This document shows, one piece after another, positions 1 through 64,000 of a stretch of 64,000 bases of DNA. The DNA is from Candidatus Peribacteria bacterium. Lineage in GTDB: Bacteria; Patescibacteriota; Gracilibacteria; Peribacterales; Peribacteraceae. The translations under genes were made by a program, and so were the position numbers. Below the pieces are notes generated by a model. The model searched no databases. It was not told the DNA's origin and saw only the letters and a list, made by a program, of their open reading frames with translations. Where the stretch lies: positions 1 through 64,000 of the forward strand of contig JAHFJM010000003.1 in the NCBI GenBank assembly GCA_023245935.1. Reading direction: 5' to 3'. How positions within the stretch are numbered: position 1 is the first letter of the stretch; the number at the start of each line of letters is the position of its first letter.

Positions 1-75
1 GGAGCCGACGACCGGAATCGAACCGGTGACCCTAGGTTTACGATACCTATGCTCTACCAGCTGAGCTACGTCGGC
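1..75 (-). tRNA. tRNA-Thr (anticodon CGT)
   Basis: The reverse complement folds as a cloverleaf: acceptor GCCGACG pairs with CGTCGGC, the D arm is GCTC/GAGC, the anticodon stem TAGGT/ACCTA encloses loop ATCGTAA with anticodon CGT, and the T arm is ACCGG/CCGGT around TTCGATT. The tRNA body is 3-75. Bases 1-2 supply CC of the 3' end, and whether the terminal A is encoded lies beyond the window edge. Confidence 0.95.
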
Positions 76-212
76 TTATCGTGTCAGGCATACCCTGATT
101 CTGGTGTGTTCTTCTGCTTCAAAGATCAGCTTCGCAGCGCGTATTCTCGCGAAAAACCCTTCATTTGGCAATAGTGAAGATTCTCTCTGCTTTCAGGCTT
201 CTTTCTGCCCGC

Positions 213-218
213 TATACT
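213..218 (+). promoter_or_regulatory. -10 box (TATACT) of dprA, leaderless arrangement
   Basis: TATACT ends 7 nt before the dprA ATG at 226 and there is no Shine-Dalgarno sequence. Transcription would start at or within a base or two of the start codon. No convincing -35 hexamer is visible. Confidence 0.55.
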
Positions 219-225
219 CGCTGAC

Positions 226-1317
226 ATGGATAGAGATATCGCTCTCCGCTGGTCATGGATGAATGTGCTCACGCGCAAGCGGTACGATGTGCTGAAGGAG
301 ACATTCAAGACGCTCGACAAAGCCCTCGATGCTCTCTCCATCGACATGCTCGGGACGCTCGGTGTGCGGGAGGATACCGCAATGAACGCCATCAACCGTC
401 TTGAGGAGTTTGATGTCGAGGCGCATCAGCATGAGCTTTCGAAACGTACACTCAAGCTGATCACCATTGAGGATGAAGAGTATCCTCCGGTGCTTCTTGA
501 AATCCCCGATGCCCCGGTTTTTCTGTATGTCAGAGGCGATCTTTCGATTCTGAACCAACCTTGTCTTGCACTCGTCGGTACACGTGATATGAGTGACTAC
601 GGCAAGCGTGTAACGGAGCACATCGTGGCACCCCTCGTGGGTGCTGGAATCGTCACTGTGAGCGGTCTTGCTGCGGGAATCGATGCGGAGGTCGCCCGCG
701 AGACGATTCGCGCCGGAGGGAAGACTGTTGCCGTTCTCGGGCATGGCTTCGCAACGATGTACCCCAAGGCGCACGTCCATCTCGCGAATGACATCGTGAA
801 GGCGGGCGGACTAATCCTCTCTGAGCTTGCACTCGACATTCAGCCCGACAAATTCACGTTCCCTGCACGCAACAGGATTATCGCAGGATTGTCACTCGGC
901 ACAGTGGTTCTGGAGGCTGCAGAGAAGAGCGGCTCGCTGATCACCGCCGATCTCGCACTCGATTACAATCGCGAAGTGTTCGCCGTGTGCGGACCGATCT
1001 TCGACCCGAACTACGCAGGCTGTCATCAGATTCTCCGGAGGGGATCGGCAAAACTGGTGACCGATGCAGCAGACGTTCTGTGCGAACTCGGAATGGCGCA
1101 TGCAGCAGAGAGCCCACAGGCGTCATTTATCGATTTTGTCGCTGAGAATGAGGCAGAAGCCGCCGTCTGGTCGGCTCTGACGACGATGCCCAGTGATCTC
1201 GATGATCTTGTCATCAAAGCGAAGCTGGATGCAGCTGTGCTCAACGCGACACTGACAATGCTCGAACTTCGAGGTGTGGTGAAGAACGTAGGGGCTGGGA
1301 GGTGGGTGAGAAATTGA
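226..1317 (+). CDS. dprA: DNA-processing protein DprA
   Basis: DprA/Smf binds incoming single-stranded DNA and loads RecA during natural transformation; it acts in the cytoplasm. The 363-residue protein has an N-terminal helical region (about 1-75), then the Rossmann-like DprA core with LVGTRDMSDYG near residue 116, SGLAAGIDAEV near 147, the FPARNRIIAGLS signature near 213-225, and KSGSLITADLALDYNREVF near 240. A C-terminal winged-helix-like segment follows (about 300-363, LDDLVIKAKLDAAVLNATLT). Length is typical of the family. The ATG at 226 is preceded only by a -10 box and no RBS. Nearby genes are metabolic, so no competence operon is seen. Confidence 0.95.
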   Translation: MDRDIALRWSWMNVLTRKRYDVLKETFKTLDKALDALSIDMLGTLGVREDTAMNAINRLEEFDVEAHQHELSKRTLKLITIEDEEYPPVLLEIPDAPVFLYVRGDLSILNQPCLALVGTRDMSDYGKRVTEHIVAPLVGAGIVTVSGLAAGIDAEVARETIRAGGKTVAVLGHGFATMYPKAHVHLANDIVKAGGLILSELALDIQPDKFTFPARNRIIAGLSLGTVVLEAAEKSGSLITADLALDYNREVFAVCGPIFDPNYAGCHQILRRGSAKLVTDAADVLCELGMAHAAESPQASFIDFVAENEAEAAVWSALTTMPSDLDDLVIKAKLDAAVLNATLTMLELRGVVKNVGAGRWVRN

Positions 1318-1418
1318 CGAAAGGAAACCTTGACGGTTTCCTCTCGTCGGCTCTCTTTCCCTTCAATGTGGCGCTCCAGCAGCGGGACCCGCGAGACCCG
1401 CTGCTTCGCGCGTTTTTT
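1316..1418 (+). terminator. Two tandem hairpins after dprA, the second followed by T6
   Basis: Hairpin 1: 1316-1329 pairs with 1335-1348 (14-bp arms, one mismatch) and begins inside the dprA stop codon. Hairpin 2: AGCAGCGGG (1378-1386) pairs with CCCGCTGCT (1397-1405), with T6 at 1413-1418. Hairpin 2 fits a + strand intrinsic terminator, although the T tract sits 7 nt beyond the stem. Both lie between convergent dprA and tpiA. Confidence 0.6.
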
Positions 1419-1424
1419 ACACTA

Positions 1425-2126
1425 TTATCTCTTTGCTGCCGTTACTATTTTTCGAAATTCCTCCAACTTCAGAGATGCCCCGCCGACGAGTGCCCCATCA
1501 ATCTCTTCTTCTGCGAAAAATCCTGCAGCATTCTCACCCGTCACCGATCCGCCGTAAATGATCCGTGTACTTTTGTCTTTCAGAAGCGAACGAATGAATT
1601 TGTGGGTTTCATCAACTTCTTTCTGAGTTGGAGTTCTCCCTGTTCCTATTGCCCAGACCGGTTCGTATGCGACGATCATGTCTTTCATTGCTACGCACCG
1701 CAGCAGTTGCTCAGCCAGTACCTCTTTCGTCTCATCCATCTCCCGCTGATCGGCATTCTCTCCGATGCAAAGAACAGGCGTGAGACCGCATTGCAGAGCC
1801 GATTCGACTTGCTTTGCCACGAATGCATCGCTCTCTTCATGATGCCGACGACGTTCGCTGTGCCCGCACAGCACATGTGTGCAGCCGACCTTCCGAAGTT
1901 CCTTCATTGCGATGTCTCCGGTGAACGCACCTGCTGCTTCGGGTCTTCCATACTGCCCACCGACTGCGAATTTTTCCTGAATACAAGAATGAAGATCAAG
2001 CGATGACGGAAACACAACCACATCAGGATTTCCGTTGCTGCGATACGGCGAATCGGAAGCATCCCACAGAAGCGGTGCCTGGTTCATCTTCCAGTTCGCG
2101 CCGATGAAGAGCTTCTTTTTTGGCAT
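1425..2126 (-). CDS. tpiA: Triosephosphate isomerase
   Basis: Interconverts dihydroxyacetone phosphate and glyceraldehyde 3-phosphate in glycolysis. The 233-residue protein has the TIM signature residues: Lys13 in ANWKMN, electrophile His89 in CGHSERRR, and catalytic Glu155 in AYEPVWAIGTG. The phosphate-binding IYGGSV and LVGGASL loops lie near the C-terminus. It is somewhat shorter than the usual 250 residues, mostly through compact loops between residues 15 and 40, and no catalytic residue is missing. It is convergent with dprA and divergent from rpiB, which begins 57 nt away. Confidence 0.96.
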   Translation of the reverse strand: MPKKKLFIGANWKMNQAPLLWDASDSPYRSNGNPDVVVFPSSLDLHSCIQEKFAVGGQYGRPEAAGAFTGDIAMKELRKVGCTHVLCGHSERRRHHEESDAFVAKQVESALQCGLTPVLCIGENADQREMDETKEVLAEQLLRCVAMKDMIVAYEPVWAIGTGRTPTQKEVDETHKFIRSLLKDKSTRIIYGGSVTGENAAGFFAEEEIDGALVGGASLKLEEFRKIVTAAKR

Positions 2127-2170
2127 AGCCCAAGTGTACGGTTCTCTTGGTCGTCTCTCAATTCATTCTC

Positions 2171-2176
2171 TATACT
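2171..2176 (+). promoter_or_regulatory. -10 box (TATACT) of rpiB, leaderless arrangement
   Basis: TATACT ends 6 nt before the ATG at 2183. No RBS is present. A weak TTGGTC at 2147-2152 could act as -35 (18-bp spacer). Confidence 0.55.
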
Positions 2177-2182
2177 CTCATC

Positions 2183-2629
2183 ATGCAGTCGATTCAGCGC
2201 GTTGTCCTCGGCACCGATCATGCGGGGTATCTTCTGAAGGAAGCGGTGAAGGCGCATCTGGTTGCGAAAAAAATCGATATCGTCGACTGCGGGACGTTCT
2301 CCGAGGAAGACGTCGACTATCCCCCGATCATCCGGAAAGCCGCGGAAGCGGTGCTGGAGTACGGTTGCAAGGGGATCATCTTCGGCGGCAGCGGGAACGG
2401 TGAGGCGATGGTCGCGAACAAAGTGCACGGTATTCGCTGCGCACGCTGCGTGAGTATTTGGGACGCGGAAATGGGTCGCAAACACAACGATGCGCAGATG
2501 ATGAGCCTCGGCGGACGTGTGACTGAACCGAAACTTGCATGCGAGATCGTGGACACATTCCTTGCAACGAAGTTTGAGGGAGGACGACACGAGAAGAGGC
2601 TTCTGCAATTCCCCGACGCCGAACAATGA
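2183..2629 (+). CDS. rpiB: Ribose-5-phosphate isomerase B
   Basis: Interconverts ribose 5-phosphate and ribulose 5-phosphate in the non-oxidative pentose phosphate pathway. The 148-residue protein starts MQSIQRVVLGTDHAG, placing the conserved Asp/His pair at residues 12-13. The usual catalytic-Cys loop CGTGxG is FGGSGNGE here, as in the mycobacterial-type enzymes where a Glu serves as base. ANKVHGIRCA and the MSLGGR segment follow. The ATG at 2183 is preferred over an in-frame start at 2147 because it matches the family N-terminus and lies 6 nt from a -10 box. The stop overlaps the rpe start (ATGA), so the two are translationally coupled. Confidence 0.93.
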   Translation: MQSIQRVVLGTDHAGYLLKEAVKAHLVAKKIDIVDCGTFSEEDVDYPPIIRKAAEAVLEYGCKGIIFGGSGNGEAMVANKVHGIRCARCVSIWDAEMGRKHNDAQMMSLGGRVTEPKLACEIVDTFLATKFEGGRHEKRLLQFPDAEQ

Positions 2630-3258
2630 AAATGCTCATCACTCCTTCCATTCTCTCCGCTGACCTCAGTCATTTGCAGAATGAAATCGATTCCGTTGCG
2701 TCAGCGGATTGGCTGCAGGTCGATGTCATGGACGGGCACTTCGTTCCGAATCTCAGCTTCGGTGCGCCTGTTCTCAAAACAATCAAAACGACGTTGCCAC
2801 TCGATGTGCATCTCATGGTCAGCAATCCCGCTGACCGTATTGCGGAATTTGCCGCACTCGGTGTGAAAAACATCACATTTCATGCGGAAGCGGTTCCGGA
2901 GACGAAAGCGAGGAAAGCCCTGATACAAGCCATTCATGCAGCGAAAGCAACTGCAGGCATTGCACTGAATCCGGAGACACCTGTTTCTGCAATTGACGAT
3001 GTGATTGCGGATATTGATCTCGTGCTGATCATGTCCGTGCATCCCGGATTCGGCGGTCAGAAATTCATCCCCTCCGTTCTCGATAAAGTGCGTGCGATAC
3101 GCAAAAAATTTCCAAATCTCATGATTCAGATCGATGGGGGAATCGATCCAAAGACAGCGGTACTTGCAAGAGAAGCCGGTGCGAATAATCTCGTTGCCGG
3201 AAGCGCGATTTTCAAGACTCTAGATCGATCAGCTGCGATGAAAGCACTCAGAAGTTGA
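2626..3258 (+). CDS. rpe: Ribulose-phosphate 3-epimerase
   Basis: Epimerises ribulose 5-phosphate to xylulose 5-phosphate, directly downstream of RpiB in the same pathway. The 210-residue TIM barrel shows the family motifs: PSILSADLSHL at the N-terminus, VDVMDGHFVPNLSFG and DVHLMV (metal-binding His and Asp), MSVHPGFGGQKF, and IQIDGGI followed by GANNLVAGSAIF at the phosphate site. It starts within the rpiB stop codon (4-nt ATGA overlap), which indicates a two-gene operon. Confidence 0.96.
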   Translation: MKMLITPSILSADLSHLQNEIDSVASADWLQVDVMDGHFVPNLSFGAPVLKTIKTTLPLDVHLMVSNPADRIAEFAALGVKNITFHAEAVPETKARKALIQAIHAAKATAGIALNPETPVSAIDDVIADIDLVLIMSVHPGFGGQKFIPSVLDKVRAIRKKFPNLMIQIDGGIDPKTAVLAREAGANNLVAGSAIFKTLDRSAAMKALRS

Positions 3259-3289
3259 CACTAGAAAGATACCGTGGTTCAATCTGGAC

Positions 3290-3547
3290 ATGGCTCTTCC
3301 CCTCTATATTCAGAATCAAGAGATGCAAGCCCGTTTGCCCATTAAGGTCGTGGAGAACGGCAATGATACGGTGACGGTTGTTCCTGTTGTCAACGGTGTG
3401 CACATTGAAGAGCTTTCGGTCACTCAGATTGTGAAAGATGGACTTGTTCATGCTGCGATTGAGCAGGCGAAGCTGGCTGTGACCGACAAGATTCACGCAA
3501 TGTTGCTACAGGCCAGAGTGGCTGATCAAGAGAGAAATGCAGCCTGA
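3290..3547 (+). CDS. Small hypothetical protein
   Basis: An 85-residue soluble protein with no signal peptide or membrane segment. The N-terminal half is rich in beta-prone residues (LPIKVVENGNDTVTVVPVV) and the C-terminal half is helical and charged (IEQAKLAVTDKIHAMLLQARVADQ). I do not recognise the family. It lies 31 nt after rpe and 31 nt before the DUF192 lipoprotein on the same strand, so it may be co-transcribed with them. Confidence 0.6.
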   Translation: MALPLYIQNQEMQARLPIKVVENGNDTVTVVPVVNGVHIEELSVTQIVKDGLVHAAIEQAKLAVTDKIHAMLLQARVADQERNAA

Positions 3548-3578
3548 TATTTCGTTGATTTTTCATTCACTTTCCACC

Positions 3579-4040
3579 ATGAGTCTCCGTTCTGTTCTGC
3601 CGCTTTTCCTCTGTCTCGTCACTCTCACGGGTTGCGGATCCAAGGAGCTTACACTCTCATCATTCGATGGCTTGAAGAAAGTGACGGTGACCGTCGAAGT
3701 CGCCGATACTCCCAAGGAACGCGATCTCGGGCTGATGAACAGAACGAAGCTTGAGGCGGGGAAGGGGATGCTCTTCGTCTTTAAAGAGCCTGCCATGCTG
3801 TCGTTCTGGATGAAGAACACACTCATTCCCCTTGAAATTCTTTACTTCGATGCGAGCGGGGAATTCGTCAGTACGGCGGAGATGACTCCGTGTACGGCGG
3901 ATCCTTGCGCTCAGTACAAGACGCAAGCGATGTCCCAGTACGCGCTGGAGGTGAATCCTGATTTCCGAAAAGCGAATGAGATAGGGGTTGGATGGAAACT
4001 TGATTTGAATCAGGTGAGGAAGATGGCGAGGCCGAAGTAA
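3579..4040 (+). CDS. DUF192-family lipoprotein
   Basis: A 153-residue lipoprotein: the N-terminus MSLRSVLPLFLCLVTLTGCG carries a lipobox (LTGC), so the mature protein should be lipid-anchored outside the membrane. The rest is a complete DUF192 domain: RDLGLMNRTKL, GMLFVF, LSFWMKNTLIPLEILYFD, and a conserved PC..DPC..Y segment. The function of DUF192 is not established. The ATG at 3579 is chosen because it gives a proper signal peptide; an upstream in-frame ATG at 3537 would add 14 residues and overlap the previous gene. Confidence 0.88.
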   Translation: MSLRSVLPLFLCLVTLTGCGSKELTLSSFDGLKKVTVTVEVADTPKERDLGLMNRTKLEAGKGMLFVFKEPAMLSFWMKNTLIPLEILYFDASGEFVSTAEMTPCTADPCAQYKTQAMSQYALEVNPDFRKANEIGVGWKLDLNQVRKMARPK

Positions 4041-4089
4041 GAAACCTCTTCAACATGCATGCTGCTTCGCCAACTGCATTGAGGTTCTA

Positions 4090-5058
4090 TTACATTCTGT
4101 ACTTTGCCAAATTCTTTTCTATTCTCCCCATCACATCCGTCGTTTCCGGAAGCACGAACGACTCGCCGGTGATTCTCTCGTACAGACCGATGTACTTCAT
4201 GGCAAGATCCATACGAACCTGATCCGATATTTCCGGCTTCTGCTTGCCGTAATCGAAGCCTTGTTCCTTCAGCCACAGACGGAAGAATTCTTTATCCAAG
4301 CTCTCGGGTTCCATGCCTTTCTTCATGCGATCGTCGTACGATGCGGCAACCCAGTACCGCGACGAATCCGGTGTGTGGACTTCGTCCGCCACAGTGACCG
4401 TTCCGTTTTCATCCACTCCCATTTCATACTTCGTATCGACCAGAATCAGTCCGCGTTTCGCCGCTATTTCCTGCCCTCTCTGAAAGAGCGCAAGCGCACG
4501 GTCACTGATCTCTTCCCATTGCTTCTTCGTCGTCAATTTTCGTTCAAGAATGCCTGTGGCATCGATCAATTCATCCGTCTCACCCTTCGTCGTCGGAGTC
4601 ACGATGGCACTCGGAAATTTCTGATTCTTGATCATCCCTTCTGCAAGAGTATTGCCGCAGAAATGACGAACACCTTTCGCATAATTTACCCAGGCGGAGG
4701 TTCCGGTTGAGCCCGTCAGATAGCCGCGAACGATGATTTCCACTTTGAACATGGAGAGTGTTTTGACGACGGTGCAGTTCGGGTCCGGAACCGCGAGAAC
4801 GTGATTGGGCATGATGTCTTTCACCTGCGTGAACCACCACGCGCTGATCTGATTCAGCGCCTGACCTTTCAGCGGGATGCTGCAGAAGGAGACATCGAAT
4901 GCGGATTGTCGATCGGTGGCGATCAGAATGCTTCGTTTTTCCTGCGAGTACACATCACGCACTTTGCCGCTGTATTTCTCACCGAATCCCTTGAAATCGG
5001 TGCTATCAAGCGTCGCATTCAGGAACGGTTGGATTTTTTCAGGAGTGATGGATGGCAT
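4090..5058 (-). CDS. purC: Phosphoribosylaminoimidazole-succinocarboxamide synthase
   Basis: ATP-dependent ligation of aspartate to CAIR, giving SAICAR, step 8 of purine synthesis. The 322-residue protein has YSGKVRDVY (ATP loop), TDRQSAFD, VEIIVRGYLTGS, LVDTKYEMGVDENG and DEVHTPDSSRYW. It is longer than the roughly 237-residue enterobacterial form and closer to the 300-residue yeast-type form. The ATG at 5058 sits 6 nt from a -10 box. PurB, encoded at 25.2 kb, performs the next pathway step; no other purine-ring genes are in the window. Confidence 0.95.
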   Translation of the reverse strand: MPSITPEKIQPFLNATLDSTDFKGFGEKYSGKVRDVYSQEKRSILIATDRQSAFDVSFCSIPLKGQALNQISAWWFTQVKDIMPNHVLAVPDPNCTVVKTLSMFKVEIIVRGYLTGSTGTSAWVNYAKGVRHFCGNTLAEGMIKNQKFPSAIVTPTTKGETDELIDATGILERKLTTKKQWEEISDRALALFQRGQEIAAKRGLILVDTKYEMGVDENGTVTVADEVHTPDSSRYWVAASYDDRMKKGMEPESLDKEFFRLWLKEQGFDYGKQKPEISDQVRMDLAMKYIGLYERITGESFVLPETTDVMGRIEKNLAKYRM

Positions 5059-5064
5059 GCGTGA

Positions 5065-5092
5065 ATCCTAGCATAGAAAATCGCCATTCCAA
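5065..5092 (-). promoter_or_regulatory. purC promoter (TTGGAA - 16 bp - TAGGAT), leaderless
   Basis: On the minus strand TTGGAA (5092-5087) and TAGGAT (5070-5065) are 16 bp apart, and the -10 box ends 6 nt before the ATG. The same six bases read TTCCAA on the plus strand, where they could act as -35 for the divergent giant gene. Confidence 0.55.
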
Positions 5093-5115
5093 AAATATAA
5101 AAAATATGCTATGAT
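5087..5115 (+). promoter_or_regulatory. Candidate promoter of the giant surface protein (TTCCAA - 17 bp - TATGAT)
   Basis: TATGAT at 5110-5115 with TTCCAA 17 bp upstream, in an A/T-rich stretch. This would leave a leader of about 48 nt before the ATG at 5170, with no Shine-Dalgarno sequence. Confidence 0.45.
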
Positions 5116-5169
5116 ACTTGGATTTTCCGCTCATGCATTAAAGAGCATGCGCGAAAAACGAATACACAC

Positions 5170-8100
5170 ATGCAATCAAACACTCGTCAAAGGCTGAAGA
5201 CCGGAGCAGCACTTGTTGTCCTTGTTGGGATGGTCATCGCTGCATACTCGCTCGTCGGAGCGTCGAGCATTCCTCAGAAATCCGATGAGCAATCAGCAAC
5301 ACACGTGACTTTTACCAAGACGGTTGTTTCGGTTCCCAGTGCATCCAAGCCCATTTCCAAGCCGACGTGGGTGGATATGAAGAGCGATTCGTGGCAGCGA
5401 AACTCTTCTGAAATCCCCGAGACGACAACGACTGTAGAGAGCAATATCCAGGAAAATGTTGCGCAGCGTTTGCAGAAACGTACGACCGGACTCTTCGCGT
5501 CGTTCGGTCCTGCGACCGATGGGCAGGTCCTCACATTCATCGGCGGGAAAATTTCCTGGGAGAATCTTCCGATCCTGCACGGAGCCGCAGGTTCATTCGA
5601 TACCGGTGACGATACGGGCGGCGGTCGCAAACCGTATCAACTGTCCGATGGCGAGCGTCATTACGGCGGAGGCGGGGGAGGAGGATCTTCTTCCAGTACG
5701 ACGATCACAAACACAACGACGGTAACCGGACTGTCTCAGTCTACGGCTGACGGACTGTACGTGAATGTCTCGGGTGACAGCATGGACGGTGCTCTCAGTA
5801 TTACCTACAACGGTCTCGGTCTTATCGTTTCCGGCACTGCTTCCGGCAACGTTCTTCATGCGGAGCGCTTGCTGACAGTCACTGGCTCGGCGATTTTCGA
5901 CGGCAATGCGAGGTTCAATTCAACGATGACCTTGAATGGCGTGACGTATAGCTTCCCCGGTTCCGACGGCAACGGATCCGGCAAAGTACTGAAGACGAAC
6001 GCTGCAGGTCAGCTGAGTTGGTCCGATGACAATACCGTCGGAACCGGGCTCTCGCAGAATTCGGGAGACGAACGGTACGTGAACCAAGCCGGCGATACGA
6101 TGACCGGAGCGCTCACGATCAATGTCACGAACGGCCTCTCGGCAACCCTCGGGCTCAAAGTCATCAACGCATTCTCCGGTGCTGTCGTACATGCTGAGAA
6201 AACTCTCACTTCCTCCGGCAATCTTGTTTGGGAAAGAGCAGCCTCCGGAGCCTCACTCTACGTTGCCACCTCAATCAATGGTGCAGGACTCACGGATTGT
6301 GATGCAGCCACGCAAACTCTCGCATGGGATGCGACCACCGGCAGATTCTCCTGCGGCACAGATTCCGACACCACCTACACAGCAGGACAAGGCTTCACGA
6401 CCAATGGAACCAACTTCTCACTTTCTTCTGCGTTCTCCGGAACATCTCTGAAGATCTTCGGAACACTGACCGGAAACATTCTCCACGCCGAGAAAACCCT
6501 CACTAGCTCAGGCACCTTCACCGTCGAAGGAGCCATGTCCGGTTCTTCCCTTTATGTCGCCACCAGCATCAACGGTGCAGGACTCACGGACTGTGATCTC
6601 TCCACGCAGAAACTCGCATGGGACAGCACCACCGGACGCTTCTCCTGCGGCACAGACCTGAACACCGGTACGACAGCCGCCCCAAGCATTAACTCCGGTT
6701 CCGTCTTCACGCTCGGTGATGCTCGGTACGTGAAGAAGCAAGGAGACACCATGACGGGAGTACTCACGATCAACAAAACCGGCGCAGAAGTTGGTCTCGA
6801 TGTGAAGCAGGCAGGTTGGTTCAACTCCATCCACTCCACCGGCTCCATCCTCTCCAAAGGAACACTCTCGGGAGTGAACCTCATCATCTCCGGTGTCTCT
6901 TCTCATTCCGGTGCTGCGATGTTCAAATCGAATGTCACCGTCAAAGGAACCCTCTCCGGTCAGACTCTCCAGATCGCCAACAATGCTTCCATCTCCGGTG
7001 CCCTCCTCGTTAAAACCGGTATCACGAGCAAAGGCTCTGTGAGTGGTGCCACCATTAATGGCTTCCACTTGGGTTCTTGTAACGGTGCATCGCAGAAACT
7101 TCTCTACAACAATTCCACGCAGACATTTGAGTGTGGAACGGATCTCAATACCGGTGGAACAGGCACCTTCGGCACAGGCAATGTGATCACGATCGGCGAC
7201 GGTCGATATGTGAATACCTCCGGTGATACGATGACCGGAGCGCTGACGATCAATGTCACGAACGGTCTCTCTGCAACTCTTGGACTCAAAGTTCTCAATG
7301 CATTCTCCGGTGCGGTGATTCATGGCGAGAAAACTCTCACCTCTTCAGGAACTCTCACATGGGAAGGAGCCGCTTCCGGCGCTTCTCTGTACGTTGCTAC
7401 TTCTCTGAACGGCGCAGGACTCACGGACTGTGATGCAGCAACGCAAACTCTCGCTTGGGATGCAACAACCGGCAGATTCTCCTGTGGTACCGATTCCGAC
7501 ACCACCTACACAGCCGGCCAGGGTCTCACGACGAACGGTACCAACTTCTCCCTCTCCTCCGCCCTCTCCGGCACCTCTCTCAGACTCTTCGGCACTCTCA
7601 CCGGAAACATTCTTCACGCTGAGAAGACTCTTACCTCTTCCGGCACTCTCACCATCGAAGGAGCCATGTCCGGTTCCTCCCTCTACATCGCAACCAGCAT
7701 CAATGGAGCAGGGCTCACGGATTGTGATCTCTCCACACAGAAACTCGCATGGGACAGCACCACCGGACGCTTCTCCTGCGGCACGGATCTCAACACCGGT
7801 TCCACCGCTCCTCCTTCCATCAACTCCGGCTCAGTCTTCACACTCGGCAATCTTCATTTCGTGAATGTCGGAGGCGACACCATGACGGGTGCACTCACGA
7901 TCAACAAAACGTCCGCCGAAGTCGGTCTCAACGTCGTGCAAGCCGGTTGGTTCGGTAGCATCCACTCCACCGGCTCGATTCTCTCGAAAGGAACACTTTC
8001 CGGCGTGAACCTCATCATCTCCGGCGTCTCTTCTCATTCCGGTGCTGCGATGTTCAAATCGAATGTCACCATTAAAGGCACTCTCTCCGGACAAACTCTC

Positions 8101-11100
8101 CAGATTGCCAACAATGCCTCAATCTCCGGTGCCCTCCTTATTAAGGGAAACCTCGCCACCAAATCCAACCTCTCCGGTTCCGCCCTCTTCGGTATGGGAC
8201 TCGGCGATTGCAGCAACTCAACCACCTCCAAACTTATCTACAACAACTCCACCGGTAAATTCTCGTGTGCCAGCGACATCGACACCAACACCACCTACAC
8301 AGCCGGCCAGGGTCTCACGACGAACGGTACCAACTTCTCCCTTTCCTCCGCCCTCTCCGGCACTTCTCTCAGACTCTTCGGCACTCTCACCGGAAACATT
8401 CTCCATGCCGAGAAAACCCTCACCAGCTCAGGCACCCTCACCGTCGAAGGAGCCATGTCCGGTTCTTCCCTCTACGTCGCAACCAGCATCAACGGTGCAG
8501 GACTCACGGACTGCGATCTCTCCACGCAGAAACTCGCATGGGACAGCACCACCGGTCGTTTCTCCTGCGGCACAGACCTGAACACCGGTTCCACTGCTCC
8601 TCCTTCCATCAACTCCGGTTCCGTCTTCACGCTCGGAAACCCTCATTTCGTGAATGTCGGGGGCGACACCATGACGGGCGCACTCACCATCAATGTCACG
8701 AACGGTCTCTCGGCCACTCTCGGACTCAAAGTTCTCAACGCATTCTCCGGTTCCGTGATTCACGCCGAGAAAACTCTTACCAGCTCCGGCGGTCTCGTCT
8801 GGGAAGGCGCTGCCTCGGGTTCTTCCCTCTACGTCGCCACTTCTCTCCGTGGTGCAGGACTCACAGACTGTACCGGTGGCAACAAGCTCCTCTGGGATTC
8901 CTCGACCGGCAGATTCACCTGCGGTGTTGATCAGTCTGCCGGCACTGGGCTTGATCAAAATTCTGCCGATGTTCGCTACGTCAATCAATCCGGAGACACC
9001 ATGACCGGTCTCCTCACCATCAACCTTGCCGCTTCCGCCGTCGGTCTCGATGTGAAGCAGGCAGGTTGGTTCAACACCATCCACTCCACCGGTTCGATTC
9101 TCTCCAAAGGAACCCTCTCCGGCGTGAACCTCATCATCTCCGGTGTCTCTTCTTTCTCCGGTGCTTCCACCTTCAAGAACAACCTTACGGTCAAAGGCAC
9201 TCTCTCCGGTCAAACTCTCCAGATTGCCAACAATGCTTCCATCTCCGGTGCCCTCCTCGTCAAAGGAAACATCGCAACGAAAGCCACTCTCTCGGGTGCT
9301 TCGCTCATCGGCTTCGGTCTCGGCGATTGCAGCAATGCCACGACCAGTAAACTCATCTACAACAACTCCACCGGAAAATTCTCGTGTGCTACGGACACTG
9401 ACACGAATACGACCTACACCGCAGGACAGGGTCTCACGACCAACGGTACCAACTTCTCCCTTTCCTCCGCCCTCTCCGGCACTTCTCTCAGACTCTTCGG
9501 CACTCTCACGGGAAACATTCTTCATGCCGAGAAGACACTCACCAGCTCAGGCACCCTCACCGTCGAAGGAGCCATGTCCGGTTCTTCCCTCTACGTCGCA
9601 ACCAGCATCAACGGTGCAGGACTCACGGACTGTGATGCAGCAACGCAAACTCTCGCTTGGGATGCAACAACCGGCAGATTCTCCTGTGGTACCGATTCCG
9701 ACACCACCTACACCGCAGGACAGGGTCTCACGACCAACGGTACCAACTTCTCCCTTTCCTCCGCCCTCTCCGGCACTTCTCTCAGACTCTTCGGCACTCT
9801 CACGGGAAACATTCTTCACGCTGAGAAAACGCTTACCTCTTCCGGAACACTCACGATTGAAGGTGCAATGTCTGGAGCATCTCTCTACGTCGCCACCAGC
9901 ATCAACGGTGCAGGACTCACGGACTGTGATCTCTCCACGCAGAAACTCCTCTGGGACAGCACCACCGGACGTTTCTCTTGTGGAACAGACCTGAACACCG
10001 GCACGACAGCCGCCCCGAGCATCAACTCCGGTTCTGTCTTCACCCTCGGTGATGCCAGATTCGTGAAGAAACAAGGAGACACGATGACCGGAGCCCTCAC
10101 GATCAACAAAACCGGCGCAGAAGTTGGTCTGGATGTGAAGCAGGCAGGCTGGTTCAACTCCATCCACTCCACCGGCTCGATTCTCTCGAAAGGAACACTT
10201 TCCGGAGAAAACCTTATTGTCTCAGGTGTCTCCTCCTTCTCCGGCATCGTCGTCCTCAAGGGAAATCTCCTTTCGAAAGGTACTCTCTCAGGACAGAACC
10301 TCATCATCTCCGGTGTTTCTTCTCACTCCGGTGCTGCGATGTTCAAATCGAATGTCACCATTAAAGGCACTCTCTCCGGACAAACTCTCCAGATTGCCAA
10401 CAATGCCTCAATCTCCGGTGCCCTCCTTATTAAGGGAAACCTCGCCACCAAATCCAACCTCTCCGGTTCCGCCCTCTTCGGTATGGGACTCGGCGATTGC
10501 AGCAACTCAACCACCTCCAAACTTATCTACAACAATTCCACCGGAAAGTTCTCGTGTGCCAGTGATCAGACCGGAAGCAGCGGGCTCTCCTTCACGAATG
10601 CAGAAGGAATCTATGTGAATCAGGGTGGCGATACGATGACAGGTGCTCTGAATATCAATGTCACGGGCGGCGGATTTGCCACAGTCGGTCTCAAGGTCGT
10701 GAACACCATCACCGGTGCGATCATCCATGCGGAGAAAAATCTCACGAGCTCGGGAAATATCGTTGCCGCTCAGGACATTACGGCGAAGAGGAATCTTTCC
10801 GGAAGCAGCATCACTGTTTCACGGAATGGTTCCATTTCCGGCTCGCTCACAGTCAAAACGAGTATTGTCAGTCAGGGTTCTCTCTCCGGTTCTACGTTCT
10901 ATGGAGCCAACCTTGGAGACTGTAATAACAGCACGACATCAAAACTCATCTACAACCTCGCAACAGGAAAATTCGGCTGTGCGACGGATCAGACCGGAAG
11001 TGCTGCTCCGAGCATCAACTCCGGCTCCGTCTTCACGCTCGGCAATCTTCATTTCGTGAACGTCGGCGGAGACACGATGACCGGTGCTCTCGTTATCAAC

Positions 11101-14100
11101 AAGACCAGTGCTGCCGTCGGTCTCGACGTCAAGCAAGCTGCTTGGGTCAACACTCTCCACGCAACCGGTTCGATCCTCAGCAAAGGAACCATTTCCGGCA
11201 GCAACCTCATCGTCTCCGGTGTCTCCTCCTTCTCCGGCATCGTCGTTCTCAAGGGAAACCTTCTCAGTAAGGGCACTCTCTCCGGACAGAATCTCATCAT
11301 CTCCGGAGTTTCCTCTTTCTCCGGCGCTTCCACCTTTAAGAACAACCTTACGGTCAAAGGAACTCTCTCCGGTCAAACTCTCCAAATCGCCAACAATGCT
11401 TCTATCTCCGGTGCCGTGATCATCAAAGGAAATCTCGCAACGAAAGCCACACTCTCGGGTGCGTCTGTCTACGGCTTCGGCCTCGGAGATTGCAGCAACA
11501 GCACGACCTCCAAACTCATCTACAACAATTCCACCGGGAAATTCTCGTGTGCCACTGATGTCGACACCGATACGAATACCAGTTACACAGCAGGACAAGG
11601 TCTCACGACAAACGGAACGAACTTCTCGCTTTCCTCAGCACTCTCGGGAACCTCTCTCAAGATCTTCGGCACTCTCACCGGAAAAATTCTGCATGCTGAG
11701 AAGACTCTTACATCCTCGGGAACTCTCACCGTCGAAGGAGCAATGTCCGGAGCCTCACTGTACGTTGCCACCTCAATCAATGGCGCAGGACTCACGGATT
11801 GCGATGCAGCAACACAGACTCTCGCATGGGACGCAACAACCGGTCGCTTCTCCTGCGGAACGGACTCCGATACAACCTACACTGCAGGTCAGGGGCTCAC
11901 GACAAACGGAACCAACTTCTCTCTCTCCTCCGCACTCTCAGGAACCTCTCTCAGACTCTTCGGAACTCTGACGGGAAACATTCTGCATGCGGAGAAGAAC
12001 CTCACTTCTTCAGGAACAATGGTGATTGTTGGCAATGGAAACATCAGAGGAACGCTTTCGGGCAACATCATTCATGCGGAAAAAAATCTCACAAGCTCAG
12101 GTGCGATTGTCGCAGTTGGAGACATACTTTCTCGAAACGGAACAGCAAAAACAAAAGGTTATGTTTTCTTTTCAGGTGCAACACTCTCCGAGATGAGCGG
12201 CTTCAATGAATATCTGAACATCATTCATTCCGGTCTCGGAACGAACTCCGTTACCCGTCTTACGAATCAAGGAGATCTCGTGAATATCGGAACGATTCAA
12301 GCGGGAGAAACACACATGAGGAGAGGAGGGACGTTTGCGACAAAGGTGGATTATGCGACGGGAACCACTCCGCAGTTTGTCGCCATCAGAGACCTCAATA
12401 GTGACGGAAAGGCTGATCTTGTGGTAGTGAACGGAGCGAGCAACTCCGTCTCCGTCTTCATTGGCACAGGCTCGGGTCTCTTCGTCGCCAAAGTAGACTA
12501 CCCAACAGGAAGCAACCCTTTCTCCGTCGCTATCGGTGATCTGAATGGCGATGGGAAACCTGATCTTTCCGTCGCAAATTACAGCAGCAACTCCGTCTCC
12601 GTCTTCCTCAATAACGGCAATGGAACATTCGCCGGTAAAGTCGATTATACAACGGCAACGTCTCCTCATTCCGTTGCTATCGGTGATCTGAATGGCGATG
12701 GGAAGCCCGATCTTGCTGTAGCAAATAATGCTAGCGACTCGGTCTCCGTCTTCCTGAACAGAGGGAACGGCACTTTCGCTGCAAAGGTTGATTATACGAC
12801 TGGAAACGGTCCCTATGCCGTTGCAATCGGAGACCTGAACGGAGACGGCAAGGCGGATCTTGTCGTTACAAATGCCGGCAGTACCTACGCTTCTGTTTTC
12901 TTGAATAACGGTGACGGAACATTCGCCTCGAAAGTTGATTACACGACGGGATTCAGTAACTATGCCGTCGCAATCGGAGATCTGAACGGTGACGGAAAGG
13001 CGGACTTTGCAGTTACCATACACAATAGCAATATTGTCTACGTCTTCCTCAATAACGGTGACGGAACATTCGCTTCGAAGGTTGATTACACGGCGGGGGA
13101 TACCTCCAGTTCCATTGCCATTGGAGACCTGAATGGTGACGGAAAAGCAGATCTTGCAGTTGGAAATCAGGCTAGTGGTGTAGGAACCTTTGTTTCCATC
13201 TTGATCAACAACGGCAACGGCACCTTCGCAACGAAGGTGGATTATACGACGGGAACTGGTCCTCTTGTTGCAATCGGAGATCTCAATGGTGACGGAAAAG
13301 CAGATCTTGCTGTTGCCAACTCTGCAAGCGACTCTGTTTCAGTATTGCTCAACATCTCCAAGACTATCCTCTTTGCATCTTCCGGCACCGGCGGCGCCGT
13401 TGGTATCGGAACTTCCACTCCGGGTTCCGCGCTGTCCGTGTCCGGTGCGGTGCTCATCAACGGCTACGGAAATATCCTCAATACGAAAGTCGACGTCGGT
13501 CTTGCGCTCGAAGTGATCGGCACCATGTCCGGTCGAGTACTGCATGCACAGGATGTGCTTCGCTCCTCCGGCTCACTTATTGTCGAAGGGACGATCTCGG
13601 GAGCAACACTCCGCGGTGCGGGACTTGCAAGTTGCAACGGCTCCACACAGAAACTTCTCTATAACAATTCCACGAATAAATTTGAATGCGGCACTGATCT
13701 GAACACCGGAGGAACAAGTACATTCGGCTCCGGGAACGTGATCAACGTCGTTGAAGGCAGATATGTGAACACCTCCGGCGACACCATGACCGGTGCTCTC
13801 ACGATCAATGTCACGAACGGTCTCTCTGCCACTCTCGGACTCAAAGTTCTCAACGCATTCTCCGGTGCCGTCGTTCACGCTGAGAAAACTCTCACCAGCT
13901 CCGGCGGTCTCGTCTGGGAAGGAGCAGCTTCAGGATCTTCCCTCACCCTCGGTACTTCTCTCCGTGGTGCAGGGCTCACAGACTGTACCGGTGGCAACAA
14001 ACTCCTCTGGGATTCTGCTTCCGGCAGATTCTCCTGCGGCGTTGATCAATCCGCCGGATCAGGCTTGGATCAGAATTCCGCTGATGCTCGCTACGTCAAT

Positions 14101-17100
14101 CAGTCGGGAGACACCATGACCGGTCTCCTCACCATCAACCTGGCTGCTTCCGCCGTCGGTCTTGATGTGAAGCAGGCAGGCTGGTTCAACTCGATCCACT
14201 CCACCGGTTCGATCCTCTCCAAAGGCACTCTCTCCGGTGTGAACCTCATCATCTCCGGAGTCTCCTCTTTCTCCGGTGCTTCCACCTTCAAGAACAACCT
14301 TACGGTCAAAGGCACTCTCTCCGGTCAAACTCTCCAGATTGCCAACAATGCTTCCATCTCCGGTGCCCTCCTTATCAAAGGAAACCTTGCCACCAAATCC
14401 AACCTCTCCGGTTCCGCCCTCTTTGGCATGGGTCTCGGAGATTGCAGCAACAGCACGACCTCCAAACTCATCTACAACAATTCCACCGGTAAATTCTCGT
14501 GTGCCAGCGACATCGACACCAACACCACCTACTCAGCCGGACAGGGTCTCACGACAAACGGTACCAACTTCTCACTCTCCTCCGCCCTCTCCGGCACTTC
14601 TCTCAGACTCTTCGGCACTCTCACGGGAAACATTCTTCACGCTGAGAAGACTCTCACCTCTTCCGGGACACTCACGATTGAAGGTGCAATGTCCGGAGCC
14701 TCACTCTATGTTGCCACCTCAATCAATGGCGCAGGACTCACGGATTGTGATGCAGCAACGCAGACGCTGAACTGGGATTCCACCACCGGACGTTTCTCCT
14801 GTGGCACAGACTCCGACACCACCTACACAGCCGGCCAGGGTCTCACGACGAACGGTACCAACTTCTCCCTTTCCTCCGCCCTCTCCGGCACTTCTCTCAA
14901 ACTCTTTGGCACTCTCACCGGAAACATTCTTCATGCAGAAAAGACTCTCACGTCTTCGGGAACTCTCACCATCGAGGGCGCAATGTCCGGAGCCTCTCTC
15001 TACGTCGCCACTTCCTTCTCCGGGGTTGGACTGTCGGATTGTGATACTGCTGCTACCTCCAAGTTGCTTTGGGATGTTACCACCGGCAGATTCTCCTGCG
15101 GATCAGACCAGACCGGCGGCGGTTCCGCTCCTCCTTCCATCAACTCCGGCTCCGTCTTCACGCTCGGCAATCTCCACTTCGTGAATGTCGGCGGCGACAC
15201 CATGACGGGTGCACTCACCATCAACAAGACCGGCGCAGAAGTGGCTCTCGATATCAAACAAGCAGCGTGGGTCAATTCTCTCCATTCCACCGGTTCCATC
15301 CTTTCGAAAGGAAACCTTTCCGGAGAAACGTTGATCGTCTCCGGCAATGCAAACGTCTCCGGAGCACTTCTGACCAAAGGAAATATTTCCACTCGAGGAA
15401 CAATCTCCGGTGCAGCACTCAACATCATGAGCGGCAATTCCTACTTCCTCGGCAAGCTTGGAATCGGAAAATCGACCGCTCCAAACACCCCTCTCGAGAT
15501 CGTCGGCATGGGCTCGGGAACCAGCCTCTTCGCGATGCGAGCGCTCACAAGCAGCGGCTTCCTCGCCGTCCAGCAGTCGATTGCGATCGGTTCCGGTGCA
15601 ATCGTGATGGAGCAGAAGGCGAACAACACGGGTGCCTACCTGATGTCCAGCTTCACCGGCTCGGTGCATCCGCTCCTTGCGCTTGACAGCGCACGTCGAA
15701 GCTTCAAGGCACCCGCCATCATGTTCGGTTACCGCGGCAGCTTCGATACGTCACTCCAGCGCACGGACACGGGAACGCTTGCACTCTCCGGCAGTATGGT
15801 GATTCAGAATACGCTCAGCATCAAAGTCTTCGGAGCCGCAACGGCGACGACGGTTTGTCGCACTGCGACGGGCATGCTTGCAGCGTGCAGCTCGAGTCTT
15901 CGTTTCAAGGAAGATGTGCAGGACTTGAGCATGGGTCTTTCGGTCCTTCGGCAAATGCGTCCGGTCAACTTCAAGTGGAAAGGCAGAGACGAGCGTGACA
16001 TCGGTTTCATCGCCGAGGAAGTCGCAGCCGTCGATCCGATGCTTGCGACCTACAATAACGCCGGACAGATCGAAGGTGTGAAGTACATGCAGCTGACCGC
16101 GGTGCTCACGAATGCCGTGAAGACTCTCGATACGAGGCTGCTTGGCATCACGAATGACTCGGGCACAACTCTTCATGCTCGCGATCTGCTCGTCAGTTCC
16201 GGAGCCCTGAAGGTAGCCACATTCGGCACATTCGGTTCGGGCATTCTCCTCGACACGAAGTATGCAAATGGCGCTGAGAACGTCTTCGTCATCAAGTCGA
16301 GTGTCGGCGGTTCCGGAAGCAAAACTGTCTTCAGGATCAACGCTTCGGGCTCCGTCTTCACGACCGGAACATTCAACAGTCAGGGAGCGGACTACGCCGA
16401 GTGGTTCAAGTCCAGTGACAGACTAAAGATCGGCGAAGTTGTCTGTATTGATGTCGACCACGACAATACGGTCCTTCGTTGCGGACGCTCTGCAGATTCC
16501 AATGTGATGGGCATTGTCTCGACTCGTCCCGCGTTCATCGGCAATACGATCCCCGGGACTGAAGGACTCAGCAGAGAAGCCATGGCACGGAAGGGATATT
16601 TCCTCGTCGGTCTCATCGGTCAGGTTCCGGCACGCGCGACGCTCGAAGGAGGCATCATCCGCTCCGGCGACAGTCTGACGTCAGCGTCTGAGCCGGGCTT
16701 TGTGCGCAGAGCACGGGCAGGGGAATCGACGGTCGGTGTTGCGCTCGAAACATTCGATGGTTCGGCTTCGCTCACCACAGGTGGCTCGACATCTTCCACG
16801 TCGACGATCAACGTTCTCATCTCTCGTCGCAATTCGTCGATGACGGTCGATGCCGTCTCACAGAAAGTGCTCGACACGATCGCAAGCATGCAGATCGGGG
16901 ATGAGGTGAAACGCATGGTCGCCGCATCGGCGCAGCAATTCAATCTCTCCGGTTCTCTTGCGACCGCCGTTGCCTCCGAGATCGAATCTCTGAATCTGGA
17001 AGGCAGGATCTCTGCGGCGATCGAGAAACATCTCTCCGGTGCGACGCTTCCGCTCACGATCATTGCAAACCCTGCGTCCGGATTGTCGTTCGCTTCCGGC

Positions 17101-18078
17101 GGAATGCTGCATGCCGCAGCGCTCGAAGTCGAAAGCGGTGCCATGATTTCCGGCGCTCTTCGCTTGAATGGTTCGATGATCACGAGCAATCAGTTCTCAC
17201 TGATCAATTCTCAGGTATCAATGTTGTCCGTCTCCGGTTCCGCCATCCAGATCGGTTCACTGATGTCCTCAGGTTCTCTCACGTTGATCGGTCCCGTCAC
17301 GATCGAAGGGCTCTCGACGTTCCTCGGGGATGTCGAGATCAAAGGTGAGCTCTCTGTCAGCGCAAAACAGGCGGGCATTGCTCTCGTGCCGAAAGGAGGA
17401 ACGGGTGTGTCGGTCACGTTCTCCGGAGCATTCCTCGGAACACCGATCGTGACGGCGACGTCCGACGGCTTCGGTTCGTGGCGCCTCAGGAATCGCACGC
17501 AGTCCGGGTTCACCATCGAGCTCAAAGAGCCTGCGAACGAAGATGTCACATTCACGTGGCTTGCACTTTCTTCCAGAGCACCGAGCATGACAACAGGCGT
17601 GCCGGCGACCCCGTCGCTCATTCCGTTCCCTGTGAACAGTCTCGGTCAACCGGTCTCGAGTGATCCGATCTGGAACGGCTGCATTCAGGGTCATCCGCCG
17701 GTCGACGCTGACGGTGTTCCGTTCAGCTGCGCTCGGTATCATTCCGACTCGGTGTGGGATCATCCAGATCTGCATATCAGTTTCATCTATAGCAGCAGTC
17801 ACGATCCCGCGATTCTGACAATCCCTGAGGGATACCAAGTGACGGTTGTCGGAGGAGATACAGCTTCGAGCTCGTCTTCTCAATCTGACACTCCGACAGA
17901 CCAAAACATTCCTGAAATCAGCACAGATCCGATCGTTGTTCCTCAGGTAATTCCTATCATTGAAACAACCGACTCGGGATCGTCTGATGCATCGGTCACG
18001 GTCAATCCGGAGAGTGATGAGACGCCACCGGTACCGACTGAATCGGGTGTCGAAACAGGAAGTGCGCTCGAGGAGTAG
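5170..18078 (+). CDS. Giant repeat surface protein with tail-fibre modules, FG-GAP propeller and S74 self-cleaving domain
   Basis: 4302 residues. An N-terminal membrane segment (about 13-31) acts as signal or anchor. After a Gly-rich linker (about 166-180) come 13 copies of a G-D-x-M-x-G motif typical of phage tail-fibre shafts (residues about 200-2380 and 2870-3400). Seven DLNGDGK-type FG-GAP/VCBS repeats (about 2387-2735) interrupt them. The S74 chaperone-of-endosialidase domain begins at Ser3576-LRF-Lys3580-ED, the usual Ser/Lys autocleavage site, and includes DIGFIAEEV. Unlike classic S74 proteins, about 726 residues follow: a YAEWF...VMGIVSTRPAFIGN region resembling Peptidase_G2 (about 3742-3880), a segment resembling H-type lectin (about 4073-4135), and a Ser/Thr/Pro-rich acidic tail. 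Inference: a trimeric surface fibre for attachment. The exosortase gene follows 27 nt later. Confidence 0.88.
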   Translation: MQSNTRQRLKTGAALVVLVGMVIAAYSLVGASSIPQKSDEQSATHVTFTKTVVSVPSASKPISKPTWVDMKSDSWQRNSSEIPETTTTVESNIQENVAQRLQKRTTGLFASFGPATDGQVLTFIGGKISWENLPILHGAAGSFDTGDDTGGGRKPYQLSDGERHYGGGGGGGSSSSTTITNTTTVTGLSQSTADGLYVNVSGDSMDGALSITYNGLGLIVSGTASGNVLHAERLLTVTGSAIFDGNARFNSTMTLNGVTYSFPGSDGNGSGKVLKTNAAGQLSWSDDNTVGTGLSQNSGDERYVNQAGDTMTGALTINVTNGLSATLGLKVINAFSGAVVHAEKTLTSSGNLVWERAASGASLYVATSINGAGLTDCDAATQTLAWDATTGRFSCGTDSDTTYTAGQGFTTNGTNFSLSSAFSGTSLKIFGTLTGNILHAEKTLTSSGTFTVEGAMSGSSLYVATSINGAGLTDCDLSTQKLAWDSTTGRFSCGTDLNTGTTAAPSINSGSVFTLGDARYVKKQGDTMTGVLTINKTGAEVGLDVKQAGWFNSIHSTGSILSKGTLSGVNLIISGVSSHSGAAMFKSNVTVKGTLSGQTLQIANNASISGALLVKTGITSKGSVSGATINGFHLGSCNGASQKLLYNNSTQTFECGTDLNTGGTGTFGTGNVITIGDGRYVNTSGDTMTGALTINVTNGLSATLGLKVLNAFSGAVIHGEKTLTSSGTLTWEGAASGASLYVATSLNGAGLTDCDAATQTLAWDATTGRFSCGTDSDTTYTAGQGLTTNGTNFSLSSALSGTSLRLFGTLTGNILHAEKTLTSSGTLTIEGAMSGSSLYIATSINGAGLTDCDLSTQKLAWDSTTGRFSCGTDLNTGSTAPPSINSGSVFTLGNLHFVNVGGDTMTGALTINKTSAEVGLNVVQAGWFGSIHSTGSILSKGTLSGVNLIISGVSSHSGAAMFKSNVTIKGTLSGQTLQIANNASISGALLIKGNLATKSNLSGSALFGMGLGDCSNSTTSKLIYNNSTGKFSCASDIDTNTTYTAGQGLTTNGTNFSLSSALSGTSLRLFGTLTGNILHAEKTLTSSGTLTVEGAMSGSSLYVATSINGAGLTDCDLSTQKLAWDSTTGRFSCGTDLNTGSTAPPSINSGSVFTLGNPHFVNVGGDTMTGALTINVTNGLSATLGLKVLNAFSGSVIHAEKTLTSSGGLVWEGAASGSSLYVATSLRGAGLTDCTGGNKLLWDSSTGRFTCGVDQSAGTGLDQNSADVRYVNQSGDTMTGLLTINLAASAVGLDVKQAGWFNTIHSTGSILSKGTLSGVNLIISGVSSFSGASTFKNNLTVKGTLSGQTLQIANNASISGALLVKGNIATKATLSGASLIGFGLGDCSNATTSKLIYNNSTGKFSCATDTDTNTTYTAGQGLTTNGTNFSLSSALSGTSLRLFGTLTGNILHAEKTLTSSGTLTVEGAMSGSSLYVATSINGAGLTDCDAATQTLAWDATTGRFSCGTDSDTTYTAGQGLTTNGTNFSLSSALSGTSLRLFGTLTGNILHAEKTLTSSGTLTIEGAMSGASLYVATSINGAGLTDCDLSTQKLLWDSTTGRFSCGTDLNTGTTAAPSINSGSVFTLGDARFVKKQGDTMTGALTINKTGAEVGLDVKQAGWFNSIHSTGSILSKGTLSGENLIVSGVSSFSGIVVLKGNLLSKGTLSGQNLIISGVSSHSGAAMFKSNVTIKGTLSGQTLQIANNASISGALLIKGNLATKSNLSGSALFGMGLGDCSNSTTSKLIYNNSTGKFSCASDQTGSSGLSFTNAEGIYVNQGGDTMTGALNINVTGGGFATVGLKVVNTITGAIIHAEKNLTSSGNIVAAQDITAKRNLSGSSITVSRNGSISGSLTVKTSIVSQGSLSGSTFYGANLGDCNNSTTSKLIYNLATGKFGCATDQTGSAAPSINSGSVFTLGNLHFVNVGGDTMTGALVINKTSAAVGLDVKQAAWVNTLHATGSILSKGTISGSNLIVSGVSSFSGIVVLKGNLLSKGTLSGQNLIISGVSSFSGASTFKNNLTVKGTLSGQTLQIANNASISGAVIIKGNLATKATLSGASVYGFGLGDCSNSTTSKLIYNNSTGKFSCATDVDTDTNTSYTAGQGLTTNGTNFSLSSALSGTSLKIFGTLTGKILHAEKTLTSSGTLTVEGAMSGASLYVATSINGAGLTDCDAATQTLAWDATTGRFSCGTDSDTTYTAGQGLTTNGTNFSLSSALSGTSLRLFGTLTGNILHAEKNLTSSGTMVIVGNGNIRGTLSGNIIHAEKNLTSSGAIVAVGDILSRNGTAKTKGYVFFSGATLSEMSGFNEYLNIIHSGLGTNSVTRLTNQGDLVNIGTIQAGETHMRRGGTFATKVDYATGTTPQFVAIRDLNSDGKADLVVVNGASNSVSVFIGTGSGLFVAKVDYPTGSNPFSVAIGDLNGDGKPDLSVANYSSNSVSVFLNNGNGTFAGKVDYTTATSPHSVAIGDLNGDGKPDLAVANNASDSVSVFLNRGNGTFAAKVDYTTGNGPYAVAIGDLNGDGKADLVVTNAGSTYASVFLNNGDGTFASKVDYTTGFSNYAVAIGDLNGDGKADFAVTIHNSNIVYVFLNNGDGTFASKVDYTAGDTSSSIAIGDLNGDGKADLAVGNQASGVGTFVSILINNGNGTFATKVDYTTGTGPLVAIGDLNGDGKADLAVANSASDSVSVLLNISKTILFASSGTGGAVGIGTSTPGSALSVSGAVLINGYGNILNTKVDVGLALEVIGTMSGRVLHAQDVLRSSGSLIVEGTISGATLRGAGLASCNGSTQKLLYNNSTNKFECGTDLNTGGTSTFGSGNVINVVEGRYVNTSGDTMTGALTINVTNGLSATLGLKVLNAFSGAVVHAEKTLTSSGGLVWEGAASGSSLTLGTSLRGAGLTDCTGGNKLLWDSASGRFSCGVDQSAGSGLDQNSADARYVNQSGDTMTGLLTINLAASAVGLDVKQAGWFNSIHSTGSILSKGTLSGVNLIISGVSSFSGASTFKNNLTVKGTLSGQTLQIANNASISGALLIKGNLATKSNLSGSALFGMGLGDCSNSTTSKLIYNNSTGKFSCASDIDTNTTYSAGQGLTTNGTNFSLSSALSGTSLRLFGTLTGNILHAEKTLTSSGTLTIEGAMSGASLYVATSINGAGLTDCDAATQTLNWDSTTGRFSCGTDSDTTYTAGQGLTTNGTNFSLSSALSGTSLKLFGTLTGNILHAEKTLTSSGTLTIEGAMSGASLYVATSFSGVGLSDCDTAATSKLLWDVTTGRFSCGSDQTGGGSAPPSINSGSVFTLGNLHFVNVGGDTMTGALTINKTGAEVALDIKQAAWVNSLHSTGSILSKGNLSGETLIVSGNANVSGALLTKGNISTRGTISGAALNIMSGNSYFLGKLGIGKSTAPNTPLEIVGMGSGTSLFAMRALTSSGFLAVQQSIAIGSGAIVMEQKANNTGAYLMSSFTGSVHPLLALDSARRSFKAPAIMFGYRGSFDTSLQRTDTGTLALSGSMVIQNTLSIKVFGAATATTVCRTATGMLAACSSSLRFKEDVQDLSMGLSVLRQMRPVNFKWKGRDERDIGFIAEEVAAVDPMLATYNNAGQIEGVKYMQLTAVLTNAVKTLDTRLLGITNDSGTTLHARDLLVSSGALKVATFGTFGSGILLDTKYANGAENVFVIKSSVGGSGSKTVFRINASGSVFTTGTFNSQGADYAEWFKSSDRLKIGEVVCIDVDHDNTVLRCGRSADSNVMGIVSTRPAFIGNTIPGTEGLSREAMARKGYFLVGLIGQVPARATLEGGIIRSGDSLTSASEPGFVRRARAGESTVGVALETFDGSASLTTGGSTSSTSTINVLISRRNSSMTVDAVSQKVLDTIASMQIGDEVKRMVAASAQQFNLSGSLATAVASEIESLNLEGRISAAIEKHLSGATLPLTIIANPASGLSFASGGMLHAAALEVESGAMISGALRLNGSMITSNQFSLINSQVSMLSVSGSAIQIGSLMSSGSLTLIGPVTIEGLSTFLGDVEIKGELSVSAKQAGIALVPKGGTGVSVTFSGAFLGTPIVTATSDGFGSWRLRNRTQSGFTIELKEPANEDVTFTWLALSSRAPSMTTGVPATPSLIPFPVNSLGQPVSSDPIWNGCIQGHPPVDADGVPFSCARYHSDSVWDHPDLHISFIYSSSHDPAILTIPEGYQVTVVGGDTASSSSSQSDTPTDQNIPEISTDPIVVPQVIPIIETTDSGSSDASVTVNPESDETPPVPTESGVETGSALEE
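6040..12130 (+). repeat. Coding repeat array 1 of the giant protein
   Basis: Long in-frame modules recur with near-identical DNA. Module A (GQGLTTNGTNFSLSS through TTGRFSCGTD) begins near 6382, 7516, 8302, 9424, 9718, 11593 and 11884. Module B (INSGSVFTLG through NNASISGALL) begins near 6687, 7818, 10018 and 11014. Module C (GDTMTGALTINVTNG) begins near 6091, 7225 and 8668. The near-identity over hundreds of bases suggests recent duplication or gene conversion, and the region is prone to misassembly from short reads. Confidence 0.85.
12328..13370 (+). repeat. Seven FG-GAP/VCBS repeats within the giant protein
   Basis: Seven repeats of about 48-50 residues, each with a calcium-loop-like D-L-N-(G/S)-D-G-K-x-D motif and a preceding K-V-D-Y-x-T-G strand. 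Seven units are what a closed seven-bladed integrin-alpha-type propeller requires. The block sits between two runs of fibre repeats. Confidence 0.85.
13770..15370 (+). repeat. Coding repeat array 2 of the giant protein
   Basis: The same A, B and C modules as array 1 resume after the propeller: GDTMTG motifs near 13783, 14110 and 15196, and GQGLTTNGTNFSLSS near 14539 and 14836. At DNA level they are very similar to array 1, implying the FG-GAP block was inserted into, or grew within, a pre-existing array. Confidence 0.8.
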
Positions 18079-18105
18079 AATGCATGATGTTGCTCATCAC
18101 TCTCC

Positions 18106-19083
18106 ATGCAGAAGTTTGTTTTGCTCGTTAGAAAAATCGCTGCCGGCGATACGAGTCAGCTCTGTGTTGCATATCTTCTGACGCTTGCTTGTTCATGGCT
18201 CACATCAAGCGTGACTTTCGACCGGTGGCTTGGCATCCCACACCTCGACATCATCAACTATGCTGCCTCGCCCATCGAATGGCTGCTCTTGGTGCTTCTG
18301 ATGTGTGCCTACCTCAAGCCGCCTCGCACGACTCCGCCTGCCCTCCTTCTCGAGAGAGTACGTTGGTTCGAGTACGGTTCGCTCTTGCTCTTCATCGGGA
18401 GCGTTCTGTTCGCCGTGTGGTTCACACATCCAAACGATGAGATGTATCAGCGTATTCTTGCATTCCTCGGGAGCAACCACGTGCTCGGGGGACCGCTTGT
18501 TGCAGCGGCAATCGGCATCGTCACCGTCTTTCCGTTCTTCCCCGCCTACGCGTTCATCGCGCCGAGGACGGTGCTCGGGAAAGGTGTCGAGCTCATCGTG
18601 GTGTTCTTCACTCTCGTCGGTTGTTTCGCAATCAGCGTCATCGAAGCAATGTATTTTTCTGCGATTGCACCTTTCATCATTCGCCTGCTTTCGAAGATTC
18701 TCCTTCTGTTTTCGTGGAACGTGTATGCGAATCAGCAGTACGGCATCATCAGCATCGACGGATTCCGGGTGATCATCGGTCCCGCCTGCGCGGGATTCGG
18801 CTATCTGCTCCTGTTTCTTCTCTTCTTCACCTACATGGTGTTCATGCTTGGAACGAAGAAAAAAATCTCTTCCCTCCGGTCGTTCCTTGCACTGTTTCTC
18901 GGTCTTCTCTGCGTGTTCTTTCTGAATATTCTCCGCATCGTGACGCTGATGCTCGTAGGAATCAAATCTCCTGATTTCGCACTGACGCTCTTCCATAGCA
19001 TCATCGGAAGCGTGTATTTCCTGCTGTTCTTTTGGATGTATTTTCCGGTGCTGAAGAAATGGATCGGTGTGAAGAAAGGATAG
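18106..19083 (+). CDS. Exosortase/archaeosortase-family membrane protein
   Basis: A 325-residue polytopic membrane protein with about eight hydrophobic segments. It carries the three hallmarks of exosortases: Cys228 in GPACAGFG, Arg277 in NILRIV, and His297 in LFHSIIG, each at the edge of a membrane helix and in the family order. Exosortases are cysteine transpeptidases that cut C-terminal sorting signals and attach the protein to the cell surface. The gene begins 27 nt after the giant fibre gene. The likely substrate, with a C-terminal VPEF signal, is the protein at 20531-22729. The subfamily cannot be named from sequence reading alone. Confidence 0.82.
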   Translation: MQKFVLLVRKIAAGDTSQLCVAYLLTLACSWLTSSVTFDRWLGIPHLDIINYAASPIEWLLLVLLMCAYLKPPRTTPPALLLERVRWFEYGSLLLFIGSVLFAVWFTHPNDEMYQRILAFLGSNHVLGGPLVAAAIGIVTVFPFFPAYAFIAPRTVLGKGVELIVVFFTLVGCFAISVIEAMYFSAIAPFIIRLLSKILLLFSWNVYANQQYGIISIDGFRVIIGPACAGFGYLLLFLLFFTYMVFMLGTKKKISSLRSFLALFLGLLCVFFLNILRIVTLMLVGIKSPDFALTLFHSIIGSVYFLLFFWMYFPVLKKWIGVKKG

Positions 19084-19105
19084 GGAACGGTCAAAGTTCA
19101 AATCT

Positions 19106-20458
19106 ATGGTCAAACGACCCGCGATATGCTCTAATAAAGGAATGCGGCGAGCGAGTGCTGAAAGACTCGGCTTACGGAAAGCAGGTACACACGAAGCTTC
19201 GCCTATTGATTCTCTGAAACTATGGATTGCAGGATGGACTGCGGAGTTTCATGCAAAGACCACTCGGACAGCTGCAATCTCCGGTGAGAGCACAACCGTC
19301 GGTGCGAAGGAGACAGTGAAGGAAGTCATTTCCCTCCATGATGCGGTTTCGAAATTTCTGAGGGATCAGGGAACACCTCTGACTCCTGTTCAGCAGTCTC
19401 TGCTGGCACAATTGAAAAATGATCCTGATCTTCTGAGGAGAGATAAATCGAATTTTAAGGAGACATGGCAAACGTATCGATACGATACTGAGGAAGGACG
19501 TGAGTTAGGGAGATTAGCCGGGCAGTCGCAGGATATTGACAAACTGTGCCCTCATTTTTCATATGTGGAACCCACACGGTCACCTGATGAGGATGGTACC
19601 CGTCGCTTTACCGAAGAGACAACAGGTCGGTTTGAAGTGGAGTCGCGCGGTCACAATGTTATCAAACTCGTGGACAGTCCGGTTGTCGCTCAGGTTCCCG
19701 TTCCTGCAACGGTGCAAGCGCATTCCGGCAGTATCCGCAAAAGGCTATTTGCCGCCGTTGCCGGTGTAGGTGTGTTGCTTAGTGGTGCATATGTGGCAAA
19801 GGAAAAATTGTTCGACGGGCATGGAGAAAATCCGCAAGAAAATTTGATAAAAGCAGGATTCGATGTCTCGAGAGTCCCTGAGTTGTACGAACACACCGTT
19901 TCCAATGTCTTCTTGCTTGATTTGGATCTGAACAATATGAAACCGGAAGACGTTGCCAAGTTTCGACGCGTGGTTGAACTTATCGATGATGAAGAGGCGC
20001 TCGTCTACCTCTTGGAGAACGGCACCCCCGATGAAATCGTTCGTTTGCACAGAGCTCTCGATCACTGTTTTTCAATTCAAAAAGAGTTACGGAAGAATGA
20101 AGGTCTGAAGAAGGATAAGGAGCGTGCCATCGTCGCTGTCAGAGATGGCGATATCGCCGCAATTGAGAAGATCGATGAAGCAATGAGCAGTGAGTTGACG
20201 AGTGCGGAAGAACTCGTAGTGAAAACGTATGGAAAACCGTTTCTGGAATTTGCAAAAAAAAGAAAAATCGGAGTGCTGGATGCGACGGATTGTTCTATGC
20301 TGCCGAGGGGATCGAATTTTGTTTTTGCGGGCGACAGTCAGTCTGCCGTACGATCCTTCAAAAATCCGAATCCCAATATGCACTACAACGTGCGGATCAT
20401 CAAAACGTCCGCTCCTAAAGAGGATGAAGACCGGCACATGGCATCGTCACCGAAGTAG
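19106..20458 (+). CDS. Unknown protein with one central membrane segment, in the exosortase cluster
   Basis: 450 residues. A basic N-terminus is followed by a soluble charged region, one hydrophobic segment near residues 214-233 (LFAAVAGVGVLLSGAYVA), and a C-terminal helical, charged domain (about 245-430). No signal peptide, catalytic motif or known domain is recognisable. An alternative start is the ATG at 19142. It is encoded between the exosortase and its probable substrate on the same strand, so it may belong to the same surface-assembly unit; that is inference from position only. Confidence 0.6.
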   Translation: MVKRPAICSNKGMRRASAERLGLRKAGTHEASPIDSLKLWIAGWTAEFHAKTTRTAAISGESTTVGAKETVKEVISLHDAVSKFLRDQGTPLTPVQQSLLAQLKNDPDLLRRDKSNFKETWQTYRYDTEEGRELGRLAGQSQDIDKLCPHFSYVEPTRSPDEDGTRRFTEETTGRFEVESRGHNVIKLVDSPVVAQVPVPATVQAHSGSIRKRLFAAVAGVGVLLSGAYVAKEKLFDGHGENPQENLIKAGFDVSRVPELYEHTVSNVFLLDLDLNNMKPEDVAKFRRVVELIDDEEALVYLLENGTPDEIVRLHRALDHCFSIQKELRKNEGLKKDKERAIVAVRDGDIAAIEKIDEAMSSELTSAEELVVKTYGKPFLEFAKKRKIGVLDATDCSMLPRGSNFVFAGDSQSAVRSFKNPNPNMHYNVRIIKTSAPKEDEDRHMASSPK

Positions 20459-20530
20459 TCGGTACGGATGCAGTTTCCATACTCTTTCTAGCTTCTTTGA
20501 TTTACAATCGAATGTGTTTCAATTGCTTCC

Positions 20531-22729
20531 ATGAACGTACGTTTCCTCTTTTCCGTTCTCATTGCCTTTTTCTGTTTTCAACTGTCATCAGCGGTACACG
20601 CACAATCCTTCACATCCGTTCCTTCCGCCTTCGATCCCACAGCGTTCGGCATTGAAACAGGTGCAGTCGAAATCCCGTCACTTCGCACCGAAAAGACAGT
20701 CACATTCCGTTTGCCGAACGGCGACTTCACACAGGTCTCCGACGGTACCGATCGTTTCACCAGAGATGAGCGTGGCACACTTGTTCCCGTCAGTGATACA
20801 GGAGAAGAAACGTTGGAAGGAATCGTATTCGATCATCTGCCAAAAAGTACCGTCGTCACCTTCGACAGCGATTTCCCCGCGTACACGTACCGTCGCGGTG
20901 ATCACTTCTTCCGTCTAAGCTACACCGGTCGTGCAAAGGCGATCTTCGAGAAACCAAACGTTGTTTCCTACACACTCTCGGATCATGCGGTTCTCCGTTT
21001 CGCTGTGAAAGGAACGACCGTTCTCAAAGCCATCACGATCGACGGACCGGTCAATCCGAACATTCTCCGTTTCACCGTCACGCAGGATCAATCGCTGACG
21101 CAACGCAGCGAGTCCGGTGGCATCCTCCTCCAAACCGCAACCGGTACCGTTCTCTTCCGCGCTTCCGCTCCGTTTCTCCTCAGCGAATCGGGCACGCTTC
21201 TGAAACATGCAATCAGCATTCGCACTCTCGGCAACGGTCAGTATGTCTATGACTACGATCCAAGAAATCTCCCTTCCGTATACATCATCGATCCAAGCAC
21301 TTGTTCCACTGATCCCGGAACGCTTGTGAACGATACCACCGGTGGTGGGGCTGCTTGGGTCAATCCGACACGTGCAAGTTACAGTGATGATAGCTATGCG
21401 ACCATATCGAACGTCATGGGCGTATCAACGCAGACAAACTATCTGAAGGCGACGAATTTCGGCTTTCAGATTCCCTTCGGAACGGTCAAAGGCGTGACTG
21501 TGAGGATCGAACGTCATGCGATTGATGACACAAGCGTCAAGGATTCCACAGTGCAGCTCGTCGAGACAGGCAGTTTCGTCGGGGATAACAAAGCGAGTAC
21601 AACGTTCTGGCCGAATAGCGATGTCACCAAAATCTATGGTTCCGGCGGTGCCTTATGGGGTATAAGAATCAGCTCAACGCAGGCGAACAGAAGTGATTTC
21701 GGTGTTGCTCTGGCGGTGCAATGTCTCGATAACGTCAATTGTTTGTTGGCGATGGATAATCAAACCGAAGTCTCTGTCGATCACATCAGCATGGCCCTCA
21801 CCTATGCACAGATGTGCGAGACGAGTACCGGTGCAGCCATCACGCGCGATTATTCCATCTGTGTGAAACCGAAATACTTCAGTCCCCAGATAGGGGGATA
21901 TCACCCTCTCACTGGTACCGGCATGCCTCTCTGCAATGAAACAGGTTGCTATCTCATTCTCCCGAGAATCGGAACCGGAGGATTGGCTTCCGGAGTGCAT
22001 GCGTACCAACCGGGGTATGAAGGAGATCCTAATCCTACACATCAACTTGATAATAATTCGCCGGGGACTACATATCCATTCCTTGTACATTTTGGCTCAG
22101 GCTACAATTCGAATTATTCAAAAATTGCCGATGCGCTCATACAATTCCAGCCGATGACGGGTCTCAGTGGCGGGAATGAGGTATGCACCAGTCTCATCTA
22201 TGCCAATACGAGTGCCCAAAAATCAGTGTTCCACTTTGCTTCCGGAAGCGGTGGCTTGCAAACCTATCAAGGTTCTACTTTTAACTCTCCGTGTGGTGGT
22301 ATTTTTTTCCCAGCGTGTGGTTCTTTCTACCCTAAGTCCTACTTAGGCGGAACCGGTTTTACGCTCTTTGTTCCAAAAAGTGTTGCCCATGACCAGGTTC
22401 GTGTGTGCCAGGGGAAAAGGACTCTCGGCTGTACTGGCACCGGTAGCTGGTTCGATGACTACAACGGTATCAATATGAGTTTTGTCGCGAATGATCAGGG
22501 ACGCATCACTTCCACAAGCGGTAGTTACCTCACCGGCGGTGTTGTCGTACGAGTGGAGAACGGCTACTGGAGAATCGAAGGTCTGTATGGCACAGGCGGA
22601 GAAGGCGGAGACAGCAACAGTGGCGGAGGTGGTTCCGGTGGCTTTGCCGTTCCCGAGTTTTCGGCACTTGGTTTGATTGCAGTGCTTGCGGGGTGTGGGT
22701 ACATGATGAAAAAGAAGATGACGGGATAA
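20531..22729 (+). CDS. Secreted protein with C-terminal VPEF-type sorting signal
   Basis: 732 residues. The N-terminus MNVRFLFSVLIAFFCFQLSS is a signal peptide, with probable cleavage after VHAQ. The body is beta-rich and Ser/Thr/Gly-rich with several Cys. The C-terminus has the tripartite form of an exosortase substrate: a Gly-rich spacer, the motif VPEF at residues 707-710, a hydrophobic stretch (LGLIAVLAGCGYMM), and a basic end (KKKMTG). VPEF resembles the archaeal PEF-CTERM and bacterial PEP-CTERM signals. With the exosortase gene 1.4 kb upstream, this is the natural candidate substrate. The function of the body is unknown. Confidence 0.75.
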   Translation: MNVRFLFSVLIAFFCFQLSSAVHAQSFTSVPSAFDPTAFGIETGAVEIPSLRTEKTVTFRLPNGDFTQVSDGTDRFTRDERGTLVPVSDTGEETLEGIVFDHLPKSTVVTFDSDFPAYTYRRGDHFFRLSYTGRAKAIFEKPNVVSYTLSDHAVLRFAVKGTTVLKAITIDGPVNPNILRFTVTQDQSLTQRSESGGILLQTATGTVLFRASAPFLLSESGTLLKHAISIRTLGNGQYVYDYDPRNLPSVYIIDPSTCSTDPGTLVNDTTGGGAAWVNPTRASYSDDSYATISNVMGVSTQTNYLKATNFGFQIPFGTVKGVTVRIERHAIDDTSVKDSTVQLVETGSFVGDNKASTTFWPNSDVTKIYGSGGALWGIRISSTQANRSDFGVALAVQCLDNVNCLLAMDNQTEVSVDHISMALTYAQMCETSTGAAITRDYSICVKPKYFSPQIGGYHPLTGTGMPLCNETGCYLILPRIGTGGLASGVHAYQPGYEGDPNPTHQLDNNSPGTTYPFLVHFGSGYNSNYSKIADALIQFQPMTGLSGGNEVCTSLIYANTSAQKSVFHFASGSGGLQTYQGSTFNSPCGGIFFPACGSFYPKSYLGGTGFTLFVPKSVAHDQVRVCQGKRTLGCTGTGSWFDDYNGINMSFVANDQGRITSTSGSYLTGGVVVRVENGYWRIEGLYGTGGEGGDSNSGGGGSGGFAVPEFSALGLIAVLAGCGYMMKKKMTG

Positions 22730-22805
22730 GGCTATTTGCATAGAATCTTCGCATCGTTTAGAATCGAGCCCAGCCTCTATTTTTTGTCTATTTCCCACCG
22801 TCTCT

Positions 22806-23240
22806 ATGGAATCATCTTCAGGTTCGAAGAAATTACTCAGTCTCCTCCTCATTGCGGCGTTCGCCGTTCTCGCCTACGTGAACTATACGAAACGCGTGCA
22901 GCTCGCGACCGAACTGAAGAAGCTGTCCGTGCAGATGGAGCAGCTCCAGACGGGCAACAGTCCTCAGAACATCGCCGCTGCGAAGGAGATCGTCGACAAA
23001 GTCCGCAAGCACATCGTCATCCCGACAGGAGTCGAGCCGACCGTTGCGACGATCGTGGATGTGAACACGCTCAAGGCGAGGAACGAGTTCTATAAAGATG
23101 CCAAGAACGGTGACAACCTCATCGTCACGCCGACCCGAGCCATTCTCTACGATCCGGACCGAGACATCATTCTTGACGTCGTTCCGGTTCAGCTGACGCC
23201 GCAGGCAGCATCGTCATCATCCGCGATGATGAAGAAGTAG
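22806..23240 (+). CDS. Small membrane-anchored hypothetical protein
   Basis: 144 residues. One N-terminal hydrophobic segment (about 10-26, LLSLLLIAAFAVLAYVNY) precedes a short coiled-coil-like stretch (ATELKKLSVQMEQLQ), and the remaining domain lies outside the membrane. No family is recognised. It precedes ftsH on the same strand but is separated from it by a terminator-like hairpin, so it is probably its own unit. Confidence 0.6.
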   Translation: MESSSGSKKLLSLLLIAAFAVLAYVNYTKRVQLATELKKLSVQMEQLQTGNSPQNIAAAKEIVDKVRKHIVIPTGVEPTVATIVDVNTLKARNEFYKDAKNGDNLIVTPTRAILYDPDRDIILDVVPVQLTPQAASSSSAMMKK

Positions 23241-23265
23241 CAATTGAAATTCCAAATTTCAGAAG

Positions 23266-23312
23266 CCAAATTCCAATGAAAACAACTTGGAATTTGGTTT
23301 TTGGTTTTTGGA
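23266..23312 (+). terminator. Intrinsic terminator after the small membrane protein
   Basis: A perfect 11-bp stem CCAAATTCCAA (23266-23276) / TTGGAATTTGG (23287-23297) with a 10-nt loop, followed by a T-rich tract. It lies between the stop at 23240 and the ftsH start. Confidence 0.6.
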
Positions 23313-23346
23313 CTTTTGTGTATCACGAGCTACACTTCTCCCCGCT

Positions 23347-25224
23347 ATGGCATCGCCCAATCTTCTCCCGCCGCAGAGACGTCAGAATCAGGTTTTTTCC
23401 GCATTGTTGCTGATCTTCCTCATCGCAAGTTCCGTCTACTACATGACGGCGCCCGAGCGCAGCGAAGACGAGAAACTGACGACCGCGAAAGAGGTTCCGC
23501 TCAGCGAAATCACGCAGAAGTACTCACAGGGAAAACTCTCTGAAATTCTCGTTCGCGGCAGCAATGTGTACGCCAAGATGCTGTCGGGGAGTTACGTGCA
23601 ATCCTACAAGGAACTTGGCGACAGCATTGGCACGCTCGGGTGGAATGACCCCAAGAATCCAACGCCCGTTCGCGTCGACAACATCGAGCTCAAAAATTTC
23701 TTCAAGGATCACCTCGGAGACCTCGTATTCTTCATTCTGATGATCGGACTCGGGATGTGGGTGTTCCGCTCGCTTGCGAGGAGCCAGTCGAGTGCGATGT
23801 CGTTCGGGAAATCCCGCGCGCGTGTCGCCGATGCAAAGGACATCAAGACCACGTTCAAGGATGTGGCAGGTTGCGACGAGGCGAAGAATGAACTCGAAGA
23901 AATTGTCGACTTCTTAAAGAGTCCGAAGAAGTACACGGCGATCGGTGCCAAGATTCCGCGTGGAGCGCTCCTCGTCGGTGCGCCGGGAACGGGCAAGACG
24001 CTTCTGGCTCGGGCTGTAGCAGGGGAGGCTGGAGTACCCTTTTTCTCCATTTCTGGTTCCGAATTCGTCGAAATGTTTGTGGGAGTCGGTGCGAGTCGTG
24101 TGCGTGATCTGTTCCTGAAGGCGAAGCGCAATGCACCGTGCATCATTTTCATCGATGAGATCGATGCGGTCGGTCGTCAGCGCGGCGGAGCGGGCTTCGG
24201 CGGGGGACACGACGAGCGTGAACAGACACTGAACCAGATTCTCACCGAGATGGACGGCTTCGACAAAGAGACGAAGGTGATCGTGATGGCGGCGACGAAC
24301 CGCCCTGATGTGCTGGATGTTGCGCTTCTGCGTCCGGGTCGTTTCGATCGACGTGTGTTCATCGACAAGCCGGATCTGGTCGCACGCAAACTCATTCTCG
24401 AAGTGCATGCCAGAAACAAGAAGATGGGCAAAGGCATCGATCTCGAAGTGATTGCGAAGCAGACTGTGGGGCTTGCCGGTGCCGATCTCGAGAACATCAT
24501 GAATGAGGCGGCAATCTTCGCCGCCAAGCACGGCATGAAGACGATTGCGCAGGGTGATATCGTCGAAGCGGTTGAGAAAGTGGCTCTGGGATCCGAGAAA
24601 CGTTCACGCAAAATCAACGAGAAGGAGAAGAGCATCACCGCCTATCACGAAGTCGGGCATGCGATCGTCGGACACCTGTGCGAAGAATCCGATCCGCTGC
24701 ACAAAATCTCCATCATCTCCCGCGGGTTCGCCCTCGGCGTCACGTGGTTCCTGCCGAAGGAAGATCAGTACACGACGACGAAGCAGAAATTCCTCGATGA
24801 AATCTGCGGACTGCTTGGTGGCAGAGCAGCCGAAGAAATCGTCTTCCATGAAATCACGACCGGAGCCAGTAACGATATCGAGCGCGCATCCGCAATCGCG
24901 AGGTCCATGGCGATGCGGTACGGTATGGATCAGGAAGAGCTTGGCATCGTCAGTTACGGCGAGCGTCAGGGCGGTGCGGCACTCGGCGTTGACCTCGGAA
25001 TGACGAGGAATTACTCGGAAGATGCAGCCAAGAAGATCGACGCGTTCGTGCAGCGCACGATTGCGGCGCAGTACGTCCGCGCGAAAGGATTCATCGAAGC
25101 AAATCGCAGCAAAATGGAAACGATTGTCGCGAAGCTGCTGGAGATAGAGACGATGAGTCTTGAAGAATTCTTGGAGATTTTTGAGGGGAAGAAGGTGGAG
25201 AAGAAGACGAAGAAGATAGTGTAA
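23347..25224 (+). CDS. ftsH: ATP-dependent zinc metalloprotease FtsH
   Basis: A membrane-anchored AAA+ protease that degrades misassembled membrane proteins and some regulators. 625 residues: membrane helices near 15-31 and 125-142 enclose a small extracytoplasmic domain. The AAA module has Walker A GAPGTGKT (about 211-218), Walker [11 protein letters not shown] and the second region of homology [20 protein letters not shown]. The protease domain has zinc motif HEVGH (434-438; usually HEAGH). The ATG at 23347 gives a standard N-terminus; an upstream in-frame ATG at 23287 falls inside the terminator hairpin and is rejected. TACACT ends 10 nt before the start. Confidence 0.96.
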
Positions 25225-25235
25225 GGCTGTTGTGG

Positions 25236-25241
25236 TACACT
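25236..25241 (+). promoter_or_regulatory. -10 box (TACACT) of purB, leaderless arrangement
   Basis: TACACT ends 8 nt before the purB ATG at 25250. No RBS is seen in the pyrimidine-rich gap. Confidence 0.5.
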
Positions 25242-25249
25242 CTTCCCCA

Positions 25250-26563
25250 ATGCAGCCCCTCTCTCCGCTCGACGGTCGCTATGCAAGCAAAGTCGATCCG
25301 CTGCGTGCGTTCTTCACCGAAGACGCGCTTATCCGCGCGAGGATCATGGTCGAGCTTCGCTATCTGATCGCTCTGGGTGAGGAGAAAGGCATTCCGGAAC
25401 TGAAGCCTTTTTCCGAGAAAGAAAAGACAGCGATGAAGAAAATCGTGGAATCGTTTTCCGAAAAAGATGCCGATGCCGTGCGCGCAATCGAGAAGACGAC
25501 GAATCACGACGTGAAAGCCGTTGAGTACTACCTGCGCGAGCGACTGAAGAAAGACCTTGGCAAAGGCTTCCAGTGCGAGTTTCTGCACTTCGCGCTGACG
25601 AGCGAAGACGTCAACAATCTTGCGTATGGATTTCTGATCAACACAGCTCTTCACGAAGTTCTTCTTCCGAATCTGGAAGAAGTTGCTATAGAACTTTCTG
25701 CGATGGCAAAGAAGAACGAAAAAGTTTCCATGCTCAGCCTCACGCACGGGCAGCCCGCAACGCCGACGACTCTCGGCAAAGAGATGATGGTGTTCGTTGA
25801 TCGACTCGAACGCCAGAACGATGTGCTTTCGACGTTCGTCATGCAGGGAAAGTTCGGCGGAGCGGTTGGTAATTTCGTGGCTCACCGAAGCGCATATCCG
25901 GCAATCGATTGGGAGTCTTTCGGAGCGCGGTTCGTCGCGTCGCTCGGCATGGAACCGCTCGAGCACACGACGCAGATCAATCCGCACGATGATCTTGCGG
26001 AAATGAGTCACCTCTTCGTCCGCATCAACACGATTCTCCTCAGTCTCAGTCGCGATTGCTGGGCGTATATTTCACGCGGAGTCTTTAAGCAGAGCGTGCT
26101 CAAAGGCGAGGTCGGTTCTTCCACGATGCCGCACAAGGTGAACCCGATCGATTTCGAGAATGCGGAAGGCAATCTGGGGCTCAGTACTGCGCTTTTCGAT
26201 CACTTCGCACTGAAGCTCCCGGTCAGTCGGCTCCAGCGCGATCTCTCCGATTCCACCGTGCAACGCAATATCGGTGTCGCATTCGGATATCACACTCTCG
26301 CCGTTGCATCTCTCAAGAAAGGGCTCTCGAAGCTCTCAGTCGATACTGCGATGCTGAAGTCAGAGCTTGCAATGCATCCGGAAGTACTGACCGAAGCGAT
26401 ACAGACCGTGATGCGAAAAAACGGCATGAGCGATGCGTACGAACAGATGAAGGCATTGTCCCGGGGGAAGAATGTTTCTTTCGCCGACCTCAGGAAATTT
26501 GTGACGAACCTGAAGATCAGTGTGGATGACAAAAAGCGCCTGCTCAAGCTGCTTGGTCAGTAG
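25250..26563 (+). CDS. purB: Adenylosuccinate lyase
   Basis: Removes fumarate from SAICAR and from adenylosuccinate, acting after PurC in purine synthesis and also in AMP formation. The 437-residue protein shows LSPLDGRYASKV at the N-terminus, the TSEDVNN substrate loop, the LTHGQPATPTTLGKE segment with catalytic His, and the fumarase/aspartase-superfamily signature SSTMPHKVNPIDFENAEGN carrying the mobile catalytic Ser. The start at 25250 is preferred to an in-frame start at 25232 because MQPLSPLDGRY matches the family. Confidence 0.96.
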   Translation: MQPLSPLDGRYASKVDPLRAFFTEDALIRARIMVELRYLIALGEEKGIPELKPFSEKEKTAMKKIVESFSEKDADAVRAIEKTTNHDVKAVEYYLRERLKKDLGKGFQCEFLHFALTSEDVNNLAYGFLINTALHEVLLPNLEEVAIELSAMAKKNEKVSMLSLTHGQPATPTTLGKEMMVFVDRLERQNDVLSTFVMQGKFGGAVGNFVAHRSAYPAIDWESFGARFVASLGMEPLEHTTQINPHDDLAEMSHLFVRINTILLSLSRDCWAYISRGVFKQSVLKGEVGSSTMPHKVNPIDFENAEGNLGLSTALFDHFALKLPVSRLQRDLSDSTVQRNIGVAFGYHTLAVASLKKGLSKLSVDTAMLKSELAMHPEVLTEAIQTVMRKNGMSDAYEQMKALSRGKNVSFADLRKFVTNLKISVDDKKRLLKLLGQ

Positions 26564-26632
26564 GAGTGTCAGAAATAATTGACAACGTGCGGGAGATCAC
26601 TAGTCTTTCGAAAACTTTTTCCCATTGTTTCT

Positions 26633-27040
26633 ATGAGCTTCAACACACCCGAAACCGAATCATCGAATCCGATAGGTGCGGATCCAGCATCTCTTTTGGA
26701 GCGTTCCGCGCTGCTTGTTTCTTTTGCGGATCCTGAGGAGAGAGGAAAGAGTTTTAAGGAATTGCATTTGGAGGGTCGTACTGCAGATGCAAAACTGAGT
26801 GATTGGGGCAAGAAGGTCGACGAATTCCAGGATTTGTTCGTGCGCACCCCACTGGATGCATTGGGGCAAGATGAGGCGATCATCAGAGGCAGGATCAGGA
26901 GAATGATGCAATTCAAACATGAATCCACTCGTCGTGATGTCGCACTCGCACTGCGTGGAGCTGCTCTCAGCCGCAATGAGGATGACGAATACGATCTGCC
27001 GGGTGATTCAGGAAACCCGTCTTCGATTGACATATTCTAA
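26633..27040 (+). CDS. Hypothetical protein
   Basis: A 135-residue soluble, acidic and mostly helical protein with no signal peptide, membrane segment or recognisable motif. The chosen ATG at 26633 gives MSFNTPETES; an in-frame start at 26579 would add 18 residues of less likely composition. It stands alone between purB and a larger unknown gene. The family is not recognised. Confidence 0.5.
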   Translation: MSFNTPETESSNPIGADPASLLERSALLVSFADPEERGKSFKELHLEGRTADAKLSDWGKKVDEFQDLFVRTPLDALGQDEAIIRGRIRRMMQFKHESTRRDVALALRGAALSRNEDDEYDLPGDSGNPSSIDIF

Positions 27041-27112
27041 TACTATTTTTTAGTTTCTCCAATAGTGCTAGAATCTCACGCGCATATTTTCGTATTCAAT
27101 ACGAAAATTTCT

Positions 27113-28687
27113 ATGGAACCCCCTCCTCCTCCCGGCGAAAAAAAATCTGCAGCGCAGGTTTTGAATGTGATGGAGAAGATCAAAACCGCCATCTGGGAGA
27201 AGCGACCCATTCTGGGTGAAATCATGCAGAAGCACGGCGGGAAGATCCTGTCTCAGTACAGTGAGGATTTCATGGATGTGAACCCCGCCCCCGGGCTGGA
27301 TCATCGCAAGCCGGAACTGATTTCGATGGTCGAAGAACTCGTGACCGGTCGCTTGGGTGCGGAGGTCGGCAAAGGTGTGGCAAGACAGCTCACGAAGCTC
27401 CCGCTCGTCTCGACGGCCGACCATCACTCCATCAACCAGCATCCCTTCTTCCTGAATGCTGAGATCATCTCCGGTATTCCCCTCTACGAACATCCGGATC
27501 CCGAGATCAACTACATGATCGCATTCTCGTTCGCGAGTGTATCGGTCAACAATCAGTCCGGCTTCGCGCGCGGGCTTCTCTTCAACGGAGGCATCAACGG
27601 TTCCAGTAACCTCATCAAGCTGCCGATTCTCGCCGACAAATATAAAATGTCGGTCGTGTACGGCTGCAAACCGTACACGAGAGAAGACCTGACCAAAGCC
27701 GAGAACGAGATTCTCAAGAAAGAGCGCGCAGGTCTTCTGGCACACGGAAAATCCGAGAAGATTCTTGCGACGATGGAGGAACTGCTTGGATCCGAAGACG
27801 TGCTGCACGCGAGCAATTTCTGTTCTCAGCTCACGCGGATCAATTATCGGTACTGGCCGAAGTTGTTTCATGATCCGAAAGGGCATACCGGCGTGCAGAG
27901 CCACAAAGTTCCCGACCTCATTTACCTCGACATCGAAACACTCGTGACGCAGACGCTCCTTCGTCATCATCTCTCGAAGAGCGGTTCGCTGCTGCATCGC
28001 GTTCTCTTCGATCCTGCGCTCCGACCATTGCTTCTCAAGCATTTCGAAGGCATTCCCGGTGCGTTTTCCGCTCCCGGCGATTGGGGGACGTTCCTCTTCT
28101 GGGGATTCGATGAGAAAGGGCATCGCGTACGTCTTCTGCTGAACGAAGGCAGGCTGGTTTCGAGAGACGGTGTGATCGATATCGAGCTCACGCCCGACGC
28201 GATCGGAGAAGCGCTTCGAAACAAGAAAATGTTGCCGAGCATGCTGACAAGCTATCTGACCGTATCGCTCTACTACGGCATGAAGTGTCTCGGAGGATTT
28301 TGCCAAGTGCACGATCTCACGCTCTGCAAAGAGGCATGGAAGCAGTTGCTGCTCGAGATCGGGGAAACATCCGAAGCCGAGGCGATCGTCCCCGTACAGA
28401 CCAAAGAACTCGGCGGCGACGGTCTCGTGCTCGCGTACCTGCGTACGGCGACCGGCAATACGGTTCCCGCAAACGGTTTCGATATGATTCTTGACGAAGC
28501 AGACACGAGTTTCGATCACTACGTCGCACTGAGTAAGCGTGTGACGCTCTCCGAAATGATGGCACCGATGCTTCCTGAAATGTACACGGTGCTCTACTCG
28601 GAGCAGCAGCGCGACCTTGAACTGCTCTCCATCACCCCCGAACAGATTTTCGAAGCGACGGGACTTCGAAGCAAGCTGACGGCGTAG
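27113..28687 (+). CDS. Large hypothetical cytoplasmic protein
   Basis: 524 residues, no signal peptide or membrane helix. It has well-ordered, enzyme-like composition with conserved-looking patches: VSTADHHSINQHPFFLN near 117, FARGLLFNGGINGSSN near 152, HASNFCSQLTRINYRYW near 235, and GGDGLVLAYLRTATGNTVP near 440. The clustered His and Asn could bind a ligand or metal, but I cannot assign a family. Length, codon regularity and a clean start (MEPPPPPGEKK) support a real gene. Upstream, a small hairpin CGTATT/AATACG lies near 27090-27104. Confidence 0.7.
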   Translation: MEPPPPPGEKKSAAQVLNVMEKIKTAIWEKRPILGEIMQKHGGKILSQYSEDFMDVNPAPGLDHRKPELISMVEELVTGRLGAEVGKGVARQLTKLPLVSTADHHSINQHPFFLNAEIISGIPLYEHPDPEINYMIAFSFASVSVNNQSGFARGLLFNGGINGSSNLIKLPILADKYKMSVVYGCKPYTREDLTKAENEILKKERAGLLAHGKSEKILATMEELLGSEDVLHASNFCSQLTRINYRYWPKLFHDPKGHTGVQSHKVPDLIYLDIETLVTQTLLRHHLSKSGSLLHRVLFDPALRPLLLKHFEGIPGAFSAPGDWGTFLFWGFDEKGHRVRLLLNEGRLVSRDGVIDIELTPDAIGEALRNKKMLPSMLTSYLTVSLYYGMKCLGGFCQVHDLTLCKEAWKQLLLEIGETSEAEAIVPVQTKELGGDGLVLAYLRTATGNTVPANGFDMILDEADTSFDHYVALSKRVTLSEMMAPMLPEMYTVLYSEQQRDLELLSITPEQIFEATGLRSKLTA

Positions 28688-28695
28688 CTGGCTTG

Positions 28696-28723
28696 CCCTG
28701 AGCGAGCGTAGCGAGTCGAAGGG
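28696..28723. repeat. Palindromic repeat, family with the thyA insertion
   Basis: A 28-bp imperfect palindrome that begins CCCTGAGCG and ends GAGTCGAAGGG, located just after the stop of the 524-residue hypothetical gene. The same two ends flank the element inside thyA at 31666-31702. Confidence 0.75.
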
Positions 28724-28792
28724 TGCAGACATTCCCGTTTCTTGCTACACTTTCGCGGTCCTCGATCTTTTTTGTTGCGGAGTTGCAGACAA

Positions 28793-28878
28793 GCCCAGGT
28801 GGCGAAATGGCAGACGCACTACCTTGAGGTGGTAGCGGGAGCAATCCCGTGGAGGTTCGAGTCCTCTCCTGGGCACCA
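28793..28878 (+). tRNA. tRNA-Leu (anticodon GAG)
   Basis: Acceptor GCCCAGG/CCTGGGC, D arm GCG/CGC, anticodon stem CTACC/GGTAG enclosing TTGAGGT (anticodon GAG), a long variable arm CGGGAGCAATCCCG as expected for class II tRNA-Leu, and T arm GGAGG/CCTCT around TTCGAGT. The 3' ACCA is encoded. Confidence 0.96.
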
Positions 28879-28923
28879 TAGAAAAATAGGGGTTTTTGTT
28901 TGATGGAAGCCATTTTCCTGTAA

Positions 28924-28952
28924 TTGTTAATATAGTAAAAATGTTGTATAAT
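28924..28952 (+). promoter_or_regulatory. Strong promoter of the M15 peptidase gene (TTGTTA - 17 bp - TATAAT)
   Basis: TTGTTA at 28924-28929 and TATAAT at 28947-28952 with a 17-bp spacer in A/T-rich DNA. Predicted transcription starts near 28959, leaving a leader of about 70 nt that contains the palindrome at 28970-28983. Confidence 0.7.
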
Positions 28953-28969
28953 ATATATTGGTTCCTTCA

Positions 28970-28983
28970 CATCAACGTTGATG
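28970..28983. promoter_or_regulatory. 14-bp perfect palindrome in the 5' leader
   Basis: CATCAACGTTGATG is a perfect palindrome 18 nt after the -10 box, nested inside TTCAC (28966-28970) and GTGAA further downstream, followed by a T-rich run. It could be a repressor operator or a leader hairpin acting as attenuator. Confidence 0.5.
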
Positions 28984-29029
28984 GGGAAAAGTGAACCGTT
29001 TTTGGTGTTTCTTTTGAAAGGAGGCTCTC

Positions 29030-30256
29030 ATGAGCCGCTTCCAGTACCCGGTGTCTATGGATCAGTGGAGGAAGACTCCGATTCAGCGGGGTATCAACCC
29101 TTTGACTAACTTGGTCGAAGGGGATGACTCCGGGTATCGTCAAATGACGACACTCCAAATCAATTCGAGTCCACTGGTCGTGCCTGTCGTCGAAGTCCGC
29201 GCCAGCTATGACGGCATGAACGAGTTCGGTGTTTTCCATCCCGAAATTGCCCTTGCGGGTGGTTTCAGTGACGGGAAACTTGTGTTGCGGGAAACCGCGG
29301 CTCGAGCAATCGAATACCTCGACGATTTGGTGCGACAAGCATCCGACAACCAGTTCAAACTGGTTGCTCTGGATGGGTTCCGTTCAGGTGCTCGGCAGTC
29401 TGCGGGTTTCACCCGCTTGCTGCGTGAGCAGATGAAGGTCATCGGTCTGACCGTGAATGGCGTCAGCGACCGTATCGCTGATTTCATCGCTGCCGGAAAT
29501 ATCGCCGACGGAACCTTCTCTTGGGTCAATTTGATCCGGAGCCCAGGCTTCGCAGCTGCGGTGAAGCGTCTGAAAGCCAACTCGGTTTTCATGGAGCAGA
29601 TCACTGATTTTGCTGCGAAAAGTTCACAGGAGCACTTTTCAGAGCAGGACATCGATGAAGCGATTCTCACCTATCTCACCATTTCCGCGAATAGCGGGAT
29701 TGGTGAAGGCGGGGGATTGGAGCTGAATTTCGAATGTAACGCGCATGCCGGAGGCGGAGCCTGCGACGTGTTCGTTGTTGAAGTGAAAAGTGGGCGGCCG
29801 ATTAACATCGTTCCGTTCGACTATGCCGGCGACGAAGCCGGTATGGACTTTATGGAGCGTGAGGGAAGCTACCAAGCGTACCTCAAGGCTGCGGCTGAGA
29901 AGCCGGAACTCCAGAAGCATCTCGAGAAGCTCGGGTATCGAACGCCGGAGTTTTTCCAGCCCTCGGACTGGAGTTATTTCCAGTCAGCCAATCGGTTGCT
30001 GTACCATGCTGCCAAAGCCATTGGCTGTACGTATTACAGCGGTGATGTTGGCGGCGAAAACTGGCACTTGGAACCCGGGAACATGGTCTATGACCCTGCG
30101 ACCGGTGACTTGGTCGCCTGTGAACGATTAACGGCGAGTGCCTATCCCGATTCCGGGAACCCAGGGCATACGCTCCAAAAGATTGGCAAGGATGCCATCG
30201 CCGTTTGGGGCGGAAAGTCCGCTCACCTTCTCGCTCGAGACCTCGGTCTCAAGTAA
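29030..30256 (+). CDS. M15 (VanX-like) D,D-dipeptidase family protein
   Basis: 408 residues with no signal peptide, so probably cytoplasmic. The C-terminal half carries the LAS/M15 metallopeptidase pattern: FRSGARQ near 123, HAGGGACDVFVV near 240 (His and Asp zinc ligands), and GGENWHLEPGN near 340 (catalytic Glu and third ligand His), as in VanX/DdpX. Such enzymes cut D-Ala-D-Ala or related peptides in cell-wall turnover or glycopeptide resistance; the exact substrate cannot be told. A strong AAAGGAGG lies 7 nt before the ATG, unusual in this window. It sits directly after tRNA-Leu with its own promoter and terminator, suggesting acquisition by transfer. Confidence 0.75.
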   Translation: MSRFQYPVSMDQWRKTPIQRGINPLTNLVEGDDSGYRQMTTLQINSSPLVVPVVEVRASYDGMNEFGVFHPEIALAGGFSDGKLVLRETAARAIEYLDDLVRQASDNQFKLVALDGFRSGARQSAGFTRLLREQMKVIGLTVNGVSDRIADFIAAGNIADGTFSWVNLIRSPGFAAAVKRLKANSVFMEQITDFAAKSSQEHFSEQDIDEAILTYLTISANSGIGEGGGLELNFECNAHAGGGACDVFVVEVKSGRPINIVPFDYAGDEAGMDFMEREGSYQAYLKAAAEKPELQKHLEKLGYRTPEFFQPSDWSYFQSANRLLYHAAKAIGCTYYSGDVGGENWHLEPGNMVYDPATGDLVACERLTASAYPDSGNPGHTLQKIGKDAIAVWGGKSAHLLARDLGLK

Positions 30257-30287
30257 CCATCAACATTGACAAGAAAGGAGCTATAGA

Positions 30288-30320
30288 AGCCCTGCATCGA
30301 AAGATGTAGGGCTTTGCTTT
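30288..30320 (+). terminator. Intrinsic terminator with GAAA tetraloop
   Basis: AGCCCTGCATC (30288-30298) pairs with GATGTAGGGCT (30303-30313) through one G-T wobble, closing a GAAA tetraloop and followed by TTTGCTTTG. It terminates the M15 peptidase transcript. Confidence 0.8.
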
Positions 30321-30330
30321 GTGTCTTTGC

Positions 30331-30336
30331 TATCCT
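30331..30336 (+). promoter_or_regulatory. -10 box (TATCCT) of the aminotransferase gene, leaderless arrangement
   Basis: TATCCT ends 6 nt before the ATG at 30343, with no RBS. It lies immediately after the preceding terminator, consistent with a new transcription unit. Confidence 0.5.
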
Positions 30337-30342
30337 CTCCCC

Positions 30343-31188
30343 ATGATCGTCTGCATCAATGGAAAATTTACAGATGAAAAGAAGGCAACCGTGTCGGTTC
30401 TCGACAACGGTTTTCTCTATGCTGATGGATTCTACGATACGCTGCGCGTCTATAACGGCGTGCTGTTCGAGCTGTCGCTGCACCTGAAGCGGATTGAGAG
30501 TACGGCGCGCGTGATGAATATTCCGCTGCCGCATCGTCTTGAGGTTCTCTCTGATTGGCTTTCGCAGATCGTTCAAAAAAATTCGCTTCGCGATGCACGT
30601 GTGCGTATGACAGTCACTCGTGGAGCACAGGGTCGGGATTTTTCGAAGGCGAAAAAGCCGACGATCGTTCTTACCTGCGAGAAGCTGAAGATCAGAAATG
30701 GTTCACCGCGAGTCGAGAGTGCCTGCACGATGCGCTTCGAGAGGAGCGAACCCTCGAGGAAAACTCTCGGCGGGCTTGCCGTCTTGCCTCTCGCAATGAG
30801 AACAGCGAAGGAGAACGGGTGCGAGCACGCGATTGGAATCGACGGAAACGGGTTCGTGCGGGAAGCCGCGACGAGCAATGTGTTCGTCGTGCGCAGCGGT
30901 CGTCTCCTGACACCGAAGAATAACATTCTCCCCGGGCTCACGCGCAGTCGCGTAATCGCTCTCGCACGCAGCCTGAAACTTCGTGTCAGGATTAAAAATT
31001 TCAAGAGATCGCTTCTCCTCTCATCGGATGAGGTCTTCCTCACGAATCGAGTCAGAGAAATTATTCCGATCGTGAGCGTGAATGGCAAAAAAATCGGGAC
31101 GGGGAAGGTCGGATCGGTGACGAAGAAGCTGGCTGATGCGTATGAAACCTGTGTGCGGCAGTACGCCTCCTGTACCATGCAGGCATGA
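30343..31188 (+). CDS. Class IV aminotransferase (D-alanine / branched-chain type fold)
   Basis: 281 residues of the PLP fold-type IV family. Seen: the N-terminal INGKF and [20 protein letters not shown] (substrate loop), [11 protein letters not shown], the likely Schiff-base lysine in [11 protein letters not shown] near 140, and the PLP phosphate-binding [14 protein letters not shown] near 180. The family includes D-amino-acid transaminase, IlvE and 4-amino-4-deoxychorismate lyase (PabC). Position next to thyA and folA makes a PabC-like folate role attractive, but that is inference and the substrate is unassigned. The stop overlaps the thyA start by 4 nt (ATGA). Confidence 0.82.
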
Positions 31189-32027
31189 AGCAATACCTCG
31201 ACCTCCTGCGGCACGTCCAGGGTCACGGCACGAAGAAAGACGACCGAACGGGAACGGGAACGCTCTCGGTGTTCGGCTATCAAATGCGGTTTAATCTCGC
31301 CGACGGCTTTCCGCTGCTCACGACGAAGAAGGTGCACACGAAATCGATCATTCATGAACTTCTCTGGTTTCTGAAAGGGGAGACGAACATTCGGTACCTG
31401 AAGGACAACGGCGTTTCGATCTGGGACGAGTGGGCGGATACAGACGGAAATCTCGGTCCTGTCTACGGCTCGCAGTGGAGGAGTTGGCAGGGGGCGGACG
31501 GGAAGACGTACGATCAGATCACGAGCGTGATCGAGCAGATCAAGAAGAATCCGAATTCGAGGCGACTGATCGTGTCAGCGTGGAACGTACCATTCATCGA
31601 GAGTATGGCACTGCCGCCGTGTCACTGTTTCTTTCAGTTTTGGGTTTCGCCCCCGGCGAAATCCACCCTGAGCGATCCCGCCTCAGCGGGAGAGTCGAAG
31701 GGTACATTATCGTGCCAGCTCTATCAGAGAAGTGCTGATGTCTTCCTCGGTGTGCCGTTCAACATTGCTTCGTATGCGCTTCTCACACACATGGTTGCGC
31801 AGGTCACGGGGCTTGAAGTAGGGGATTTCGTGCATACGCTCGGCGATGCGCATCTGTATTTGAATCATCTGGAGCAGGCGAAGCTCCAGCTTTCGCGTGA
31901 GCCGAGAAAGTTGCCGGTGCTGAAGCTGAATAAGGAGAGAAAAAATATTTTTGATTTTGTGTTTGATGATATTGCGATTGAAGGATATGAACCGCATGAC
32001 GCGATAAAGGCACCGATAGCTGTTTGA
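31185..32027 (+). CDS. thyA: Thymidylate synthase with a 19-residue in-frame insertion
   Basis: Converts dUMP to dTMP using methylene-tetrahydrofolate. 280 residues with [13 protein letters not shown], the catalytic Cys146 in LPPCHC (same number as E. coli), [19 protein letters not shown] and the C-terminal ...APIAV end. Between FQFWV and TLSCQLYQ, where family members have a short turn of about four residues, there are 19 residues (155-173, nt 31647-31703). They are encoded by two adjacent hairpin sequences and belong to a repeat also found at 28696. All catalytic residues are intact, so the enzyme is probably active with an extended surface loop. DHFR follows 17 nt later. Confidence 0.95.
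31645..31702. repeat. Palindromic element inserted in frame inside thyA
   Basis: Two abutting hairpins: TTTCGCC/GGCGAAA around CCC (31645-31661), and a 37-bp element (31666-31702) that begins CCCTGAGCGA, has core stem TCCCGC/GCGGGA, and ends GAGTCGAAGGG. The latter shares its ends with the intergenic repeat at 28696-28723. The inserted coding length is exactly 57 nt. Confidence 0.8.
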
Positions 32028-32032
32028 CGTGT

Positions 32033-32038
32033 TAAACT
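32033..32038 (+). promoter_or_regulatory. -10 box (TAAACT) before folA, leaderless arrangement
   Basis: TAAACT ends 6 nt before the folA ATG at 32045, in the 17-nt gap after thyA. No -35 is evident, so folA could equally be transcribed from upstream. Confidence 0.35.
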
Positions 32039-32044
32039 GTCGGC

Positions 32045-32533
32045 ATGATTCTCTCCCTCATCGTCGCCGCGTCGGAAAACAATGTTATCGGGAAAGGCAA
32101 TAAACTCCCATGGCATCTGCCGGATGATCTGAAGAGATTCAAAGCACTCACAAAAGGACATCCGATCATCATGGGGAGAAAAACATTCGAATCGATCGGC
32201 AGAGTGCTGCCGGATCGGGTGAATATTGTCGTGTCGAACACATTGGAGGAAGCACCCGCAGGAACGTTGCTTGCGAATTCTCTGACTGCCGCTCTGGATC
32301 TCGCGAAGACGAGTGACGAAGCGTTCATCATCGGCGGATCGCAGCTGTTTGCGATGAGCTTGCCGCTCGCGGGTCGTCTCTTCCTCACACGTGTGCATGC
32401 GACGATCGACGGCGATGTCTCCCTGCCGACGATCGATTTCTCCAAGTGGAAGGAAATGTGCAGAGAAGAACATCCGAAGGATTCGGATCATCAGTACTCG
32501 TTCACATTTTTGAACTACGAACGGATGCAGTAA
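32045..32533 (+). CDS. folA: Dihydrofolate reductase
   Basis: Reduces dihydrofolate, made by ThyA, back to tetrahydrofolate with NADPH. The 162-residue protein has LIVAASENNVIGKGNKLPWHLPDDLKRF with the conserved active-site Asp (residue 28), MGRKTFESIG (cofactor loop), and EAFIIGGSQLF. Its place 17 nt downstream of thyA couples the two steps of the thymidylate cycle. Confidence 0.96.
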   Translation: MILSLIVAASENNVIGKGNKLPWHLPDDLKRFKALTKGHPIIMGRKTFESIGRVLPDRVNIVVSNTLEEAPAGTLLANSLTAALDLAKTSDEAFIIGGSQLFAMSLPLAGRLFLTRVHATIDGDVSLPTIDFSKWKEMCREEHPKDSDHQYSFTFLNYERMQ

Positions 32534-32574
32534 TTTGCAAAAAGATTTTTCTAGCGTTGTGAGATTGCACCTGC

Positions 32575-32580
32575 TACATT
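32575..32580 (+). promoter_or_regulatory. -10 box (TACATT) of the homospermidine synthase gene, leaderless arrangement
   Basis: TACATT ends 7 nt before the ATG at 32588; no RBS. Confidence 0.45.
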
Positions 32581-32587
32581 CTGCGTC

Positions 32588-34078
32588 ATGAGAAAAGTTG
32601 TCTTTGCAGGAAAGATCCTCGTCATCGGTGCCGGAGGCGTGTCGCGTTGCGTGCTGCCGCTGCTCCTGAAGCACCTCAGCATGCCGTCGGAGAACATCAC
32701 GGTCATCGACATGACCGACTGTCGCGAGGCGCTCTCCACCGTTCTTGTGGAAGGCGTGCAGTTCATTCGCGATCGCATCACGCAGGAAGGGTATGCCGAG
32801 CAGCTGTCGAAGTACGTCGTACCCGGGGACATGATCATCGATCTCGCGTGGAACATCGACACGGTCGCGCTTCTGACATGGTGTCATGAACACGGCGTCA
32901 CGTACGTGAATACCTCGACGGAGCTCTGGGATCCGTATCAGAAGACGTCCAAAGTGACGGATCGCACGCTCTACGTCCGTCACATGGAGATCCGCAAAAT
33001 GATTGCCGGTTGGGGCAAGGTGAAGGGACCGACGGCGATCCTGGAGCATGGAGCGAACCCGGGTTTGGTGTCGCATTTCACGAAGATGGGGCTTCTCGAT
33101 ATTGCCAAGAAGGTGCTTGGGAAGAAGGGGAAGAATGGGAATGGACACGGTGATGCGGTTGCGAATGGCAACGGTGCGCAGAAAGAGGCGATTGCGCGTG
33201 CCGCGGAGTCGCAGTCGTTCAATGTGCTTGCGCAGCTGCTTGGGGTGAAGGTGATCCACATCAGCGAGATCGACACGCAGATCACGAGCGAGCCGAACAC
33301 GTACGACGAATTCCTGAACACGTGGAGCGTCGAAGGATTCTTTGAGGAGGGAACGTCTCCCGCAGAAATGGGCTGGGGCACGCACGAGCAGGTTTTGCCG
33401 CCCGACGCCCATCAGCACGAAACGGGACCGAAGAACCAGATCTGTCTCTCGCGCTTCGGCATCAATACGTTCGTGCGTTCCCGCGTGCCGAGCGACGAAA
33501 TTCTCGGGATGGTGGTGCGTCACGGCGAAGCGTTCACGATGTCGGATGCACTGACCGTTTGGGACAAGGACAAGGCAATCTATAGACCGACGGTGCACTA
33601 CGCCTATTCTCCGTGTTTGGCTGCCGTTGCATCGCTGCATGCGCTTCGAGCGAATCATTACAAGATGCAGGGGAAGTTCCGCATCATGAACGACGACATC
33701 GTGAGCGGCGTCGACGAGCTGGGTGTGCTGATCATGGGACATGAATTCAAATCGTGGTGGACGGGCAGCATTCTGGGCATCGATGAAGCGAACAAGCTCG
33801 TTCCCAATCAGAATGCGACGACGTTGCAGGTTGCCGCTGCCGTGCTCGCTGCGGTGATCTGGATGATCAAGAATCCCAAAGAGGGTGTGCTCGTCCCGGA
33901 TCAGCTTCCGCATACGGAGATTCTGAAGGTCGCGGCTCCGTACCTTGGTGATGTGGTCTCGATACCGCTCGATTGGTATCCCAATGATTTCAATGCAGTC
34001 GAGCCGTCCGAGCAGGGAGCACAGTTTGTGAATGATGCGTCGGCTTGGCAATTCAATAGATTTCTCTGGAAGTTCTGA
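32588..34078 (+). CDS. hss: Homospermidine synthase
   Basis: 496 residues with an N-terminal Rossmann fold (ILVIGAGGVSRCVLPLLLKH, residues about 10-29) and the saccharopine-dehydrogenase-like architecture of bacterial homospermidine synthase, which uses NAD to build homospermidine from putrescine or spermidine. Further family-like segments: DLAWNIDTVALL, YVNTSTELWDPY, ILEHGANPGLVSHF, and GHEFKSWWTG near 386. An Asn/Gly/Lys-rich loop (about 178-200, KKGKNGNGHGDAVANGNG) looks like a lineage-specific insertion. No other polyamine gene is in the window. Related saccharopine-dehydrogenase-like enzymes are the main alternative. Confidence 0.82.
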   Translation: MRKVVFAGKILVIGAGGVSRCVLPLLLKHLSMPSENITVIDMTDCREALSTVLVEGVQFIRDRITQEGYAEQLSKYVVPGDMIIDLAWNIDTVALLTWCHEHGVTYVNTSTELWDPYQKTSKVTDRTLYVRHMEIRKMIAGWGKVKGPTAILEHGANPGLVSHFTKMGLLDIAKKVLGKKGKNGNGHGDAVANGNGAQKEAIARAAESQSFNVLAQLLGVKVIHISEIDTQITSEPNTYDEFLNTWSVEGFFEEGTSPAEMGWGTHEQVLPPDAHQHETGPKNQICLSRFGINTFVRSRVPSDEILGMVVRHGEAFTMSDALTVWDKDKAIYRPTVHYAYSPCLAAVASLHALRANHYKMQGKFRIMNDDIVSGVDELGVLIMGHEFKSWWTGSILGIDEANKLVPNQNATTLQVAAAVLAAVIWMIKNPKEGVLVPDQLPHTEILKVAAPYLGDVVSIPLDWYPNDFNAVEPSEQGAQFVNDASAWQFNRFLWKF

Positions 34079-34115
34079 GAAATCTCTGAAAAATGCAGGC
34101 TGCTTTGTCAGCTTC

Positions 34116-34163
34116 ACAAAAATTTCACTCAACGTATACGAATACGCCTCGTGAAATTTTTGT
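34116..34163. terminator. Hairpin after hss
   Basis: A perfect 13-bp stem ACAAAAATTTCAC (34116-34128) / GTGAAATTTTTGT (34151-34163) with a 22-nt loop. The stem itself holds A5 and T5, so it could terminate in either direction. The 250-nt gap between hss and the next ATG contains nothing else clear. Confidence 0.5.
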
Positions 34164-34330
34164 TCACTTCCTCGCATCCTGCTATTTTTGAGAGATTTCT
34201 TCCCTCAGTAAGGAACTTTTCTACTTCGTCTTCGCGTCTCTCTTCGCTTTCATTAGACGTTTTTTTGCCATGCCCTGACTTCGATTCATTCTCTTGTTTC
34301 ATCCTGCTGCAATCGGTCGATACTGCGCTC

Positions 34331-35125
34331 ATGGAAAACACCCCATCAACATCATCGGCACTCGAGGAACTGGGCGGAGCGGAAATTGCGGATTCTCTGT
34401 ACGAACGGAAACTGAAAGAAGCGAAAACGATCGGCGATGTGCGAAGCGAACTTCATAGTCTCCTCAGTGAGGTTGGTTCGGACGGAGCGATTGGAGAGAG
34501 GATGCAGAAGATTGCGGAGTCCGTCGATCATGCGACGGAATCCGGAGCGCATGACAATATTGCTGTAGCGGATGATCTCGGACCCAATGTTCTTGGTCTG
34601 AATAAAATGGGTTCGGATGAATCGATGCTGCGCCGTGATCAACTGGGCTCGGATCAGATCATCAATCATACAGATGAGACGAAGGATACAGTTCTTCATG
34701 AGAACAGCCCCGACGTCGGGCATAGGGGACAGGATCCGAATGCAGTCTCCACGCTTGCGGTGATCGATGAAACAGGGAAGATGCACAGTCCGACGACGGT
34801 CATCGAAGGTGATGTTGTCTCGGGAGTGTCGCAGCATTTGGGAAAGCGTCGTGAAGGACTACCCGAGAAAACGTACCTGGAAGGCGCCGATCTCGTGGAG
34901 AAAATCGGTGCGGGAACCGTGAAGAGTTACGTGCGGAAGGGCGGAGCGAATGTCGGGAATCATCTGCAGACGGAAATCTGGAGAATGCAGCCGTCCATCA
35001 CGCTCGAGCAGATGCGTGCTCAGGGTGCCGCAGTCGGCATGAGCGAAGCGCAGATTCTTGAGGTAGCAAAGGAGCAGGGCAAAATGCCGAAGGAGGAGGA
35101 AGTACCGGTTGCGCTTGCGGTGTAA
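34331..35125 (+). CDS. Hypothetical protein
   Basis: 264 residues, acidic and hydrophilic, no signal peptide or membrane helix. The N-terminal part is helical (ALEELGGAEIADSLYERKLKEAKTIGDVRSELHSLL); the middle is Asp/Asn/Gly-rich; the end is again helical and acidic. No known domain is recognised. The start at 34331 is chosen because the 60 in-frame codons upstream are Ser/Phe-rich and overlap the hss terminator hairpin. GATACT ends 6 nt before the ATG. The small hypothetical proteins at 26.6 and 54.1 kb have similar style but no clear shared motif. Confidence 0.6.
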   Translation: MENTPSTSSALEELGGAEIADSLYERKLKEAKTIGDVRSELHSLLSEVGSDGAIGERMQKIAESVDHATESGAHDNIAVADDLGPNVLGLNKMGSDESMLRRDQLGSDQIINHTDETKDTVLHENSPDVGHRGQDPNAVSTLAVIDETGKMHSPTTVIEGDVVSGVSQHLGKRREGLPEKTYLEGADLVEKIGAGTVKSYVRKGGANVGNHLQTEIWRMQPSITLEQMRAQGAAVGMSEAQILEVAKEQGKMPKEEEVPVALAV

Positions 35126-35128
35126 TTC

Positions 35129-35216
35129 TTCGAGACGCGTTCACTGATGCTCAAGCTCCTCAGCATGACAATGAACACGAACTGTCATGGTGAGGAGCAC
35201 ATCAGTGCGTCTCGAA
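35129..35216. repeat. 88-bp interrupted inverted repeat between convergent genes
   Basis: The outer arms TTCGAGACGC (35129-35138) and GCGTCTCGAA (35207-35216) are perfectly complementary. Inner arms also pair, notably ACTGATG with CATCAGT and CATGACA with TGTCATG around a 12-nt loop, with CTCCTCA facing TGAGGAG. It fills the gap between the hypothetical gene and folE and could terminate both. Confidence 0.8.
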
Positions 35217-35223
35217 CCATGAC

Positions 35224-35763
35224 TTACCGAATGAGATTGAGAAACTCTTGCCTCGTCCTCGCATCCCGCTTGAAACTGCCTGCCACAGAACTCGTGACCG
35301 CAATCGAGTGTTGCTTCTCAACTCCTCGCATCATCATGCAGAAGTGACTCGCTTCAATGACAACACCGATCCCAATCGGCTTTAATACCTGCTGCAGCGC
35401 ATTGCAGATCTCCTGCCCGAGCCGTTCTTGTGTCTGCAGGCGGCGCGCGAACATATCGATGATGCGCGGGATTTTACTGAGACCGATGACATGCTTGCTC
35501 GGGATGTAGCCGACGTGCACTTTGCCGGAGAAGGGCAGCAGATGGTGCTCGCAGAGCGAGTAGCACTCGATGTCCTTCACGATGATCATCCCGTCGGTGT
35601 CAGCCGGGAAGAGCGCACCGTTCACGACGTTCTTGAGATCCAGATCGTATCCCGACGTCAGAAATTCCATGGCATCGCTGCAGCGCTTCGGCGTGCGCTT
35701 GAGCCCGGGGCGATTGCTGTCTTCGCCGATACGCTTGAGGAGGGTTTTGTAGAGCTGTTCCAT
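35224..35763 (-). CDS. folE: GTP cyclohydrolase I
   Basis: First step of folate synthesis: GTP to dihydroneopterin triphosphate. 179 residues from the ATG at 35763. Motifs: zinc ligands in [11 protein letters not shown] and [38 protein letters not shown], and [12 protein letters not shown] at the end. An in-frame TTG at 35796 would add 11 residues and is less likely; TATACT ends 9 nt before the ATG. Last gene of a folB-folK-folE run. Confidence 0.95.
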
Positions 35764-35792
35764 GAGGAGGGGAGTATATCGTTTTTTCTGTC

Positions 35793-36278
35793 TCAAAAAA
35801 GTTGTATGTTCGTTTTTCTACATTCCTGCCCTTTCACGTCCGGCAAATACGACTGCAATGTTCGGTGAAAGATCGGATGCATGAGTTCGCCTCCGCCAAG
35901 TTCCAGGAGCGGCTCCAGAACGAATCTCCGTTCATGAAGTTTCGGATGCGGGAGAATCGGGTCTTCTGTTCGCACTTCTTCGCCAACCAAAAGCAAATCC
36001 AGATCAATCGTTCTCGGTCCGTACCGGAAGGGGGGAGATTTCTTCAGTGTTTTTTCAATCTTCTGCAATTTCTTCAGAATCTCAGTCGGCGTCTCATCAC
36101 TTTCAAATCGACATGCGGCATTCAGAAAATCCGCCTGGTCATTTACCTCCATCGCTTTCGATCGCCAGACAGAAGAGAAGCTGATGCCGGACCATTGCTC
36201 CTGTAGCAGTGCCCCTGCAGCCCTCAGATTCGTCTCAGGATCGATGTTCGAGCCTAGGGCGACAAAGACTGTTGCTAT
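35793..36278 (-). CDS. folK: HPPK (6-hydroxymethyl-dihydropterin pyrophosphokinase) with no standard start codon
   Basis: Transfers pyrophosphate from ATP to hydroxymethyl-dihydropterin. The reading frame encodes [18 protein letters not shown] at the N-terminus, FLNAACRF, the HPPK signature [13 protein letters not shown], and [16 protein letters not shown]. The full domain needs the frame to begin near 36278, but no ATG, GTG, TTG or CTG occurs between the upstream in-frame stop and the conserved VALGSN. ATA at 36278-36276 overlaps the folB stop as ATAG and would give 161 residues, the normal HPPK size. The first ATG (36152) would delete the N-terminal third, including ALGSN. Alternatives: a -1 frameshift from folB, or a sequence error. 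Confidence 0.85.
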
Positions 36279-36619
36279 GGTCGTACGATCGTAACAGAGG
36301 CGGATTCGAGGGGGAGCATCGGTTTCTTCGTGACGGTCACCTTCACACCCCCCTTAGGTTTGAAGTTCTTCAGGATCGTCGCAGCAATATCTTCTGCAAA
36401 ACGTTCGATCGTTTTTCGTTCGGTATTCGCCAGAATCTGAACTTCGTCCGTGACGTCTGCGTAATCGAGACCGTGAGAAACATCATCACTCATCGCAACT
36501 TGTTTCAGAGGAAGAAACATCTCGACCGTCACGAGAATTTCCTGTGCAGTGTTTCGTTCATCATCCGGAACGCCGATAGAAGTCTGAACACGAATGTTCC
36601 GGAGAAGGATGGAGTCCAT
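36275..36619 (-). CDS. folB: Dihydroneopterin aldolase
   Basis: Cleaves dihydroneopterin to hydroxymethyl-dihydropterin, the FolK substrate. 114 residues with RNIRVQTSIGVPDDER (FolB IGVxxxER-type start), LDYADVTDEV, ERKTIERFAEDIA and VKVTVTKKPMLPLESASVTI at the C-terminus. TACACT (36631-36626) ends 6 nt before the ATG without an RBS, so the operon likely begins here with a leaderless message. Its stop overlaps the folK frame. Confidence 0.93.
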   Translation of the reverse strand: MDSILLRNIRVQTSIGVPDDERNTAQEILVTVEMFLPLKQVAMSDDVSHGLDYADVTDEVQILANTERKTIERFAEDIAATILKNFKPKGGVKVTVTKKPMLPLESASVTIVRP

Positions 36620-36639
36620 AGGGTCAGTGTACCATCTGC

Positions 36640-36674
36640 TTGCGTTCTGGCGATGCGTACGCTACAATGTACGT
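36640..36674 (+). promoter_or_regulatory. Toxin-antitoxin promoter with overlapping inverted repeat
   Basis: TTGCGT (36640-36645), a 17-bp spacer, then TACAAT (36663-36668), ending 6 nt before the ATG. An inverted repeat GCGTAC (36655-36660) / GTACGT (36669-36674) brackets the -10 box, where binding by the antitoxin would block RNA polymerase. Confidence 0.65.
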
Positions 36675-36956
36675 ATGAACAAGTTCATGACTGCAACACA
36701 GGCGAGAAAGACGTTCTATGCCGTGATCGACGCGGCAGAAAAGCCAGGAGTCGCCATCGCCATTACGCACGAAGGCATCCCTAAGGTTGTCGTCATGTCT
36801 TTCGAAGAATACGAAGGATGGCAGGAGACGATGGAGATCAGATCGGATCCTGAACTTGTCAGAGATCTTGATGAGGTTATGAAAGAGATGAAAGCAGGAA
36901 AGATTCACAAGAATACAGTGAGTCTCGATGCTGTAAAAAAGAGACTCAAGCTCTAA
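36675..36956 (+). CDS. Phd/YefM-family antitoxin
   Basis: 93 residues. The N-terminal Phd/YefM DNA-binding fold is seen in MTATQARKTFYAVIDAA, VAIAITHEGIPKVVVMSFEEYEGW. The acidic/basic C-terminal helix (about 55-93) is the usual toxin-neutralising part. The toxin gene begins 2 nt after the stop. Autoregulation through the inverted repeat overlapping the promoter is expected for this family. Confidence 0.88.
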   Translation: MNKFMTATQARKTFYAVIDAAEKPGVAIAITHEGIPKVVVMSFEEYEGWQETMEIRSDPELVRDLDEVMKEMKAGKIHKNTVSLDAVKKRLKL

Positions 36957-36958
36957 GT

Positions 36959-37210
36959 ATGTATGCCGTTGAAGTAAAAAAGAAGGCAATGAAAGCAATA
37001 CTTGCTCTCTCCACAAGAGATCAGCAAAAAATTCTTCTCGCTTTTGATGTGCTGAGAGAGAATCCTATGGCAGGAAAGATGCTGGAGGGAGAGTACAAGG
37101 GACTTCGGTCGCTGCGTGTGTGGCCGTACCGCATACTCTATGCAGTTGACCATGGGACTGTCACCGTCACCGTGGTGAAGGTCGCACACAGGAAAGATGT
37201 CTACAGATGA
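36959..37210 (+). CDS. RelE/ParE-family toxin
   Basis: 83 residues with a RelE-like fold: VEVKKKAMKAILAL, then GLRSLRVWPYRILYAVDHGTVTVTVVKVAHRKDVYR, the conserved Arg-rich and Tyr-containing beta strands of mRNA-cleaving RelE toxins. The C-terminal HRKDVYR matches the active-site end of RelE proteins. It overlaps the convergent secD gene by 10 nt at the 3' end. Confidence 0.88.
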   Translation: MYAVEVKKKAMKAILALSTRDQQKILLAFDVLRENPMAGKMLEGEYKGLRSLRVWPYRILYAVDHGTVTVTVVKVAHRKDVYR

Positions 37211-39642
37211 TCCTGCACTTGATTCGTCTCTCCTTTCTTCACTCCGAACAAATCCAGTCTCTCGGCAAGCGGCGAGGAGGCGATTTTGCGGCAGAGGAAG
37301 CGCGAGACGACGATTGCCGTGAACAGCGAGATGAAGATACCGATCATGAGCGTGATGGCGAACCCGCGGATGATGCTCGTGCCGATCGTGAAGAGGATGA
37401 GGCAGGTGATGAGCGTCGACGTGTTGCCGTCACGAACGCTCGGCCATGCTTTGCGGAATCCCGTTTCGACGGCTGTCTTCAGCATTTTCCCTTTGCGCAG
37501 TTCTTCCTTTATGCGCTCGAAGGCGAGCACGTTGGCGTCCACAGCCATGCCCATACTGAGGATGATGCCGGCGATACCTGCGAGCGTGAGCACGACGTAC
37601 TGGTTCGAGATCAAACCGATCGGGAGTTTCGTGGATGCGATGAGAAGGACGACGTAGAACAGGAGCGCGATGCTTGCGAGCACGCCGAGCACGCGGTAGA
37701 TGAAGATCAGGAAGAGACAGAGAATCAGAAGACCGACGGCGGCAGCCGTAATCGACTGCTTGAGTGCGCTGCTGCCGAGCGTTGCTTCGATCGTGCTCTG
37801 ACCCGACAGGTAAATCGGCGCCGGAATGGCACCGGTATTCAAGTCCTGCGCAAGGTTCTGCGCTTCCTTGATGTCGCGGCTTCCCGTGATGACGGCGTTG
37901 CCGCCGACAATCTCATTCTGGACGGTCGGGGCTGAGACCAGTTCGCCGCCGACGAAGATGGCGATGCGCTTGTTGATATTGCGCTTCGTGAGTTCCTGGA
38001 AGAGCTTGCCGCCTTCCTCGTCGAACTGGATCTGCACGACGGGGATGTTCGTGACGGGATCGAACGAAACCGCTGCCGAGCGGAATCTGCGTCCGTTCAG
38101 TTCCGTGTCTTTCCAACCCGTCGGTTCCATGGAGAAGAAGATGCTGCGGATGACGATCTGACTTTCGGTGCGCTTCACCTCGCCTTTCTCCACTTTTGCG
38201 ATCAACTCTTTCGCTTTGGAGAGATCGCCTTTCAGTCGCAGCAACGAGTAGCTCACTTTCGTCGGTGAGAGGCTCGGAGCTTTGTCTGCTTTGATGATGT
38301 GGAACCCGAACGGCGTCTCGACGATATCGCTGATCTGACCTTGTTTGAGTGCGAATGCAGCCTGTTCGAACGGTGCCACCATCTGTCCGCGTTGGATGAC
38401 GCCGAGAGATCCGGCCTGTTCTTTTGACGGACCGTCGGAGACCGTTTTTGCGAGCGTTTGGAAATCGCTTCCCTGCGCCAGTTGCTGCTTGATCGACTTG
38501 ATCAGCGTCATTGCCTGTTCTTTCGTTCGTTTGACTGTTGCATCGGCGCGTTCTGCTCCCTTGTACTGGATCAGAATGTGGCTTGCGGTCATCTCCTCCG
38601 TTCCGTCAGTCCGACCGACGAGGTAGAGGATGCCGCTGTCTCCGTTCTCGAGTGAGACGGCTTCCTGCGTGCCGATGGTCATCGACGTGAGGAGTGTGCC
38701 GATTTCCTTCGGCGCAGTCGCGATGTCCACCGTGTCTTTCTTCGTGACCACGGAATCGGGAAGAGTGCTTGCCAGCTCATCGTAGGCTTCGCGCGGGTCC
38801 GTGAGAGGTCTCTCCGCGGGAGCCGGATCCGTCAGCAGTTTCGTGAGGTAGATTCCTTTGATGTCTTTGACGACCTGCTGCCCGTTTGCATCCTGACCGG
38901 TCGCCTGGATGACGGCTTCGGTCTTGAGGACCGGATCCGACGCCTTTCGCTTGGCAAGAACCTCGAGCCCTTTCGGGAGAGAGCTCAGAAACAGCGGGCG
39001 TGCGTCGAAGTACGTGACACCGAGCGTCGAGCTCAAGTCCTGTCCGTAGACTTGCAGATTTCCCGTTCCGGTCGTGACCGCGCGATACACCGCGTCCGCC
39101 TTTGCCCGCGCTTTGTTCTCAAATTCGATGGTTGCGCCGCTGAATTCTTCTTTGAACTCCAACTGGATCGTCTTGCCGACGGTCGCGATGCATTTGTTGA
39201 CATCGATGACCCCCGGACACTCCACGAGAAGATGTTTCTCATTGCCGAAGTATGACGGCGTGATGGTCGCTTCGCTGACACCGAGACCGTTGATACGGCG
39301 CTCGAGAACCGTACGGATGGCTTCCACAAGGGCAAGATGCTGCTGCTGCACGTTCTGGAGCTCAAACTGCTTCGCGAGAACTTCCTTATTGTTCTGACTG
39401 TCGCTCTTCAGTGTGGCGATATCCTTCTTCAGTTGATCTTCGCGTGCGATGATTTCATCTTCGGAAATTCTGAAGTCGAGCTGCGTGCCGCCGGCAAGGT
39501 CCAAACCGAGGTGAACGGAAGGCCTCAGGAACTTCGGGAAGTGCGTCTTCCACGAGTCGGGCATTGCGATCAGCGTGCAGAAGATTCCGACGACGACCGT
39601 GACGGTTGGCCAGAAGGTGGAGCGTTGTTCAGAGGAAGCCAT
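37201..39642 (-). CDS. secD: Protein translocase SecD with an inserted parvulin (PpiC) domain
   Basis: 813 residues from the ATG at 39642. SecD uses the proton-motive force to finish protein export. Seen: TM1 (about 12-28), LGLDLAGGTQLDF (45-57), the first periplasmic region (RRINGLGVSEATITP), then at 351-455 a complete parvulin peptidyl-prolyl isomerase domain (ASHILIQYKG, AGSLGVIQRGQMV, FEQAAFALKQGQISDIVETPFGFHIIK). The SecD head domain resumes (VQIQFDEEGGKLFQEL, IFVGGELVSAP, VITGSRDIKEAQNLA), followed by five membrane helices with MAVDANVLAFERIKEELR. Typical SecD is 500-620 residues. SecF is not in the window. An in-frame ORF extends 144 residues upstream but is compositionally spurious. 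Confidence 0.93.
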   Translation of the reverse strand: MASSEQRSTFWPTVTVVVGIFCTLIAMPDSWKTHFPKFLRPSVHLGLDLAGGTQLDFRISEDEIIAREDQLKKDIATLKSDSQNNKEVLAKQFELQNVQQQHLALVEAIRTVLERRINGLGVSEATITPSYFGNEKHLLVECPGVIDVNKCIATVGKTIQLEFKEEFSGATIEFENKARAKADAVYRAVTTGTGNLQVYGQDLSSTLGVTYFDARPLFLSSLPKGLEVLAKRKASDPVLKTEAVIQATGQDANGQQVVKDIKGIYLTKLLTDPAPAERPLTDPREAYDELASTLPDSVVTKKDTVDIATAPKEIGTLLTSMTIGTQEAVSLENGDSGILYLVGRTDGTEEMTASHILIQYKGAERADATVKRTKEQAMTLIKSIKQQLAQGSDFQTLAKTVSDGPSKEQAGSLGVIQRGQMVAPFEQAAFALKQGQISDIVETPFGFHIIKADKAPSLSPTKVSYSLLRLKGDLSKAKELIAKVEKGEVKRTESQIVIRSIFFSMEPTGWKDTELNGRRFRSAAVSFDPVTNIPVVQIQFDEEGGKLFQELTKRNINKRIAIFVGGELVSAPTVQNEIVGGNAVITGSRDIKEAQNLAQDLNTGAIPAPIYLSGQSTIEATLGSSALKQSITAAAVGLLILCLFLIFIYRVLGVLASIALLFYVVLLIASTKLPIGLISNQYVVLTLAGIAGIILSMGMAVDANVLAFERIKEELRKGKMLKTAVETGFRKAWPSVRDGNTSTLITCLILFTIGTSIIRGFAITLMIGIFISLFTAIVVSRFLCRKIASSPLAERLDLFGVKKGETNQVQDHL

Positions 39643-39682
39643 AAGAGAGGGAAAGAAGACGTTAAAGGAATGAGAACGATGT

Positions 39683-40378
39683 TCAGGGATTCGTGAAGCT
39701 GACAAAGAGTCCGACGTTGACATCATCCGCAAACACTTCGGCGATTGCCGCCGAAGGAATGCCGCTGATGATGACGTGATCCTCAACTTTTTCCGTTGTG
39801 ATCGACATTTTGGAGACCAGAAGATCCCGAACGAAGACTCCGAGATTCTTCCCGACATTCTGCGTAAAGACGTCGGCAAGAGCTTTCTTGCCTTCTTCCG
39901 TGAACTGCAACTCGATCGAGACGACGCCTGTCGCCTTATTTCCGACTGCTTGCACCCAGACAATGCTTGATCCCGTGAGCGTTGTTTCCGTCCAGTCACC
40001 CGCCTGCACTGAAGCTTCGGTGGGCAGGCTCGCATTCGTGTCATTCTTTGTGTCTTTTGCCTTCGGCTCTTCAATGCGAAGATCGAAGGTGAACGGTTCT
40101 GCCAGGATTTCCTTCGTTCTGCTTGCCGTTTCCGCAGTCGGGAGCGTCAGTGTGAGAGTTGCGGTGTTCGTTCCGGTCGGCACCACGCTCGCATGCGCAT
40201 TCTTCACGTTGATTGCAGCGAGGCGACGATTCATCACGCGTTCGGTTGCCTGCACCAATGACAATACTTTTGCGGAGTCCGATGCCCGAATCGTCAATTT
40301 CTGCACGATCTTCTGTTCCCCGCTGCATGCAGCGAGGCTGAGAGCAAAGCCGATCAGGAGGAATATGTTCCTTTTCAT
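39683..40378 (-). CDS. Lipoprotein resembling the SecD periplasmic domain
   Basis: 231 residues with lipoprotein signal MKRNIFLLIGFALSLAAC (lipobox LAAC). The mature part resembles SecD periplasmic segments: VMNRRLAAINVKNAHASVVP parallels SecD RRINGLGVSEATITP, and VSIELQFTEEGKKALADVF...LGVFVRDLLVSKMSI...ISGIPS parallels the VQIQFDEEGGKLFQEL...IFVGGELVSAP head. It has no export membrane helices. It starts upstream of secD on the same strand with a 40-nt gap, so the two are probably co-expressed. Role unknown; a stand-alone SecD-head partner is inference. Confidence 0.7.
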   Translation of the reverse strand: MKRNIFLLIGFALSLAACSGEQKIVQKLTIRASDSAKVLSLVQATERVMNRRLAAINVKNAHASVVPTGTNTATLTLTLPTAETASRTKEILAEPFTFDLRIEEPKAKDTKNDTNASLPTEASVQAGDWTETTLTGSSIVWVQAVGNKATGVVSIELQFTEEGKKALADVFTQNVGKNLGVFVRDLLVSKMSITTEKVEDHVIISGIPSAAIAEVFADDVNVGLFVSFTNP

Positions 40379-40482
40379 GTGCGCGCAACTATATCTCTGA
40401 CATCAATTCTGCGCAAAGGGAACATGTGTGGTAGAAAGACGGCAATGTCCTCTGTACACTCCCTTCAATTTCTCCTCCACTC

Positions 40483-41712
40483 ATGAACCATTCTCACTCC
40501 GATCGATCCTTCCGGACGATCCTTCTCGTCGTCATTGCAGCACTCGGGTACTTCGTCGATATCTACGACCTGCTCCTTTTCAGCGTGATTCGCAAACCCA
40601 GTCTTGTTTCGCTCGGCGTTCCTGACTCGGACTCGCTCTCGGTCGGTTTGCACCTCCTGAATGTGCAGATGATCGGTCTCCTGATCGGAGGATTCCTGTG
40701 GGGGGTGCTTGGCGACAAGAAGGGAAGACTCTCCGTACTCTTCGGATCCATCGTCCTCTACTCGCTTGCCAACTTCGGCAATGCATTCGTGCACAGCATC
40801 GACCAGTACGCTTTCGTCAGGTTCATCGCGGGGATCGGTCTTGCCGGTGAGCTGGGTGCCGGTATTGCCATCGTCTCGGAGACGATGTCGGCGCACATGC
40901 GCGGCATCGGAACGATGTTCGTGGCAGCCGTTGGGCTTCTCGGTGCGGTCGCGGCATCCATCGTCGGTGCGCACTTCGATTGGCGCACGGCGTTCATCAT
41001 CGGAGGTGTTCTTGGCTTTCTCCTGCTCCTTCTTCGCATCGGTGCCTTCGAATCGGGCTTGTATAGCAAAATGACGTCCGAGAAAGTCCATCGCGGAAAT
41101 CTTCTCCAACTCCTGAGCCCCTTCAAGCGCTTCTCCCGGTTCCTCAAATGCATTCTGATCGCACTGCCCGCGTGGTACGTGATCGGCATCCTCGTGACCG
41201 GTGCTCCGGAATTCGGCAAGGCACTGGGCTTGTCGACCGCTCCGGTTGCCGGAACGGCGGTGATGATCTCTTACATCGCTCTCTCCATCGGAGACGTTGC
41301 CTGCAGCATGCTCAGCCAGGTGCTCCGCAGTCGCAAAATCGCGATCGGCGTGTTCCATATTCTCACACTCGCTTCCGTCTTCCTCTACCTCTTCGTGCCG
41401 CCGGCAACACTCACCGGTTTCTACGTTCGGTGTGCCTTGATCGGCTTCGGCGTCGGTTTCTGGAGTTTGTTTGTTATGAATGCGTCGGAGCAATTCGGCA
41501 CCAACCTCCGTGCGACGGTGACGACCGCGGTTCCGAATCTCGTCCGCGGCTCGCTCGTGCCGATCAGCTTCGTGTTCACGTCACTCAAGCCTTCTGTTGG
41601 CATCATTCATAGTGCGGGCATCGTGGGTATCGTCACGATCGTCATTGCATTCATCGCACTGCTCCTCACTGAGGAGAGATTCGGACATTCGCTGGATTTC
41701 ATGGAACATTAA
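40483..41712 (+). CDS. Major facilitator superfamily transporter
   Basis: 409 residues with about twelve hydrophobic helices. MFS marks: Asp in VDIYDLLLFSV in helix 1 (sugar/metabolite:H+ symporter-like), the loop 2-3 motif GVLGDKKGRLSVLFGS, and GIGLAGELGAGIAIVSE in helix 5. The pattern is closest to the metabolite-proton symporter group, but the substrate cannot be told. The 3' end overlaps the convergent nucleotidyltransferase gene by 14 nt. Confidence 0.85.
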   Translation: MNHSHSDRSFRTILLVVIAALGYFVDIYDLLLFSVIRKPSLVSLGVPDSDSLSVGLHLLNVQMIGLLIGGFLWGVLGDKKGRLSVLFGSIVLYSLANFGNAFVHSIDQYAFVRFIAGIGLAGELGAGIAIVSETMSAHMRGIGTMFVAAVGLLGAVAASIVGAHFDWRTAFIIGGVLGFLLLLLRIGAFESGLYSKMTSEKVHRGNLLQLLSPFKRFSRFLKCILIALPAWYVIGILVTGAPEFGKALGLSTAPVAGTAVMISYIALSIGDVACSMLSQVLRSRKIAIGVFHILTLASVFLYLFVPPATLTGFYVRCALIGFGVGFWSLFVMNASEQFGTNLRATVTTAVPNLVRGSLVPISFVFTSLKPSVGIIHSAGIVGIVTIVIAFIALLLTEERFGHSLDFMEH

Positions 41713-42658
41713 AGCGGAGCACTGTCTCTGCTCTCAGCATCTTGTCCGTCAGATCCACTCCCTCCAATCTGCATCCCTCATCGAGGATGCAGCGCTCGAG
41801 CACGCAATCCGTGATCGTGGCATTCCCGAAGACGATGCAATCCGTCAGCGTGCTTTTTTTGATCTCCACCTTCGGTCCGATACTGTTGCTGCCAAGCATT
41901 GTCGAGTCGGGGCTGATGGTCGACGAGCCGTCGCAGAGTGTTTTGCCGTCGACGATTTCGCGGTGCAGATGCAAGTAGGACTCGAACGAGCCGATGTCAT
42001 GCCAGCTGTCTTTGAAGATGAAAGCATCGACCGTCATGCCTTGCCTCAGGAATTCCTCGAAGACGCCGCCGACGTTATCGGGATGTTTGCGTGCATAGTC
42101 CTTCAGAACGGGAAGAGAACTCTTCGGCAGCCACCACCACCCGGTCGAAACGAATGTGGATTTCGGATGCAGAGGCTTTTCCTCAAACGACGTCACTTGT
42201 CCGCTGTTTCCAACAACCACCGTCCCGAACTGCTTTGCCAGTTCTGTGTCTCCAAGATCGTGTGCCGCAATCAGCGGATTACTTCCTCGCTTCTCAAGGA
42301 ACTTCGACATCGGACATCCGACGTAGTTGTCTCCCGCAAGCAGCAGAATATCGTCATCGATTTTCTCTTCCGTCAGCCACTTCGAAACAGCTCCGAGTGC
42401 TCCCAGTTTCTCGCCCTCATGTCCGGCATCTTCAATCACGATTGCAATCGAATGATTCCTGATCGTCTTCGCCCATGCCTTCATGTCCTCTGCAAAAACG
42501 GCGTTCGTGCTCACGGTGATCTCGACGTCTTTCGGTAGACTCTCGATGACGTAGCTCAGAAGGGGTTTTCCGGCGATTGGTAGCAGCGGCTTTGCTCTCC
42601 GCTCGGTAATCGGCCAGAGGCGTGTTGCAAAGCCGCCGGCGAGGATGAAACAATGCAT
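41699..42658 (-). CDS. Sugar-phosphate nucleotidyltransferase
   Basis: 319 residues. The N-terminal NTP-transferase domain has FILAGGFATRLWPITERRAKPLLPIAGKPLL, the nucleotide-binding signature GGxxTRLxPxTxxxPK in variant form, then LLAGDNYV and FEEKP. The C-terminal part (about 235-319) has hexapeptide-like repeats (STISPDSTMLGSNSIGPKVEIKKSTLTDCIVFGNATI) forming a left-handed beta-helix. It activates a sugar 1-phosphate for polysaccharide synthesis; glucose or mannose specificity is not clear. It lies 9 nt after the glycosylphosphotransferase-like gene, so likely one operon. Confidence 0.87.
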   Translation of the reverse strand: MHCFILAGGFATRLWPITERRAKPLLPIAGKPLLSYVIESLPKDVEITVSTNAVFAEDMKAWAKTIRNHSIAIVIEDAGHEGEKLGALGAVSKWLTEEKIDDDILLLAGDNYVGCPMSKFLEKRGSNPLIAAHDLGDTELAKQFGTVVVGNSGQVTSFEEKPLHPKSTFVSTGWWWLPKSSLPVLKDYARKHPDNVGGVFEEFLRQGMTVDAFIFKDSWHDIGSFESYLHLHREIVDGKTLCDGSSTISPDSTMLGSNSIGPKVEIKKSTLTDCIVFGNATITDCVLERCILDEGCRLEGVDLTDKMLRAETVLRFNVP

Positions 42659-42667
42659 AGAGAGAGT

Positions 42668-43435
42668 TTACCCCATCGTGATCATTGTCTGCCCCTCGAT
42701 GACATCCATCGACTGATGCCCAACGCTGCCGATCACCGATGGCAGGAGCATGTAGGTCATCTTGTGTTGCCTAGCAACGCTCATCAGATTGATCGTGTGT
42801 TCCAGATTGCTGCACTGCACGAGGTGCGTCGGTTTCTTTGTTCTGATCACCTCTTCGAGCATATTCAGTTTCCCGAGAACGGATACTCCTGCGATTTCTT
42901 TCAGCGGCGATCCCTGACTGTCGAGCACACCGATCGGCTTGAACGGTGATTGCTTGTCATTCAGGAGTCGGATGAACCGTTCGGTCTCGCGGTTGATGCC
43001 GACGATGAGAGTGGGATAGGAAGGCGGATCTTTCCGGAGGATTCGTCGCTGCCACTGGTCGAAGGCGAGGTGCCAGATCGTCGTGAGCACGAAGCTGAAG
43101 GCTCCCGCGTAGACGAGAAGGAGTCGGCTGAAGAACTGTCCGAAGAGGAAGTAGTACCCGAGTGTGAACAGCGACAGCCCCATGATGCACGCGAACAGAA
43201 GATGCAGAATATTGCGCTTGCTTGATTGCACGCGCGTGAGCCGGAAGATCCCGAGCCCGAGCATGACGGCGATCCAGATCGGTGAGATGACGAGCACTGC
43301 TTCGACAAACAGATTCAACGGAAAGTCAGTCGATAAGATGAACCCGACGCGCAGGAAATAGGCGCAGACGTAGGCACCGACGAACAGGACGATGTCGGTG
43401 ATGAGCCATGCTGCGAGGAGGAGTGTGCGGCGCAT
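42668..43435 (-). CDS. Membrane protein like the N-terminal half of a polyprenyl glycosylphosphotransferase
   Basis: 255 residues. Four or five membrane helices (about 5-110) are followed by a soluble nucleotide-binding-like domain (YPTLIVGINRETERFIRLL, KPIGVLDSQG, ISVLGKL-like segment, LPSVIG). This is the architecture upstream of the catalytic domain in WbaP/EpsE-type initiating transferases, but the protein ends at ...EGQTMITMG, exactly where the catalytic sugar-transferase domain would begin. TATCAT ends 6 nt before the ATG at 43435. No remnant of the catalytic domain lies downstream. Confidence 0.72.
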   Translation of the reverse strand: MRRTLLLAAWLITDIVLFVGAYVCAYFLRVGFILSTDFPLNLFVEAVLVISPIWIAVMLGLGIFRLTRVQSSKRNILHLLFACIMGLSLFTLGYYFLFGQFFSRLLLVYAGAFSFVLTTIWHLAFDQWQRRILRKDPPSYPTLIVGINRETERFIRLLNDKQSPFKPIGVLDSQGSPLKEIAGVSVLGKLNMLEEVIRTKKPTHLVQCSNLEHTINLMSVARQHKMTYMLLPSVIGSVGHQSMDVIEGQTMITMG

Positions 43436-43471
43436 AGCAAGATGATAGCACGCGCTCCATACTTTCATCGC

Positions 43472-44245
43472 TTAACGTTTCGCATGCCACACGTACGGCA
43501 GTTTCGTCACGTCCCACGGCACTTTGCTGCCGCGAATGTGCTGACCGATGGCGAGTTCCGGGGTGTTTGCGAACACGACCTGTTCCATGAAATCGTACTT
43601 CGCTCTCAGGACGGAGTTTTTCTCGGCAAGCTTCTGAAACTCTCCCTGCTGAAGTGCGTAGTACGCGAAGGTCTCGGCGAAGTCTTCGAACGGATCGCTC
43701 TCGGCGTAGCCCGAGACGAAATCCGAATCATTCATATTCGGCTGCATCATCCGCGCGTTCAACCAGCTGATCGAGTAAAATGCGACGCTCGGATCATCCC
43801 CGTAGATCGGCGTCGAGCCGTCGAAGAACGACGTCGGTCGATTTCGGTCGTTGCCACGAAGCCCTCCCAAATCCGACACGTGTCCGCACTCGTGGATGAC
43901 GAGCGCCATGAATTCGTTGTCCGGAACATTGCCCGTGACGATCATCGTCGATTCCCCGCCAAGCCCGCGGTTACCGGGATGCGCTTCGTAGTTCACGTAG
44001 AAGTTTCTCAGGTTCTCTCTGCAGGACGCAGGCAAGCTGCGAAGGACGCGGTCAGCAAGAATTTGATGTTTCTCGAGGATATCCTTCTGGCGGACAACAG
44101 GCAGGAGCGAATTTACAGTCCGCCTCGGGATGACGACTATTCTCCCGTTCCTTCCATAGCCCGACGAGATGCTTGCAGTAGAGGCAGGCAGTGGTAGAAT
44201 GACGAAAGAAAGTATGAGACCGAGCGCGAGTGCAGCTCTTTGCAC
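43472..44245 (-). CDS. Putative secreted zinc metallopeptidase
   Basis: 257 residues starting from GTG (44245) with a signal peptide (LALGLILSFVILPLPAS). The zinc motif HECGH in MALVIHECGHVSDLGG is followed about 60 residues later by EDFAETFAYYA, a plausible third zinc ligand and gluzincin-like helix. Such an arrangement suits a secreted peptidase of the anthrax-lethal-factor/Mop-like type, but I cannot name the family. Substrate unknown. A purine-rich CTGGAG lies a few bases before the GTG. Confidence 0.7.
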   Translation of the reverse strand: MQRAALALGLILSFVILPLPASTASISSGYGRNGRIVVIPRRTVNSLLPVVRQKDILEKHQILADRVLRSLPASCRENLRNFYVNYEAHPGNRGLGGESTMIVTGNVPDNEFMALVIHECGHVSDLGGLRGNDRNRPTSFFDGSTPIYGDDPSVAFYSISWLNARMMQPNMNDSDFVSGYAESDPFEDFAETFAYYALQQGEFQKLAEKNSVLRAKYDFMEQVVFANTPELAIGQHIRGSKVPWDVTKLPYVWHAKR

Positions 44246-44302
44246 TGCTCCAGTTTTATTTTTCCTACGCCGGCAAGGGGTGAGAGAGAGGCTGATAAAC
44301 GA

Positions 44303-44330
44303 TTGAAAGTAGCAATTTATACTATATAAT
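44303..44330 (+). promoter_or_regulatory. Promoter of the RlmD-type gene (TTGAAA - 16 bp - TATAAT), leaderless
   Basis: TTGAAA at 44303-44308, 16-bp spacer, consensus TATAAT at 44325-44330 ending 7 nt before the ATG at 44338. This is the clearest example in the window of a full promoter placed for a leaderless transcript. Confidence 0.8.
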
Positions 44331-44337
44331 TTCTTCT

Positions 44338-45810
44338 ATGTCAAGTTATGCGTTGATCAATCTGCAGCCCGGTCAGAGCCATACGCTCGTGATCGAGAAA
44401 TTCGCACAGGGCGGGGCTGCTTTCGCGACCCTCCAGGGAATGCCTATTTTCATCGCCGGAGGCATTCCGGGGCAGAAAGTCTCGATTGTGATCACCAAGA
44501 AGCACGACAAGTATCTGGAGGCGAAAGTGGAGAAAGTCATCCTCCGTTCCAAGGATGAAATTCAGGCGAAATGCCCGCATTTCGGGACATGCGGCGGCTG
44601 CGTGTGGCAGAATCTCGCGTACAACAAGCAGATCCAGTACAAGGAAGATATCGTACGTGAAACACTGACGCATCTCACTCCGGTCGACGAAACAGTCCGG
44701 AGAACGCTCGCCGGACGAGTGTTGAAGATCATCCCGAGTCCGCAGGTGTTCAATTACAGAAACAAGCTCGAGATGACGTTCGGATTCAGCACGATGCGTC
44801 ACGAGGATAAAGCGCCCAAAACTCCGGGCGGGAAGCCGCAGCGGATCTATTTCGACGAGAATCCGAGCATCGGGTTCCATCAGGCAGGGGAGTGGGCGAC
44901 GATTCTCCCCATCACGGAGTGTCACCTCTACGATGAGCGACTCCCCGCACTCCTCGCCGATGTCCGGAAGTTCATGGAGAAGAACAAGCTTCCGGTTTAC
45001 AACCCGAAGACTCATCGCGGAATGCTTCGAAACCTCGTGCTTCGTCGCGGCATTCACACGGAAGAACAGATGATTTGTTTCATCGTGCAGGCAAGGAAGA
45101 AAGAATTGGAACCGCTCTTCCAGAAGTTCATGAGTTTCGGCGGCAGACCCGGGCTGAAGTCCCTCCTCATCGTCGAGCACTTCGGTTTGAACGATAAGCC
45201 CGAGGAGCCGAAGATTCATACGCTCGTCGGTGAACCGTTCATCACGGAGCGATTGTTCGACTTGAGTTTCCAGATTTCTCCGTTCTCCTTCTTCCAGACG
45301 AACACGCTTGCTGCCGAGAAGCTCTATACGGCCATTGCCGCTGCTGCGGATCTCAGTGCACGCGATACGCTGCTGGATGCCTACTGCGGGATGGGAACCA
45401 TCGGTCAGTACTTGGCAAGATTCTGCGAGAAAGTCGTGGGAGTCGAGGCGCATCCCTCGGCGGTTGATGATGCGCTCCGCAGTGCCGGCAGGAATCGCAT
45501 CGCCAATATCAGCTTCTACAAGGGCAAGGCGGAACAGGTGCTCAATCAGCAGCTCAAGGCGGGAGGCAAGTACAAGTTCAACGTCATCGTCGTCGATCCT
45601 CCGCGCGTGGGGCTCCATCCACAGGCATTGTCTGCGGTCATCACGCACCGGGCGGAGAAAGTCGTCTACGTGTCTTGCAATGTCGCGACGTTCGCACGCG
45701 ATCTCGGAGAGTTCTTAAAGAACGGGTACGAGCTCCGCACCGTGCAGCCGGTCGATATGTTTCCTCACACGGCACATATTGAGTTGGTTGCTTTGTTGCA
45801 GAGAAAATAA
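44338..45810 (+). CDS. 23S rRNA (uracil-C5)-methyltransferase, RlmD/RumA family
   Basis: 490 residues. The N-terminal TRAM RNA-binding domain (about 10-70), iron-sulfur cysteines in CPHFGTCGGC (79, 85, 88) with a fourth Cys in ITECHLYD, then the SAM-dependent methyltransferase domain: FFQTNTLAAEKL, LLDAYCGMGTIGQYLA (SAM loop), VVDPPRVGLH, and the catalytic Cys in YVSCNVATFARDL. The family methylates U1939 or U747 of 23S rRNA, or tRNA U54; which site is not decidable here. A 43-nt hairpin follows the stop. Confidence 0.92.
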   Translation: MSSYALINLQPGQSHTLVIEKFAQGGAAFATLQGMPIFIAGGIPGQKVSIVITKKHDKYLEAKVEKVILRSKDEIQAKCPHFGTCGGCVWQNLAYNKQIQYKEDIVRETLTHLTPVDETVRRTLAGRVLKIIPSPQVFNYRNKLEMTFGFSTMRHEDKAPKTPGGKPQRIYFDENPSIGFHQAGEWATILPITECHLYDERLPALLADVRKFMEKNKLPVYNPKTHRGMLRNLVLRRGIHTEEQMICFIVQARKKELEPLFQKFMSFGGRPGLKSLLIVEHFGLNDKPEEPKIHTLVGEPFITERLFDLSFQISPFSFFQTNTLAAEKLYTAIAAAADLSARDTLLDAYCGMGTIGQYLARFCEKVVGVEAHPSAVDDALRSAGRNRIANISFYKGKAEQVLNQQLKAGGKYKFNVIVVDPPRVGLHPQALSAVITHRAEKVVYVSCNVATFARDLGEFLKNGYELRTVQPVDMFPHTAHIELVALLQRK

Positions 45811-45822
45811 CTTGATTTCTTT

Positions 45823-45865
45823 TTGGGGGAGCAGGGAACCTTGTTCGGTTCCCTATCTCCCCCAA
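45823..45865 (+). terminator. Hairpin after the RlmD-type gene
   Basis: TTGGGGGA (45823-45830) pairs with TCCCCCAA (45858-45865) and AGGGAACC (45833-45840) with GGTTCCCT (45847-45854) around a 6-nt loop. It is strong but lacks a T tract, so it may be a repeat-derived hairpin rather than a classical terminator. Confidence 0.5.
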
Positions 45866-45912
45866 ACCCCCATTACCCTCCTAACGGTACCAATCCAATA
45901 TAGAATTGAAGC

Positions 45913-46356
45913 ATGCAAAAGATTTCCTTAATTTCTGTCGGCAAGATCAAAACATCATGGATCAAAGATGGGTGTGAACTTTTTGCAGATCGTCTTTCTC
46001 ATTCCTGCGATTTTTCCGAGCGAATACTTTCATCAGGTGAAGCGAAAGGAGAGCATGAACGCATTGCCGAGGCACTCGAAAAAACACTGGGAACAATCGT
46101 GCTACTCGATGAACTCGGTGAAGAGATGACCTCAAAAGAATTCGCGCAGTGGATAGGGAAGAAGCGCGACACAGGCGAAACGCTGACGTTCGTCATCGGT
46201 GGTGCGTACGGTGTCGACGAACGCATCAGAAAATCAGCGAAGAAAATCATCGCCATCAGTCGCATGACCTTGCCGCATGAGCTCTGCAAACTGATGTTTC
46301 TGGAACAACTCTACAGAGCACACACGATTCTTGAGGGGAGAGGATATCATCACTGA
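45913..46356 (+). CDS. rlmH: 23S rRNA pseudouridine-1915 N3-methyltransferase RlmH
   Basis: 147-residue SPOUT-family methyltransferase that modifies helix 69 of the ribosome. Seen: the ISVGKIK start, LLDELGEEMTSKEFA, the knot region TFVIGGAYGVDERIR, and the C-terminal MTLPHELCKLMFLEQLYRAHTILEGRGYHH typical of RlmH. Length is normal (about 155). TAGAAT ends 6 nt before the ATG with no RBS. Convergent with copA, 8 nt apart. Confidence 0.95.
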   Translation: MQKISLISVGKIKTSWIKDGCELFADRLSHSCDFSERILSSGEAKGEHERIAEALEKTLGTIVLLDELGEEMTSKEFAQWIGKKRDTGETLTFVIGGAYGVDERIRKSAKKIIAISRMTLPHELCKLMFLEQLYRAHTILEGRGYHH

Positions 46357-46364
46357 GAGCCTGT

Positions 46365-48683
46365 TTAGCTGACTCTCGAAAACAAGAAGAACAGCAGCGT
46401 GAATCCTATTGTCATCACGTACGGTGCGATGTCCGAGATCCGGTTTGGTTTTGTCGGATGAAATCCCTTGAGAAGGAGTGAGTTGGTGACGACCGATACC
46501 GAGCTGAATGCCATCGCGAGCCCTGCGAGTTCCGGTCGCAGCAGGATGCCGAAACTGACGAATGCTCTCGCGGCTACGGGAATGCCGATGATATTGAAGA
46601 AGAGCGCGAAGAACATATTCTGCTTAACCTTGTCGACGGTTGCACGACTGAGTTTGATCGCCGTGACGACATCCCGAAGATCGTTCTTCACGAGGACGAT
46701 GCCGCCGGTTTCCATCGCAATATCCGTGCCGCTGCCCATCGCAATCCCGAGATTCGCCTGCGCGAGCGCCGGACTGTCGTTGATCCCGTCGCCGACCATG
46801 GCTACTTTTTTACCTGCTTCCTGCAGTTTTTTTACTTCATTTGCTTTCTGCTCCGGAAGCACTTCTGCAAGAACATGTTCGATGCCGACGCTTTTTGCGA
46901 TCGCGATCGAGGTGCGTTTGTTGTCTCCCGTGATCATGTATGGGGTGATACCCATGCGCTTGATCCGCTCCACGGCTTCTTTCGACGTTTCCTTCAGCGT
47001 ATCCGCAACGGCGATGATGCCAAGCACGCCTTGTTCATCTGCCAAAATCATCGCGGTCTTTCCTTGTTCTTCAAGGGTCTGCAATTGATTTTCGATACTC
47101 TTTGCATCAATGTTTTTTCTCTTCATCAATGTTCTGTTTCCGAAAAAATATTTCCTGCCTTTGATTGTTCCTTCGATTCCGTGACCGGGAATAGCTGTAA
47201 AGTTTTCGGTCGCTGAAAGTGTGATGCTTTTTTCCTTCGCGTGATTCACGATGCTTTCGGCAAGCGGATGTTCAGACCCCTGTTCCAGGCTGGCAGCAAT
47301 GCTCAGAACCTCACGCTCTGTTCCCTGTAAGGAGATACTATCCGTCACCTCCGGCTTTCCTTTCGTCAGCGTTCCCGTCTTGTCAAATACTATCGCATTG
47401 ATCTTGTTTGCTGCTTCCAGCGGTTCTCCGCCGCGAATGAGAATGCCGAGCTCTGCGCCTTTTCCCGTGGACACCATGATGGCGGTCGGCGTTGCGAGCC
47501 CGAGTGCACACGGGCAGGCAATGACGAGAACGGAGACGGAGGCAAGCAGGGCGAATGTCAGCTTCGCTCCGAGGAACATCCAGATTCCGAATGTGAACAT
47601 CGCGATGACGATCACCGCAGGGACGAACCATGCGGAGACAGCGTCGGCGAAATCCTGAATCGGAGCTTTGCTCCCTTGCGCATCTTCGACGAATTGAATG
47701 ATGCGTGCGAGAGCCGTTTCGCTGCCGACTTTTTCAGCCCGAAATTCGATGCTGCCGTGACCATTCATCGTTGCGCCGAATACACGATCGTTTTCATGCT
47801 TCTCCACGGGAATGCTCTCGCCGGTGAGCATCGACTCATCGACCGACGTCAGCCCTTTCGTCACGATTCCGTCGACGGGAATTTTCTCTCCCGGACGGAC
47901 GATCACGATGTCGCCGACGTGTACTTCTTCGATGGGGATATCAATCGGTTGTTCGTTTTTGAGCACCCGCGCCGTTTTCGCCTGCAGCCCCATCAGCTTC
48001 TGAATCGCTTCCGATGTTGCGCCCTTTGCTCTCGCCTCCAACCATTTTCCGAGGAGCACGAACGTGATGAGCAGTGCCGCGACCTCAAAGTAGAGATCCT
48101 CATGAGCTCCGAGCACCGTGCCTTCACTGATCGCGTGCTGCGCGATATTCCAGAGGCTGTAGAAGTATGCAGTCGAAGTGCCGATCACGATCAGGCTGTC
48201 CATGTTGAACGTGCGCACGCGAAGCGCGGACCACGCACTGTGATAGAAACTCGCACCAAGCCAGAATTGCACGGGGGTCGCGAGGAGTAGTGAGAGAATG
48301 CCCATGTATGGAACGAGGGCTGGGGTTAGGGTTAGGTCAGGGAAGAAACTCATGACCATGAAACCGAGCATTGGAAGGCTCAGGATCAGTCCGGTGAGAA
48401 ATTTTCTTCGGTACGATGCGATTTCTTCAAGACGACGCTGCTTCTCTTCTCCGCGATTCAACTCCGTTGCGATTGCTGCTCCGTATCCTGCTTTTTGAAT
48501 GGCTTCAATCAGCCCCGAAGTATCAATCGATTTTTCTTCATAACGAATCGTCGCTTTTGCCGAGGCATAGTTGACGTTCGTCTCCAGAACACCCGGAGTT
48601 TTCTTCAGTCTTCGGGTGATGATCGCAGCGCAGCTTGCGCAGTGCATCCCTGTGATCGAGAGGGTTGTTTGGGTTGAAGCCAT
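46365..48683 (-). CDS. copA: Copper-exporting P1B-type ATPase
   Basis: 772 residues from the ATG at 48683. The N-terminal heavy-metal-associated domain has GMHCASCA; eight membrane helices; the intramembrane metal site CPC in [15 protein letters not shown]; phosphorylation site DKTGTLTKG; the HP motif in [10 protein letters not shown]; and hinge [12 protein letters not shown]. The ion-selective CPC and the CsoR regulon context indicate Cu(I) export. It lies 5 nt after a CopZ-like chaperone gene and is the last gene of the operon. Confidence 0.95.
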
Positions 48684-48688
48684 GAAAG

Positions 48689-48901
48689 TTATGTGGAATG
48701 GATTTTGTACGTAGGATCGAGTGCTTCGATTTCTTCCGTCCATTTCCGTCTATCGAAATTTTCATCATGCTCGAGTGTGACTTTCTTCGTTTCGATATCG
48801 ACGTTGATATTCTTGATCGACGGAAATTCGCTGCTCACGTCTTTGATCAGCGCAGCACAGGAAGCACAGTGCATGCCGGGGATGGAGACGACAGTCTGCA
48901 T
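48689..48901 (-). CDS. copZ: CopZ-like copper chaperone (HMA domain)
   Basis: A 70-residue single heavy-metal-associated domain with the copper-binding MHCASCA loop (residues 10-16) and the beta-alpha-beta pattern [19 protein letters not shown]. It should deliver Cu(I) to the ATPase encoded 5 nt downstream. Confidence 0.9.
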
Positions 48902-48921
48902 AAGAAGGTGGCGAAGCGATG

Positions 48922-50316
48922 TTAGAGAACGGTGAAGGAACCCCTCACCATACCCATCGAGCAGCTGAATGCCAGAGGACCGGAATTCGGTGCCGTAAAA
49001 TCAATTTCGTTGATGCCGCTCGTGAGTGATTTGGTGACGCCGAGACTCGGAATGACGATTTGGCTCGTGCAACCTTGCGCACCGACGCCGTCGATCATCC
49101 ATTTCACGGGAATTCCCGCTTTGATCGTCAGATTGCTCGGTTCGTAGCCGAAGCGAGTGACTTTCATCGAGACTTCTTGTTCATTATCGTTCACCGCCGG
49201 TGCTGATCCGACGGTGGCAGACGAACCATCGGGCAGTGAGGGAACATTCAATCCCGTGAGCGCAAGCCCGCTTTGGATATTGGAGAATGCGAGTACCAGC
49301 ACGAGTGCTCCCGAGAAGCGCAGAAACAGTCGTGATGTCGTGCCTTTTGCCGTCGATGAAACGGCACTGAGTCCGAGGAGAGAGGGAAGTGTGCCGAGTG
49401 CGAAGGTGAACATCGTCAGGGCACCGCTCGCGAAACTTCCCGAGGCGAGTGCCACGAGTTGGAGTGATTGTGTGAATCCGCAGGGCAGGAAGAACGTGAA
49501 GGCTCCGAGAAGGAACGGTGCTCCCGGATGATCGCTCTCAGAGAGACTGTGAATCCAATGCGAGAGTTTCTTCGGCGGACGAATGGGGAAGCTACCCTTC
49601 GGGATGATCTGAAGAATGCTCAGTGCAAGCCAGAGCATGATGAAGGCAACGGCAATGCTCATGAATCCGGACATTCTGGTCGAGAGCGTGACGGATTTCC
49701 CGATGACTCCCACAAGACCTCCAAGAATGAAGTACGACACCAGTCGTCCGAGATTGAAGTGCAAGAGAGGTCTGAATTTTTCGAAACTGGTCTCCCGTTC
49801 TGGGCCTGAGGGCCCATCAGGGCCTCGAACGGCTGTCTGGTGCAGTTCGTTGTGTTTCGCAGCAAGTGCAAGCAGCAGTCCTCCCGTTACGGCGAGACAG
49901 CTGCTCATGCCTGCGACGAGACCGATGACGAAGATGCCGCTAAGCGACAGTGCGCCTGAGGTCGATGGTGCGAGAGAGACCAGATCGAACGCAAGGATCA
50001 GCTTGTAGAGAGCGAAAATGATGAGGAACGATCCCCCGATCTCCAGCCATTTTTGTCCGGATTCTCCGTTTGGAAGCTGCGATTCGTTCGTGTCATGCAC
50101 GCCGTATCCGGCTTTCCGGATCACTTCTGCGATTCGGTCGGACGATGGCATCGCATCGGCATTCGCCGTGATTTTTGCCGTGCCTTTTCGATGGCGCACG
50201 TCGACATGCAACACTCCCGGCAGCGCTTTGAGTTTTCGTTCGAGGAGCAGTTCGCAGCTGCCGCACGTCATTCCGGAAATATGAACGGTGGTCGTGAGTT
50301 GTGTTGGGGCATCCAT
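48922..50316 (-). CDS. Heavy-metal-domain / DsbD-like membrane / cupredoxin-like fusion protein
   Basis: 464 residues in three parts. An N-terminal HMA domain has GMTCGSCE (about 15-22). A central six- to seven-helix region (about 90-370) resembles the UreH/DsbD-type sulfite exporter and cytochrome-biogenesis families: GLVAGMSSCLAVTGGLLLAL and FFLPCGFTQSLQLVALASG each carry a paired helix motif. A C-terminal extracytoplasmic cupredoxin-like domain (about 382-464) runs VTRFGYEPSNLTIKAGIPVKW to FSCSMGMVRGSFTV, with Cys and Met as likely copper ligands. It probably moves copper or electrons across the membrane. The exact role is inference. Confidence 0.8.
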   Translation of the reverse strand: MDAPTQLTTTVHISGMTCGSCELLLERKLKALPGVLHVDVRHRKGTAKITANADAMPSSDRIAEVIRKAGYGVHDTNESQLPNGESGQKWLEIGGSFLIIFALYKLILAFDLVSLAPSTSGALSLSGIFVIGLVAGMSSCLAVTGGLLLALAAKHNELHQTAVRGPDGPSGPERETSFEKFRPLLHFNLGRLVSYFILGGLVGVIGKSVTLSTRMSGFMSIAVAFIMLWLALSILQIIPKGSFPIRPPKKLSHWIHSLSESDHPGAPFLLGAFTFFLPCGFTQSLQLVALASGSFASGALTMFTFALGTLPSLLGLSAVSSTAKGTTSRLFLRFSGALVLVLAFSNIQSGLALTGLNVPSLPDGSSATVGSAPAVNDNEQEVSMKVTRFGYEPSNLTIKAGIPVKWMIDGVGAQGCTSQIVIPSLGVTKSLTSGINEIDFTAPNSGPLAFSCSMGMVRGSFTVL

Positions 50317-50359
50317 GGGAGAAGTGCGGAATGATGAAAATAATTCATTGAATCAAGAT

Positions 50360-50974
50360 TCATTGCTTCACAGGCTGCATCATCCCTCCGTTCATCATGC
50401 CGTTGCCTGAAGAAGAGCTCGTGCCGGAGAGGCATCCCGTCGCATTCTTGCCGAGCGCGATGTGCATTTGCTCTTCGCCCTGCGTCCCCATCATCTGCTT
50501 GATCCGTTCGTTCATCTGCTCATGTGTGCCACCTAAACGCGTTCCCATGACGTATTCGCCGATCAATTCAAAATCACTGTCTGCCAAATCCGCACAGACG
50601 ACTTCTTTCGCCTGCAGTTTTTCGTAGAGAGCTTTTCCGTCCGCTTCCTCTTTTTCCTGCGATGCGTTTTTCCCGTCAGCATCAATCGCAGAATTTCCCC
50701 ACATCATCGGCATGGATCGCTCGAATCCGACACCGCGCATTCCGTATCCGTACCAGGCATGCCCCATCACTCCGATGGTGAAGAGACAGCCGATGGAACC
50801 GACGATGAGAAGTGTCCATCCCCGCTGCTGCAACTGCTCTCCGGAGAGGTGTTTGATGACCGCGACGACCAGAAAGAGAAGACCGATGGCAAATGCGATG
50901 ACGGAGACGATGTGGAGCGTCCAGAGAAGAAAAAAATCAGAGTTTCCGCCGGTGCCATACATGAGGTTCATCAT
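50360..50974 (-). CDS. Membrane protein with Met-rich tail in the copper operon
   Basis: 204 residues from the first ATG of a Met-Met pair. Two membrane helices (about 12-36 and 50-68) precede a soluble domain with many Met, His, Cys and Glu (SMPMMWGN, MGTRLGGTHEQMNERIKQMMG, and a C-terminal GNGMMNGGMMQPVKQ), typical of periplasmic copper-binding segments. No named family is recognised. Its position between csoR and the fusion gene supports a metal-binding role. Confidence 0.68.
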   Translation of the reverse strand: MMNLMYGTGGNSDFFLLWTLHIVSVIAFAIGLLFLVVAVIKHLSGEQLQQRGWTLLIVGSIGCLFTIGVMGHAWYGYGMRGVGFERSMPMMWGNSAIDADGKNASQEKEEADGKALYEKLQAKEVVCADLADSDFELIGEYVMGTRLGGTHEQMNERIKQMMGTQGEEQMHIALGKNATGCLSGTSSSSGNGMMNGGMMQPVKQ

Positions 50975-51000
50975 ACAAAGAGGGAGAAAATGGATAAAAA

Positions 51001-51270
51001 TTATCGATTGGAAAGACCAATGGTACGAATGATCTCGGTGATGAAGCCGTCGTAGTCTTTTGCCGTCTTCATCTTCGCCTGTGCGCACGTGTGGAGATGG
51101 CTCTCGAGCACCTGTCCTTGCACGTATGCGATGTGTCCTTTCAACGCGAGCAAATTCTCCAGAACCAGAGGGCAGTACTCGTCTTTCTCGATCATGGTTT
51201 TCACCGTCTTCACAAGTCCTTCAAGCCTTCCGATGCCTGCGAGTGCTTTCTTCTTGTAGTCGACTCTCAT
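51001..51270 (-). CDS. csoR: CsoR-family copper-sensing repressor
   Basis: 89-residue helical repressor. The copper site C-H-C is intact: Cys33 (EYCPLVLENL), His58 and Cys62 (LESHLHTC), with the same spacing as M. tuberculosis CsoR (36, 61, 65). The ATG at 51270 gives MRVDYKKKALAGIGRLEG, the usual N-terminus; the longer upstream frame is rejected. First gene of the copper operon; copper binding should release it from the G-tract operator upstream. Confidence 0.93.
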   Translation of the reverse strand: MRVDYKKKALAGIGRLEGLVKTVKTMIEKDEYCPLVLENLLALKGHIAYVQGQVLESHLHTCAQAKMKTAKDYDGFITEIIRTIGLSNR

Positions 51271-51276
51271 GGGAGA

Positions 51277-51326
51277 ATAGGGGTAGGGGGTAGGGGTAGT
51301 ATAGAAAATCTGAGCGCTACAGTCAA
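51277..51326 (-). promoter_or_regulatory. Copper operon promoter (TTGACT - 17 bp - TATACT) with CsoR-type operator
   Basis: On the minus strand TTGACT (51326-51321) and TATACT (51303-51298) are 17 bp apart. Directly downstream are three TACCCC repeats (G-tracts at about 51279-51297), resembling the G-tract pseudopalindromes bound by CsoR. Repressor bound there would block initiation. Confidence 0.75.
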
Positions 51327-51378
51327 GATCGCCTCCATGTCCGCATCGCTTCCATGTGATCTGCATCGACTCCGAAAG

Positions 51379-51408
51379 ACCGCTCTCTGCAGTGGGGCGG
51401 TTTTTTTT
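51379..51408 (+). terminator. Orphan intrinsic-terminator-like hairpin
   Basis: ACCGC (51379-51383) pairs with GCGGT (51397-51401), followed by T8. It points along the plus strand, but both flanking transcripts (csoR and tRNA-Glu) run on the minus strand. Confidence 0.45.
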
Positions 51409-51426
51409 ATGATGCTTTGATGAGAG

Positions 51427-51501
51427 TGGTAGCCCCAAGGAGGATCGAACTCCTATTTCCTGGATGAGAACCAAGTGTCCTAGCCATTAGACGATGGGGC
51501 C
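51427..51501 (-). tRNA. tRNA-Glu (anticodon CTC)
   Basis: On the minus strand: acceptor GGCCCCA/TGGGGCT (one G-T pair), anticodon stem CTTGG/CCAGG with loop TTCTCAT (anticodon CTC), and a T arm around TTCGATC. The 3' ACCA is encoded. The 150 nt between this gene and 51654 hold no other clear feature. Confidence 0.95.
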
Positions 51502-51653
51502 ACGCGCATGCGCGAATGAGCAATGATAGGTCTGAATGAACGGAAGAGACTGAATCTTGCATCACTGTACATTTTACGTTCTGAATTCTCAATTTGATTG
51601 TTAATTTTCCCTCTTTCGCCAACAATGAGACAGCTTCATTCTTTCCCTCTCTC

Positions 51654-52169
51654 ATGACTCACCCCACCAAGCTCCCCGATGCCATGCCCGATATCGACGT
51701 TCCAACGCTCCTCGTCGTGTGCGATTCGCACCACTGCCGGTTCATTGATGTCGGCGGACACACGATCGCCGAGCAAGAACCACTGGCTTCCAAGGAACTC
51801 ACGCATTCCGATCGTCAGACCACGAAATCGGGTCCCGGCGGCGGTCCGGTCGGGATAGGGGACGAGCACCATGCGGAGGATCACCGGCTCACGGACTTTG
51901 CGAAGATGATCGTGGCTCGCGTCGTGCAGGTCAGTCAGCAGCAGAAGATCGGAGCGCTCTACATTTCCGCGTCGTCCCGTCTCCTCTCCGAGATCAAGAA
52001 ACATCTGCAAGGTGATGGAAGCAAGATTCTGCGGTCCACCATCGATGGTACGTTCGTGAAGGAACCGGCACTCGACATCCTTCTGCGCTTTCGCCCCGAC
52101 CTGCAGTCGTCTCTTACGAAGCTGCGAGACCTCGAAAACTATTCGACGAAGAAACATCTGCCGAAATAA
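51654..52169 (+). CDS. Host-attachment-protein-like (eRF1-domain type) protein
   Basis: 171 residues matching the general pattern of the bacterial host-attachment family: an N-terminal LLVVCDSHHCRFIDVGGHTI strand, a Gly/His linker (GPGGGPVGIGDEHHAEDH), and a C-terminal ALYISASSRLLSEIKKHL...LRFRPDL part. The family was named from an Agrobacterium attachment locus and is related to release-factor-like domains; its biochemical role is unclear. It is followed 2 nt later by a VIT-family transporter gene, so the two form an operon. Confidence 0.65.
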   Translation: MTHPTKLPDAMPDIDVPTLLVVCDSHHCRFIDVGGHTIAEQEPLASKELTHSDRQTTKSGPGGGPVGIGDEHHAEDHRLTDFAKMIVARVVQVSQQQKIGALYISASSRLLSEIKKHLQGDGSKILRSTIDGTFVKEPALDILLRFRPDLQSSLTKLRDLENYSTKKHLPK

Positions 52170-52171
52170 GA

Positions 52172-52921
52172 ATGGATCAAGCAGCTCTCGCCAAAGCGCT
52201 CGCAGAACACAAAGCAAGCGAGGTGCATGGCAGAACATTCGGTCCGTACATTCACGACATCGTCTACGGTGCCAACGATGGCATCGTGACGACGTTTGCC
52301 GTGGTTTCGGGCGTGAATGGTGCAGCACTTGCCCCCTCCGTTGTCGTCATCATGGGGCTTGCCAACGTGCTTGCGGACGGCCTCTCGATGGGGCTCGGGA
52401 GCTATCTCTCCAGCAGATCCAAGCGTGACAACTATCACCGGATTCTCAAAGAAGAATATCGGGAGATCGAAGAAATTCCGGAAATCGAGCGTGAGGAAAT
52501 TCGAGAAATTTATCGTGCGAAAGGTTTTCAGGGAGCCGACCTCGAAACGGTGACTCGCGTGATCACCGCAGACAAAAAAATCTGGGTCGACACGATGATG
52601 CGTGAGGAGAACGGTCTGACACTCGAGGATAGCGACAATGCCGCACTGCATGGGCTCGTGACCTTCGTCGCTTTCGTGATCTTCGGTATGATTCCCATCG
52701 CGCCGTATCTGCTTCCGATGTCCGAGGGCAGGCGTTTTCCCGTGACGATCGTCGCAACGGGTATCGCGTTGCTCCTCGTTGGTCTTCTTCGAAGCGTCGT
52801 GACGCGCGAGCGCATCTTCCGGGGACCGCTGGAAATACTCTTCATCGGAACCGTCTGTGCGGTGGTTGCCTACTTCGTGGGAGCGGCACTGCGAGGGTTT
52901 GCTGCGGGTATTGCGATGTGA
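52172..52921 (+). CDS. VIT1/CCC1-family iron/manganese transporter
   Basis: 249 residues. The N-terminus has the family signature YIHDIVYGANDGIVTTFAVVSGVNGA in helix 1, then NVLADGLSMGLGSYLSSRS in helix 2, a charged cytoplasmic loop with many Glu (EEYREIEEIPEIEREEIREIY, a likely metal-binding domain), and three more helices. The family exports Fe2+/Mn2+ from the cytosol. Expressed with the host-attachment-like gene. A compound palindromic repeat begins 12 nt after the stop. Confidence 0.9.
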   Translation: MDQAALAKALAEHKASEVHGRTFGPYIHDIVYGANDGIVTTFAVVSGVNGAALAPSVVVIMGLANVLADGLSMGLGSYLSSRSKRDNYHRILKEEYREIEEIPEIEREEIREIYRAKGFQGADLETVTRVITADKKIWVDTMMREENGLTLEDSDNAALHGLVTFVAFVIFGMIPIAPYLLPMSEGRRFPVTIVATGIALLLVGLLRSVVTRERIFRGPLEILFIGTVCAVVAYFVGAALRGFAAGIAM

Positions 52922-52932
52922 ATTCTATTCCC

Positions 52933-53081
52933 CCCGCCTCATCCCCAGCCCTTCTCCCGCTGCGGCTGGGGAGAAGGGAGCTCTGTTTTGAGTGTCAAAA
53001 GTCTTTTCTATGTTGTTCCTAAGATTCCTCTCTCCTTTTTTGGGAGAGAGGTGTCGCCGCAGCGACGGAGTGAGGCGGGGC
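52933..53081. repeat. Compound palindromic element, copy 1 (about 149 bp)
   Basis: Ends CCCCGCCTCA (52933-52942) and TGAGGCGGGG (53072-53081) are perfect terminal inverted repeats. Inside are CCCTTCTCCC/GGGAGAAGGG, a CTCTCTCC/GGGAGAGAG hairpin near 53030-53052, and GTCGC/GCGAC around CGCA. It fills the gap between two convergent genes. Its reverse complement aligns with 59791-59889. Confidence 0.8.
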
Positions 53082-53083
53082 GC

Positions 53084-53899
53084 TTATATCATCCTAAACA
53101 TACATATCTCCCTGTACGGACATCCTCTGCACTTCTCCCTCGTCGGCGTCGCTTTGAAATCACTGTGTTCGATGCCCTCGCTCAGAAGCCGTATCGATGT
53201 GATCGCATCTCGAAGTTGTGACTCGCTGCGAATCGTTGTCCGTTCGGTGATATCGTCTTCACTCAGAAATAATAAACGTAACTCTGCGATCGGCTCTCCA
53301 TATTCTTTCGCAGCGGCAAGAGCGTAGATCGAGAGCTGCAGATCGTTATCGACTCGTTCCTGCGTCTGCGGCTCACCGGTCTTGTAATCGATGATGGAGA
53401 GCCCGCGGTCAACTCTTTCGATTCTGTCGAATCGACCTGAGAGGATGATCGGTTCCTTCGTTTGCTTCTCTGCCGCTTCTATCTCCAGCTTGAACCCCGA
53501 TTCGATGCTCACGACAGTTCTTGTTTCTCTCTTCCACCACGCAAAAAATTTCTTCAGCAGAGCTTCGCCGCGAAGCAGAGCTGCATCCATCTCCATACGA
53601 TTCCCGTACCCCTCTGCGATGAAGCACTCACGGAACATCGTGAGCAGTGTCGTGAGTTCCAGAGGTTTGTTTTTTAGGGCAGCATCCTCATGCTCGGAAA
53701 AAAGTTTCAGTTGGTTCTTCGCCGGCGTTTTGCTCTGGCAGAGCATTTCCAGATCCCCCCACCGTTTCAGAGTGTTGTGAATGCTCGAGCCGAAGCTCTC
53801 TCCGCTGCTGATCCTCCTCGGAATTTTCTTGATCGCCATAAACTCGTATTGCTTCGGGCAGCGACGGTACACCGAAAGCTGGGAGTAGGAGAGAGGCAT
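53084..53899 (-). CDS. PD-(D/E)XK nuclease of the RecB/Cas4-like group
   Basis: 271 residues. The nuclease core is seen as GSSIHNTLKRWG (His motif), GRFDRIERVDRGLSIIDYKTG (the Asp and DYK catalytic pair), and DLQLSIYALAA (the QLxxY motif). Cys14 (RRCPKQYEF) plus three C-terminal Cys (CRGCPYREIC) form the iron-sulfur pattern known from AddB and Cas4. No helicase, cas1 or CRISPR array is nearby, so a stand-alone DNA-repair role is the more likely reading. Confidence 0.87.
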   Translation of the reverse strand: MPLSYSQLSVYRRCPKQYEFMAIKKIPRRISSGESFGSSIHNTLKRWGDLEMLCQSKTPAKNQLKLFSEHEDAALKNKPLELTTLLTMFRECFIAEGYGNRMEMDAALLRGEALLKKFFAWWKRETRTVVSIESGFKLEIEAAEKQTKEPIILSGRFDRIERVDRGLSIIDYKTGEPQTQERVDNDLQLSIYALAAAKEYGEPIAELRLLFLSEDDITERTTIRSESQLRDAITSIRLLSEGIEHSDFKATPTREKCRGCPYREICMFRMI

Positions 53900-53934
53900 G
53901 TCAGTGTCTCAGTCTACTGCATTCTTATGTTGTG

Positions 53935-54123
53935 TCACTCTGCGTTTTTTGCTGGTGCTTTGTATTTTCCGTCCTTGACGTTCAGCACTCCCAAGTTCTC
54001 CGGAACTTTTTCTTCAAGATCCAGAGAGAGTGCGTACTCACGCAGGTCTTTTGCAGTCGATTCCCTGACGCCTTGCTTGAGTGCTTCAGGACTCTCGTGC
54101 GGTGTTTCGGGAGAAGTTGGCAT
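53935..54123 (-). CDS. Small hypothetical protein
   Basis: 62 residues, hydrophilic and helical (ESTAKDLREYALSLDLEEKVPENLGVLNVKDGKYKAP). It lies 17 nt after the 366-residue gene on the same strand, which supports co-expression. Family not recognised. Confidence 0.5.
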   Translation of the reverse strand: MPTSPETPHESPEALKQGVRESTAKDLREYALSLDLEEKVPENLGVLNVKDGKYKAPAKNAE

Positions 54124-54140
54124 GGTTTGTGTGGGAAGAA

Positions 54141-55241
54141 TTATGCGACAGTGAATCCAAGGGGCGATTTCTGGTACGACTGCGTGTTCTCCGCTTCCAC
54201 ATTCTTTTCCGATGCCTTGATCGATGAGGCAAGCGAGAGAGCCGGTACTTTCAGCTGCGCTTTGTCATCGAGCAGCGTGAAGAGAATGACGGCATCATCT
54301 TTGTCCGTTGCCTCGAGAACTTCCACCGACGCCACTTTCTTATCGACAGTGATCTTCTTGTCGCCGGATTGGACTGTGACGATGTTGTCTTTCTTGGAGA
54401 AGAGCATATCCGGCGTGTTGTTGAATCCTGTCTTTATTTTCTTACCGCTCTCTCCTTCCTGTACCTGAACCTTCGTGCGTGGTTTCTGTGCTTCCGCTGC
54501 AACCGCAGGCTGTACAGTCGCGGTCTTCAGTATTTCCTCCGCATCTTTCAAGCTCTGCGGTGGTCGGAAGTCTTTCTTATCCATCACCTGATCTGCGCGT
54601 TTCTTGTATGCCTCGAAGAAAGTTTTTGCCTCGCTGGGTTCCGTACTGTCGATTGTTCCTTTCAGTCCCAATTGACGGATCCGCAGGTCAGCGGATGTCT
54701 TCAGCATTCCTGCCGTATTCATATTGAATGACTTCAGCGAGAACGCAATGCTCTCCACGACTCCTGCCGCCATGCCGGTGAAGAATTCCTTCATCCATTT
54801 CGTCGCATCGCCCGACTGGAAGCCAAATTTCTTTGCTTGCTCCTCAAATTTCTTACCGATTCCCATGTCCTCCACTTTCTTGTTGATGAATCCTATGACG
54901 GTGTCTGCCGTCGTCTTCAAACCGAATTCCGGCATCGTTCCGAGATTCATTTTCTGTGCGAAGGCTCGCAGATGTTCACGCGTGTCATTCGCAAGAGTTT
55001 CAACGCCCTTCGCCGAGAGGAATGTCGCAAGCGTGTTCTTCTTTGCTGTATCCATCCCTTGCAGTGCCTTGGCAGCATCGTCCGGGACTCCGTTCTGTGC
55101 AGTCGCAAGGTCGACGATTGCCGCAATGGCGGCTTTCGGATCTTTCCGATCGATCGCAGATTCGACGGATGTTCGAAATTTTGCAATCGCTTGTTCCTTC
55201 TCAGGTTGTTCTTTTGGCTTGTTGATTGAGTCTTCAGCCAT
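54141..55241 (-). CDS. Hypothetical protein
   Basis: 366 residues, Lys/Ala/Asp-rich, no signal peptide. The N-terminal half is alpha-helical. A segment near 157-172 (EFFTGMAAGVVESIAF) is mildly hydrophobic but too weak for a membrane helix. The C-terminal part (about 265-345) is beta-rich (NIVTVQSGDKKITVDKKVASVEVLEATDKDDAVILFTLLDD). No family recognised. It has its own promoter. Confidence 0.6.
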   Translation of the reverse strand: MAEDSINKPKEQPEKEQAIAKFRTSVESAIDRKDPKAAIAAIVDLATAQNGVPDDAAKALQGMDTAKKNTLATFLSAKGVETLANDTREHLRAFAQKMNLGTMPEFGLKTTADTVIGFINKKVEDMGIGKKFEEQAKKFGFQSGDATKWMKEFFTGMAAGVVESIAFSLKSFNMNTAGMLKTSADLRIRQLGLKGTIDSTEPSEAKTFFEAYKKRADQVMDKKDFRPPQSLKDAEEILKTATVQPAVAAEAQKPRTKVQVQEGESGKKIKTGFNNTPDMLFSKKDNIVTVQSGDKKITVDKKVASVEVLEATDKDDAVILFTLLDDKAQLKVPALSLASSIKASEKNVEAENTQSYQKSPLGFTVA

Positions 55242-55279
55242 GGTACGACGGGAATTGGGATGAGTGTTTCTTTCTCAAC

Positions 55280-55308
55280 ATTATACCTCAATTAGGCGTT
55301 TTTTGGAA
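55280..55308 (-). promoter_or_regulatory. Promoter of the 366-residue hypothetical gene (TTCCAA - 17 bp - TATAAT)
   Basis: On the minus strand TTCCAA (55308-55303), 17-bp spacer, TATAAT (55285-55280). The leader is about 30 nt without an obvious RBS. Confidence 0.6.
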
Positions 55309-55319
55309 GGGCGTTCATC

Positions 55320-55347
55320 GTAGGGGCGTATCGCGATACGCCCCTAC
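55320..55347. repeat. 28-bp perfect palindrome
   Basis: The half-site GTAGGGGCGTATCG (55320-55333) is followed immediately by its exact reverse complement (55334-55347). It lies between divergent genes, upstream of the promoter of the 366-residue gene. Confidence 0.85.
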
Positions 55348-55397
55348 ACGAATATTTTTGTCTCTGCTATTCTCTGTTCGCTTTCCCCACATCCTTC

Positions 55398-55760
55398 ATG
55401 CAGGTCGAACACTTCGAGAGAGGAATTTCGTACAACACGGATGAACTGATGCTCCTTGCGAAGAAGCTGGGGAGGCTTGCGACGTACTGCAGATTCCTCA
55501 AGGACGAAGGATCCGGCATTCGCGTCGAAGCCGAGCGCAGGGACACGAAGAAAGACAGGGATCAGGTGAAGGTGATGATTACGGTGCGTCTCCCGAAAGA
55601 AATCCTGCGCGTGGAATCACGCAAGAACAGAGTGCTGGAGGCGGTCGACAGTTGTATTGAGAAGCTCGAGGAGCAGGTCAAGCGGTACAAGGAAATGCAC
55701 AGCGGAAGAGGGAAAGCACACAGGGCGACGAGGCAGAGGAACAGAGAGCTTGCTGCCTAA
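55398..55760 (+). CDS. Ribosome hibernation factor-like protein (HPF/RaiA family)
   Basis: 120 residues resembling the S30AE/HPF fold: RGISYNTDELMLLAKKLGRLATYC (helix 1), SGIRVEAERR, VKVMITVRLPKEILRVES (strands), and EAVDSCIEKLEEQVKRYKEMH (helix 2). The basic tail (RGKAHRATRQRNRELA) could contact rRNA. HPF proteins bind the 30S decoding region and stop translation in resting cells. It lacks the long C-terminal dimerisation domain of the long-form protein. Confidence 0.72.
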   Translation: MQVEHFERGISYNTDELMLLAKKLGRLATYCRFLKDEGSGIRVEAERRDTKKDRDQVKVMITVRLPKEILRVESRKNRVLEAVDSCIEKLEEQVKRYKEMHSGRGKAHRATRQRNRELAA

Positions 55761-55821
55761 AGAATGCCTAAAGAAAAGGAGCGGCATGCTTGCCGCGTTT
55801 GCAGATTGCTCCTTATTCTGT

Positions 55822-56556
55822 TTATTTTTTCGCTGCCTTGTCTTTCCCTGCAGCCTTTTCATCACTCTTCGCAGCTGCTGCCGGAGCACCTGCAGCCGTT
55901 GGAGCAGCACCTGCAGCACCTTCTGCAGCCGGAGCAACCGTGCCGTCAGCCGCAACCGCGCCTTCGACCGGAGCGGCGACCACTTCAATCACTTCTTCTT
56001 TGCGTGGTTCCTGAACGGTGACGATCACCATCTCCGGAGCAGACTTGATCGTGACTCCTTTCGGAACCGCGACGGATGCGACGGTGATGGAATCGCGGAA
56101 ATTCTCGAGTGAGGCGATGTTGATCACGAAGTGTGCAGGAATATCGCTTGGCAGACACGTGACTTCGATTTCATCATGAACGGTGACGAGCACGCCGCCG
56201 AGCGTTTTGATCGCCGGCGCCTCTCCCTGAATGACGACCGGAACGTGCGTGGTGACCTTCTTGGTCATATCGACGGCGTAGAAGTCCACATGCTCTTCCT
56301 TGTCCGTTACGGGGTCGAAGCTGATGGCGTGAATGAGGCAGGGGATCTTCTTATTGTCCAACGTGACATCGACCAGCGTGTTCTCCCCGGCTTTCACGTA
56401 GACGCTATGCAGCTCTTTCATGGAACATTGAATGGGCAGATTCTTCGACTTTCCGCCGTAGATGATCCCGGGAACGTTTCCGGCCCTGCGTACGACTTTC
56501 ACATTCTTTCCCGTTTCACGGGGAGAGACCGATAGTGTCAGAGCTTCTTTATTCAT
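55822..56556 (-). CDS. rplY: 50S ribosomal protein L25/CTC
   Basis: 244 residues. The N-terminal L25 domain binds 5S rRNA (LTLSVSPRETGKNVKVVRRAGNVPGIIYGG); a CTC-type beta domain follows (VDFYAVDMTKKVTTHVPV, GGVLVTVHDEIEVTCLPSDIPAHFVINIASL). A long Ala/Pro/Gly-rich tail (about 190-244) ends in Lys-rich AAGKDKAAKK; such low-complexity tails occur in other long L25 forms. The ATG at 56556 gives MNKEALTL; upstream in-frame codons overlap the GT2 gene and are rejected. Confidence 0.92.
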   Translation of the reverse strand: MNKEALTLSVSPRETGKNVKVVRRAGNVPGIIYGGKSKNLPIQCSMKELHSVYVKAGENTLVDVTLDNKKIPCLIHAISFDPVTDKEEHVDFYAVDMTKKVTTHVPVVIQGEAPAIKTLGGVLVTVHDEIEVTCLPSDIPAHFVINIASLENFRDSITVASVAVPKGVTIKSAPEMVIVTVQEPRKEEVIEVVAAPVEGAVAADGTVAPAAEGAAGAAPTAAGAPAAAAKSDEKAAGKDKAAKK

Positions 56557-56590
56557 AGCCGGGATACTGTAGACAGGGTTTAGGGGTTGG

Positions 56591-57406
56591 TCAAGCGCTC
56601 CACTTCCGGAAATACCGCACCGCACTGACGAGGTGTACCCACGTCATTTTTCGTCCAAGCAGAGAGAAGACCGTGGAGCCGCTCAAGCGGTCCCTGCGAT
56701 CGAGCACGTGGATGGAAGGGAGGTAGAGCACTTTTTTCCCGAGGAGATGCACTCGCCGACACAGATCGATGTCTTCGAAGAACAGGAAATAGCGCGGGTC
56801 GAATCCTCCGAGAGACTTGAGGAGTTCCGTGCGCATCAGGAGACACGCTCCCACGAGCCAATCGACCTCCACTTCATTTTTGTCTTTCACCGTCTCCAGC
56901 CACTGCTCATAGTTTTTTTGCCACGTCTGCGGGAAGAAACGTTTCCGAAACAGGTCGATGATGCTTGGGAACTGTCTCGCAGAGGGGCGAATCCCGCCGT
57001 CCTGATAGAGGAGAGCGGGACCGACGATCGCCGCATCGGTGTGATTTTGGAGTGATTCGAGCATGCGTTCAAGACCGTTTCGCGGCAGCGTATTATCGGG
57101 ATTGATGATCAGCACGTATTCGCCTTTTGCAAATGCAAGCGCGGTATTGTTTCCGCGTCCGTATCCCACATTCTTGCGTTCTTCGATCAGGCGCACCATC
57201 GGATCCGATGTGTACCGCGCGCGTAGCCACCCGACAGATTCGTCTTCGGAATGATTGTCCACGACCAGAACCTCGAGACGATCTGCAATCGTTTGGCTTT
57301 TGAGCGCCTCGATGCACCGAATCGCATCTCGCGGAGAGCGATAGTTGAGGACGATGGCGGAGACGAGGGGTGTAGGGTTCGGGATGGGGGTTTGGAATAG
57401 GGACAT
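56591..57406 (-). CDS. Family 2 glycosyltransferase (rhamnosyltransferase-like)
   Basis: 271 residues. GT-A fold: VSAIVLNYRSPRDAIRCIEAL, EVLVVDNHSEDES, NVGYGRGNNTAL (WbbL-type), the metal/nucleotide motif LIINPDNTLP, VDWLVGACLLMRTELLKSLGGFDPRYFLFFEDIDLCRR, the acceptor-site GGFDxxFFxxxEDxDxxxR pattern of WbbL/RfbF proteins. It adds a sugar, possibly rhamnose, to a cell-surface glycan. TATACT ends 8 nt before the ATG. It is divergent from uvrC. Confidence 0.9.
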   Translation of the reverse strand: MSLFQTPIPNPTPLVSAIVLNYRSPRDAIRCIEALKSQTIADRLEVLVVDNHSEDESVGWLRARYTSDPMVRLIEERKNVGYGRGNNTALAFAKGEYVLIINPDNTLPRNGLERMLESLQNHTDAAIVGPALLYQDGGIRPSARQFPSIIDLFRKRFFPQTWQKNYEQWLETVKDKNEVEVDWLVGACLLMRTELLKSLGGFDPRYFLFFEDIDLCRRVHLLGKKVLYLPSIHVLDRRDRLSGSTVFSLLGRKMTWVHLVSAVRYFRKWSA

Positions 57407-57423
57407 GGAACATGAGTATACGG

Positions 57424-57429
57424 TAGGAT
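57424..57429 (+). promoter_or_regulatory. -10 box (TAGGAT) of uvrC, leaderless arrangement
   Basis: TAGGAT ends 6 nt before the ATG at 57436. On the opposite strand TATACT (57420-57415) ends 8 nt before the GT2 start, so the two divergent genes share a 29-nt intergenic promoter region. Confidence 0.5.
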
Positions 57430-57435
57430 TTGGTC

Positions 57436-59790
57436 ATGAAAGAGAAAAAAAATGATCAACGCGCACTCCTGAGACGCAGAGTCGCAAAAGTTCCCAAAGA
57501 ACCGGGCGTGTATCGGTGGCTCGATGCAAACGGCAAAGTTCTCTATGTGGGTAAAGCGAAGAATCTGAAGAACCGCATGCAGGGTTACGTTCAGGATGGA
57601 TTGAAACGTTCGCCGTGGACCGAGATCATGGTTCGGCAAATTGCGAATTTCGAGGTCACGGTGGTTCGAAGCGAGATGGAAGCGCTCATCCTCGAGAGCA
57701 ATCTCATCAAAGAACTCCAGCCGAAGTACAACGTTCTCCTCAAGGATGACAAAGGCTACGTGTACATTCGCGTCTCGCTCAAAGATGCCTATCCCGCGGT
57801 CGGAATCGTCCGTTCTCTGCAGCGTGACGGTGCGCGGTATTTCGGTCCTTTTCTCGGAGCGAGAGACACGGAACATGCGTTGACTCTTCTCGATGGCATT
57901 CTCAAATATCGTGCTTGCCGAAAATCTCTCGATACTCTCAATGCTCATCCCGGTGTGTCGCTAGAAAACGACGTGCCGTGTCTGGACTATCAGATCGGCA
58001 AGTGCTGCGGGCTTTGCATCGGCGCGGTTTCGAGAGAAGAGTACAGACGACGTATTGATGACATTGTGAGTTTCTTCCGCGGGAACTTCGCGTCAGTGAA
58101 GCGCATCGCAAAAGAGAAAATGACTGCCGCGGTTGCGGGAAAAAAATTCGAAGCGGCTGCAAGACTCCGCGATGCGCTCCGTTTCATCGGGAATCTTGAA
58201 GAGCGTCAGGCGGTCTCGGATCCGTTCGGACAGGATCTCGATGTCTTCGGCATTGCGCTGCAGTACGGGAAAATTCAGGTGGTGCTTCTGCGGCAGCGCG
58301 ACGGGAAACTCATCGAGCAGATTGCTTTCCCTCTCGTAGGCGAAGCGGACAGCGGGTCGCTCGCTCTGGAACAGTTCCTTCCCCAATACTACGCGCAGAC
58401 GGACGATTGCCCGGACATCATCGTGCTTCGGGATCTCCCGGACGATGCCGCAGCGCTCGAAGCGTGGCTCCGCGAACGGCACGGGAAGAGCGTGTCGATT
58501 CTTGTCCCGCAGCGCGGCAAAAAATCGAAACTTCTGGAGATTGCCGAGAAGAACGCCGAGGAGAAAGTTGCTCAGCAGTTCGCCGCATTCGAATCGGAAG
58601 CACGCAAGGTCGAAGAATCGCTGACGGGATTGCAGACACTTCTCGGTCTTGCCGCGCTTCCTCGTCGCATCGAATGTTATGACATCTCGCATTCGAGTGG
58701 CAGTTCCACAGTCGGCAGTATGGTCGTTTTCCTCAACGGAAAGCCAAAAAGAGAGCACTATCGGAGCTTCAATATGAAGACGGTTCTGGAGGGAAGAATC
58801 GATGATTACGCGTCGCTGAAAGAAACGCTTCGGAGGAGACTCAAGTATCTCACTGATGATGTGAAAACCGCACTCGCTCGCTTCAAATCCGATGGCATTG
58901 TTGTCGGGAAGGCGAAGAAGGTAGAGCAGAACATGATCGAAGAAATCAGTGCCGCGCATCCAAATGACATCGGTTCGGATGCGGTTGCGTACAAGGATTA
59001 CGTCGTTGCGAGGAAAGAAAAAGAGATCGTCGGCTTCTGCCGATTGTTCAAATACGCAGGAGAAATTCCGATGATTCGTTCGCTCTGGGTGAAGGAAGAG
59101 CAGAGAGGAAATCGTCTCGGACAGATTCTTGTGAGGCTCCTTCTTTCGAAGGTGAAGAAAGGAAAAGTGTATGTGCACATTTCCAAAGATTCTCTGCTCG
59201 ACTATTACGCAGAGCTCGGTTTTCAGCCGGTGAATACTCCGCCACCCGTTCTGCAAAAAAAACTTGATGATTGGCGGACACAGCATAAGGCTCAGCCTGC
59301 AGGGCAGATTCTCGTCTACATCGTCTCGAAGCAGAAACCGGATGAATCCTTCACCGATCATCCCGATCTCCTCCTGATCGATGGCGGAAAAGGCCAACTG
59401 TCTGCGGTGAAAGAGGTGCTCGATGCCATGAACGTATCGATTCCCCTTGCCTCACTGGCAAAGCGTGAAGAAGAAATATTCGTGCCGGGAAATCTTCTGC
59501 CACTCGTTGTAAAAAAAGATTCTCCCGCGAAATTTCTCCTCCAGCGTCTGCGTGATGAAGCGCATCGCTTCGCCAACTTCAAACGCGAGTCCAGAGTGGG
59601 AGCCGCGCTTTTTCAATCGAAGCTGGATCAAATCCCAAGTATTGGACCGAAGACGCGGGATGATCTGATCAAAACATTCGGGTCCGCGGATGATGCGATA
59701 GCAGCGAGCAATGAAGAGCTCAAGAAGATGTTGACGGAGGCGCAGTTGAAGGCGCTGCGGGAAAGGTTTCCGATCCTCACTCCGTCCTGA
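57436..59790 (+). CDS. uvrC: Excinuclease ABC subunit C with an inserted GNAT acetyltransferase domain
   Basis: 784 residues (typical UvrC about 600). The GIY-YIG nuclease is seen in EPGVYRWLDANGKVLYVGKAKNL; the UvrB-binding UVR motif near 225-250 (KKFEAAARLRDALRFI); the RNase-H-like nuclease starts CYDISHSSGSSTVGSMVVF and resumes at LLLIDGGKGQLSAV. Between RRRLKYL and that motif are about 150 extra residues (485-635) with a GNAT pattern: VVARKEKEIVGFCRLF, MIRSLWVKEEQRGNRLGQIL (acetyl-CoA loop R/Q-x-x-G-x-G/R) and LLDYYAELGFQPV. The C-terminal helix-hairpin-helix (IPSIGPKTRDDLIKTFGS) is intact. Nucleotide excision repair; the role of the insert is unknown. Confidence 0.93.
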   Translation: MKEKKNDQRALLRRRVAKVPKEPGVYRWLDANGKVLYVGKAKNLKNRMQGYVQDGLKRSPWTEIMVRQIANFEVTVVRSEMEALILESNLIKELQPKYNVLLKDDKGYVYIRVSLKDAYPAVGIVRSLQRDGARYFGPFLGARDTEHALTLLDGILKYRACRKSLDTLNAHPGVSLENDVPCLDYQIGKCCGLCIGAVSREEYRRRIDDIVSFFRGNFASVKRIAKEKMTAAVAGKKFEAAARLRDALRFIGNLEERQAVSDPFGQDLDVFGIALQYGKIQVVLLRQRDGKLIEQIAFPLVGEADSGSLALEQFLPQYYAQTDDCPDIIVLRDLPDDAAALEAWLRERHGKSVSILVPQRGKKSKLLEIAEKNAEEKVAQQFAAFESEARKVEESLTGLQTLLGLAALPRRIECYDISHSSGSSTVGSMVVFLNGKPKREHYRSFNMKTVLEGRIDDYASLKETLRRRLKYLTDDVKTALARFKSDGIVVGKAKKVEQNMIEEISAAHPNDIGSDAVAYKDYVVARKEKEIVGFCRLFKYAGEIPMIRSLWVKEEQRGNRLGQILVRLLLSKVKKGKVYVHISKDSLLDYYAELGFQPVNTPPPVLQKKLDDWRTQHKAQPAGQILVYIVSKQKPDESFTDHPDLLLIDGGKGQLSAVKEVLDAMNVSIPLASLAKREEEIFVPGNLLPLVVKKDSPAKFLLQRLRDEAHRFANFKRESRVGAALFQSKLDQIPSIGPKTRDDLIKTFGSADDAIAASNEELKKMLTEAQLKALRERFPILTPS

Positions 59791-59889
59791 GGGACACCTC
59801 TCTCCGCTGAGGCGAAGAGAGGAATGTCCGTAATCAGAGAAGCAGTGCGCCCCTTCTCCAGCCGATGGAGAAGGGGAAGGGGGATGAGG
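59791..59889. repeat. Compound palindromic element, copy 2
   Basis: It follows the uvrC stop directly. It contains GACACCTCTCTCC...GAGAGGAATGTCC and CCCCTTCTCCA/TGGAGAAGGGG, ending GGGGATGAGG. These match, in the same order, the reverse complement of 52933-53081 (GACACCTCTCTCC, GAGAGGAAT, CCCTTCTCC..AGCCG, GGGGATGAGG). Confidence 0.78.
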
Positions 59890-59949
59890 ACCGTTCGTGA
59901 CATATGTATCCACTTCTGCTACGCTCCAATCCTCCTTCCCACTCACTCC

Positions 59950-60309
59950 ATGAAGAAAATTTCCTTCCTTCTCGGTTCCGTCGGCGGTGCACTTGCCGGA
60001 TACGTTTTTAGCAATAACAAGCTCAGAAGCGAACTGATGAAAGCCAAAGACACGACGGCTGCGGCGAAAATCCTCGGCAATCATCTCGCGAAGGACGGAC
60101 AGGCGGTTGCAAAGGAAGTGCAGCAGCTTGCGGAGCATCATCATCTGGATGCGCATATCGCACAGGGCAAGAAGTACGTGACGAAGTACTACAATTCCGC
60201 AAAGGGCGAGGTGCAGAAATTCGTTTCGACGCAGGTCAAGGATGCAACGAAAATTGCGAAGAAAGCGAAGAAGCAGGTCGTGAAGAAGGTGAAGTCGATG
60301 GCACGGTAG
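59950..60309 (+). CDS. Small membrane-anchored, lysine-rich protein
   Basis: 119 residues. A short hydrophobic N-terminus (ISFLLGSVGGALAGYVF, about 4-20) resembles YtxH-type envelope proteins. It is followed by a helical region and a very basic, histone-H1-like end (ATKIAKKAKKQVVKKVKSMAR). The basic tail may bind nucleic acid or an acidic surface; function unknown. The ATG at 59950 is chosen because upstream in-frame codons fall in the palindromic repeat. Confidence 0.65.
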   Translation: MKKISFLLGSVGGALAGYVFSNNKLRSELMKAKDTTAAAKILGNHLAKDGQAVAKEVQQLAEHHHLDAHIAQGKKYVTKYYNSAKGEVQKFVSTQVKDATKIAKKAKKQVVKKVKSMAR

Positions 60310-60341
60310 TCCTGCTTTTCTCGAATGAACGGTCTGCTGTC

Positions 60342-61313
60342 TCAGTACGCCAGCTCCCGCAGCTTATACCCGCGCTCTTCCTCGGGGATCGCATAGAAAT
60401 CCGCCAATGTGTCGAGTACGCAGCGGTTGCTGTCGCAGACGCTGAATAACTTGAGATCGTCTTCCGAGATCATTCCTTCCCTCAACATTCTGTCGTTGTC
60501 TTCGAGCATTTTGTCGAAGAAGTGGTTCTGGTTCTTGATGATGAGAGGGACAGGATGCTTCGTTCCCATTTTTTTGAGCTGCTTGAGGACGAGGTACTCG
60601 AAGACTTCGTCTCTCGTTCCCCATCCACCCGGAGTGGCAATGATCGCCGTGCGGTCACTCTCCTGTTCGCGCATTGCTGCATCAGCAAGCCCTATTTTCC
60701 GCGGTCCGAAGTAGTCGCACAGCGCGACGTTCTCCGGATCCAGCGCACTGGTGACCGACTGTTCGAATGCAGCACGTTCATCATTGATGATGATTTTCAC
60801 GCCTGCCACTCTTCCGCCCGCTTCTTTCGCACCGAGGAGAGGCGCTTCCATTTGCCCCGGTCCCGCTCCGGACCAAGAGGTCGATCTCAGCAGCAGGTAG
60901 ACCTCTCTGCCGAGTTCGCGCGCTCCTTCGAAGTACGGATTGCCGGGCTGCGTTCTCGCTGAACCGAGATACACCACCCCTCTTCCGTTCTTTCGGATCA
61001 CTTCGTATGCGCGAAGAATCTCGGTGCTCATTTTTTTCGCACTGATCCTATCTCTCTGCTCCTGCACACTTGTTTGAAATGATCCTTCGGCGATCCTCGT
61101 CGTCAGTTTTTTCCAAATGATCAGTGCTTCAGGGAGTTGTTCTCGGGTACACAGCGCTCTCACTTCCGCCCAAACAAACTTGCAAAGATCTACCGGCATG
61201 CTGTCTCCCTCCGTTACTTTCTTGAAAGTCGTCTCTGCAATTTCTTTCAGACGCGGAGACGCGTTCCTCAGCTCTTCATCGAGATGCCCGCGGAGAGAAT
61301 CGACAGATGCCAT
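60342..61313 (-). CDS. LOG-family (Rossmann nucleotide-binding) protein with N-terminal extension
   Basis: 323 residues. The core carries VVYLGSARTQPGNPYFEGARELG, SWSGAGPGQMEA (GGGxGxMxA-like) and the LOG signature PGGWGTRDEVFE (PGGxGTxxE), typical of nucleotide 5'-monophosphate phosphoribohydrolases (once annotated lysine decarboxylase). About 105 N-terminal helical residues precede the core and are not usual in the short LOG proteins. The exact substrate is not decidable. Confidence 0.82.
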   Translation of the reverse strand: MASVDSLRGHLDEELRNASPRLKEIAETTFKKVTEGDSMPVDLCKFVWAEVRALCTREQLPEALIIWKKLTTRIAEGSFQTSVQEQRDRISAKKMSTEILRAYEVIRKNGRGVVYLGSARTQPGNPYFEGARELGREVYLLLRSTSWSGAGPGQMEAPLLGAKEAGGRVAGVKIIINDERAAFEQSVTSALDPENVALCDYFGPRKIGLADAAMREQESDRTAIIATPGGWGTRDEVFEYLVLKQLKKMGTKHPVPLIIKNQNHFFDKMLEDNDRMLREGMISEDDLKLFSVCDSNRCVLDTLADFYAIPEEERGYKLRELAY

Positions 61314-61324
61314 AAAGGAGTACT

Positions 61325-61352
61325 TTTATAGACTTATTATAGATAATGTCAA
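61325..61352 (-). promoter_or_regulatory. Promoter of the LOG-family gene (TTGACA - 16 bp - TATAAA)
   Basis: On the minus strand the consensus TTGACA (61352-61347), 16-bp spacer, TATAAA (61330-61325), 11 nt before the ATG. Confidence 0.65.
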
Positions 61353-61360
61353 TTTTTTTC

Positions 61361-61388
61361 TTGCACTCAACACATTTCTGAGTACAAT
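61361..61388 (+). promoter_or_regulatory. Promoter of pyrG (TTGCAC - 16 bp - TACAAT)
   Basis: TTGCAC at 61361-61366, 16-bp spacer, TACAAT at 61383-61388. The leader is about 60 nt and includes a short hairpin AAGGG/CCCTT just before the start codon; no RBS. Confidence 0.6.
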
Positions 61389-61453
61389 ACACGGCGGGCT
61401 CGAGAAAATTTGTTTGGGTTTCCCCGGTTTGAAAGGGATTCCCTTCTTCTCCT

Positions 61454-63112
61454 ATGGTTTCACGCAAGTTGATCACCGAGCCGAAGTTCATCATTGTCAC
61501 GGGCGGCATCTGCAGCTCGCTCGGGAAGGGGATCGCGACTGCAAGCATCGGTGCCATTCTGAAAGCATGCGGGTTCAAAGTGTTCGTGCAGAAGCTCGAT
61601 CCGTACCTGAACGTCGACCCCGGTACGATGAGCCCGTTCCAGCACGGCGAAGTGTTCGTGACGGATGACGGAGCCGAAACGGATCTCGATCTCGGGCACT
61701 ACGAGCGCTTCATCGACGAGCCGATGAGCAGACTGAGCACCGTGACAACCGGAAGAATTTACACGGAAGTTCTTGCCAAAGAGCGCAAAGGCGACTTCCT
61801 CGGCGGGACGATTCAGGTCGTTCCCCACATTACCAATGCGATCAAAGACTGGATGAAGAATGCTGCCAAAGAAAGCAAGGCGGAGATCATGATGATCGAA
61901 GTCGGCGGGACCGTCGGTGACATCGAAGGCGAGCCGTTTCTGGAAGCGATTCGTCAGATGCGTTCGGAGCTCGGGTCAGAGAGACTCTTCCATGTGCATC
62001 TCACGCTTCTGCCATACCTTGCAGGCTCAAAGGAACTGAAGACGAAACCCACGCAGCTCTCCGTTCGAGAGCTTCGTCGCATCGGACTGCAGCCGGATAT
62101 CATTCTTGCGAGAGCGGACTATGACATTCCAAAAGAGCTCCTCGACAAGATCAGCCGCTTCTGCGATGTCTCGCGTGATGCGGTGATTCCGGCGCAGACC
62201 GTGAAATCGATCTACGACGTCCCGCTTAATTTTCAGAAGTACGACATTGCAAGCGTGATCGGAAGGAAGCTGCATCTCGGCGATCTGAAGCCGAATATGA
62301 AGGAGTGGGAAGAGGGGAGGAAGCGTCACGAGGCGGCGAAAAAATCCATCAAGATCGGTCTCGTCGGGAAGTATACGCATCTCGATGATGCGTACCTGAG
62401 CGTGATCGAATCGATCAAATCCGCCGCCGCGTTCCACGGTCGCAAAGCGGAGATCGTGTGGGTGGACAGTGAGAAGCTCGAGAAGAAAGACGCGAAAGTC
62501 TGGCAGTCGCTCAAGTCCTGTGCCGGCATCATCGTGCCGGGCGGCTTCGGTACGCGCGGCATCGAAGGAAAGATCCTTGCGGCAAATCATGCACGCACGC
62601 AGAACGTGCCCTATCTCGGGTTGTGTCTCGGCTCGCAGCTTCTCGCAATCGAGTTTGCGCGAGCGATGCTCAAAGATAGCGAGCTTACGAGTCAGGAGTT
62701 CGATGAGAAAGAGAAGCTCGGTCACGGGAAGTATGTCGTGCACTTCCTCCCCGATCAGCATAAAGGCAGGAGTATGGGAGGCACGCTCCGGCTCGGGCAG
62801 TACGTCTGCCACCTCAAGAAAGGCACGAAAGCCCATGCAGCGTATAAAGAAGCGAAGGCTCTGGGCTCCGACGATTCCGTCTCCGAGCGTCACCGTCACC
62901 GCTACGAATTCAACAATGACTTCCGGAAACGTCTCGAAGAGAAAGGGCTCGTGTTCTCGGGCGAGTGGCGCAAAACGGGCATTATGGAAATCGTCGAGAT
63001 CAAGAATCATCCGTTCATGGTTGGCAGCCAGTTCCATCCCGAGTTCAAGAGTCGCCCGCACAGACCACATCCGCTGTTTGCAGCCTTCATGAAGGTGGCG
63101 GTGAGGGGGTAA
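61454..63112 (+). CDS. pyrG: CTP synthase
   Basis: Aminates UTP to CTP using glutamine and ATP. 552 residues. The synthase domain (1-270) has FIIVTGGICSSLGKGIATASIG (P-loop-like), QKLDPYLNVDPGTMSPFQHGEVFVTDDGAETDLDLGHYERF, and GGTVGDIE. The glutaminase domain has GGFGTRG, the nucleophile Cys in GLCLGSQ (GICLGMQ in most relatives), and FHPEFKSRP with the catalytic His and Glu. Full length and intact. Confidence 0.97.
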   Translation: MVSRKLITEPKFIIVTGGICSSLGKGIATASIGAILKACGFKVFVQKLDPYLNVDPGTMSPFQHGEVFVTDDGAETDLDLGHYERFIDEPMSRLSTVTTGRIYTEVLAKERKGDFLGGTIQVVPHITNAIKDWMKNAAKESKAEIMMIEVGGTVGDIEGEPFLEAIRQMRSELGSERLFHVHLTLLPYLAGSKELKTKPTQLSVRELRRIGLQPDIILARADYDIPKELLDKISRFCDVSRDAVIPAQTVKSIYDVPLNFQKYDIASVIGRKLHLGDLKPNMKEWEEGRKRHEAAKKSIKIGLVGKYTHLDDAYLSVIESIKSAAAFHGRKAEIVWVDSEKLEKKDAKVWQSLKSCAGIIVPGGFGTRGIEGKILAANHARTQNVPYLGLCLGSQLLAIEFARAMLKDSELTSQEFDEKEKLGHGKYVVHFLPDQHKGRSMGGTLRLGQYVCHLKKGTKAHAAYKEAKALGSDDSVSERHRHRYEFNNDFRKRLEEKGLVFSGEWRKTGIMEIVEIKNHPFMVGSQFHPEFKSRPHRPHPLFAAFMKVAVRG

Positions 63113-63122
63113 AAAGTGAGTT

Positions 63123-64000
63123 TTAATGGCAAGATTTTGCTATACAGGAAATCTTCCCAATACCTTTCTTAACTTTCCCTCCTTCCATTGTAAACCACAC
63201 GTTACCATCTGATCCATTCGTAATGCCATAGGGATTACTACCTGTTGGGACAGGAAACTCGGTAACTTCCCCACTTGTCGTCATCCTTCCTATTTTATTA
63301 CCGCTAAATTCTGTAAACCACAGATTACCATCTGAACCGCTCGTAATGTCACGAGGATCACTATCTGCTGTTGGGACAGGAAACTCGGTAACTTCCCCAC
63401 TTGTCGTCATCCTTCCTATTTTATTGCTGCGAGTTTCTGTAAACCACAAATTACCGTCTGGTCCGTTCGTAATGTCAGCGGCACGACTATCAGTTGGGAG
63501 AGGAAACTCGGTAACTTCCCCACTTGTCGTCATCCTTCCTATTTTGTTACCCCATTCTGTAAACCACAGATTACCATCTGATCCGCTCGTAATGCTATCG
63601 GGATAACTATCTCTTGGTACGGGAAAATCGGTCATCATCCCGCTTGTCGTGATTCTTCCTATTTCATGAGTGCCATATTTTGTAAACCATAAATTACCGT
63701 CTGGTCCGTTCGCAATGCTATCGGCACGAGTGTATGTTGAGAAAGGAAACTCGGTGAGCACCCCGCTTGTCGTGATCCTTCCTATTTTACTGCTGCCAGG
63801 TTCTGTAAACCATAAATTACCATCTGATCCATTCGTAATATGACGTGGATAACTCTCTTCTGTTGGCAGAGCAAATTTGGTGATTACTCCACTTTTCGTC
63901 ATCCTTCCTATTTTATCACTGGCATATCCTGTAAACCACAAATTACCGTCTGATCCCGACACAATCCCAGCAGCTCTTGGAGCCTGATAATATGTAATCG
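63123..64000 (-). CDS. Streptogramin-lyase-like (Vgb) beta-propeller protein, N-terminus beyond the window
   Basis: At least 291 residues made of a repeated 40-43-residue unit: DGNLWFTE..SNKIGRMTTSGEVTEFPVPT..., six to seven copies. This is the repeat of virginiamycin B lyase and related propellers. The C-terminus is ...ISCIAKSCH. The frame stays open to 64000 (ITYYQAPRAAG precedes the first visible DGNLWF unit and fits the repeat), so the GTG at 63962 is not a real start. Vgb lyase catalytic residues cannot be confirmed, and many such proteins are binding or surface proteins. Convergent with pyrG, 10 nt apart. Confidence 0.8.
   Translation of the reverse strand, partial: ITYYQAPRAAGIVSGSDGNLWFTGYASDKIGRMTKSGVITKFALPTEESYPRHITNGSDGNLWFTEPGSSKIGRITTSGVLTEFPFSTYTRADSIANGPDGNLWFTKYGTHEIGRITTSGMMTDFPVPRDSYPDSITSGSDGNLWFTEWGNKIGRMTTSGEVTEFPLPTDSRAADITNGPDGNLWFTETRSNKIGRMTTSGEVTEFPVPTADSDPRDITSGSDGNLWFTEFSGNKIGRMTTSGEVTEFPVPTGSNPYGITNGSDGNVWFTMEGGKVKKGIGKISCIAKSCH
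63180..63960 (-). repeat. Tandem coding repeats of about 126 bp
   Basis: DNA-level repeats encoding the propeller blades; neighbouring units near 63240-63300, 63370-63420 and 63490-63545 share long identical stretches such as CTTCCCCACTTGTCGTCATC. The units are less similar towards the right edge, suggesting recent duplication of the C-terminal blades. Confidence 0.75.

Follow-up and report, generated by a model that had tools for sequence, protein, structure and literature searches.

The S74 domain is best known as a chaperone at the end of phage fibers, where it is subsequently discarded. In T5 pb1, the catalytic dyad consists of Ser1264 and Lys1269 and the chain is cut between Thr1263 and Ser1264 (PMC4690869); in endoNF the dyad is S911/K916 (PMC8326128). 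The protein described here, encoded in a stretch of 64,000 nucleotides that we analyzed as a whole and refer to as the window, resembles phage endosialidases and T5 pb1 in the S74 domain, its catalytic register and the length of the chaperone unit (PMC4690869). An internal S74-type domain is also found in the intramolecular chaperone domain of MYRF, which likewise has a Ser+5 Lys dyad (S587/K592, cut P586-S587; PMC8326128) and a long C-terminal part (PMC3742443, PMC8326128). MYRF, however, is a eukaryotic membrane transcription factor, whereas the window protein is presumably a secreted bacterial fiber.

The mosaic adhesive trimer (MAT) fibers of Bdellovibrio, which comprise an S74 and an NS74 group, are also bacterial, secreted, trimeric and phage-like, possess adhesive tips and carry S74 in some members (PMC10769870). 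Their S74 motif is SDxxxK, and for the fiber Bd3182 self-cleavage at S782 was demonstrated and is blocked by the exchange S782A (PMC10769870). The S74 members of this group end in S74 and are typically about 1000 aa long (PMC10769870), whereas the window protein comprises 4302 aa, of which about 640 aa including a lectin-like tip follow S74. MAT fibers have a conserved β-rich domain of about 130 aa after the signal peptide (PMC10769870), and the likeness to the window protein is one of architecture only. The autochaperone of the Peptidase_G2 type (G2) of phi29 gp12 and Dpo31 has a counterpart in the window protein with respect to fold (3gqh, 3suc) and to sequence (28nb, including the motif DYAE), which differs in being internal, in having Ala before DYAE and in being placed after S74. 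Residues 4062–4136 share their fold with H-type lectins and R-pyocin fiber tips, but the sequence identity is only about 16–24%.

Thus, an internal S74 domain is already known from MYRF, and S74 domains of bacterial fibers from Bdellovibrio, where they are terminal. A literature search in open-access papers returned nothing on S74 in Patescibacteria. What appears to be new is the phylum-wide position of S74 before a lectin-like tip, its tandem arrangement with G2 and the natural pairs of fibers with and without S74. A phylum of probably symbiotic bacteria with tiny genomes mostly puts S74 in front of a lectin-like tip, and the proteins concerned are candidate host-attachment fibers in a bacterial group with very few known ones.

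Overall organization of the giant fiber protein

The window is part of a 1.22 Mb genome (99% complete) of a Candidatus Peribacteria bacterium (Patescibacteria). Reading and translation of the ORF at positions 5170–18078 (+), which starts with ATG and encodes 4302 aa, confirmed that it is real. The nearest named relatives were found in metagenome genomes of Candidatus Peribacteria, with 69% identity across the C-terminal region. A Pfam search with the entire protein yielded FG-GAP repeats, a Bactofilin-like match within the repeats and one Peptidase_S74 domain above the cut-off, and a profile search of the source genome confirmed that S74 is present as a single copy. Further Pfam matches within the repeats, such as BioG, PH_32, CBM_5_12 and MinC, were dismissed as repeat noise, since no stretch passed when scanned alone.

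Residues 1–31 (5170–5262, +) consist of MQSNTRQRLK, a hydrophobic core and SLVGA-SS, with putative cleavage at the hyphen. Two paralogues of the same genome start in the same way. These N-terminal sequences, judged by eye without a dedicated predictor, look like cleavable signal peptides and therefore favor a secreted product over the membrane-anchored one assumed in an earlier note on this DNA, an assumption that is left without support. When the C terminus was scanned by sequence, neither a sorting signal, an apparent membrane helix nor the combination of LPxTG with a membrane helix was found.

The N-terminal domain and a repetitive shaft extend approximately from 5500 to 12486 (+), as deduced from motif positions and the Bactofilin-like match. 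Most of the 13 phage-fiber-like GDTMTG motifs and 15 LHAE-type motifs of the protein are located there. The FG-GAP region that follows (approximately 12487–13464, +) has seven repeats (PF13517, E 5.4e-62; PF01839, seven stretches) and probably folds into a β-propeller. According to sequence and motif positions, a second shaft stretch (residues 2766–3574; 13465–15891, +) leads up to the predicted cut site.

The S74 domain and its predicted cut site

The Peptidase_S74 domain (PF13884) was detected with 48 bits at a cut-off of 22, and with 46.2 bits when the region was scanned. The earlier note had thus correctly recognized an S74 domain inside the giant ORF and its internal position, more than 700 residues being located downstream. 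Position 1 of the Pfam model corresponds to residue 3575. When the region was aligned with S74 domains of phages, both Ser3575 and Lys3580 were invariant, while residue 3576 was mostly Asp or Ser. As the experimentally mapped dyads of other S74 proteins also have Lys at Ser+5, the catalytic serine is, on the basis of these alignments, Ser3575, which forms a Ser-x4-Lys pair with Lys3580. The dyad Ser3576-Lys3580 suggested earlier has a +4 spacing and is one residue off. Pfam register, alignments and mapped dyads consistently place the predicted scissile bond between Ser3574 and Ser3575 (15889–15894, +), so that the pieces would comprise residues 1–3574, minus the signal peptide, and 3575–4302 (728 aa). 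Cleavage would still be expected to yield two pieces as proposed before, with the sizes of about 3575 and 726 residues corrected to 3574 and 728. The S74 chaperone unit, which contains Ser3575, Lys3580 and a terminal coil, was assigned to residues 3575–3660 (15892–16149, +), as the 30 viral S74 domains among the 40 rows of alignment A5 end near residue 3660, at the same point as the coil in the window protein.

Across the phylum, 62 S74 domains were compared, in which the serine (61 of 61) and the lysine (62 of 62) were invariant; the 62nd domain was clipped in the profile alignment and by eye also has a Ser five positions before the Lys. In a comparison with the two closest relatives, dN was lower for S74 than for any other C-terminal region (0.105 versus 0.17–0.30, or, as ranges, 0.10–0.11 versus 0.15–0.31) with a dN/dS of about 0.08, a ratio that is rough because synonymous sites are near saturation. 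Neither the S74 domain nor the tail is decaying. Since serine and lysine are invariant and S74 is the slowest-evolving region, self-cleavage is likely.

An AlphaFold2 (AF2) model of residues 3530–4215 gave no usable structure for S74 (pLDDT under 35), and the assignment of the S74 fold therefore relies on sequence profiles. Arg3564 was not conserved in the alignment, and no residue could be matched to the stalk arginine that is the oxyanion partner in endoNF (Arg897) and T5 (Arg1250), a placement that would require a trimer model. In MYRF, however, cleavage does not depend on stalk residues (PMC8326128).

The region downstream of S74

In the 728-residue piece, the S74 unit of about 86 aa is followed by a shaft motif, the G2 region, a helical spacer, a lectin fold, a Cys-pair domain and a Ser/Thr/Pro tail. 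The resumed shaft (residues 3661–3738; 16150–16383, +) contains SGTTLHARDLLVSSGALKV, which is identical to an internal shaft repeat in 12 of 19 positions, the best of 50 shuffles reaching 10.

Residues 3739–3880 (16384–16809, +) represent the G2 region. When scanned alone it matched PF11962 with 26.4 bits at a cut-off of 25, and borderline (24.9 bits) together with more sequence; the match covers only part of the model (20–98 of 228). PF11962 was also found in eight of ten relatives. In fold comparisons with the model, the G2 part matched phi29 gp12 (3gqh, Z 8.0, rmsd 2.9, 67 aligned residues; 3suc, Z 7.7), and it showed a sequence match to the chaperone domain of Dpo31 (28nb; E 0.0077) that includes DYAE. 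The Peptidase_G2-like region mentioned earlier is therefore present but goes beyond mere resemblance: it is a second phage-type autochaperone.

This raises the alternative that it is G2, with a possible cut between Ala3740 and Asp3741, that does the cutting in the family, whereas S74 serves as an extra chaperone whose own cleavage carries little weight. In favor of it, the motif GADYAE is invariant among the aligned family members, and its Asp3741 aligns with residue 692 of phi29 gp12, the mature form of which, gp12*, ends at 691 (PMC6542822). The residue preceding the bond is, however, Ala3740 where the Dpo31 domain has Ser, the Pfam match is partial, and both dyad and sequence of S74 are conserved, which renders this alternative rather unlikely. 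In another protein of the collection (L061, G394:C73), a G2-like domain is located 176 residues upstream of S74; this reversed order shows that G2 and S74 modules are shuffled.

A helical spacer with β repeats (residues 3881–4060; 16810–17349, +), predicted with low confidence from secondary structure, connects G2 to residues 4062–4136 (17353–17577, +). For the latter, model and fold comparison supported the H-type-lectin-like segment described in the earlier note, with matches to discoidin (Z 8.3–9.1), Helix agglutinins (Z 7.5–8.1, 69–70 residues, rmsd 1.8–2.0) and phage tailspikes and R-pyocin fibers (mostly Z 7.0–9.1; tailspike 7eea, Z 9.1). The modelled H-type lectin fold downstream of S74 is a possible binding domain. 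It is followed by the Cys-pair domain (WNxCI...CxRYH...WxHPDL; residues 4150–4215; 17617–17814, +), which was defined by invariant columns of alignment A1, and by the Ser/Thr/Pro-rich tail (17815–18075, +), which is evident from the sequence as stated before. The AF2 run, with a mean pLDDT of 43.8, modelled only the lectin-like and Cys-pair domains (both around 80) and part of G2 (near 60).

Position of S74 in Patescibacteria and phages

S74 was present in 92 of 379 genomes drawn from the phylum. In 59 proteins of the retrieved loci, the window included, the C terminus after S74 was complete, and the distance from the serine to the stop ranged from 97 to 951 residues with a median of 348; it exceeded 140 residues in 50 and 250 residues in 38 of these proteins. 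A terminal S74 domain of the phage type would have the stop no more than about 140 residues from the serine, whereas 728 residues were found in the window protein. In contrast, phage S74 is C-terminal: on viral contigs the distance was 90–135 residues (median 100; 96 of 96 within 135), although these 96 contigs were picked by similarity to the query and are thus not a random sample of phages.

A profile of the lectin-like domain of the window family matched 33 of the 59 tails, and 39 after iteration, but gave no matches in controls made from these proteins, for which upstream, shuffled or reversed sequence was used. The lectin-like domain ended at most 15 residues from the C terminus in 22 of the 39 cases. 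Judged by these tail lengths and profile counts, S74 proteins of this phylum usually have a lectin-like tip behind the S74 domain. The internal S74 is therefore not peculiar to a single protein, as had been implied, and none of the phage relatives inspected showed its combination with a lectin tip. An origin of the fiber from a phage was considered and rejected, as phage records matched only the S74 part (12–19% of the query, 34–36% identity) and the G2 part found only four weak viral relatives. One protein of the phylum (L088, G172:C23; ORF from 3882, 1707 aa) contains S74 twice, with Ser757 and Ser1405 as the serines, each of which has a Lys at +5.

S74 as an optional cassette

The tail that follows S74 in the window protein was found in 54 of 74 family genomes (44 of the 57 good ones), S74 itself in 11 of 74 (8 of 57). 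In the genome of the window, two neighboring giant paralogues of 4704 and 4788 aa (L158 and L159; G000:C5, approximately 101498–115610 and 116318–130680) have signal peptides and the same tail, but no S74; they are 75% identical and contain 28 FG-GAP stretches each, equivalent to about four propellers. In one assembly, L103 with S74 has a sister without S74, L105 (99/96 support). The tail tree required at least three changes of the S74 state, two of which are forced by well-supported branches. The different frequencies of tail and S74 and the S74-less paralogues with the same tail indicate that S74 is an optional cassette in otherwise alike fibers. As similar fibers with and without S74 occur in the same cells, the role of the internal domain is directly testable.

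These pairs also bear on the fate of the 728-residue piece. According to the earlier note, a membrane-anchored fiber releases a diffusible binding fragment of 726 residues. A lectin-like domain located behind an internal S74 fits this view, but the N terminus resembles a cleavable signal peptide, the serine was off by one, and in the S74-less paralogues this tail stays covalently linked to the fiber; we consider it very doubtful. Removal of everything past Ser3575 as in phages, which would make the shaft end at residue 3574 the mature tip, has a precedent in T5, where loss of the chaperone exposes a receptor-binding site (PMC4690869), and would be in line with the second autochaperone in the tail. 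Against this, lectin-like and Cys-pair domains form the end of the tail, and most fibers of the family have this tail although they lack S74, so that we regard such removal as unlikely.

Alternatively, S74 might fold the shaft and cut, while the 728-residue piece stays in place; the lectin tip would then remain on the fiber, and the nick would serve only to check folding. The sister protein and the same-genome paralogues, which have this tail but no S74, the purifying selection on the tail in members with S74, and the shaft, coil and lectin modules of the piece itself all speak for such a docked tip. As the T5 chaperone leaves after cleavage (PMC4690869) and no docking interface is known in the window protein, this is a good possibility that nevertheless falls short of being probable. 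Simple loss of the tail would be odd in view of the purifying selection acting on it and its presence in the S74-less paralogues. Since the S74-less sisters suggest that the tail works in the attached state, a docked or regulated tip is favored over a throw-away cap.

Proposed mechanism

Taking the sequence data together, the window protein is probably a secreted, phage-fiber-like trimeric adhesin, in which an S74 cassette is inserted between two shaft segments upstream of the conserved family tail and cuts between Ser3574 and Ser3575. Based on the behavior of the S74 family, the chains would trimerize through the S74 coil, S74 would template folding of the upstream shaft, and after folding the Ser3575/Lys3580 dyad would cut the Ser3574-Ser3575 bond. 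The products would be a shaft of 3574 residues and a C-terminal piece of 728 residues with the chaperone first, followed by the G2-type autochaperone and the lectin-like tip. More tentatively, S74 may serve in Patescibacteria as an internal, optional self-cutting joint between a long fiber and a lectin-like tip, in the window family in tandem with G2, which would link correct folding of the fiber to the detachment or remodelling of its adhesive end.

A neighboring exosortase system

A gene of the exosortase/archaeosortase family (18106–19083, +; TIGR04178, E 3.7e-10) is also present in the window. Exosortase was found in 12 and S74 in 11 of the 74 family genomes; both were present in six, compared to about 1.8 expected by chance, a figure that is uncorrected for kinship. 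A joint operon of fiber and exosortase was rejected, as the exosortase gene does not adjoin the fiber gene in the relatives. The gene following that for the exosortase (19106–20458, +) codes for a protein of 450 aa with one hydrophobic segment, which belongs to no Pfam family and did not pass the cut-off of any NCBIfam model. Two genes past the exosortase gene, at 20531–22729 (+), a predicted secreted protein is encoded that ends in a VPEF-type sorting signal (AVPEFSALGLIAVLAGCGYMMKKKMTG). Judging from their sequences, the exosortase gene and the VPEF protein make up an exosortase system, here in a genome of the Patescibacteria.

Follow-up and report, generated by a model that had tools for sequence, protein, structure and literature searches.

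Known exosortase and archaeosortase systems

Exosortases are usually associated with the outer membrane and are usually discussed in diderm bacteria that make exopolysaccharides. The exosortase A (EpsH)/PEP-CTERM system of diderm bacteria includes an enzyme of the same Pfam family as the one from Candidatus Peribacteria described here, but combines the PEP motif with many substrates, whereas the Peribacteria system combines PEF or PFF motifs with few substrates that are encoded next to the enzyme. The archaeosortase C/PEF-CTERM system of methanogenic archaea resembles the Peribacteria pair with respect to the P-E-F motif, the helix, the basic tail and the enzyme family, and archaeosortase C is among the named models that are closest to the Peribacteria enzyme (23.7 bits); nevertheless, the Peribacteria pair is bacterial, joins the enzyme to one substrate or a few in each genome and falls far below the archaeosortase C cut-off. 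The exosortase E/VPEID-CTERM system is similar in having a VPE-type motif, but the Peribacteria tail is VPEF rather than VPEID. Finally, the archaeosortase A (ArtA)/PGF-CTERM system of Haloferax volcanii, from which the mechanism proposed below is derived, has the same P-x-F logic and tripartite tail, but the route to the acceptor lipid of ArtA is not recognisable in the Peribacteria genome. ArtA links the cleavage of PGF-tailed proteins to the attachment of a lipid to their C-termini (PMC7157517).

The Peribacteria genome paper describes sortase A and S-layer genes, and its three mentions of "sortase" refer to sortases, not to exosortases. A search of an open-access paper library yielded no paper linking exosortases to Patescibacteria, Peregrinibacteria or Saccharibacteria and a single co-mention with CPR, made in passing. 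Some of these exosortase genes are certainly labelled as such by automatic annotation.

The exosortase of Candidatus Peribacteria

The window, i.e., the whole stretch of 64,000 nucleotides that was analysed, belongs to a CPR bacterium, as a first-pass annotation of the DNA had surmised, namely a tiny, uncultured one of the Candidatus Peribacteria. The same annotation took the 325-aa protein encoded in this window (Table 1) for an exosortase with a Cys228/Arg277/His297 triad, and both the coordinates and the assignment proved correct. The protein scores above the cut-off of the NCBIfam exo_archaeo model TIGR04178 (40 vs 23 bits) and barely above that of the Pfam model Exosortase_EpsH, PF09721 (25.8 vs 25.7 bits), and the triad is unchanged across all eight aligned homologues; the Cys, Arg and His motifs are likewise present in the remaining exosortase homologues of the class that were read. 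Judging from the model match, the triad and the co-occurring tripartite tails described below, this protein is a member of the exosortase/archaeosortase superfamily. A genome-wide search identified it as the single exosortase of the 1.22-Mb genome.

None of the named subfamilies was reached. The best match among these, exosortase E/VPEID-CTERM (TIGR04162), scored 35 bits against a cut-off of 150 and covers only positions 113–292 of the 516 positions of the model; archaeosortase C (TIGR03762) scored 23.7 bits against a cut-off of 100, the exosortase K, H, X, T and M models gave yet lower scores, each under its own cut-off, and no match to an ArtA model was reported. Among the solved structures, there was no sequence match to the exosortase and there were only noise matches to the substrate, and the AlphaFold2 models built from 3–4 sequences were poor for both proteins (mean pLDDT of 40 for the exosortase and 35 for the substrate).

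Table 1. Features of the exosortase locus in Candidatus Peribacteria (positions in the window)
Feature	Coordinates	Strand	Basis
Exosortase/archaeosortase-family protein of 325 aa with 8 hydrophobic segments	18106..19083	+	TIGR04178, PF09721
Cys228 codon (GPACAGF), predicted catalytic	18787..18789	+	Invariant in 8-sequence alignment
Arg277 codon (LNILRI), predicted catalytic	18934..18936	+	Invariant in 8-sequence alignment
His297 codon (LFHS), predicted catalytic	18994..18996	+	Invariant in 8-sequence alignment
450-aa protein, one hydrophobic segment, between the exosortase and substrate genes	19106..20458	+	Own genome only
Exported substrate protein of 732 aa, with signal peptide, body, Gly-rich linker and VPEF tail	20531..22729	+	Homology to exosortase neighbours
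Predicted signal peptide MNVRFLFSVLIAFFCFQLSSAVHA	20531..20602	+	Hydrophobic segment 1–19, AxA-type site, sequence reading
C-terminal sorting signal GGFAVPEFSALGLIAVLAGCGYMMKKKMTG, VPEF at 22649–22660	22637..22726	+	Tail profile E 1.3e-15; exosortase co-occurrence

The VPEF-tailed putative substrate and its relatives

The 732-aa protein contains exactly two hydrophobic segments, one in the N-terminal signal peptide, with the site between SSAVHA and QS, and the other at the C-terminus after VPEF, followed by KKK in the terminal MMKKKMTG; the original description of a secreted protein with VPEF, a hydrophobic stretch and a Lys-rich tail is thus confirmed. No CTERM tail model, PEF-CTERM and PEP-CTERM included, is hit by this protein or by ten related substrates. 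The body of the protein matches no Pfam or NCBIfam domain model, and its homologues include the proteins that follow the exosortase in two genomes of the same genus and PFF-tailed exosortase neighbours in two genomes of the same family. Few parts of the protein are as well conserved as the region of the tail (61% vs 38% overall), and all four substrates known from the genus have an invariant VPEF. A 1396-aa protein also contains the middle domain of the substrate (residues 486–646); it is encoded in another part of the same genome (C5:91116-95306) and has no PEF tail.

In its own genome, the PEF tail profile matched the 732-aa protein only (E 1e-14; next E 0.5); VPEF as a bare DNA pattern is uninformative (15 chance-like places). 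Neither of the two outcomes that the first-pass annotation had named as refuting its proposal occurred: the exosortase family model is hit, and the motif is conserved in relatives. No further clear tail turned up in the genome itself. With this one clear substrate, the system amounts to a dedicated pair, as opposed to a pathway that serves many substrates.

The proposed clustering of the exosortase with its substrate is seen in the same-genus relatives as well, and there the two genes are directly adjacent. In one of these genomes (G001), the substrate homologue, with the tail TTVPEFSAIGLLAVLVSCAYVLRKWILR, begins at the exosortase stop codon with an overlap of a few bases; in the other (G002), two tandem substrate homologues, both VPEFS-tailed, are encoded close behind the exosortase; no gene separates enzyme and substrate in either. 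The same arrangement is present in a genome of the same family (G210), with the tail PVPEFPFLGLL. In four further genomes (G013, G031, G026 and G222), the exosortase neighbour ends with VPFFSWW or APVFSWW, and the neighbours in G013 and G031 have parts of the 732-aa family body in common. Elsewhere in the class, in other families, exosortase neighbours end with PEF (G290, G280, G269 and two proteins in G279). When the PEF and PFF tails are compared, P and F are the sole invariant positions.

The tails are borne by unrelated protein bodies, namely the 732-aa family, an NHL-type propeller (G290), a repeat protein (G026) and short exported proteins of ~200 aa. One clade (100/98) of the exosortase tree comprises the enzymes of the same family and contains, as a subclade (100/100), the four VPEF enzymes. 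The tail-type labels change twice on this tree, compared with a mean of 6.8 changes for shuffled labels; that is, the type of tail, PEF or PFF, which are mutually exclusive, tracks the exosortase tree.

Co-occurrence of the tail and the enzyme

The distribution of the tails was examined in 353 genomes of the class, in 23 of which an alignment search finds an exosortase gene, using a PEF-tail profile (nine sequences, E <= 0.001) and a PFF-tail profile, P(F/V)F(S/P)xW (four sequences, E < 1e-4). The PEF profile matched 14 genomes, all 14 exosortase-positive, and the PFF profile matched 7, again all exosortase-positive and none of them in the PEF set. Altogether, these tails are present in 21 of the 23 exosortase-positive genomes and in 0 of the 330 exosortase-negative ones (Fisher p 7e-32, which ignores phylogeny). 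G282 and G285, both exosortase-positive, yielded no recognisable tail, also under relaxed thresholds.

Since the sequences in the profiles were taken from the neighbourhoods of exosortases, and 12 of the tail-positive genomes (21 in total) were among their sources, the figures for the held-out genomes are the fair ones: six genomes for PEF (G265, G278, G287, G299, G316 and G317; Fisher p 2e-9, ignoring phylogeny) and three for PFF (G003, G200 and G213; Fisher p 1.4e-4, with the same disregard of phylogeny). On inspection, all held-out matches are PxF tails; they are C-terminal in the six PEF genomes, G200 and G213, and the tail in G003 is truncated by the contig end. In the six held-out PEF genomes as well as in G213 and G200, the tail and the exosortase are on different contigs, so that the association is not mere adjacency. 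The restriction of the tail signal to enzyme-bearing relatives therefore suggests an overlooked protein-sorting pathway in these bacteria.

The first match of the PEF profile past the cut-off, L166 (G171; E 0.0016), has a PEP-CTERM-like tail (VPEPSVLLLLAVGVIG...); no exosortase was found in that genome, which points to contamination or a missing gene. Among the weak tail matches in exosortase-negative genomes (E 0.001–0.1), L166–L170, L174 and L189–L193 were inspected and rejected, not being PxF tails. The locus L019 (G003:C134), where the contig end cuts the FSWW tail, has a G+C content of 64%, above that of the loci of other relatives, and its exosortase still groups with the family.

Proposed mechanism and alternatives

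Family membership, the triad, the tripartite tail, adjacency and the strict co-occurrence of tail and enzyme form the basis for reading this locus as a dedicated exosortase/substrate pair. Very probably, the pair serves Candidatus Peribacteria for processing a Sec-exported substrate, which would be cut near VPEF and passed to an envelope molecule. By analogy with archaeosortase A, from which we infer export, cleavage, transfer and acceptor alike, Sec would export the 732-aa protein, whose C-terminal helix would keep it in the membrane with VPEF at the outer face. The exosortase would recognise P-x-F (PEF in this organism, PFF or PVF in the sister lineages) and would cut near it by means of Cys228, with Arg277 and His297 assisting. 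The acceptor in the envelope, to which the cut protein would then be transferred, would most likely be a lipid, as it is for archaeosortase A. Phosphatidylserine decarboxylase (PF02666) was not found in the genome, and therefore the ethanolamine-lipid route considered for ArtA is not recognisably encoded there. A surface or adhesion role fits an exported substrate displayed on the outside; the first-pass annotation had suggested symbiotic attachment as a possible use.

The exosortase could also be a protease only, in which case the tail would be clipped and the substrate freed to the medium or to a neighbouring cell, with no lipid transfer. This possibility, which we regard as unlikely albeit worth serious consideration, would give identical gene content and agrees with a genome that lacks a recognisable PE-making decarboxylase, but ArtA, the best studied relative, joins cleavage to lipid attachment (PMC7157517). 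Cleavage followed by transfer to the envelope is our preferred reading.

It is very unlikely that the tail is a plain C-terminal transmembrane anchor and that the exosortase acts on another target. Stop-transfer anchors also consist of a hydrophobic helix and a Lys tail, and there is a single clear tail in this genome, but conservation is specific to the motif, VPEF being unchanged throughout the genus, and the tail co-occurs with the exosortase even when unlinked and on unrelated proteins.

The first-pass annotation had also counted a giant S74 protein (5170–18078) and the 450-aa membrane protein as partners, in which case the S74 protein, the exosortase, the 450-aa protein and the substrate would be encoded in one surface-anchoring operon. 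The shared strand and the 27 bases between the S74 stop and the exosortase start are compatible with such an operon, but we consider it highly improbable. Relatives of the C-terminal part of the S74 protein are present in 14 of 29 genomes, many of them without an exosortase, and the best S74 matches in G001 and G002 are on contigs other than that of the exosortase; the 450-aa protein matches no NCBIfam or Pfam family and has no relative in 28 related genomes, so that conserved linkage is lacking. Both proteins were accordingly dropped as parts of the system, and the conserved unit, as judged from sequence comparison, is the enzyme plus the tail. The S74-type C-terminal part is common to three giant proteins of the genome (5170–18078 and two near 114000 and 129000 in G000:C5), whose open frames run to ~4300, ~4700 and ~4800 aa; such giants are common in the family with or without an exosortase.

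That the substrate is anchored not by the exosortase but by the class sortases (two PF04203 genes) is scarcely credible, given that, despite the two encoded sortases and the LPxTG-like tails elsewhere in the genome, the tail of the 732-aa protein has VPEF and no LPxTG-type motif and is restricted to exosortase-positive genomes within the class.

Other possible sorting signals in the genome

The two class sortases (PF04203) are encoded at C8:96754-98061 and C4:61630-62838, and LPxTG-like tails (FPTTG, LPNSG and LPKSG) are present in the same genome. These observations point to sorting by sortases in addition to the exosortase, and the two routes probably coexist in this organism. A 278-aa protein (C3:6748-7584) ends with LPKSGPEFSFVLFV... 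/ RLPKSGPEFSFVLFVTLLGLYIGTLHARNRERA, which combines an LPxSG-like with a PEF-like signal; this ending is possibly a sortase or an exosortase signal, and the protein may be a second substrate of one enzyme or the other. A small exported protein that is conserved between genera (C6:67362-67940 in this genome, and L120:1669-2208) carries the tail SGAP.V..TGP.S.L ahead of a helix and a basic end, which may be another C-terminal sorting signal.

Distribution across the phylum

On balance, we are inclined to consider the exosortases of Peribacteria and related CPR bacteria an undescribed subfamily, with a P-x-F-CTERM signal that, along with the enzyme, appears to have changed between PEF and P(F/V)F-(S/P)xW, and with dedicated, near one-to-one surface anchoring in bacteria that probably have no outer membrane. 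Exosortases would thereby be extended to ultra-small bacteria, beyond the diderm, exopolysaccharide-making ones. The enzyme-plus-tail pair offers a sequence handle for finding anchored surface proteins of CPR bacteria and bears on how their surface is built and how they stay attached to hosts, and the two exclusive tail types that track the enzyme tree provide a natural comparison for the choice of substrates by exosortases.

Across the phylum, TIGR04178 identifies exosortases in 18 of 379 genomes, 17 of them above the cut-off. Several of the other CPR exosortases adjoin proteins with IPEF, VPEY, IPEY or VPE-type basic tails. Specifically, the exosortases of L135 (G398), L139, L142, L143 and L151 have neighbours with IPEF, VPEY, IPEY, VPEK, VPEA and IPER tails, suggesting that PEP-CTERM-like systems recur across the phylum.

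Follow-up and report, generated by a model that had tools for sequence, protein, structure and literature searches.

An ATAG overlap between folB and folK points to a conserved AUA start codon in a family of Peribacteria

The window, a stretch of 64,000 nucleotides from a Candidatus Peribacteria bacterium (contig JAHFJM010000003.1 of assembly GCA_023245935.1), contains the genes folB, folK and folE one after the other (Table 1). On the minus strand, the folK frame runs without interruption from 36353, just past a TAA that lies within folB (36356-36354), to a stop codon whose last base is 35793. The first-pass annotation reported that this frame has no ATG, GTG, TTG or CTG between that TAA and the conserved VALGSN, and a rereading of the minus strand agrees with this; the next in-frame ATG (36152-36150) is found 42 codons beyond ATA, past the GSN motif. 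Counted from the ATA that had been put forward as giving the right length, the product matches both TIGR01498 folK (113.9 bits, cut-off 54.1) and PF01288 (110.3 bits, cut-off 25.7) from profile position 1, i.e., it is a full-length HPPK enzyme match above the curated cut-offs. In the comparison with the relative G001, folK showed a dN of 0.35 and a dS of about 2.1, with dN far under dS. The upstream product, FolB, scored 63.0 bits with the TIGR00525 folB equivalog, which is under the cut-off of 72.15. The junction of the two genes is a stop-start overlap on one strand with the geometry of the ATGA type, but with ATA instead of ATG, GTG or TTG, and the two frames differ by -1 exactly at the folB stop.

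Table 1. Positions of the genes and signals around the folB-folK junction in the window.
Feature	Position	Strand	Remarks
folK (HPPK)	35793..36278	-	161 aa counted from ATA; intact; purifying selection (profile matches and dN/dS)
Proposed folK start codon ATA	36276..36278	-	same codon in 19/47 family loci; ATG there in 5 relatives
folB stop TAG	36275..36277	-	overlaps ATA as 4-base ATAG; TAG in 19/19 ATA genomes
Final FolB codon CCA (Pro)	36278..36280	-	supplies the A of ATA as its third base
folB (dihydroneopterin aldolase), upstream partner of folK	36275..36619	-	114 aa; PF02152 85 bits, TIGR00526 77.2 bits
TACACT, -10-like hexamer	36626..36631	-	6 bases 5' of folB ATG; putative leaderless-type promoter
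folE (GTP cyclohydrolase I), gene after folK	35224..35763	-	own ATG; TATACT 9 bases upstream; TIGR00063 241 bits

The comparison of folK among relatives that the first-pass annotation had recommended was carried out on 74 genomes of the family, a group of uncultured bacteria with small genomes that is here coextensive with the order. HPPK is present in 49 of these genomes, and 47 loci have a readable N-terminus; G024, whose contig starts within the gene, and G066, in which the N-terminus is missing, were left out. A related-locus search yielded only two distant folK loci, which were not used. The junction is ATAG in 19 of the 47 loci, ATGA in five and GTGA in one, and the other 22 show different arrangements, three of them with no same-strand folB in the stretch examined. 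The 19 ATAG loci belong to species-level genomes of nine genera (g1, g6, g11, g12, g16, g17, g20, g26 and g57). In these loci ATA sits seven codons before LGSN, exactly where the five ATGA relatives have their ATG; therefore, ATA takes the place of ATG in an ordinary stop-start overlap. No standard start is found from the folB stop to LGSN in 17 of the 19, where the next ATG, GTG or TTG comes 17 to 66 codons in; the exceptions are G094, with an ATG two codons after ATA, and G096, with a GTG one codon after it. In 13 of the 19 the entire frame before LGSN is devoid of ATG, GTG, TTG and CTG.

On the FolB+FolK tree the ATAG label requires at least six changes, indicating that ATAG is old, repeatedly gained or repeatedly lost, although the tree does not say which. 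A search for ATAG at a fixed spacing from LGSN, which cases spaced otherwise would escape, matched 20 genomes among the 353 of the class. These comprise the 19 family genomes with ATAG at folK, plus G087, which lacks an HPPK match. When the phylum was sampled evenly, the same pattern turned up in 8 of 379 genomes, all from this family. An error of sequencing or assembly, or a decayed folK, has practically no probability left: the assembly is in eight contigs and may be a draft, but the recurrence of ATAG in 19 species-level genomes refutes the base error that had been listed among the options for this locus, and an HPPK intact above curated cut-offs, with dN well under dS, likewise rules out a pseudogene. 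Within a genus otherwise made up of ATAG loci, G093 (L053) has lost the overlap and its folK is again without a standard start; the 5' region reads TAA TAC GTA ATA CTT AAT ATT GTA TAC ATT GGC and is followed by IGSN, and either ATA or ATT could serve as the start.

The A of ATA is also the third base of a fourfold-degenerate proline codon of FolB, where any base would suit the protein. Among the 19 ATAG genomes it is the only invariant column of the 34 fourfold columns of FolB, the runner-up reaching 79%. CCA is used in all 19 ATAG genomes and in the four ATGA genomes whose folB ends in RP, whereas RP-ending folB genes without overlap use CCT, CCA, CCA, CCC, CCG and CCT; genome-wide, CCA represents 9.9% of the proline codons, and in G081, which has the GTGA junction, folB uses CCG, as GTG demands. 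The Fisher test of these counts (23/23 versus 2/6) gave p 6e-4, and eight pairs on separate tree paths all keep the third base, with a chance of 8e-4 given their own fourfold identity of 0.24 to 0.70; both tests comprise few independent events and were chosen once the pattern had been seen. Codons -6 to -4 vary freely, and ATA is the sole invariant start-like codon among the 19. This bears on the idea that folK starts at some other nearby near-cognate codon, such as GTC, ATC or ACG. Non-standard starts of this kind do exist, as in the GTC of Streptomyces sigR (PMC5472188), and infC of this family seems to use CTG; nevertheless, from the folB stop to LGSN no other codon is start-like in all 19 loci, and we consider such a start very improbable.

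The stop that overlaps ATA is TAG in 19 of 19 genomes and never TAA, even though stops are most often TAA (38.6%). A mere tolerance of AUA would also allow ATAA, so it does not account for the constant TAG, or for the G that follows ATA, and this counts against an AUA start. The invariant TAG would better suit a slow stop, as would be expected if a -1 frameshift at CCA-TAG, before termination, produced a FolB-FolK fusion. The frames are indeed related by -1 precisely at the stop, and TAG is followed by C in 13 of the 19 loci and by A in 5, both of which are weak termination contexts. On the other hand, the proline tRNA would have to shift from CCA to NCC, and since the preceding base is A in 9, C in 8 and G in 2, it would mispair in 11 of 19 loci; the 76 bases downstream, folded for 8 of the 19 loci, give structures no more stable than those of shuffled versions (z from -1.45 to 1.34). 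Thus neither slippery re-pairing, in these 11 of 19, nor a stimulatory structure, in the 8 folded, was found as hallmark of a programmed -1 frameshift. Furthermore, the same codon is a plain ATG within ATGA in five relatives, and a fusion would need no ATA over CTA, GTA or TTA, yet the A is invariant. The fusion, which the first-pass annotation had also offered, is disfavoured by these data and we hold it to be improbable.

Another aspect of the junction is the absence of a Shine-Dalgarno sequence: GGAG, GAGG and AGGA were not found 20 to 5 bases upstream of ATA in any of the 19 loci. In the genome that contains the window Shine-Dalgarno-like tetramers precede 7.2% of 473 genes versus 11.4% of random places, revealing that this signal is hardly used. 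The tail of its 16S rRNA reads GGAUGGAACAUCUCCUUACC, and those of G013 and G029 end in ACACUUCCUUACC; the 16S 3' ends inspected (L238, L236-L241) are without the usual GGAUCACCUCC, the tail being GGAUGGAACAUCUCCUUACC or a CUUCC version of it. The motif TANNNT occurs just before the start of 178 of 475 conserved genes in this genome versus 1% of random places, and leaderless transcription is likely to be widespread in it, judging from these motifs. A genome so rich in apparent leaderless promoters would favour a separate leaderless transcript of folK, driven by a promoter within folB and with its 5' end at ATA or close to it, and a TANNNT lies at -15 in 10 of the 19 loci. However, the motif is missing in the other nine, it is 3 bases farther out than the usual -12 to -7 of this genome, it follows from the V-T-I codons of FolB, and a conserved overlap would be purposeless in such an arrangement; this origin of the folK message therefore has a very low probability.

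The anticodon stem of the initiator tRNA is GC/GC/GC almost universally. The one encoded in this genome (L090:13414-13490, plus strand) has instead AU/GC/GC, and the same stem was found in 62 of the 63 family genomes matched by the pattern, with 11 family genomes giving no match; GC/GC/GC was seen in G016 and in three matches outside the family. Among the 19 ATA genomes, 18 have AU/GC/GC, and G092 gave no match. IF3 is present in 72 of the 74 genomes. The relaxed initiation of mycoplasmas involves a replaced IF3 R131 and a uS9 tail that reads TKR; in contrast, the arginine aligned with E. coli R131 is kept in all six family IF3 proteins that were aligned, so that the IF3 change of mycoplasmas is absent, a point against an AUA start, and uS9 ends in AKR in the two genomes read. 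Mycoplasma initiation with an unconventional initiator tRNA was reportedly the subject of Ayyub et al. 2018. The unconventional initiator stems of mycoplasmas resemble those of the family in that A-U replaces the first of the three G-C pairs (PMC10568206).

The infC gene was examined in 24 genomes (L211-L234; the copy of the genome studied here is on C6), in 10 of which the motif search gave no usable start; in the 14 alignable ones the apparent start is CTG in 10, GTG in two and TTG in two, so that infC probably starts at CUG in the family, as far as these alignments tell. A tRNA-Ile with anticodon UAU is encoded at L090:14252-14328 (minus strand), and only two CAU tRNAs occur in the stretches scanned, where the usual lysidine tRNA-Ile2 seems to be absent.

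Non-standard starts were also sought elsewhere in the genome. Among 127 overlapping pairs of conserved ORFs there are 23 in-frame ATAG or ATAA overlaps, and folK is the only one of these without ATG, GTG or TTG within 16 codons. In a change-point scan covering 486 conserved genes, 29 stood out as having no standard start nearby, and most of these were judged by eye to be misplaced change points; infC was not flagged, which reveals that the scan misses cases. A gene of the WecB/TagA/CpsF type (L110:10104, plus strand; TIGR00696, 140.7 bits) begins ATA GCC TCT CGC GTC behind GATAAT, with no conserved same-strand gene overlapping it; a pattern search matched five other genomes, which all have ATG at this place, and gave no match in 68 of the 74. 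This gene likely starts at ATA, as judged by eye, and as it has no overlap it supports the notion that AUA is usable here without one. On C5 of the same genome, the conserved protein encoded by the ORF at 75159-76290 (plus strand) seems to start at CTG, and at TTG in G001.

Taken together, an intact folK, the lack of a standard start, the ATAG overlap, an A conserved over nine genera, the ATG at the same codon in relatives and the lack of a Shine-Dalgarno sequence form the sequence basis on which we think it likely that the ribosome that has just ended folB starts folK at AUA, and that folK very probably uses this start across nine genera. The ATAG overlap claimed by the first-pass annotation is thus confirmed, and the suggestion that an AUA start mimics ATGA coupling gained comparative support from the five ATG-bearing relatives. 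Following termination at UAG, the ribosome, or only the 30S subunit, would step back one base; the initiator tRNA (anticodon CAU) would then pair with AUA through a third-position mismatch, and translation would resume. The derived initiation apparatus, with its AU/GC/GC initiator tRNA, may render AUA acceptable. The codon would probably hold FolK well below the level of FolB, and since the A-to-G change that creates ATG also turns TAG into TGG, destroying the folB stop, a weak AUA start is hard to lose. In E. coli, when recycling factor is lost, non-standard codons behind a stop can serve ribosomes as starts, a result that makes AUA plausible for a post-termination ribosome (PMC2268962).

A bolder proposal, to which we give a small chance, is that the order employs AUA as a genuine start codon, enabled by the AU/GC/GC initiator tRNA together with initiation without Shine-Dalgarno sequences, and that the AUA of folK serves to sense folate. 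The model for such a feedback is the control that IF3 exerts on its own AUU start. A low supply of one-carbon units would reduce formylation and rRNA methylation, start-codon scrutiny would become laxer, and AUA initiation, and with it folate synthesis, would increase. The proposal builds on a connection that has been reported between one-carbon metabolism and the fidelity of initiation (PMC7949028).

Several known systems share features with the preferred reading, reinitiation on AUA. Stop-start overlaps of the ATGA type with termination-reinitiation have been described, and they share with folB-folK the 4-base overlap, a downstream gene that begins one base back from the stop and a pair of genes from one pathway, but differ in that an AUA start and a UAG stop are present here; the available text of that paper contains neither ATAG nor AUAG (PMC6728339). 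Natural AUA starts are known in Staphylococcus aureus for infC, ccpN and citZ. They reach about 10% of the activity of AUG, and that of ccpN, which is conserved, attains as much as 30% in rich medium; folK would likewise be a natural AUA start in a bacterium, but an extended Shine-Dalgarno motif was reported for the non-standard starts of S. aureus, whereas the AUA of folK has none and lies inside a stop codon (PMC13009471). In Streptomyces, the GTC start of sigR is repressed by IF3, and as proposed for folK, an odd start lowers one member of a coupled pair; unlike folK, sigR uses GTC, has a ribosome binding site and is the first gene of its pair (PMC5472188). In mitochondria, a CAU initiator tRNA reads AUA through 5-formylcytidine at C34, which parallels the proposed pairing of a CAU initiator with the AUA of folK (PMC7949028).

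AUA starts in bacteria and ATGA overlaps are thus each known; what appears to be new is that the two are united in a conserved ATAG, and this in bacteria whose initiation apparatus is derived. Neither an ATAG start overlap nor an AUA start of folK was found in the open-licence literature, which is not proof of absence from print. AUA does not normally begin proteins, and the conserved AUA start proposed here points to an unusual way of beginning protein synthesis. As a rule, gene finders recognise no starts other than ATG, GTG and TTG; hence the folK of these genomes is likely either to be overlooked or to be trimmed to an internal start and so lose its substrate-binding N-terminus, which would make the folate pathway seem broken. 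An AUA kept inside a stop codon over nine genera also amounts to a natural experiment on how start codons are judged when ribosomes reinitiate, in a lineage that departs from the textbook in its initiator tRNA, its 16S tail and its leaders.

Follow-up and report, generated by a model that had tools for sequence, protein, structure and literature searches.

The SecD protein of a Candidatus Peribacteria bacterium (GenBank assembly GCA_023245935.1, contig JAHFJM010000003.1) contains a complete parvulin-type peptidyl-prolyl isomerase (PPIase) domain. The host lineage is that of an ultra-small bacterium, and SecD is the motor subunit that helps to pull proteins out of the cell. Judged from its sequence and predicted fold, the 813 residue protein should function as the SecD subunit of SecDF, the proton-driven accessory motor of export, with the parvulin inserted into it. 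The gene is in the window, by which is meant the whole 64,000 nucleotide stretch of DNA that was analysed (positions 1 to 64,000 of the contig). The protein and its main parts are placed as follows:

37201..39642 (-), stop codon included: SecD-parvulin fusion P0001, 813 aa (translation, TIGR01129, AlphaFold2 model)
39565..39633 (-): TM1, residues 4-26, the membrane anchor that precedes the extracytoplasmic region (AlphaFold2 helix at 4-26, hydrophobic sequence)
39148..39324 (-): P1 base, N-terminal part (Pfam SecD_1st, residues 107-165, E 1.3e-11)
38281..38607 (-): parvulin (PpiC/Rotamase) domain, residues 346-454, with His355 and His448 (Rotamase_3, Pin1 superposition)
37819..38112 (-): SecDF P1 head subdomain, residues 511-608 (Pfam PF22599, SecDF_P1_head, E 3.8e-27)
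37273..37797 (-): RND-type membrane domain (SecD_SecF_C), residues 616-790 (Pfam 616-785, E 4.2e-11; superposes on SecDF structures)
37537..37539 (-): Asp702 codon, aligned to Asp340 of Thermus SecDF (phmmer alignment to 3aqp)

Both halves of the protein score above the cut-offs of their families. The NCBIfam SecD equivalog TIGR01129 gives 330.8 bits (cut-off 244.4), and the Pfam models Rotamase_3 (PF13616, residues 341-453, E 8.5e-31) and Rotamase (PF00639, residues 355-453, E 4.3e-26) give 107.4 bits (cut-off 22.5) and 92.2 bits (cut-off 21.7), respectively. The SecD order of P1 N-terminal domain, P1 head and SecD_SecF_C membrane domain is kept. The Sec_GG motif (PF07549) reaches 15.9 bits against a cut-off of 20.3, and GLDLAGGTQL can be seen by eye at residues 46-55. 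Among solved chains, the nearest to both ends of the protein are SecDF (3aqp, 3e-65), and the nearest to its middle are parvulins of the Pin1, PrsA and SurA types. A sequence-only reading of this DNA had proposed a full parvulin at residues 351-455, between the first periplasmic region and the SecD head. These residues correspond exactly to positions 38278-38592, the domain is complete by both Rotamase_3 and its match to Pin1, and the Pfam order of P1 base, Rotamase_3 and P1 head places it where it had been proposed.

The motor half appears intact, since Asp702, which is invariant among the 37 sequences of alignment A2, aligns with Asp340 of Thermus SecDF, which we take to be a proton-pathway residue in TM4. 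The membrane topology is presumably that of the SecD family and, judged by that topology, the insert is on the extracytoplasmic side. Because its insertion point separates P1 base from P1 head, the parvulin would be outside the membrane at the SecYEG exit. The window protein shares the P1 base, P1 head, RND membrane domain and proton-pathway Asp with Thermus thermophilus SecDF (3aqp/5yhf) and Escherichia coli SecD (5mg3_D), yet these known structures have no insert at the site of its complete parvulin.

The predicted structures agree with these assignments. AlphaFold2 models residues 165-512 with a mean pLDDT of 93.8; in this model residues 346-454 superpose on Pin1 (4tns_B) with a Z score of 18.9 (109 residues at 1.7 Å) and also match PrsA, at a Z score of about 16 (94 residues at 1.2 Å). 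The full-length model (mean pLDDT 85, pTM 0.52) matches SecDF: its Z score against 5yhf is 24.9, and 396 residues superpose on 3aqp at 4.3 Å. Within this full-length model residues 346-454 match Pin1 as well. The separate superpositions of one model on SecDF and on Pin1 indicate that both folds are present in one chain. Pfam, TIGR01129 and the AlphaFold folds thus bear out the earlier proposal that an export motor and a parvulin-type PPIase domain share one polypeptide. The orientation of the modelled parvulin relative to the SecD fold and the channel is uncertain.

The insert is larger than the parvulin. The residues given for the parvulin by the earlier reading stood, but the bounds of the insert did not: residues from about 165 to 510, about 345 more than in the known SecD structures, stand in place of a short linker. 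Two candidate degenerate modules precede the intact domain:

38833..39150 (-): insert part A, residues 165-270, putative non-catalytic parvulin-like module 1 (predicted element order)
38605..38835 (-): insert part B, residues 270-346, putative second degenerate parvulin-like module (predicted element order)

In the predicted secondary structure the parvulin element order occurs twice in residues 165-345, as helix-helix-strand-helix-strand-strand in part A (fragment H8-27 H32-39 E45-54 H63-67 E75-86 E92-105) and as strand-helix-strand-helix-strand-strand in part B. Comparison with the parvulin-1 copy of other fused SecD gave weak profile matches, with a probability of 23% for part A and 7.5% for part B, so we assign these modules by inference and do not claim them as parvulins on sequence. 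At the place of part A other lineages show a clear Rotamase match. SecD of Uhrbacteria and Magasanikbacteria type has two Rotamase stretches, of which the first, next to the P1 base, is weak and the second strong, and the equivalent of residues 165-345 is longer in the window protein than in these. SurA also has two parvulins, the first inactive, much as one or more presumably inactive parvulin-like modules precede an active-looking parvulin here. However, SurA is a soluble periplasmic chaperone that acts in trans and the window parvulin is in cis, and the SurA N-domain was not found in the window protein.

Is the fusion peculiar to this genome, or even to its assembly? A survey of related SecD, suggested by the earlier reading, showed that it is neither. 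A search of 58 related genomes identified full-length fused homologues, 46-80% identical, in 30 other genomes of the same family, with a constant insertion point between P1 base and P1 head. All 31 same-family genomes with a parvulin match, our own included, have a single PF00639 match, in the SecD frame; no parvulin match was present in four others (G003, G016, G024 and G034), three of which are 78-86% complete. More widely in the class, 134 of the 242 genomes drawn have a parvulin and, in the listed table, it lies in a frame of at least 540 aa in all but one of these 134, the exception being a 473-aa protein of genome G046 that is taken up again below. All the class frames of at least 540 aa with a full parvulin that were fetched are SecD. 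Other families of the class are also fused, and their frames of 1025-1114 aa are SecD-SecF fusions with the parvulin inside.

In a draw of 380 genomes from the phylum the parvulin frames were of about 200-430 aa, which are putative free parvulins, or of about 560-740 aa; all 24 fetched frames of the longer class are SecD. Named records with the fusion are from Peregrini-/Peribacteria, Gracilibacteria, Uhr-, Magasanik-, Falkow-, Buchanan- and Kerfeldbacteria, and this spread over other families and lineages rules out a fusion unique to the genome or its family. The rest of the Patescibacteria mostly have ordinary SecD frames of 430-500 aa without the insert, which rules out a fusion universal in the phylum. 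A single origin is possible and is compatible with the SecD tree. Outside the Patescibacteria, among the best 80 of 558 loci, matches were parvulin-only or SecD-only and no fusion was seen. To our knowledge SecD and the parvulin foldase are separate proteins in all other bacteria. One contig labelled Lysobacteraceae (L121, OTbin.42) has a fused SecD of Buchananbacteria/Patescibacteria type, and its label is probably a binning error.

The earlier reading had asked whether a chimeric assembly could account for the insertion. We give almost no credence to an assembly or binning artefact, in which a chimeric contig joined a parvulin gene to secD: the identical junction in dozens of independent assemblies rules out a chimera, the open reading frame is uninterrupted with purifying selection spanning the junction, and no point supporting an artefact was found.

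Run against the genome itself (1.22 Mb, 99% complete), the three main Pfam models for PPIases detected a single parvulin, the SecD domain, and no free PrsA or SurA. They also matched one cyclophilin of 216 aa that has a lipobox, and one FKBP-family protein, trigger factor, a cytosolic PPIase and chaperone. The trigger factor gene directly follows secF in this genome (L053 862-3071 (-)) and in 14 of the 15 same-family genomes that were checked for it (L196-L210). Immediately upstream of secD is a gene for a small lipoprotein:

39683..40378 (-): 231-aa lipoprotein (LAAC lipobox), a TM-less copy of SecD P1 without parvulin (Pfam, TIGR01129)

This lipoprotein matches Pfam SecDF_P1_head (E 6.7e-8) and TIGR01129 (7e-11), and a lipobox open reading frame of similar size is directly upstream of secD in 25 of 29 other same-family loci. 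Lipobox proteins in three further genomes, G226 (L060 1732-3168 (+)), G327 (L061 1962-3434 (-)) and G046 (L055 2015-3433 (-)), consist of a P1-like region, a parvulin and a P1-head-like end, the P1-like ends of the G046 protein being assigned by eye. These three proteins have no membrane segments and look like copies of the SecD-parvulin arm that have become lipoproteins in their own right. Elsewhere in the window, at 5170-18078 (+), a single 4302-aa open reading frame has FG-GAP repeats as well as bactofilin-like stretches, with a peptidase S74 (endosialidase chaperone) domain at the C-terminus, and probably encodes a giant exported surface protein.

Whether the inserted domain could be an active isomerase depends on its active site, in which two codons are of note:

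38578..38580 (-): His355, equivalent to Pin1 His59 (Pin1 alignment)
38299..38301 (-): His448, equivalent to Pin1 His157 (conserved in fused SecD)

His355 is kept in 94 of the 98 fused SecD that have a residue there. His448 is kept in 112 of 115, a set that counts a few genomes twice, and is invariant in alignments A1 and A2. Met421 and Phe425 form the proline pocket and, with the His pair, are conserved in nearly all 115 fused sequences. The position of Pin1 Cys113 is Gly404 in the window protein, with Asp403 adjacent and a loop one residue shorter; across the 115 it is Asp in 54, Gly in 31 and Glu in 26, and in free parvulins it is usually Asp or Cys. On these residues, prolyl isomerase catalysis by the SecD parvulin is likely, and is put no higher because of the Gly at the Cys113 position despite the presence of both His.

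The main rival reading takes the parvulin fold as a non-catalytic clamp or ratchet on SecD that binds substrate as a chaperone, in a SurA-like chain, with isomerisation weak or irrelevant. The chaperone function of SurA is independent of its PPIase activity. We consider such a clamp unlikely here, though the Gly at the Cys113 position and the two degenerate parvulin-like modules ahead of the intact one would suit it. It would also be consistent with SecD in class families f2 and f15 (L042, L044, L046), where the region is kept and the SecD insert has just the vestigial end of a parvulin, lacking the catalytic His (for example GGISDVLENANGYFLY). This suggests that catalysis has been lost in the SecD of these families. 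The vestigial domains indicate that the activity can be lost and, together with the insert-free SecD of many Patescibacteria, that it is dispensable to SecD as such. Against a purely non-catalytic role is the conservation of the His pair and the Met/Phe pocket in the intact copy, when the catalytic His pair has been lost from the first-copy modules of fused SecD. Active-site residues kept in the intact copy and lost in the first copies are the pattern expected for an active-site function.

Comparison of genomes G001 and G002 shows that the parvulin is under strong purifying selection (dN 0.059, dS 1.11, dN/dS about 0.05), tighter than its neighbours in the insert (dN 0.134 for modules 1-2) and looser than the SecD core (dN 0.018 for the P1 head). 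This bears on a second alternative, that the insert is mainly architectural, lengthening the P1 arm past a thick surface layer or docking the partner lipoprotein, with substrate handling secondary. Insert length does vary across fused SecD, from one to about three modules in proteins of 560-1150 aa, and a P1-like lipoprotein is encoded beside secD. Even so, this alternative is quite improbable, as a spacer needs no invariant catalytic His pair and the parvulin diverges more slowly than modules 1-2.

The reading that we favour, and regard as fairly probable, is that of a functional SecD whose PrsA/PpiC-type parvulin handles emerging chains at the Sec exit and replaces a free parvulin of PrsA or SurA type. 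The replacement is proposed because the SecD domain is the sole parvulin in the genome. The P1 head would bind a precursor emerging from SecYEG, and the adjoining parvulin would bind unfolded segments containing Xaa-Pro, speed prolyl isomerisation and shield the chain. Binding by the parvulin might also limit backsliding of the chain, and the proton-driven swing of P1 might carry the bound segment off the channel. A foldase on the moving SecDF arm would thus meet each chain as it emerges, a SurA-SecDF partnership in cis. The isomerase activity, the contact with emerging substrate and the coupling to the proton cycle are all inferred.

Known foldases offer parallels. PrsA and PpiC (Bacillus PrsA 6vj4, E. 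coli PpiC) are extracytoplasmic too, and the window parvulin is 38-45% identical to PrsA PPIase domains; PrsA, however, is a free foldase held by a lipid anchor and has an N/C domain of its own, whereas the window parvulin is built into the translocon motor. PpiD of the PpiD-YfgM pair is likewise a parvulin-type protein but, unlike the SecD-fused parvulin, is a separate protein with a single TM, and the parvulin domain of PpiD is regarded as inactive. Together with YfgM, PpiD is stationed at SecYEG, where it promotes translocation (PMC9643414). The E. coli holo-translocon is bound by SurA, and all five top AlphaFold models dock the two parvulin domains of SurA onto the P1 head of SecDF (PMC9987972).

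An alternative with a different target has the parvulin acting as a regulatory switch on the Sec machinery, for example on prolines in SecD, in SecF or in the lipoprotein partner, instead of on exported substrates. Its position in cis on the moving P1 domain and the paired lipoprotein would fit. We hold this very improbable, since no conserved target was identified and the free parvulins PrsA, PpiC and SurA act on exported clients. A more extended form of the favoured reading, substrate handling at the Sec exit, is put forward tentatively as a possibility. The SecD P1 arm would then be a chain of parvulins, two degenerate and one catalytic, forming a SurA-like foldase and chaperone in cis on the proton-driven motor, with lipoprotein copies of P1, with or without parvulin, alongside. 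This would amount to a PMF-coupled folding station at the Sec exit in place of free PrsA or SurA.

The sequence-only reading knew of no such fusion among described SecD proteins, and we likewise found no description of it, judged by titles and abstracts, in the literature library searched, whose scope did not extend to subscription papers or database-only annotations. Automatic domain annotation probably already records such architectures without comment. Both halves belong to known families; their combination is the new part. The domain search of the 813 residue protein and the structure prediction, both proposed with that reading, each recovered parvulin and SecD together.

The fusion bears on the handover of emerging proteins from SecDF to folding factors. 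At the E. coli translocon, SurA and PpiD are found only loosely or transiently. A covalent fusion across many genera is strong 'Rosetta stone' evidence for parvulin foldases acting directly on SecDF P1, and it offers a single stable chain for structural work and for probing any coupling of proton-driven P1 motion to proline isomerisation. For these reduced, mostly uncultured bacteria, it locates the parvulin foldase: inside SecD.
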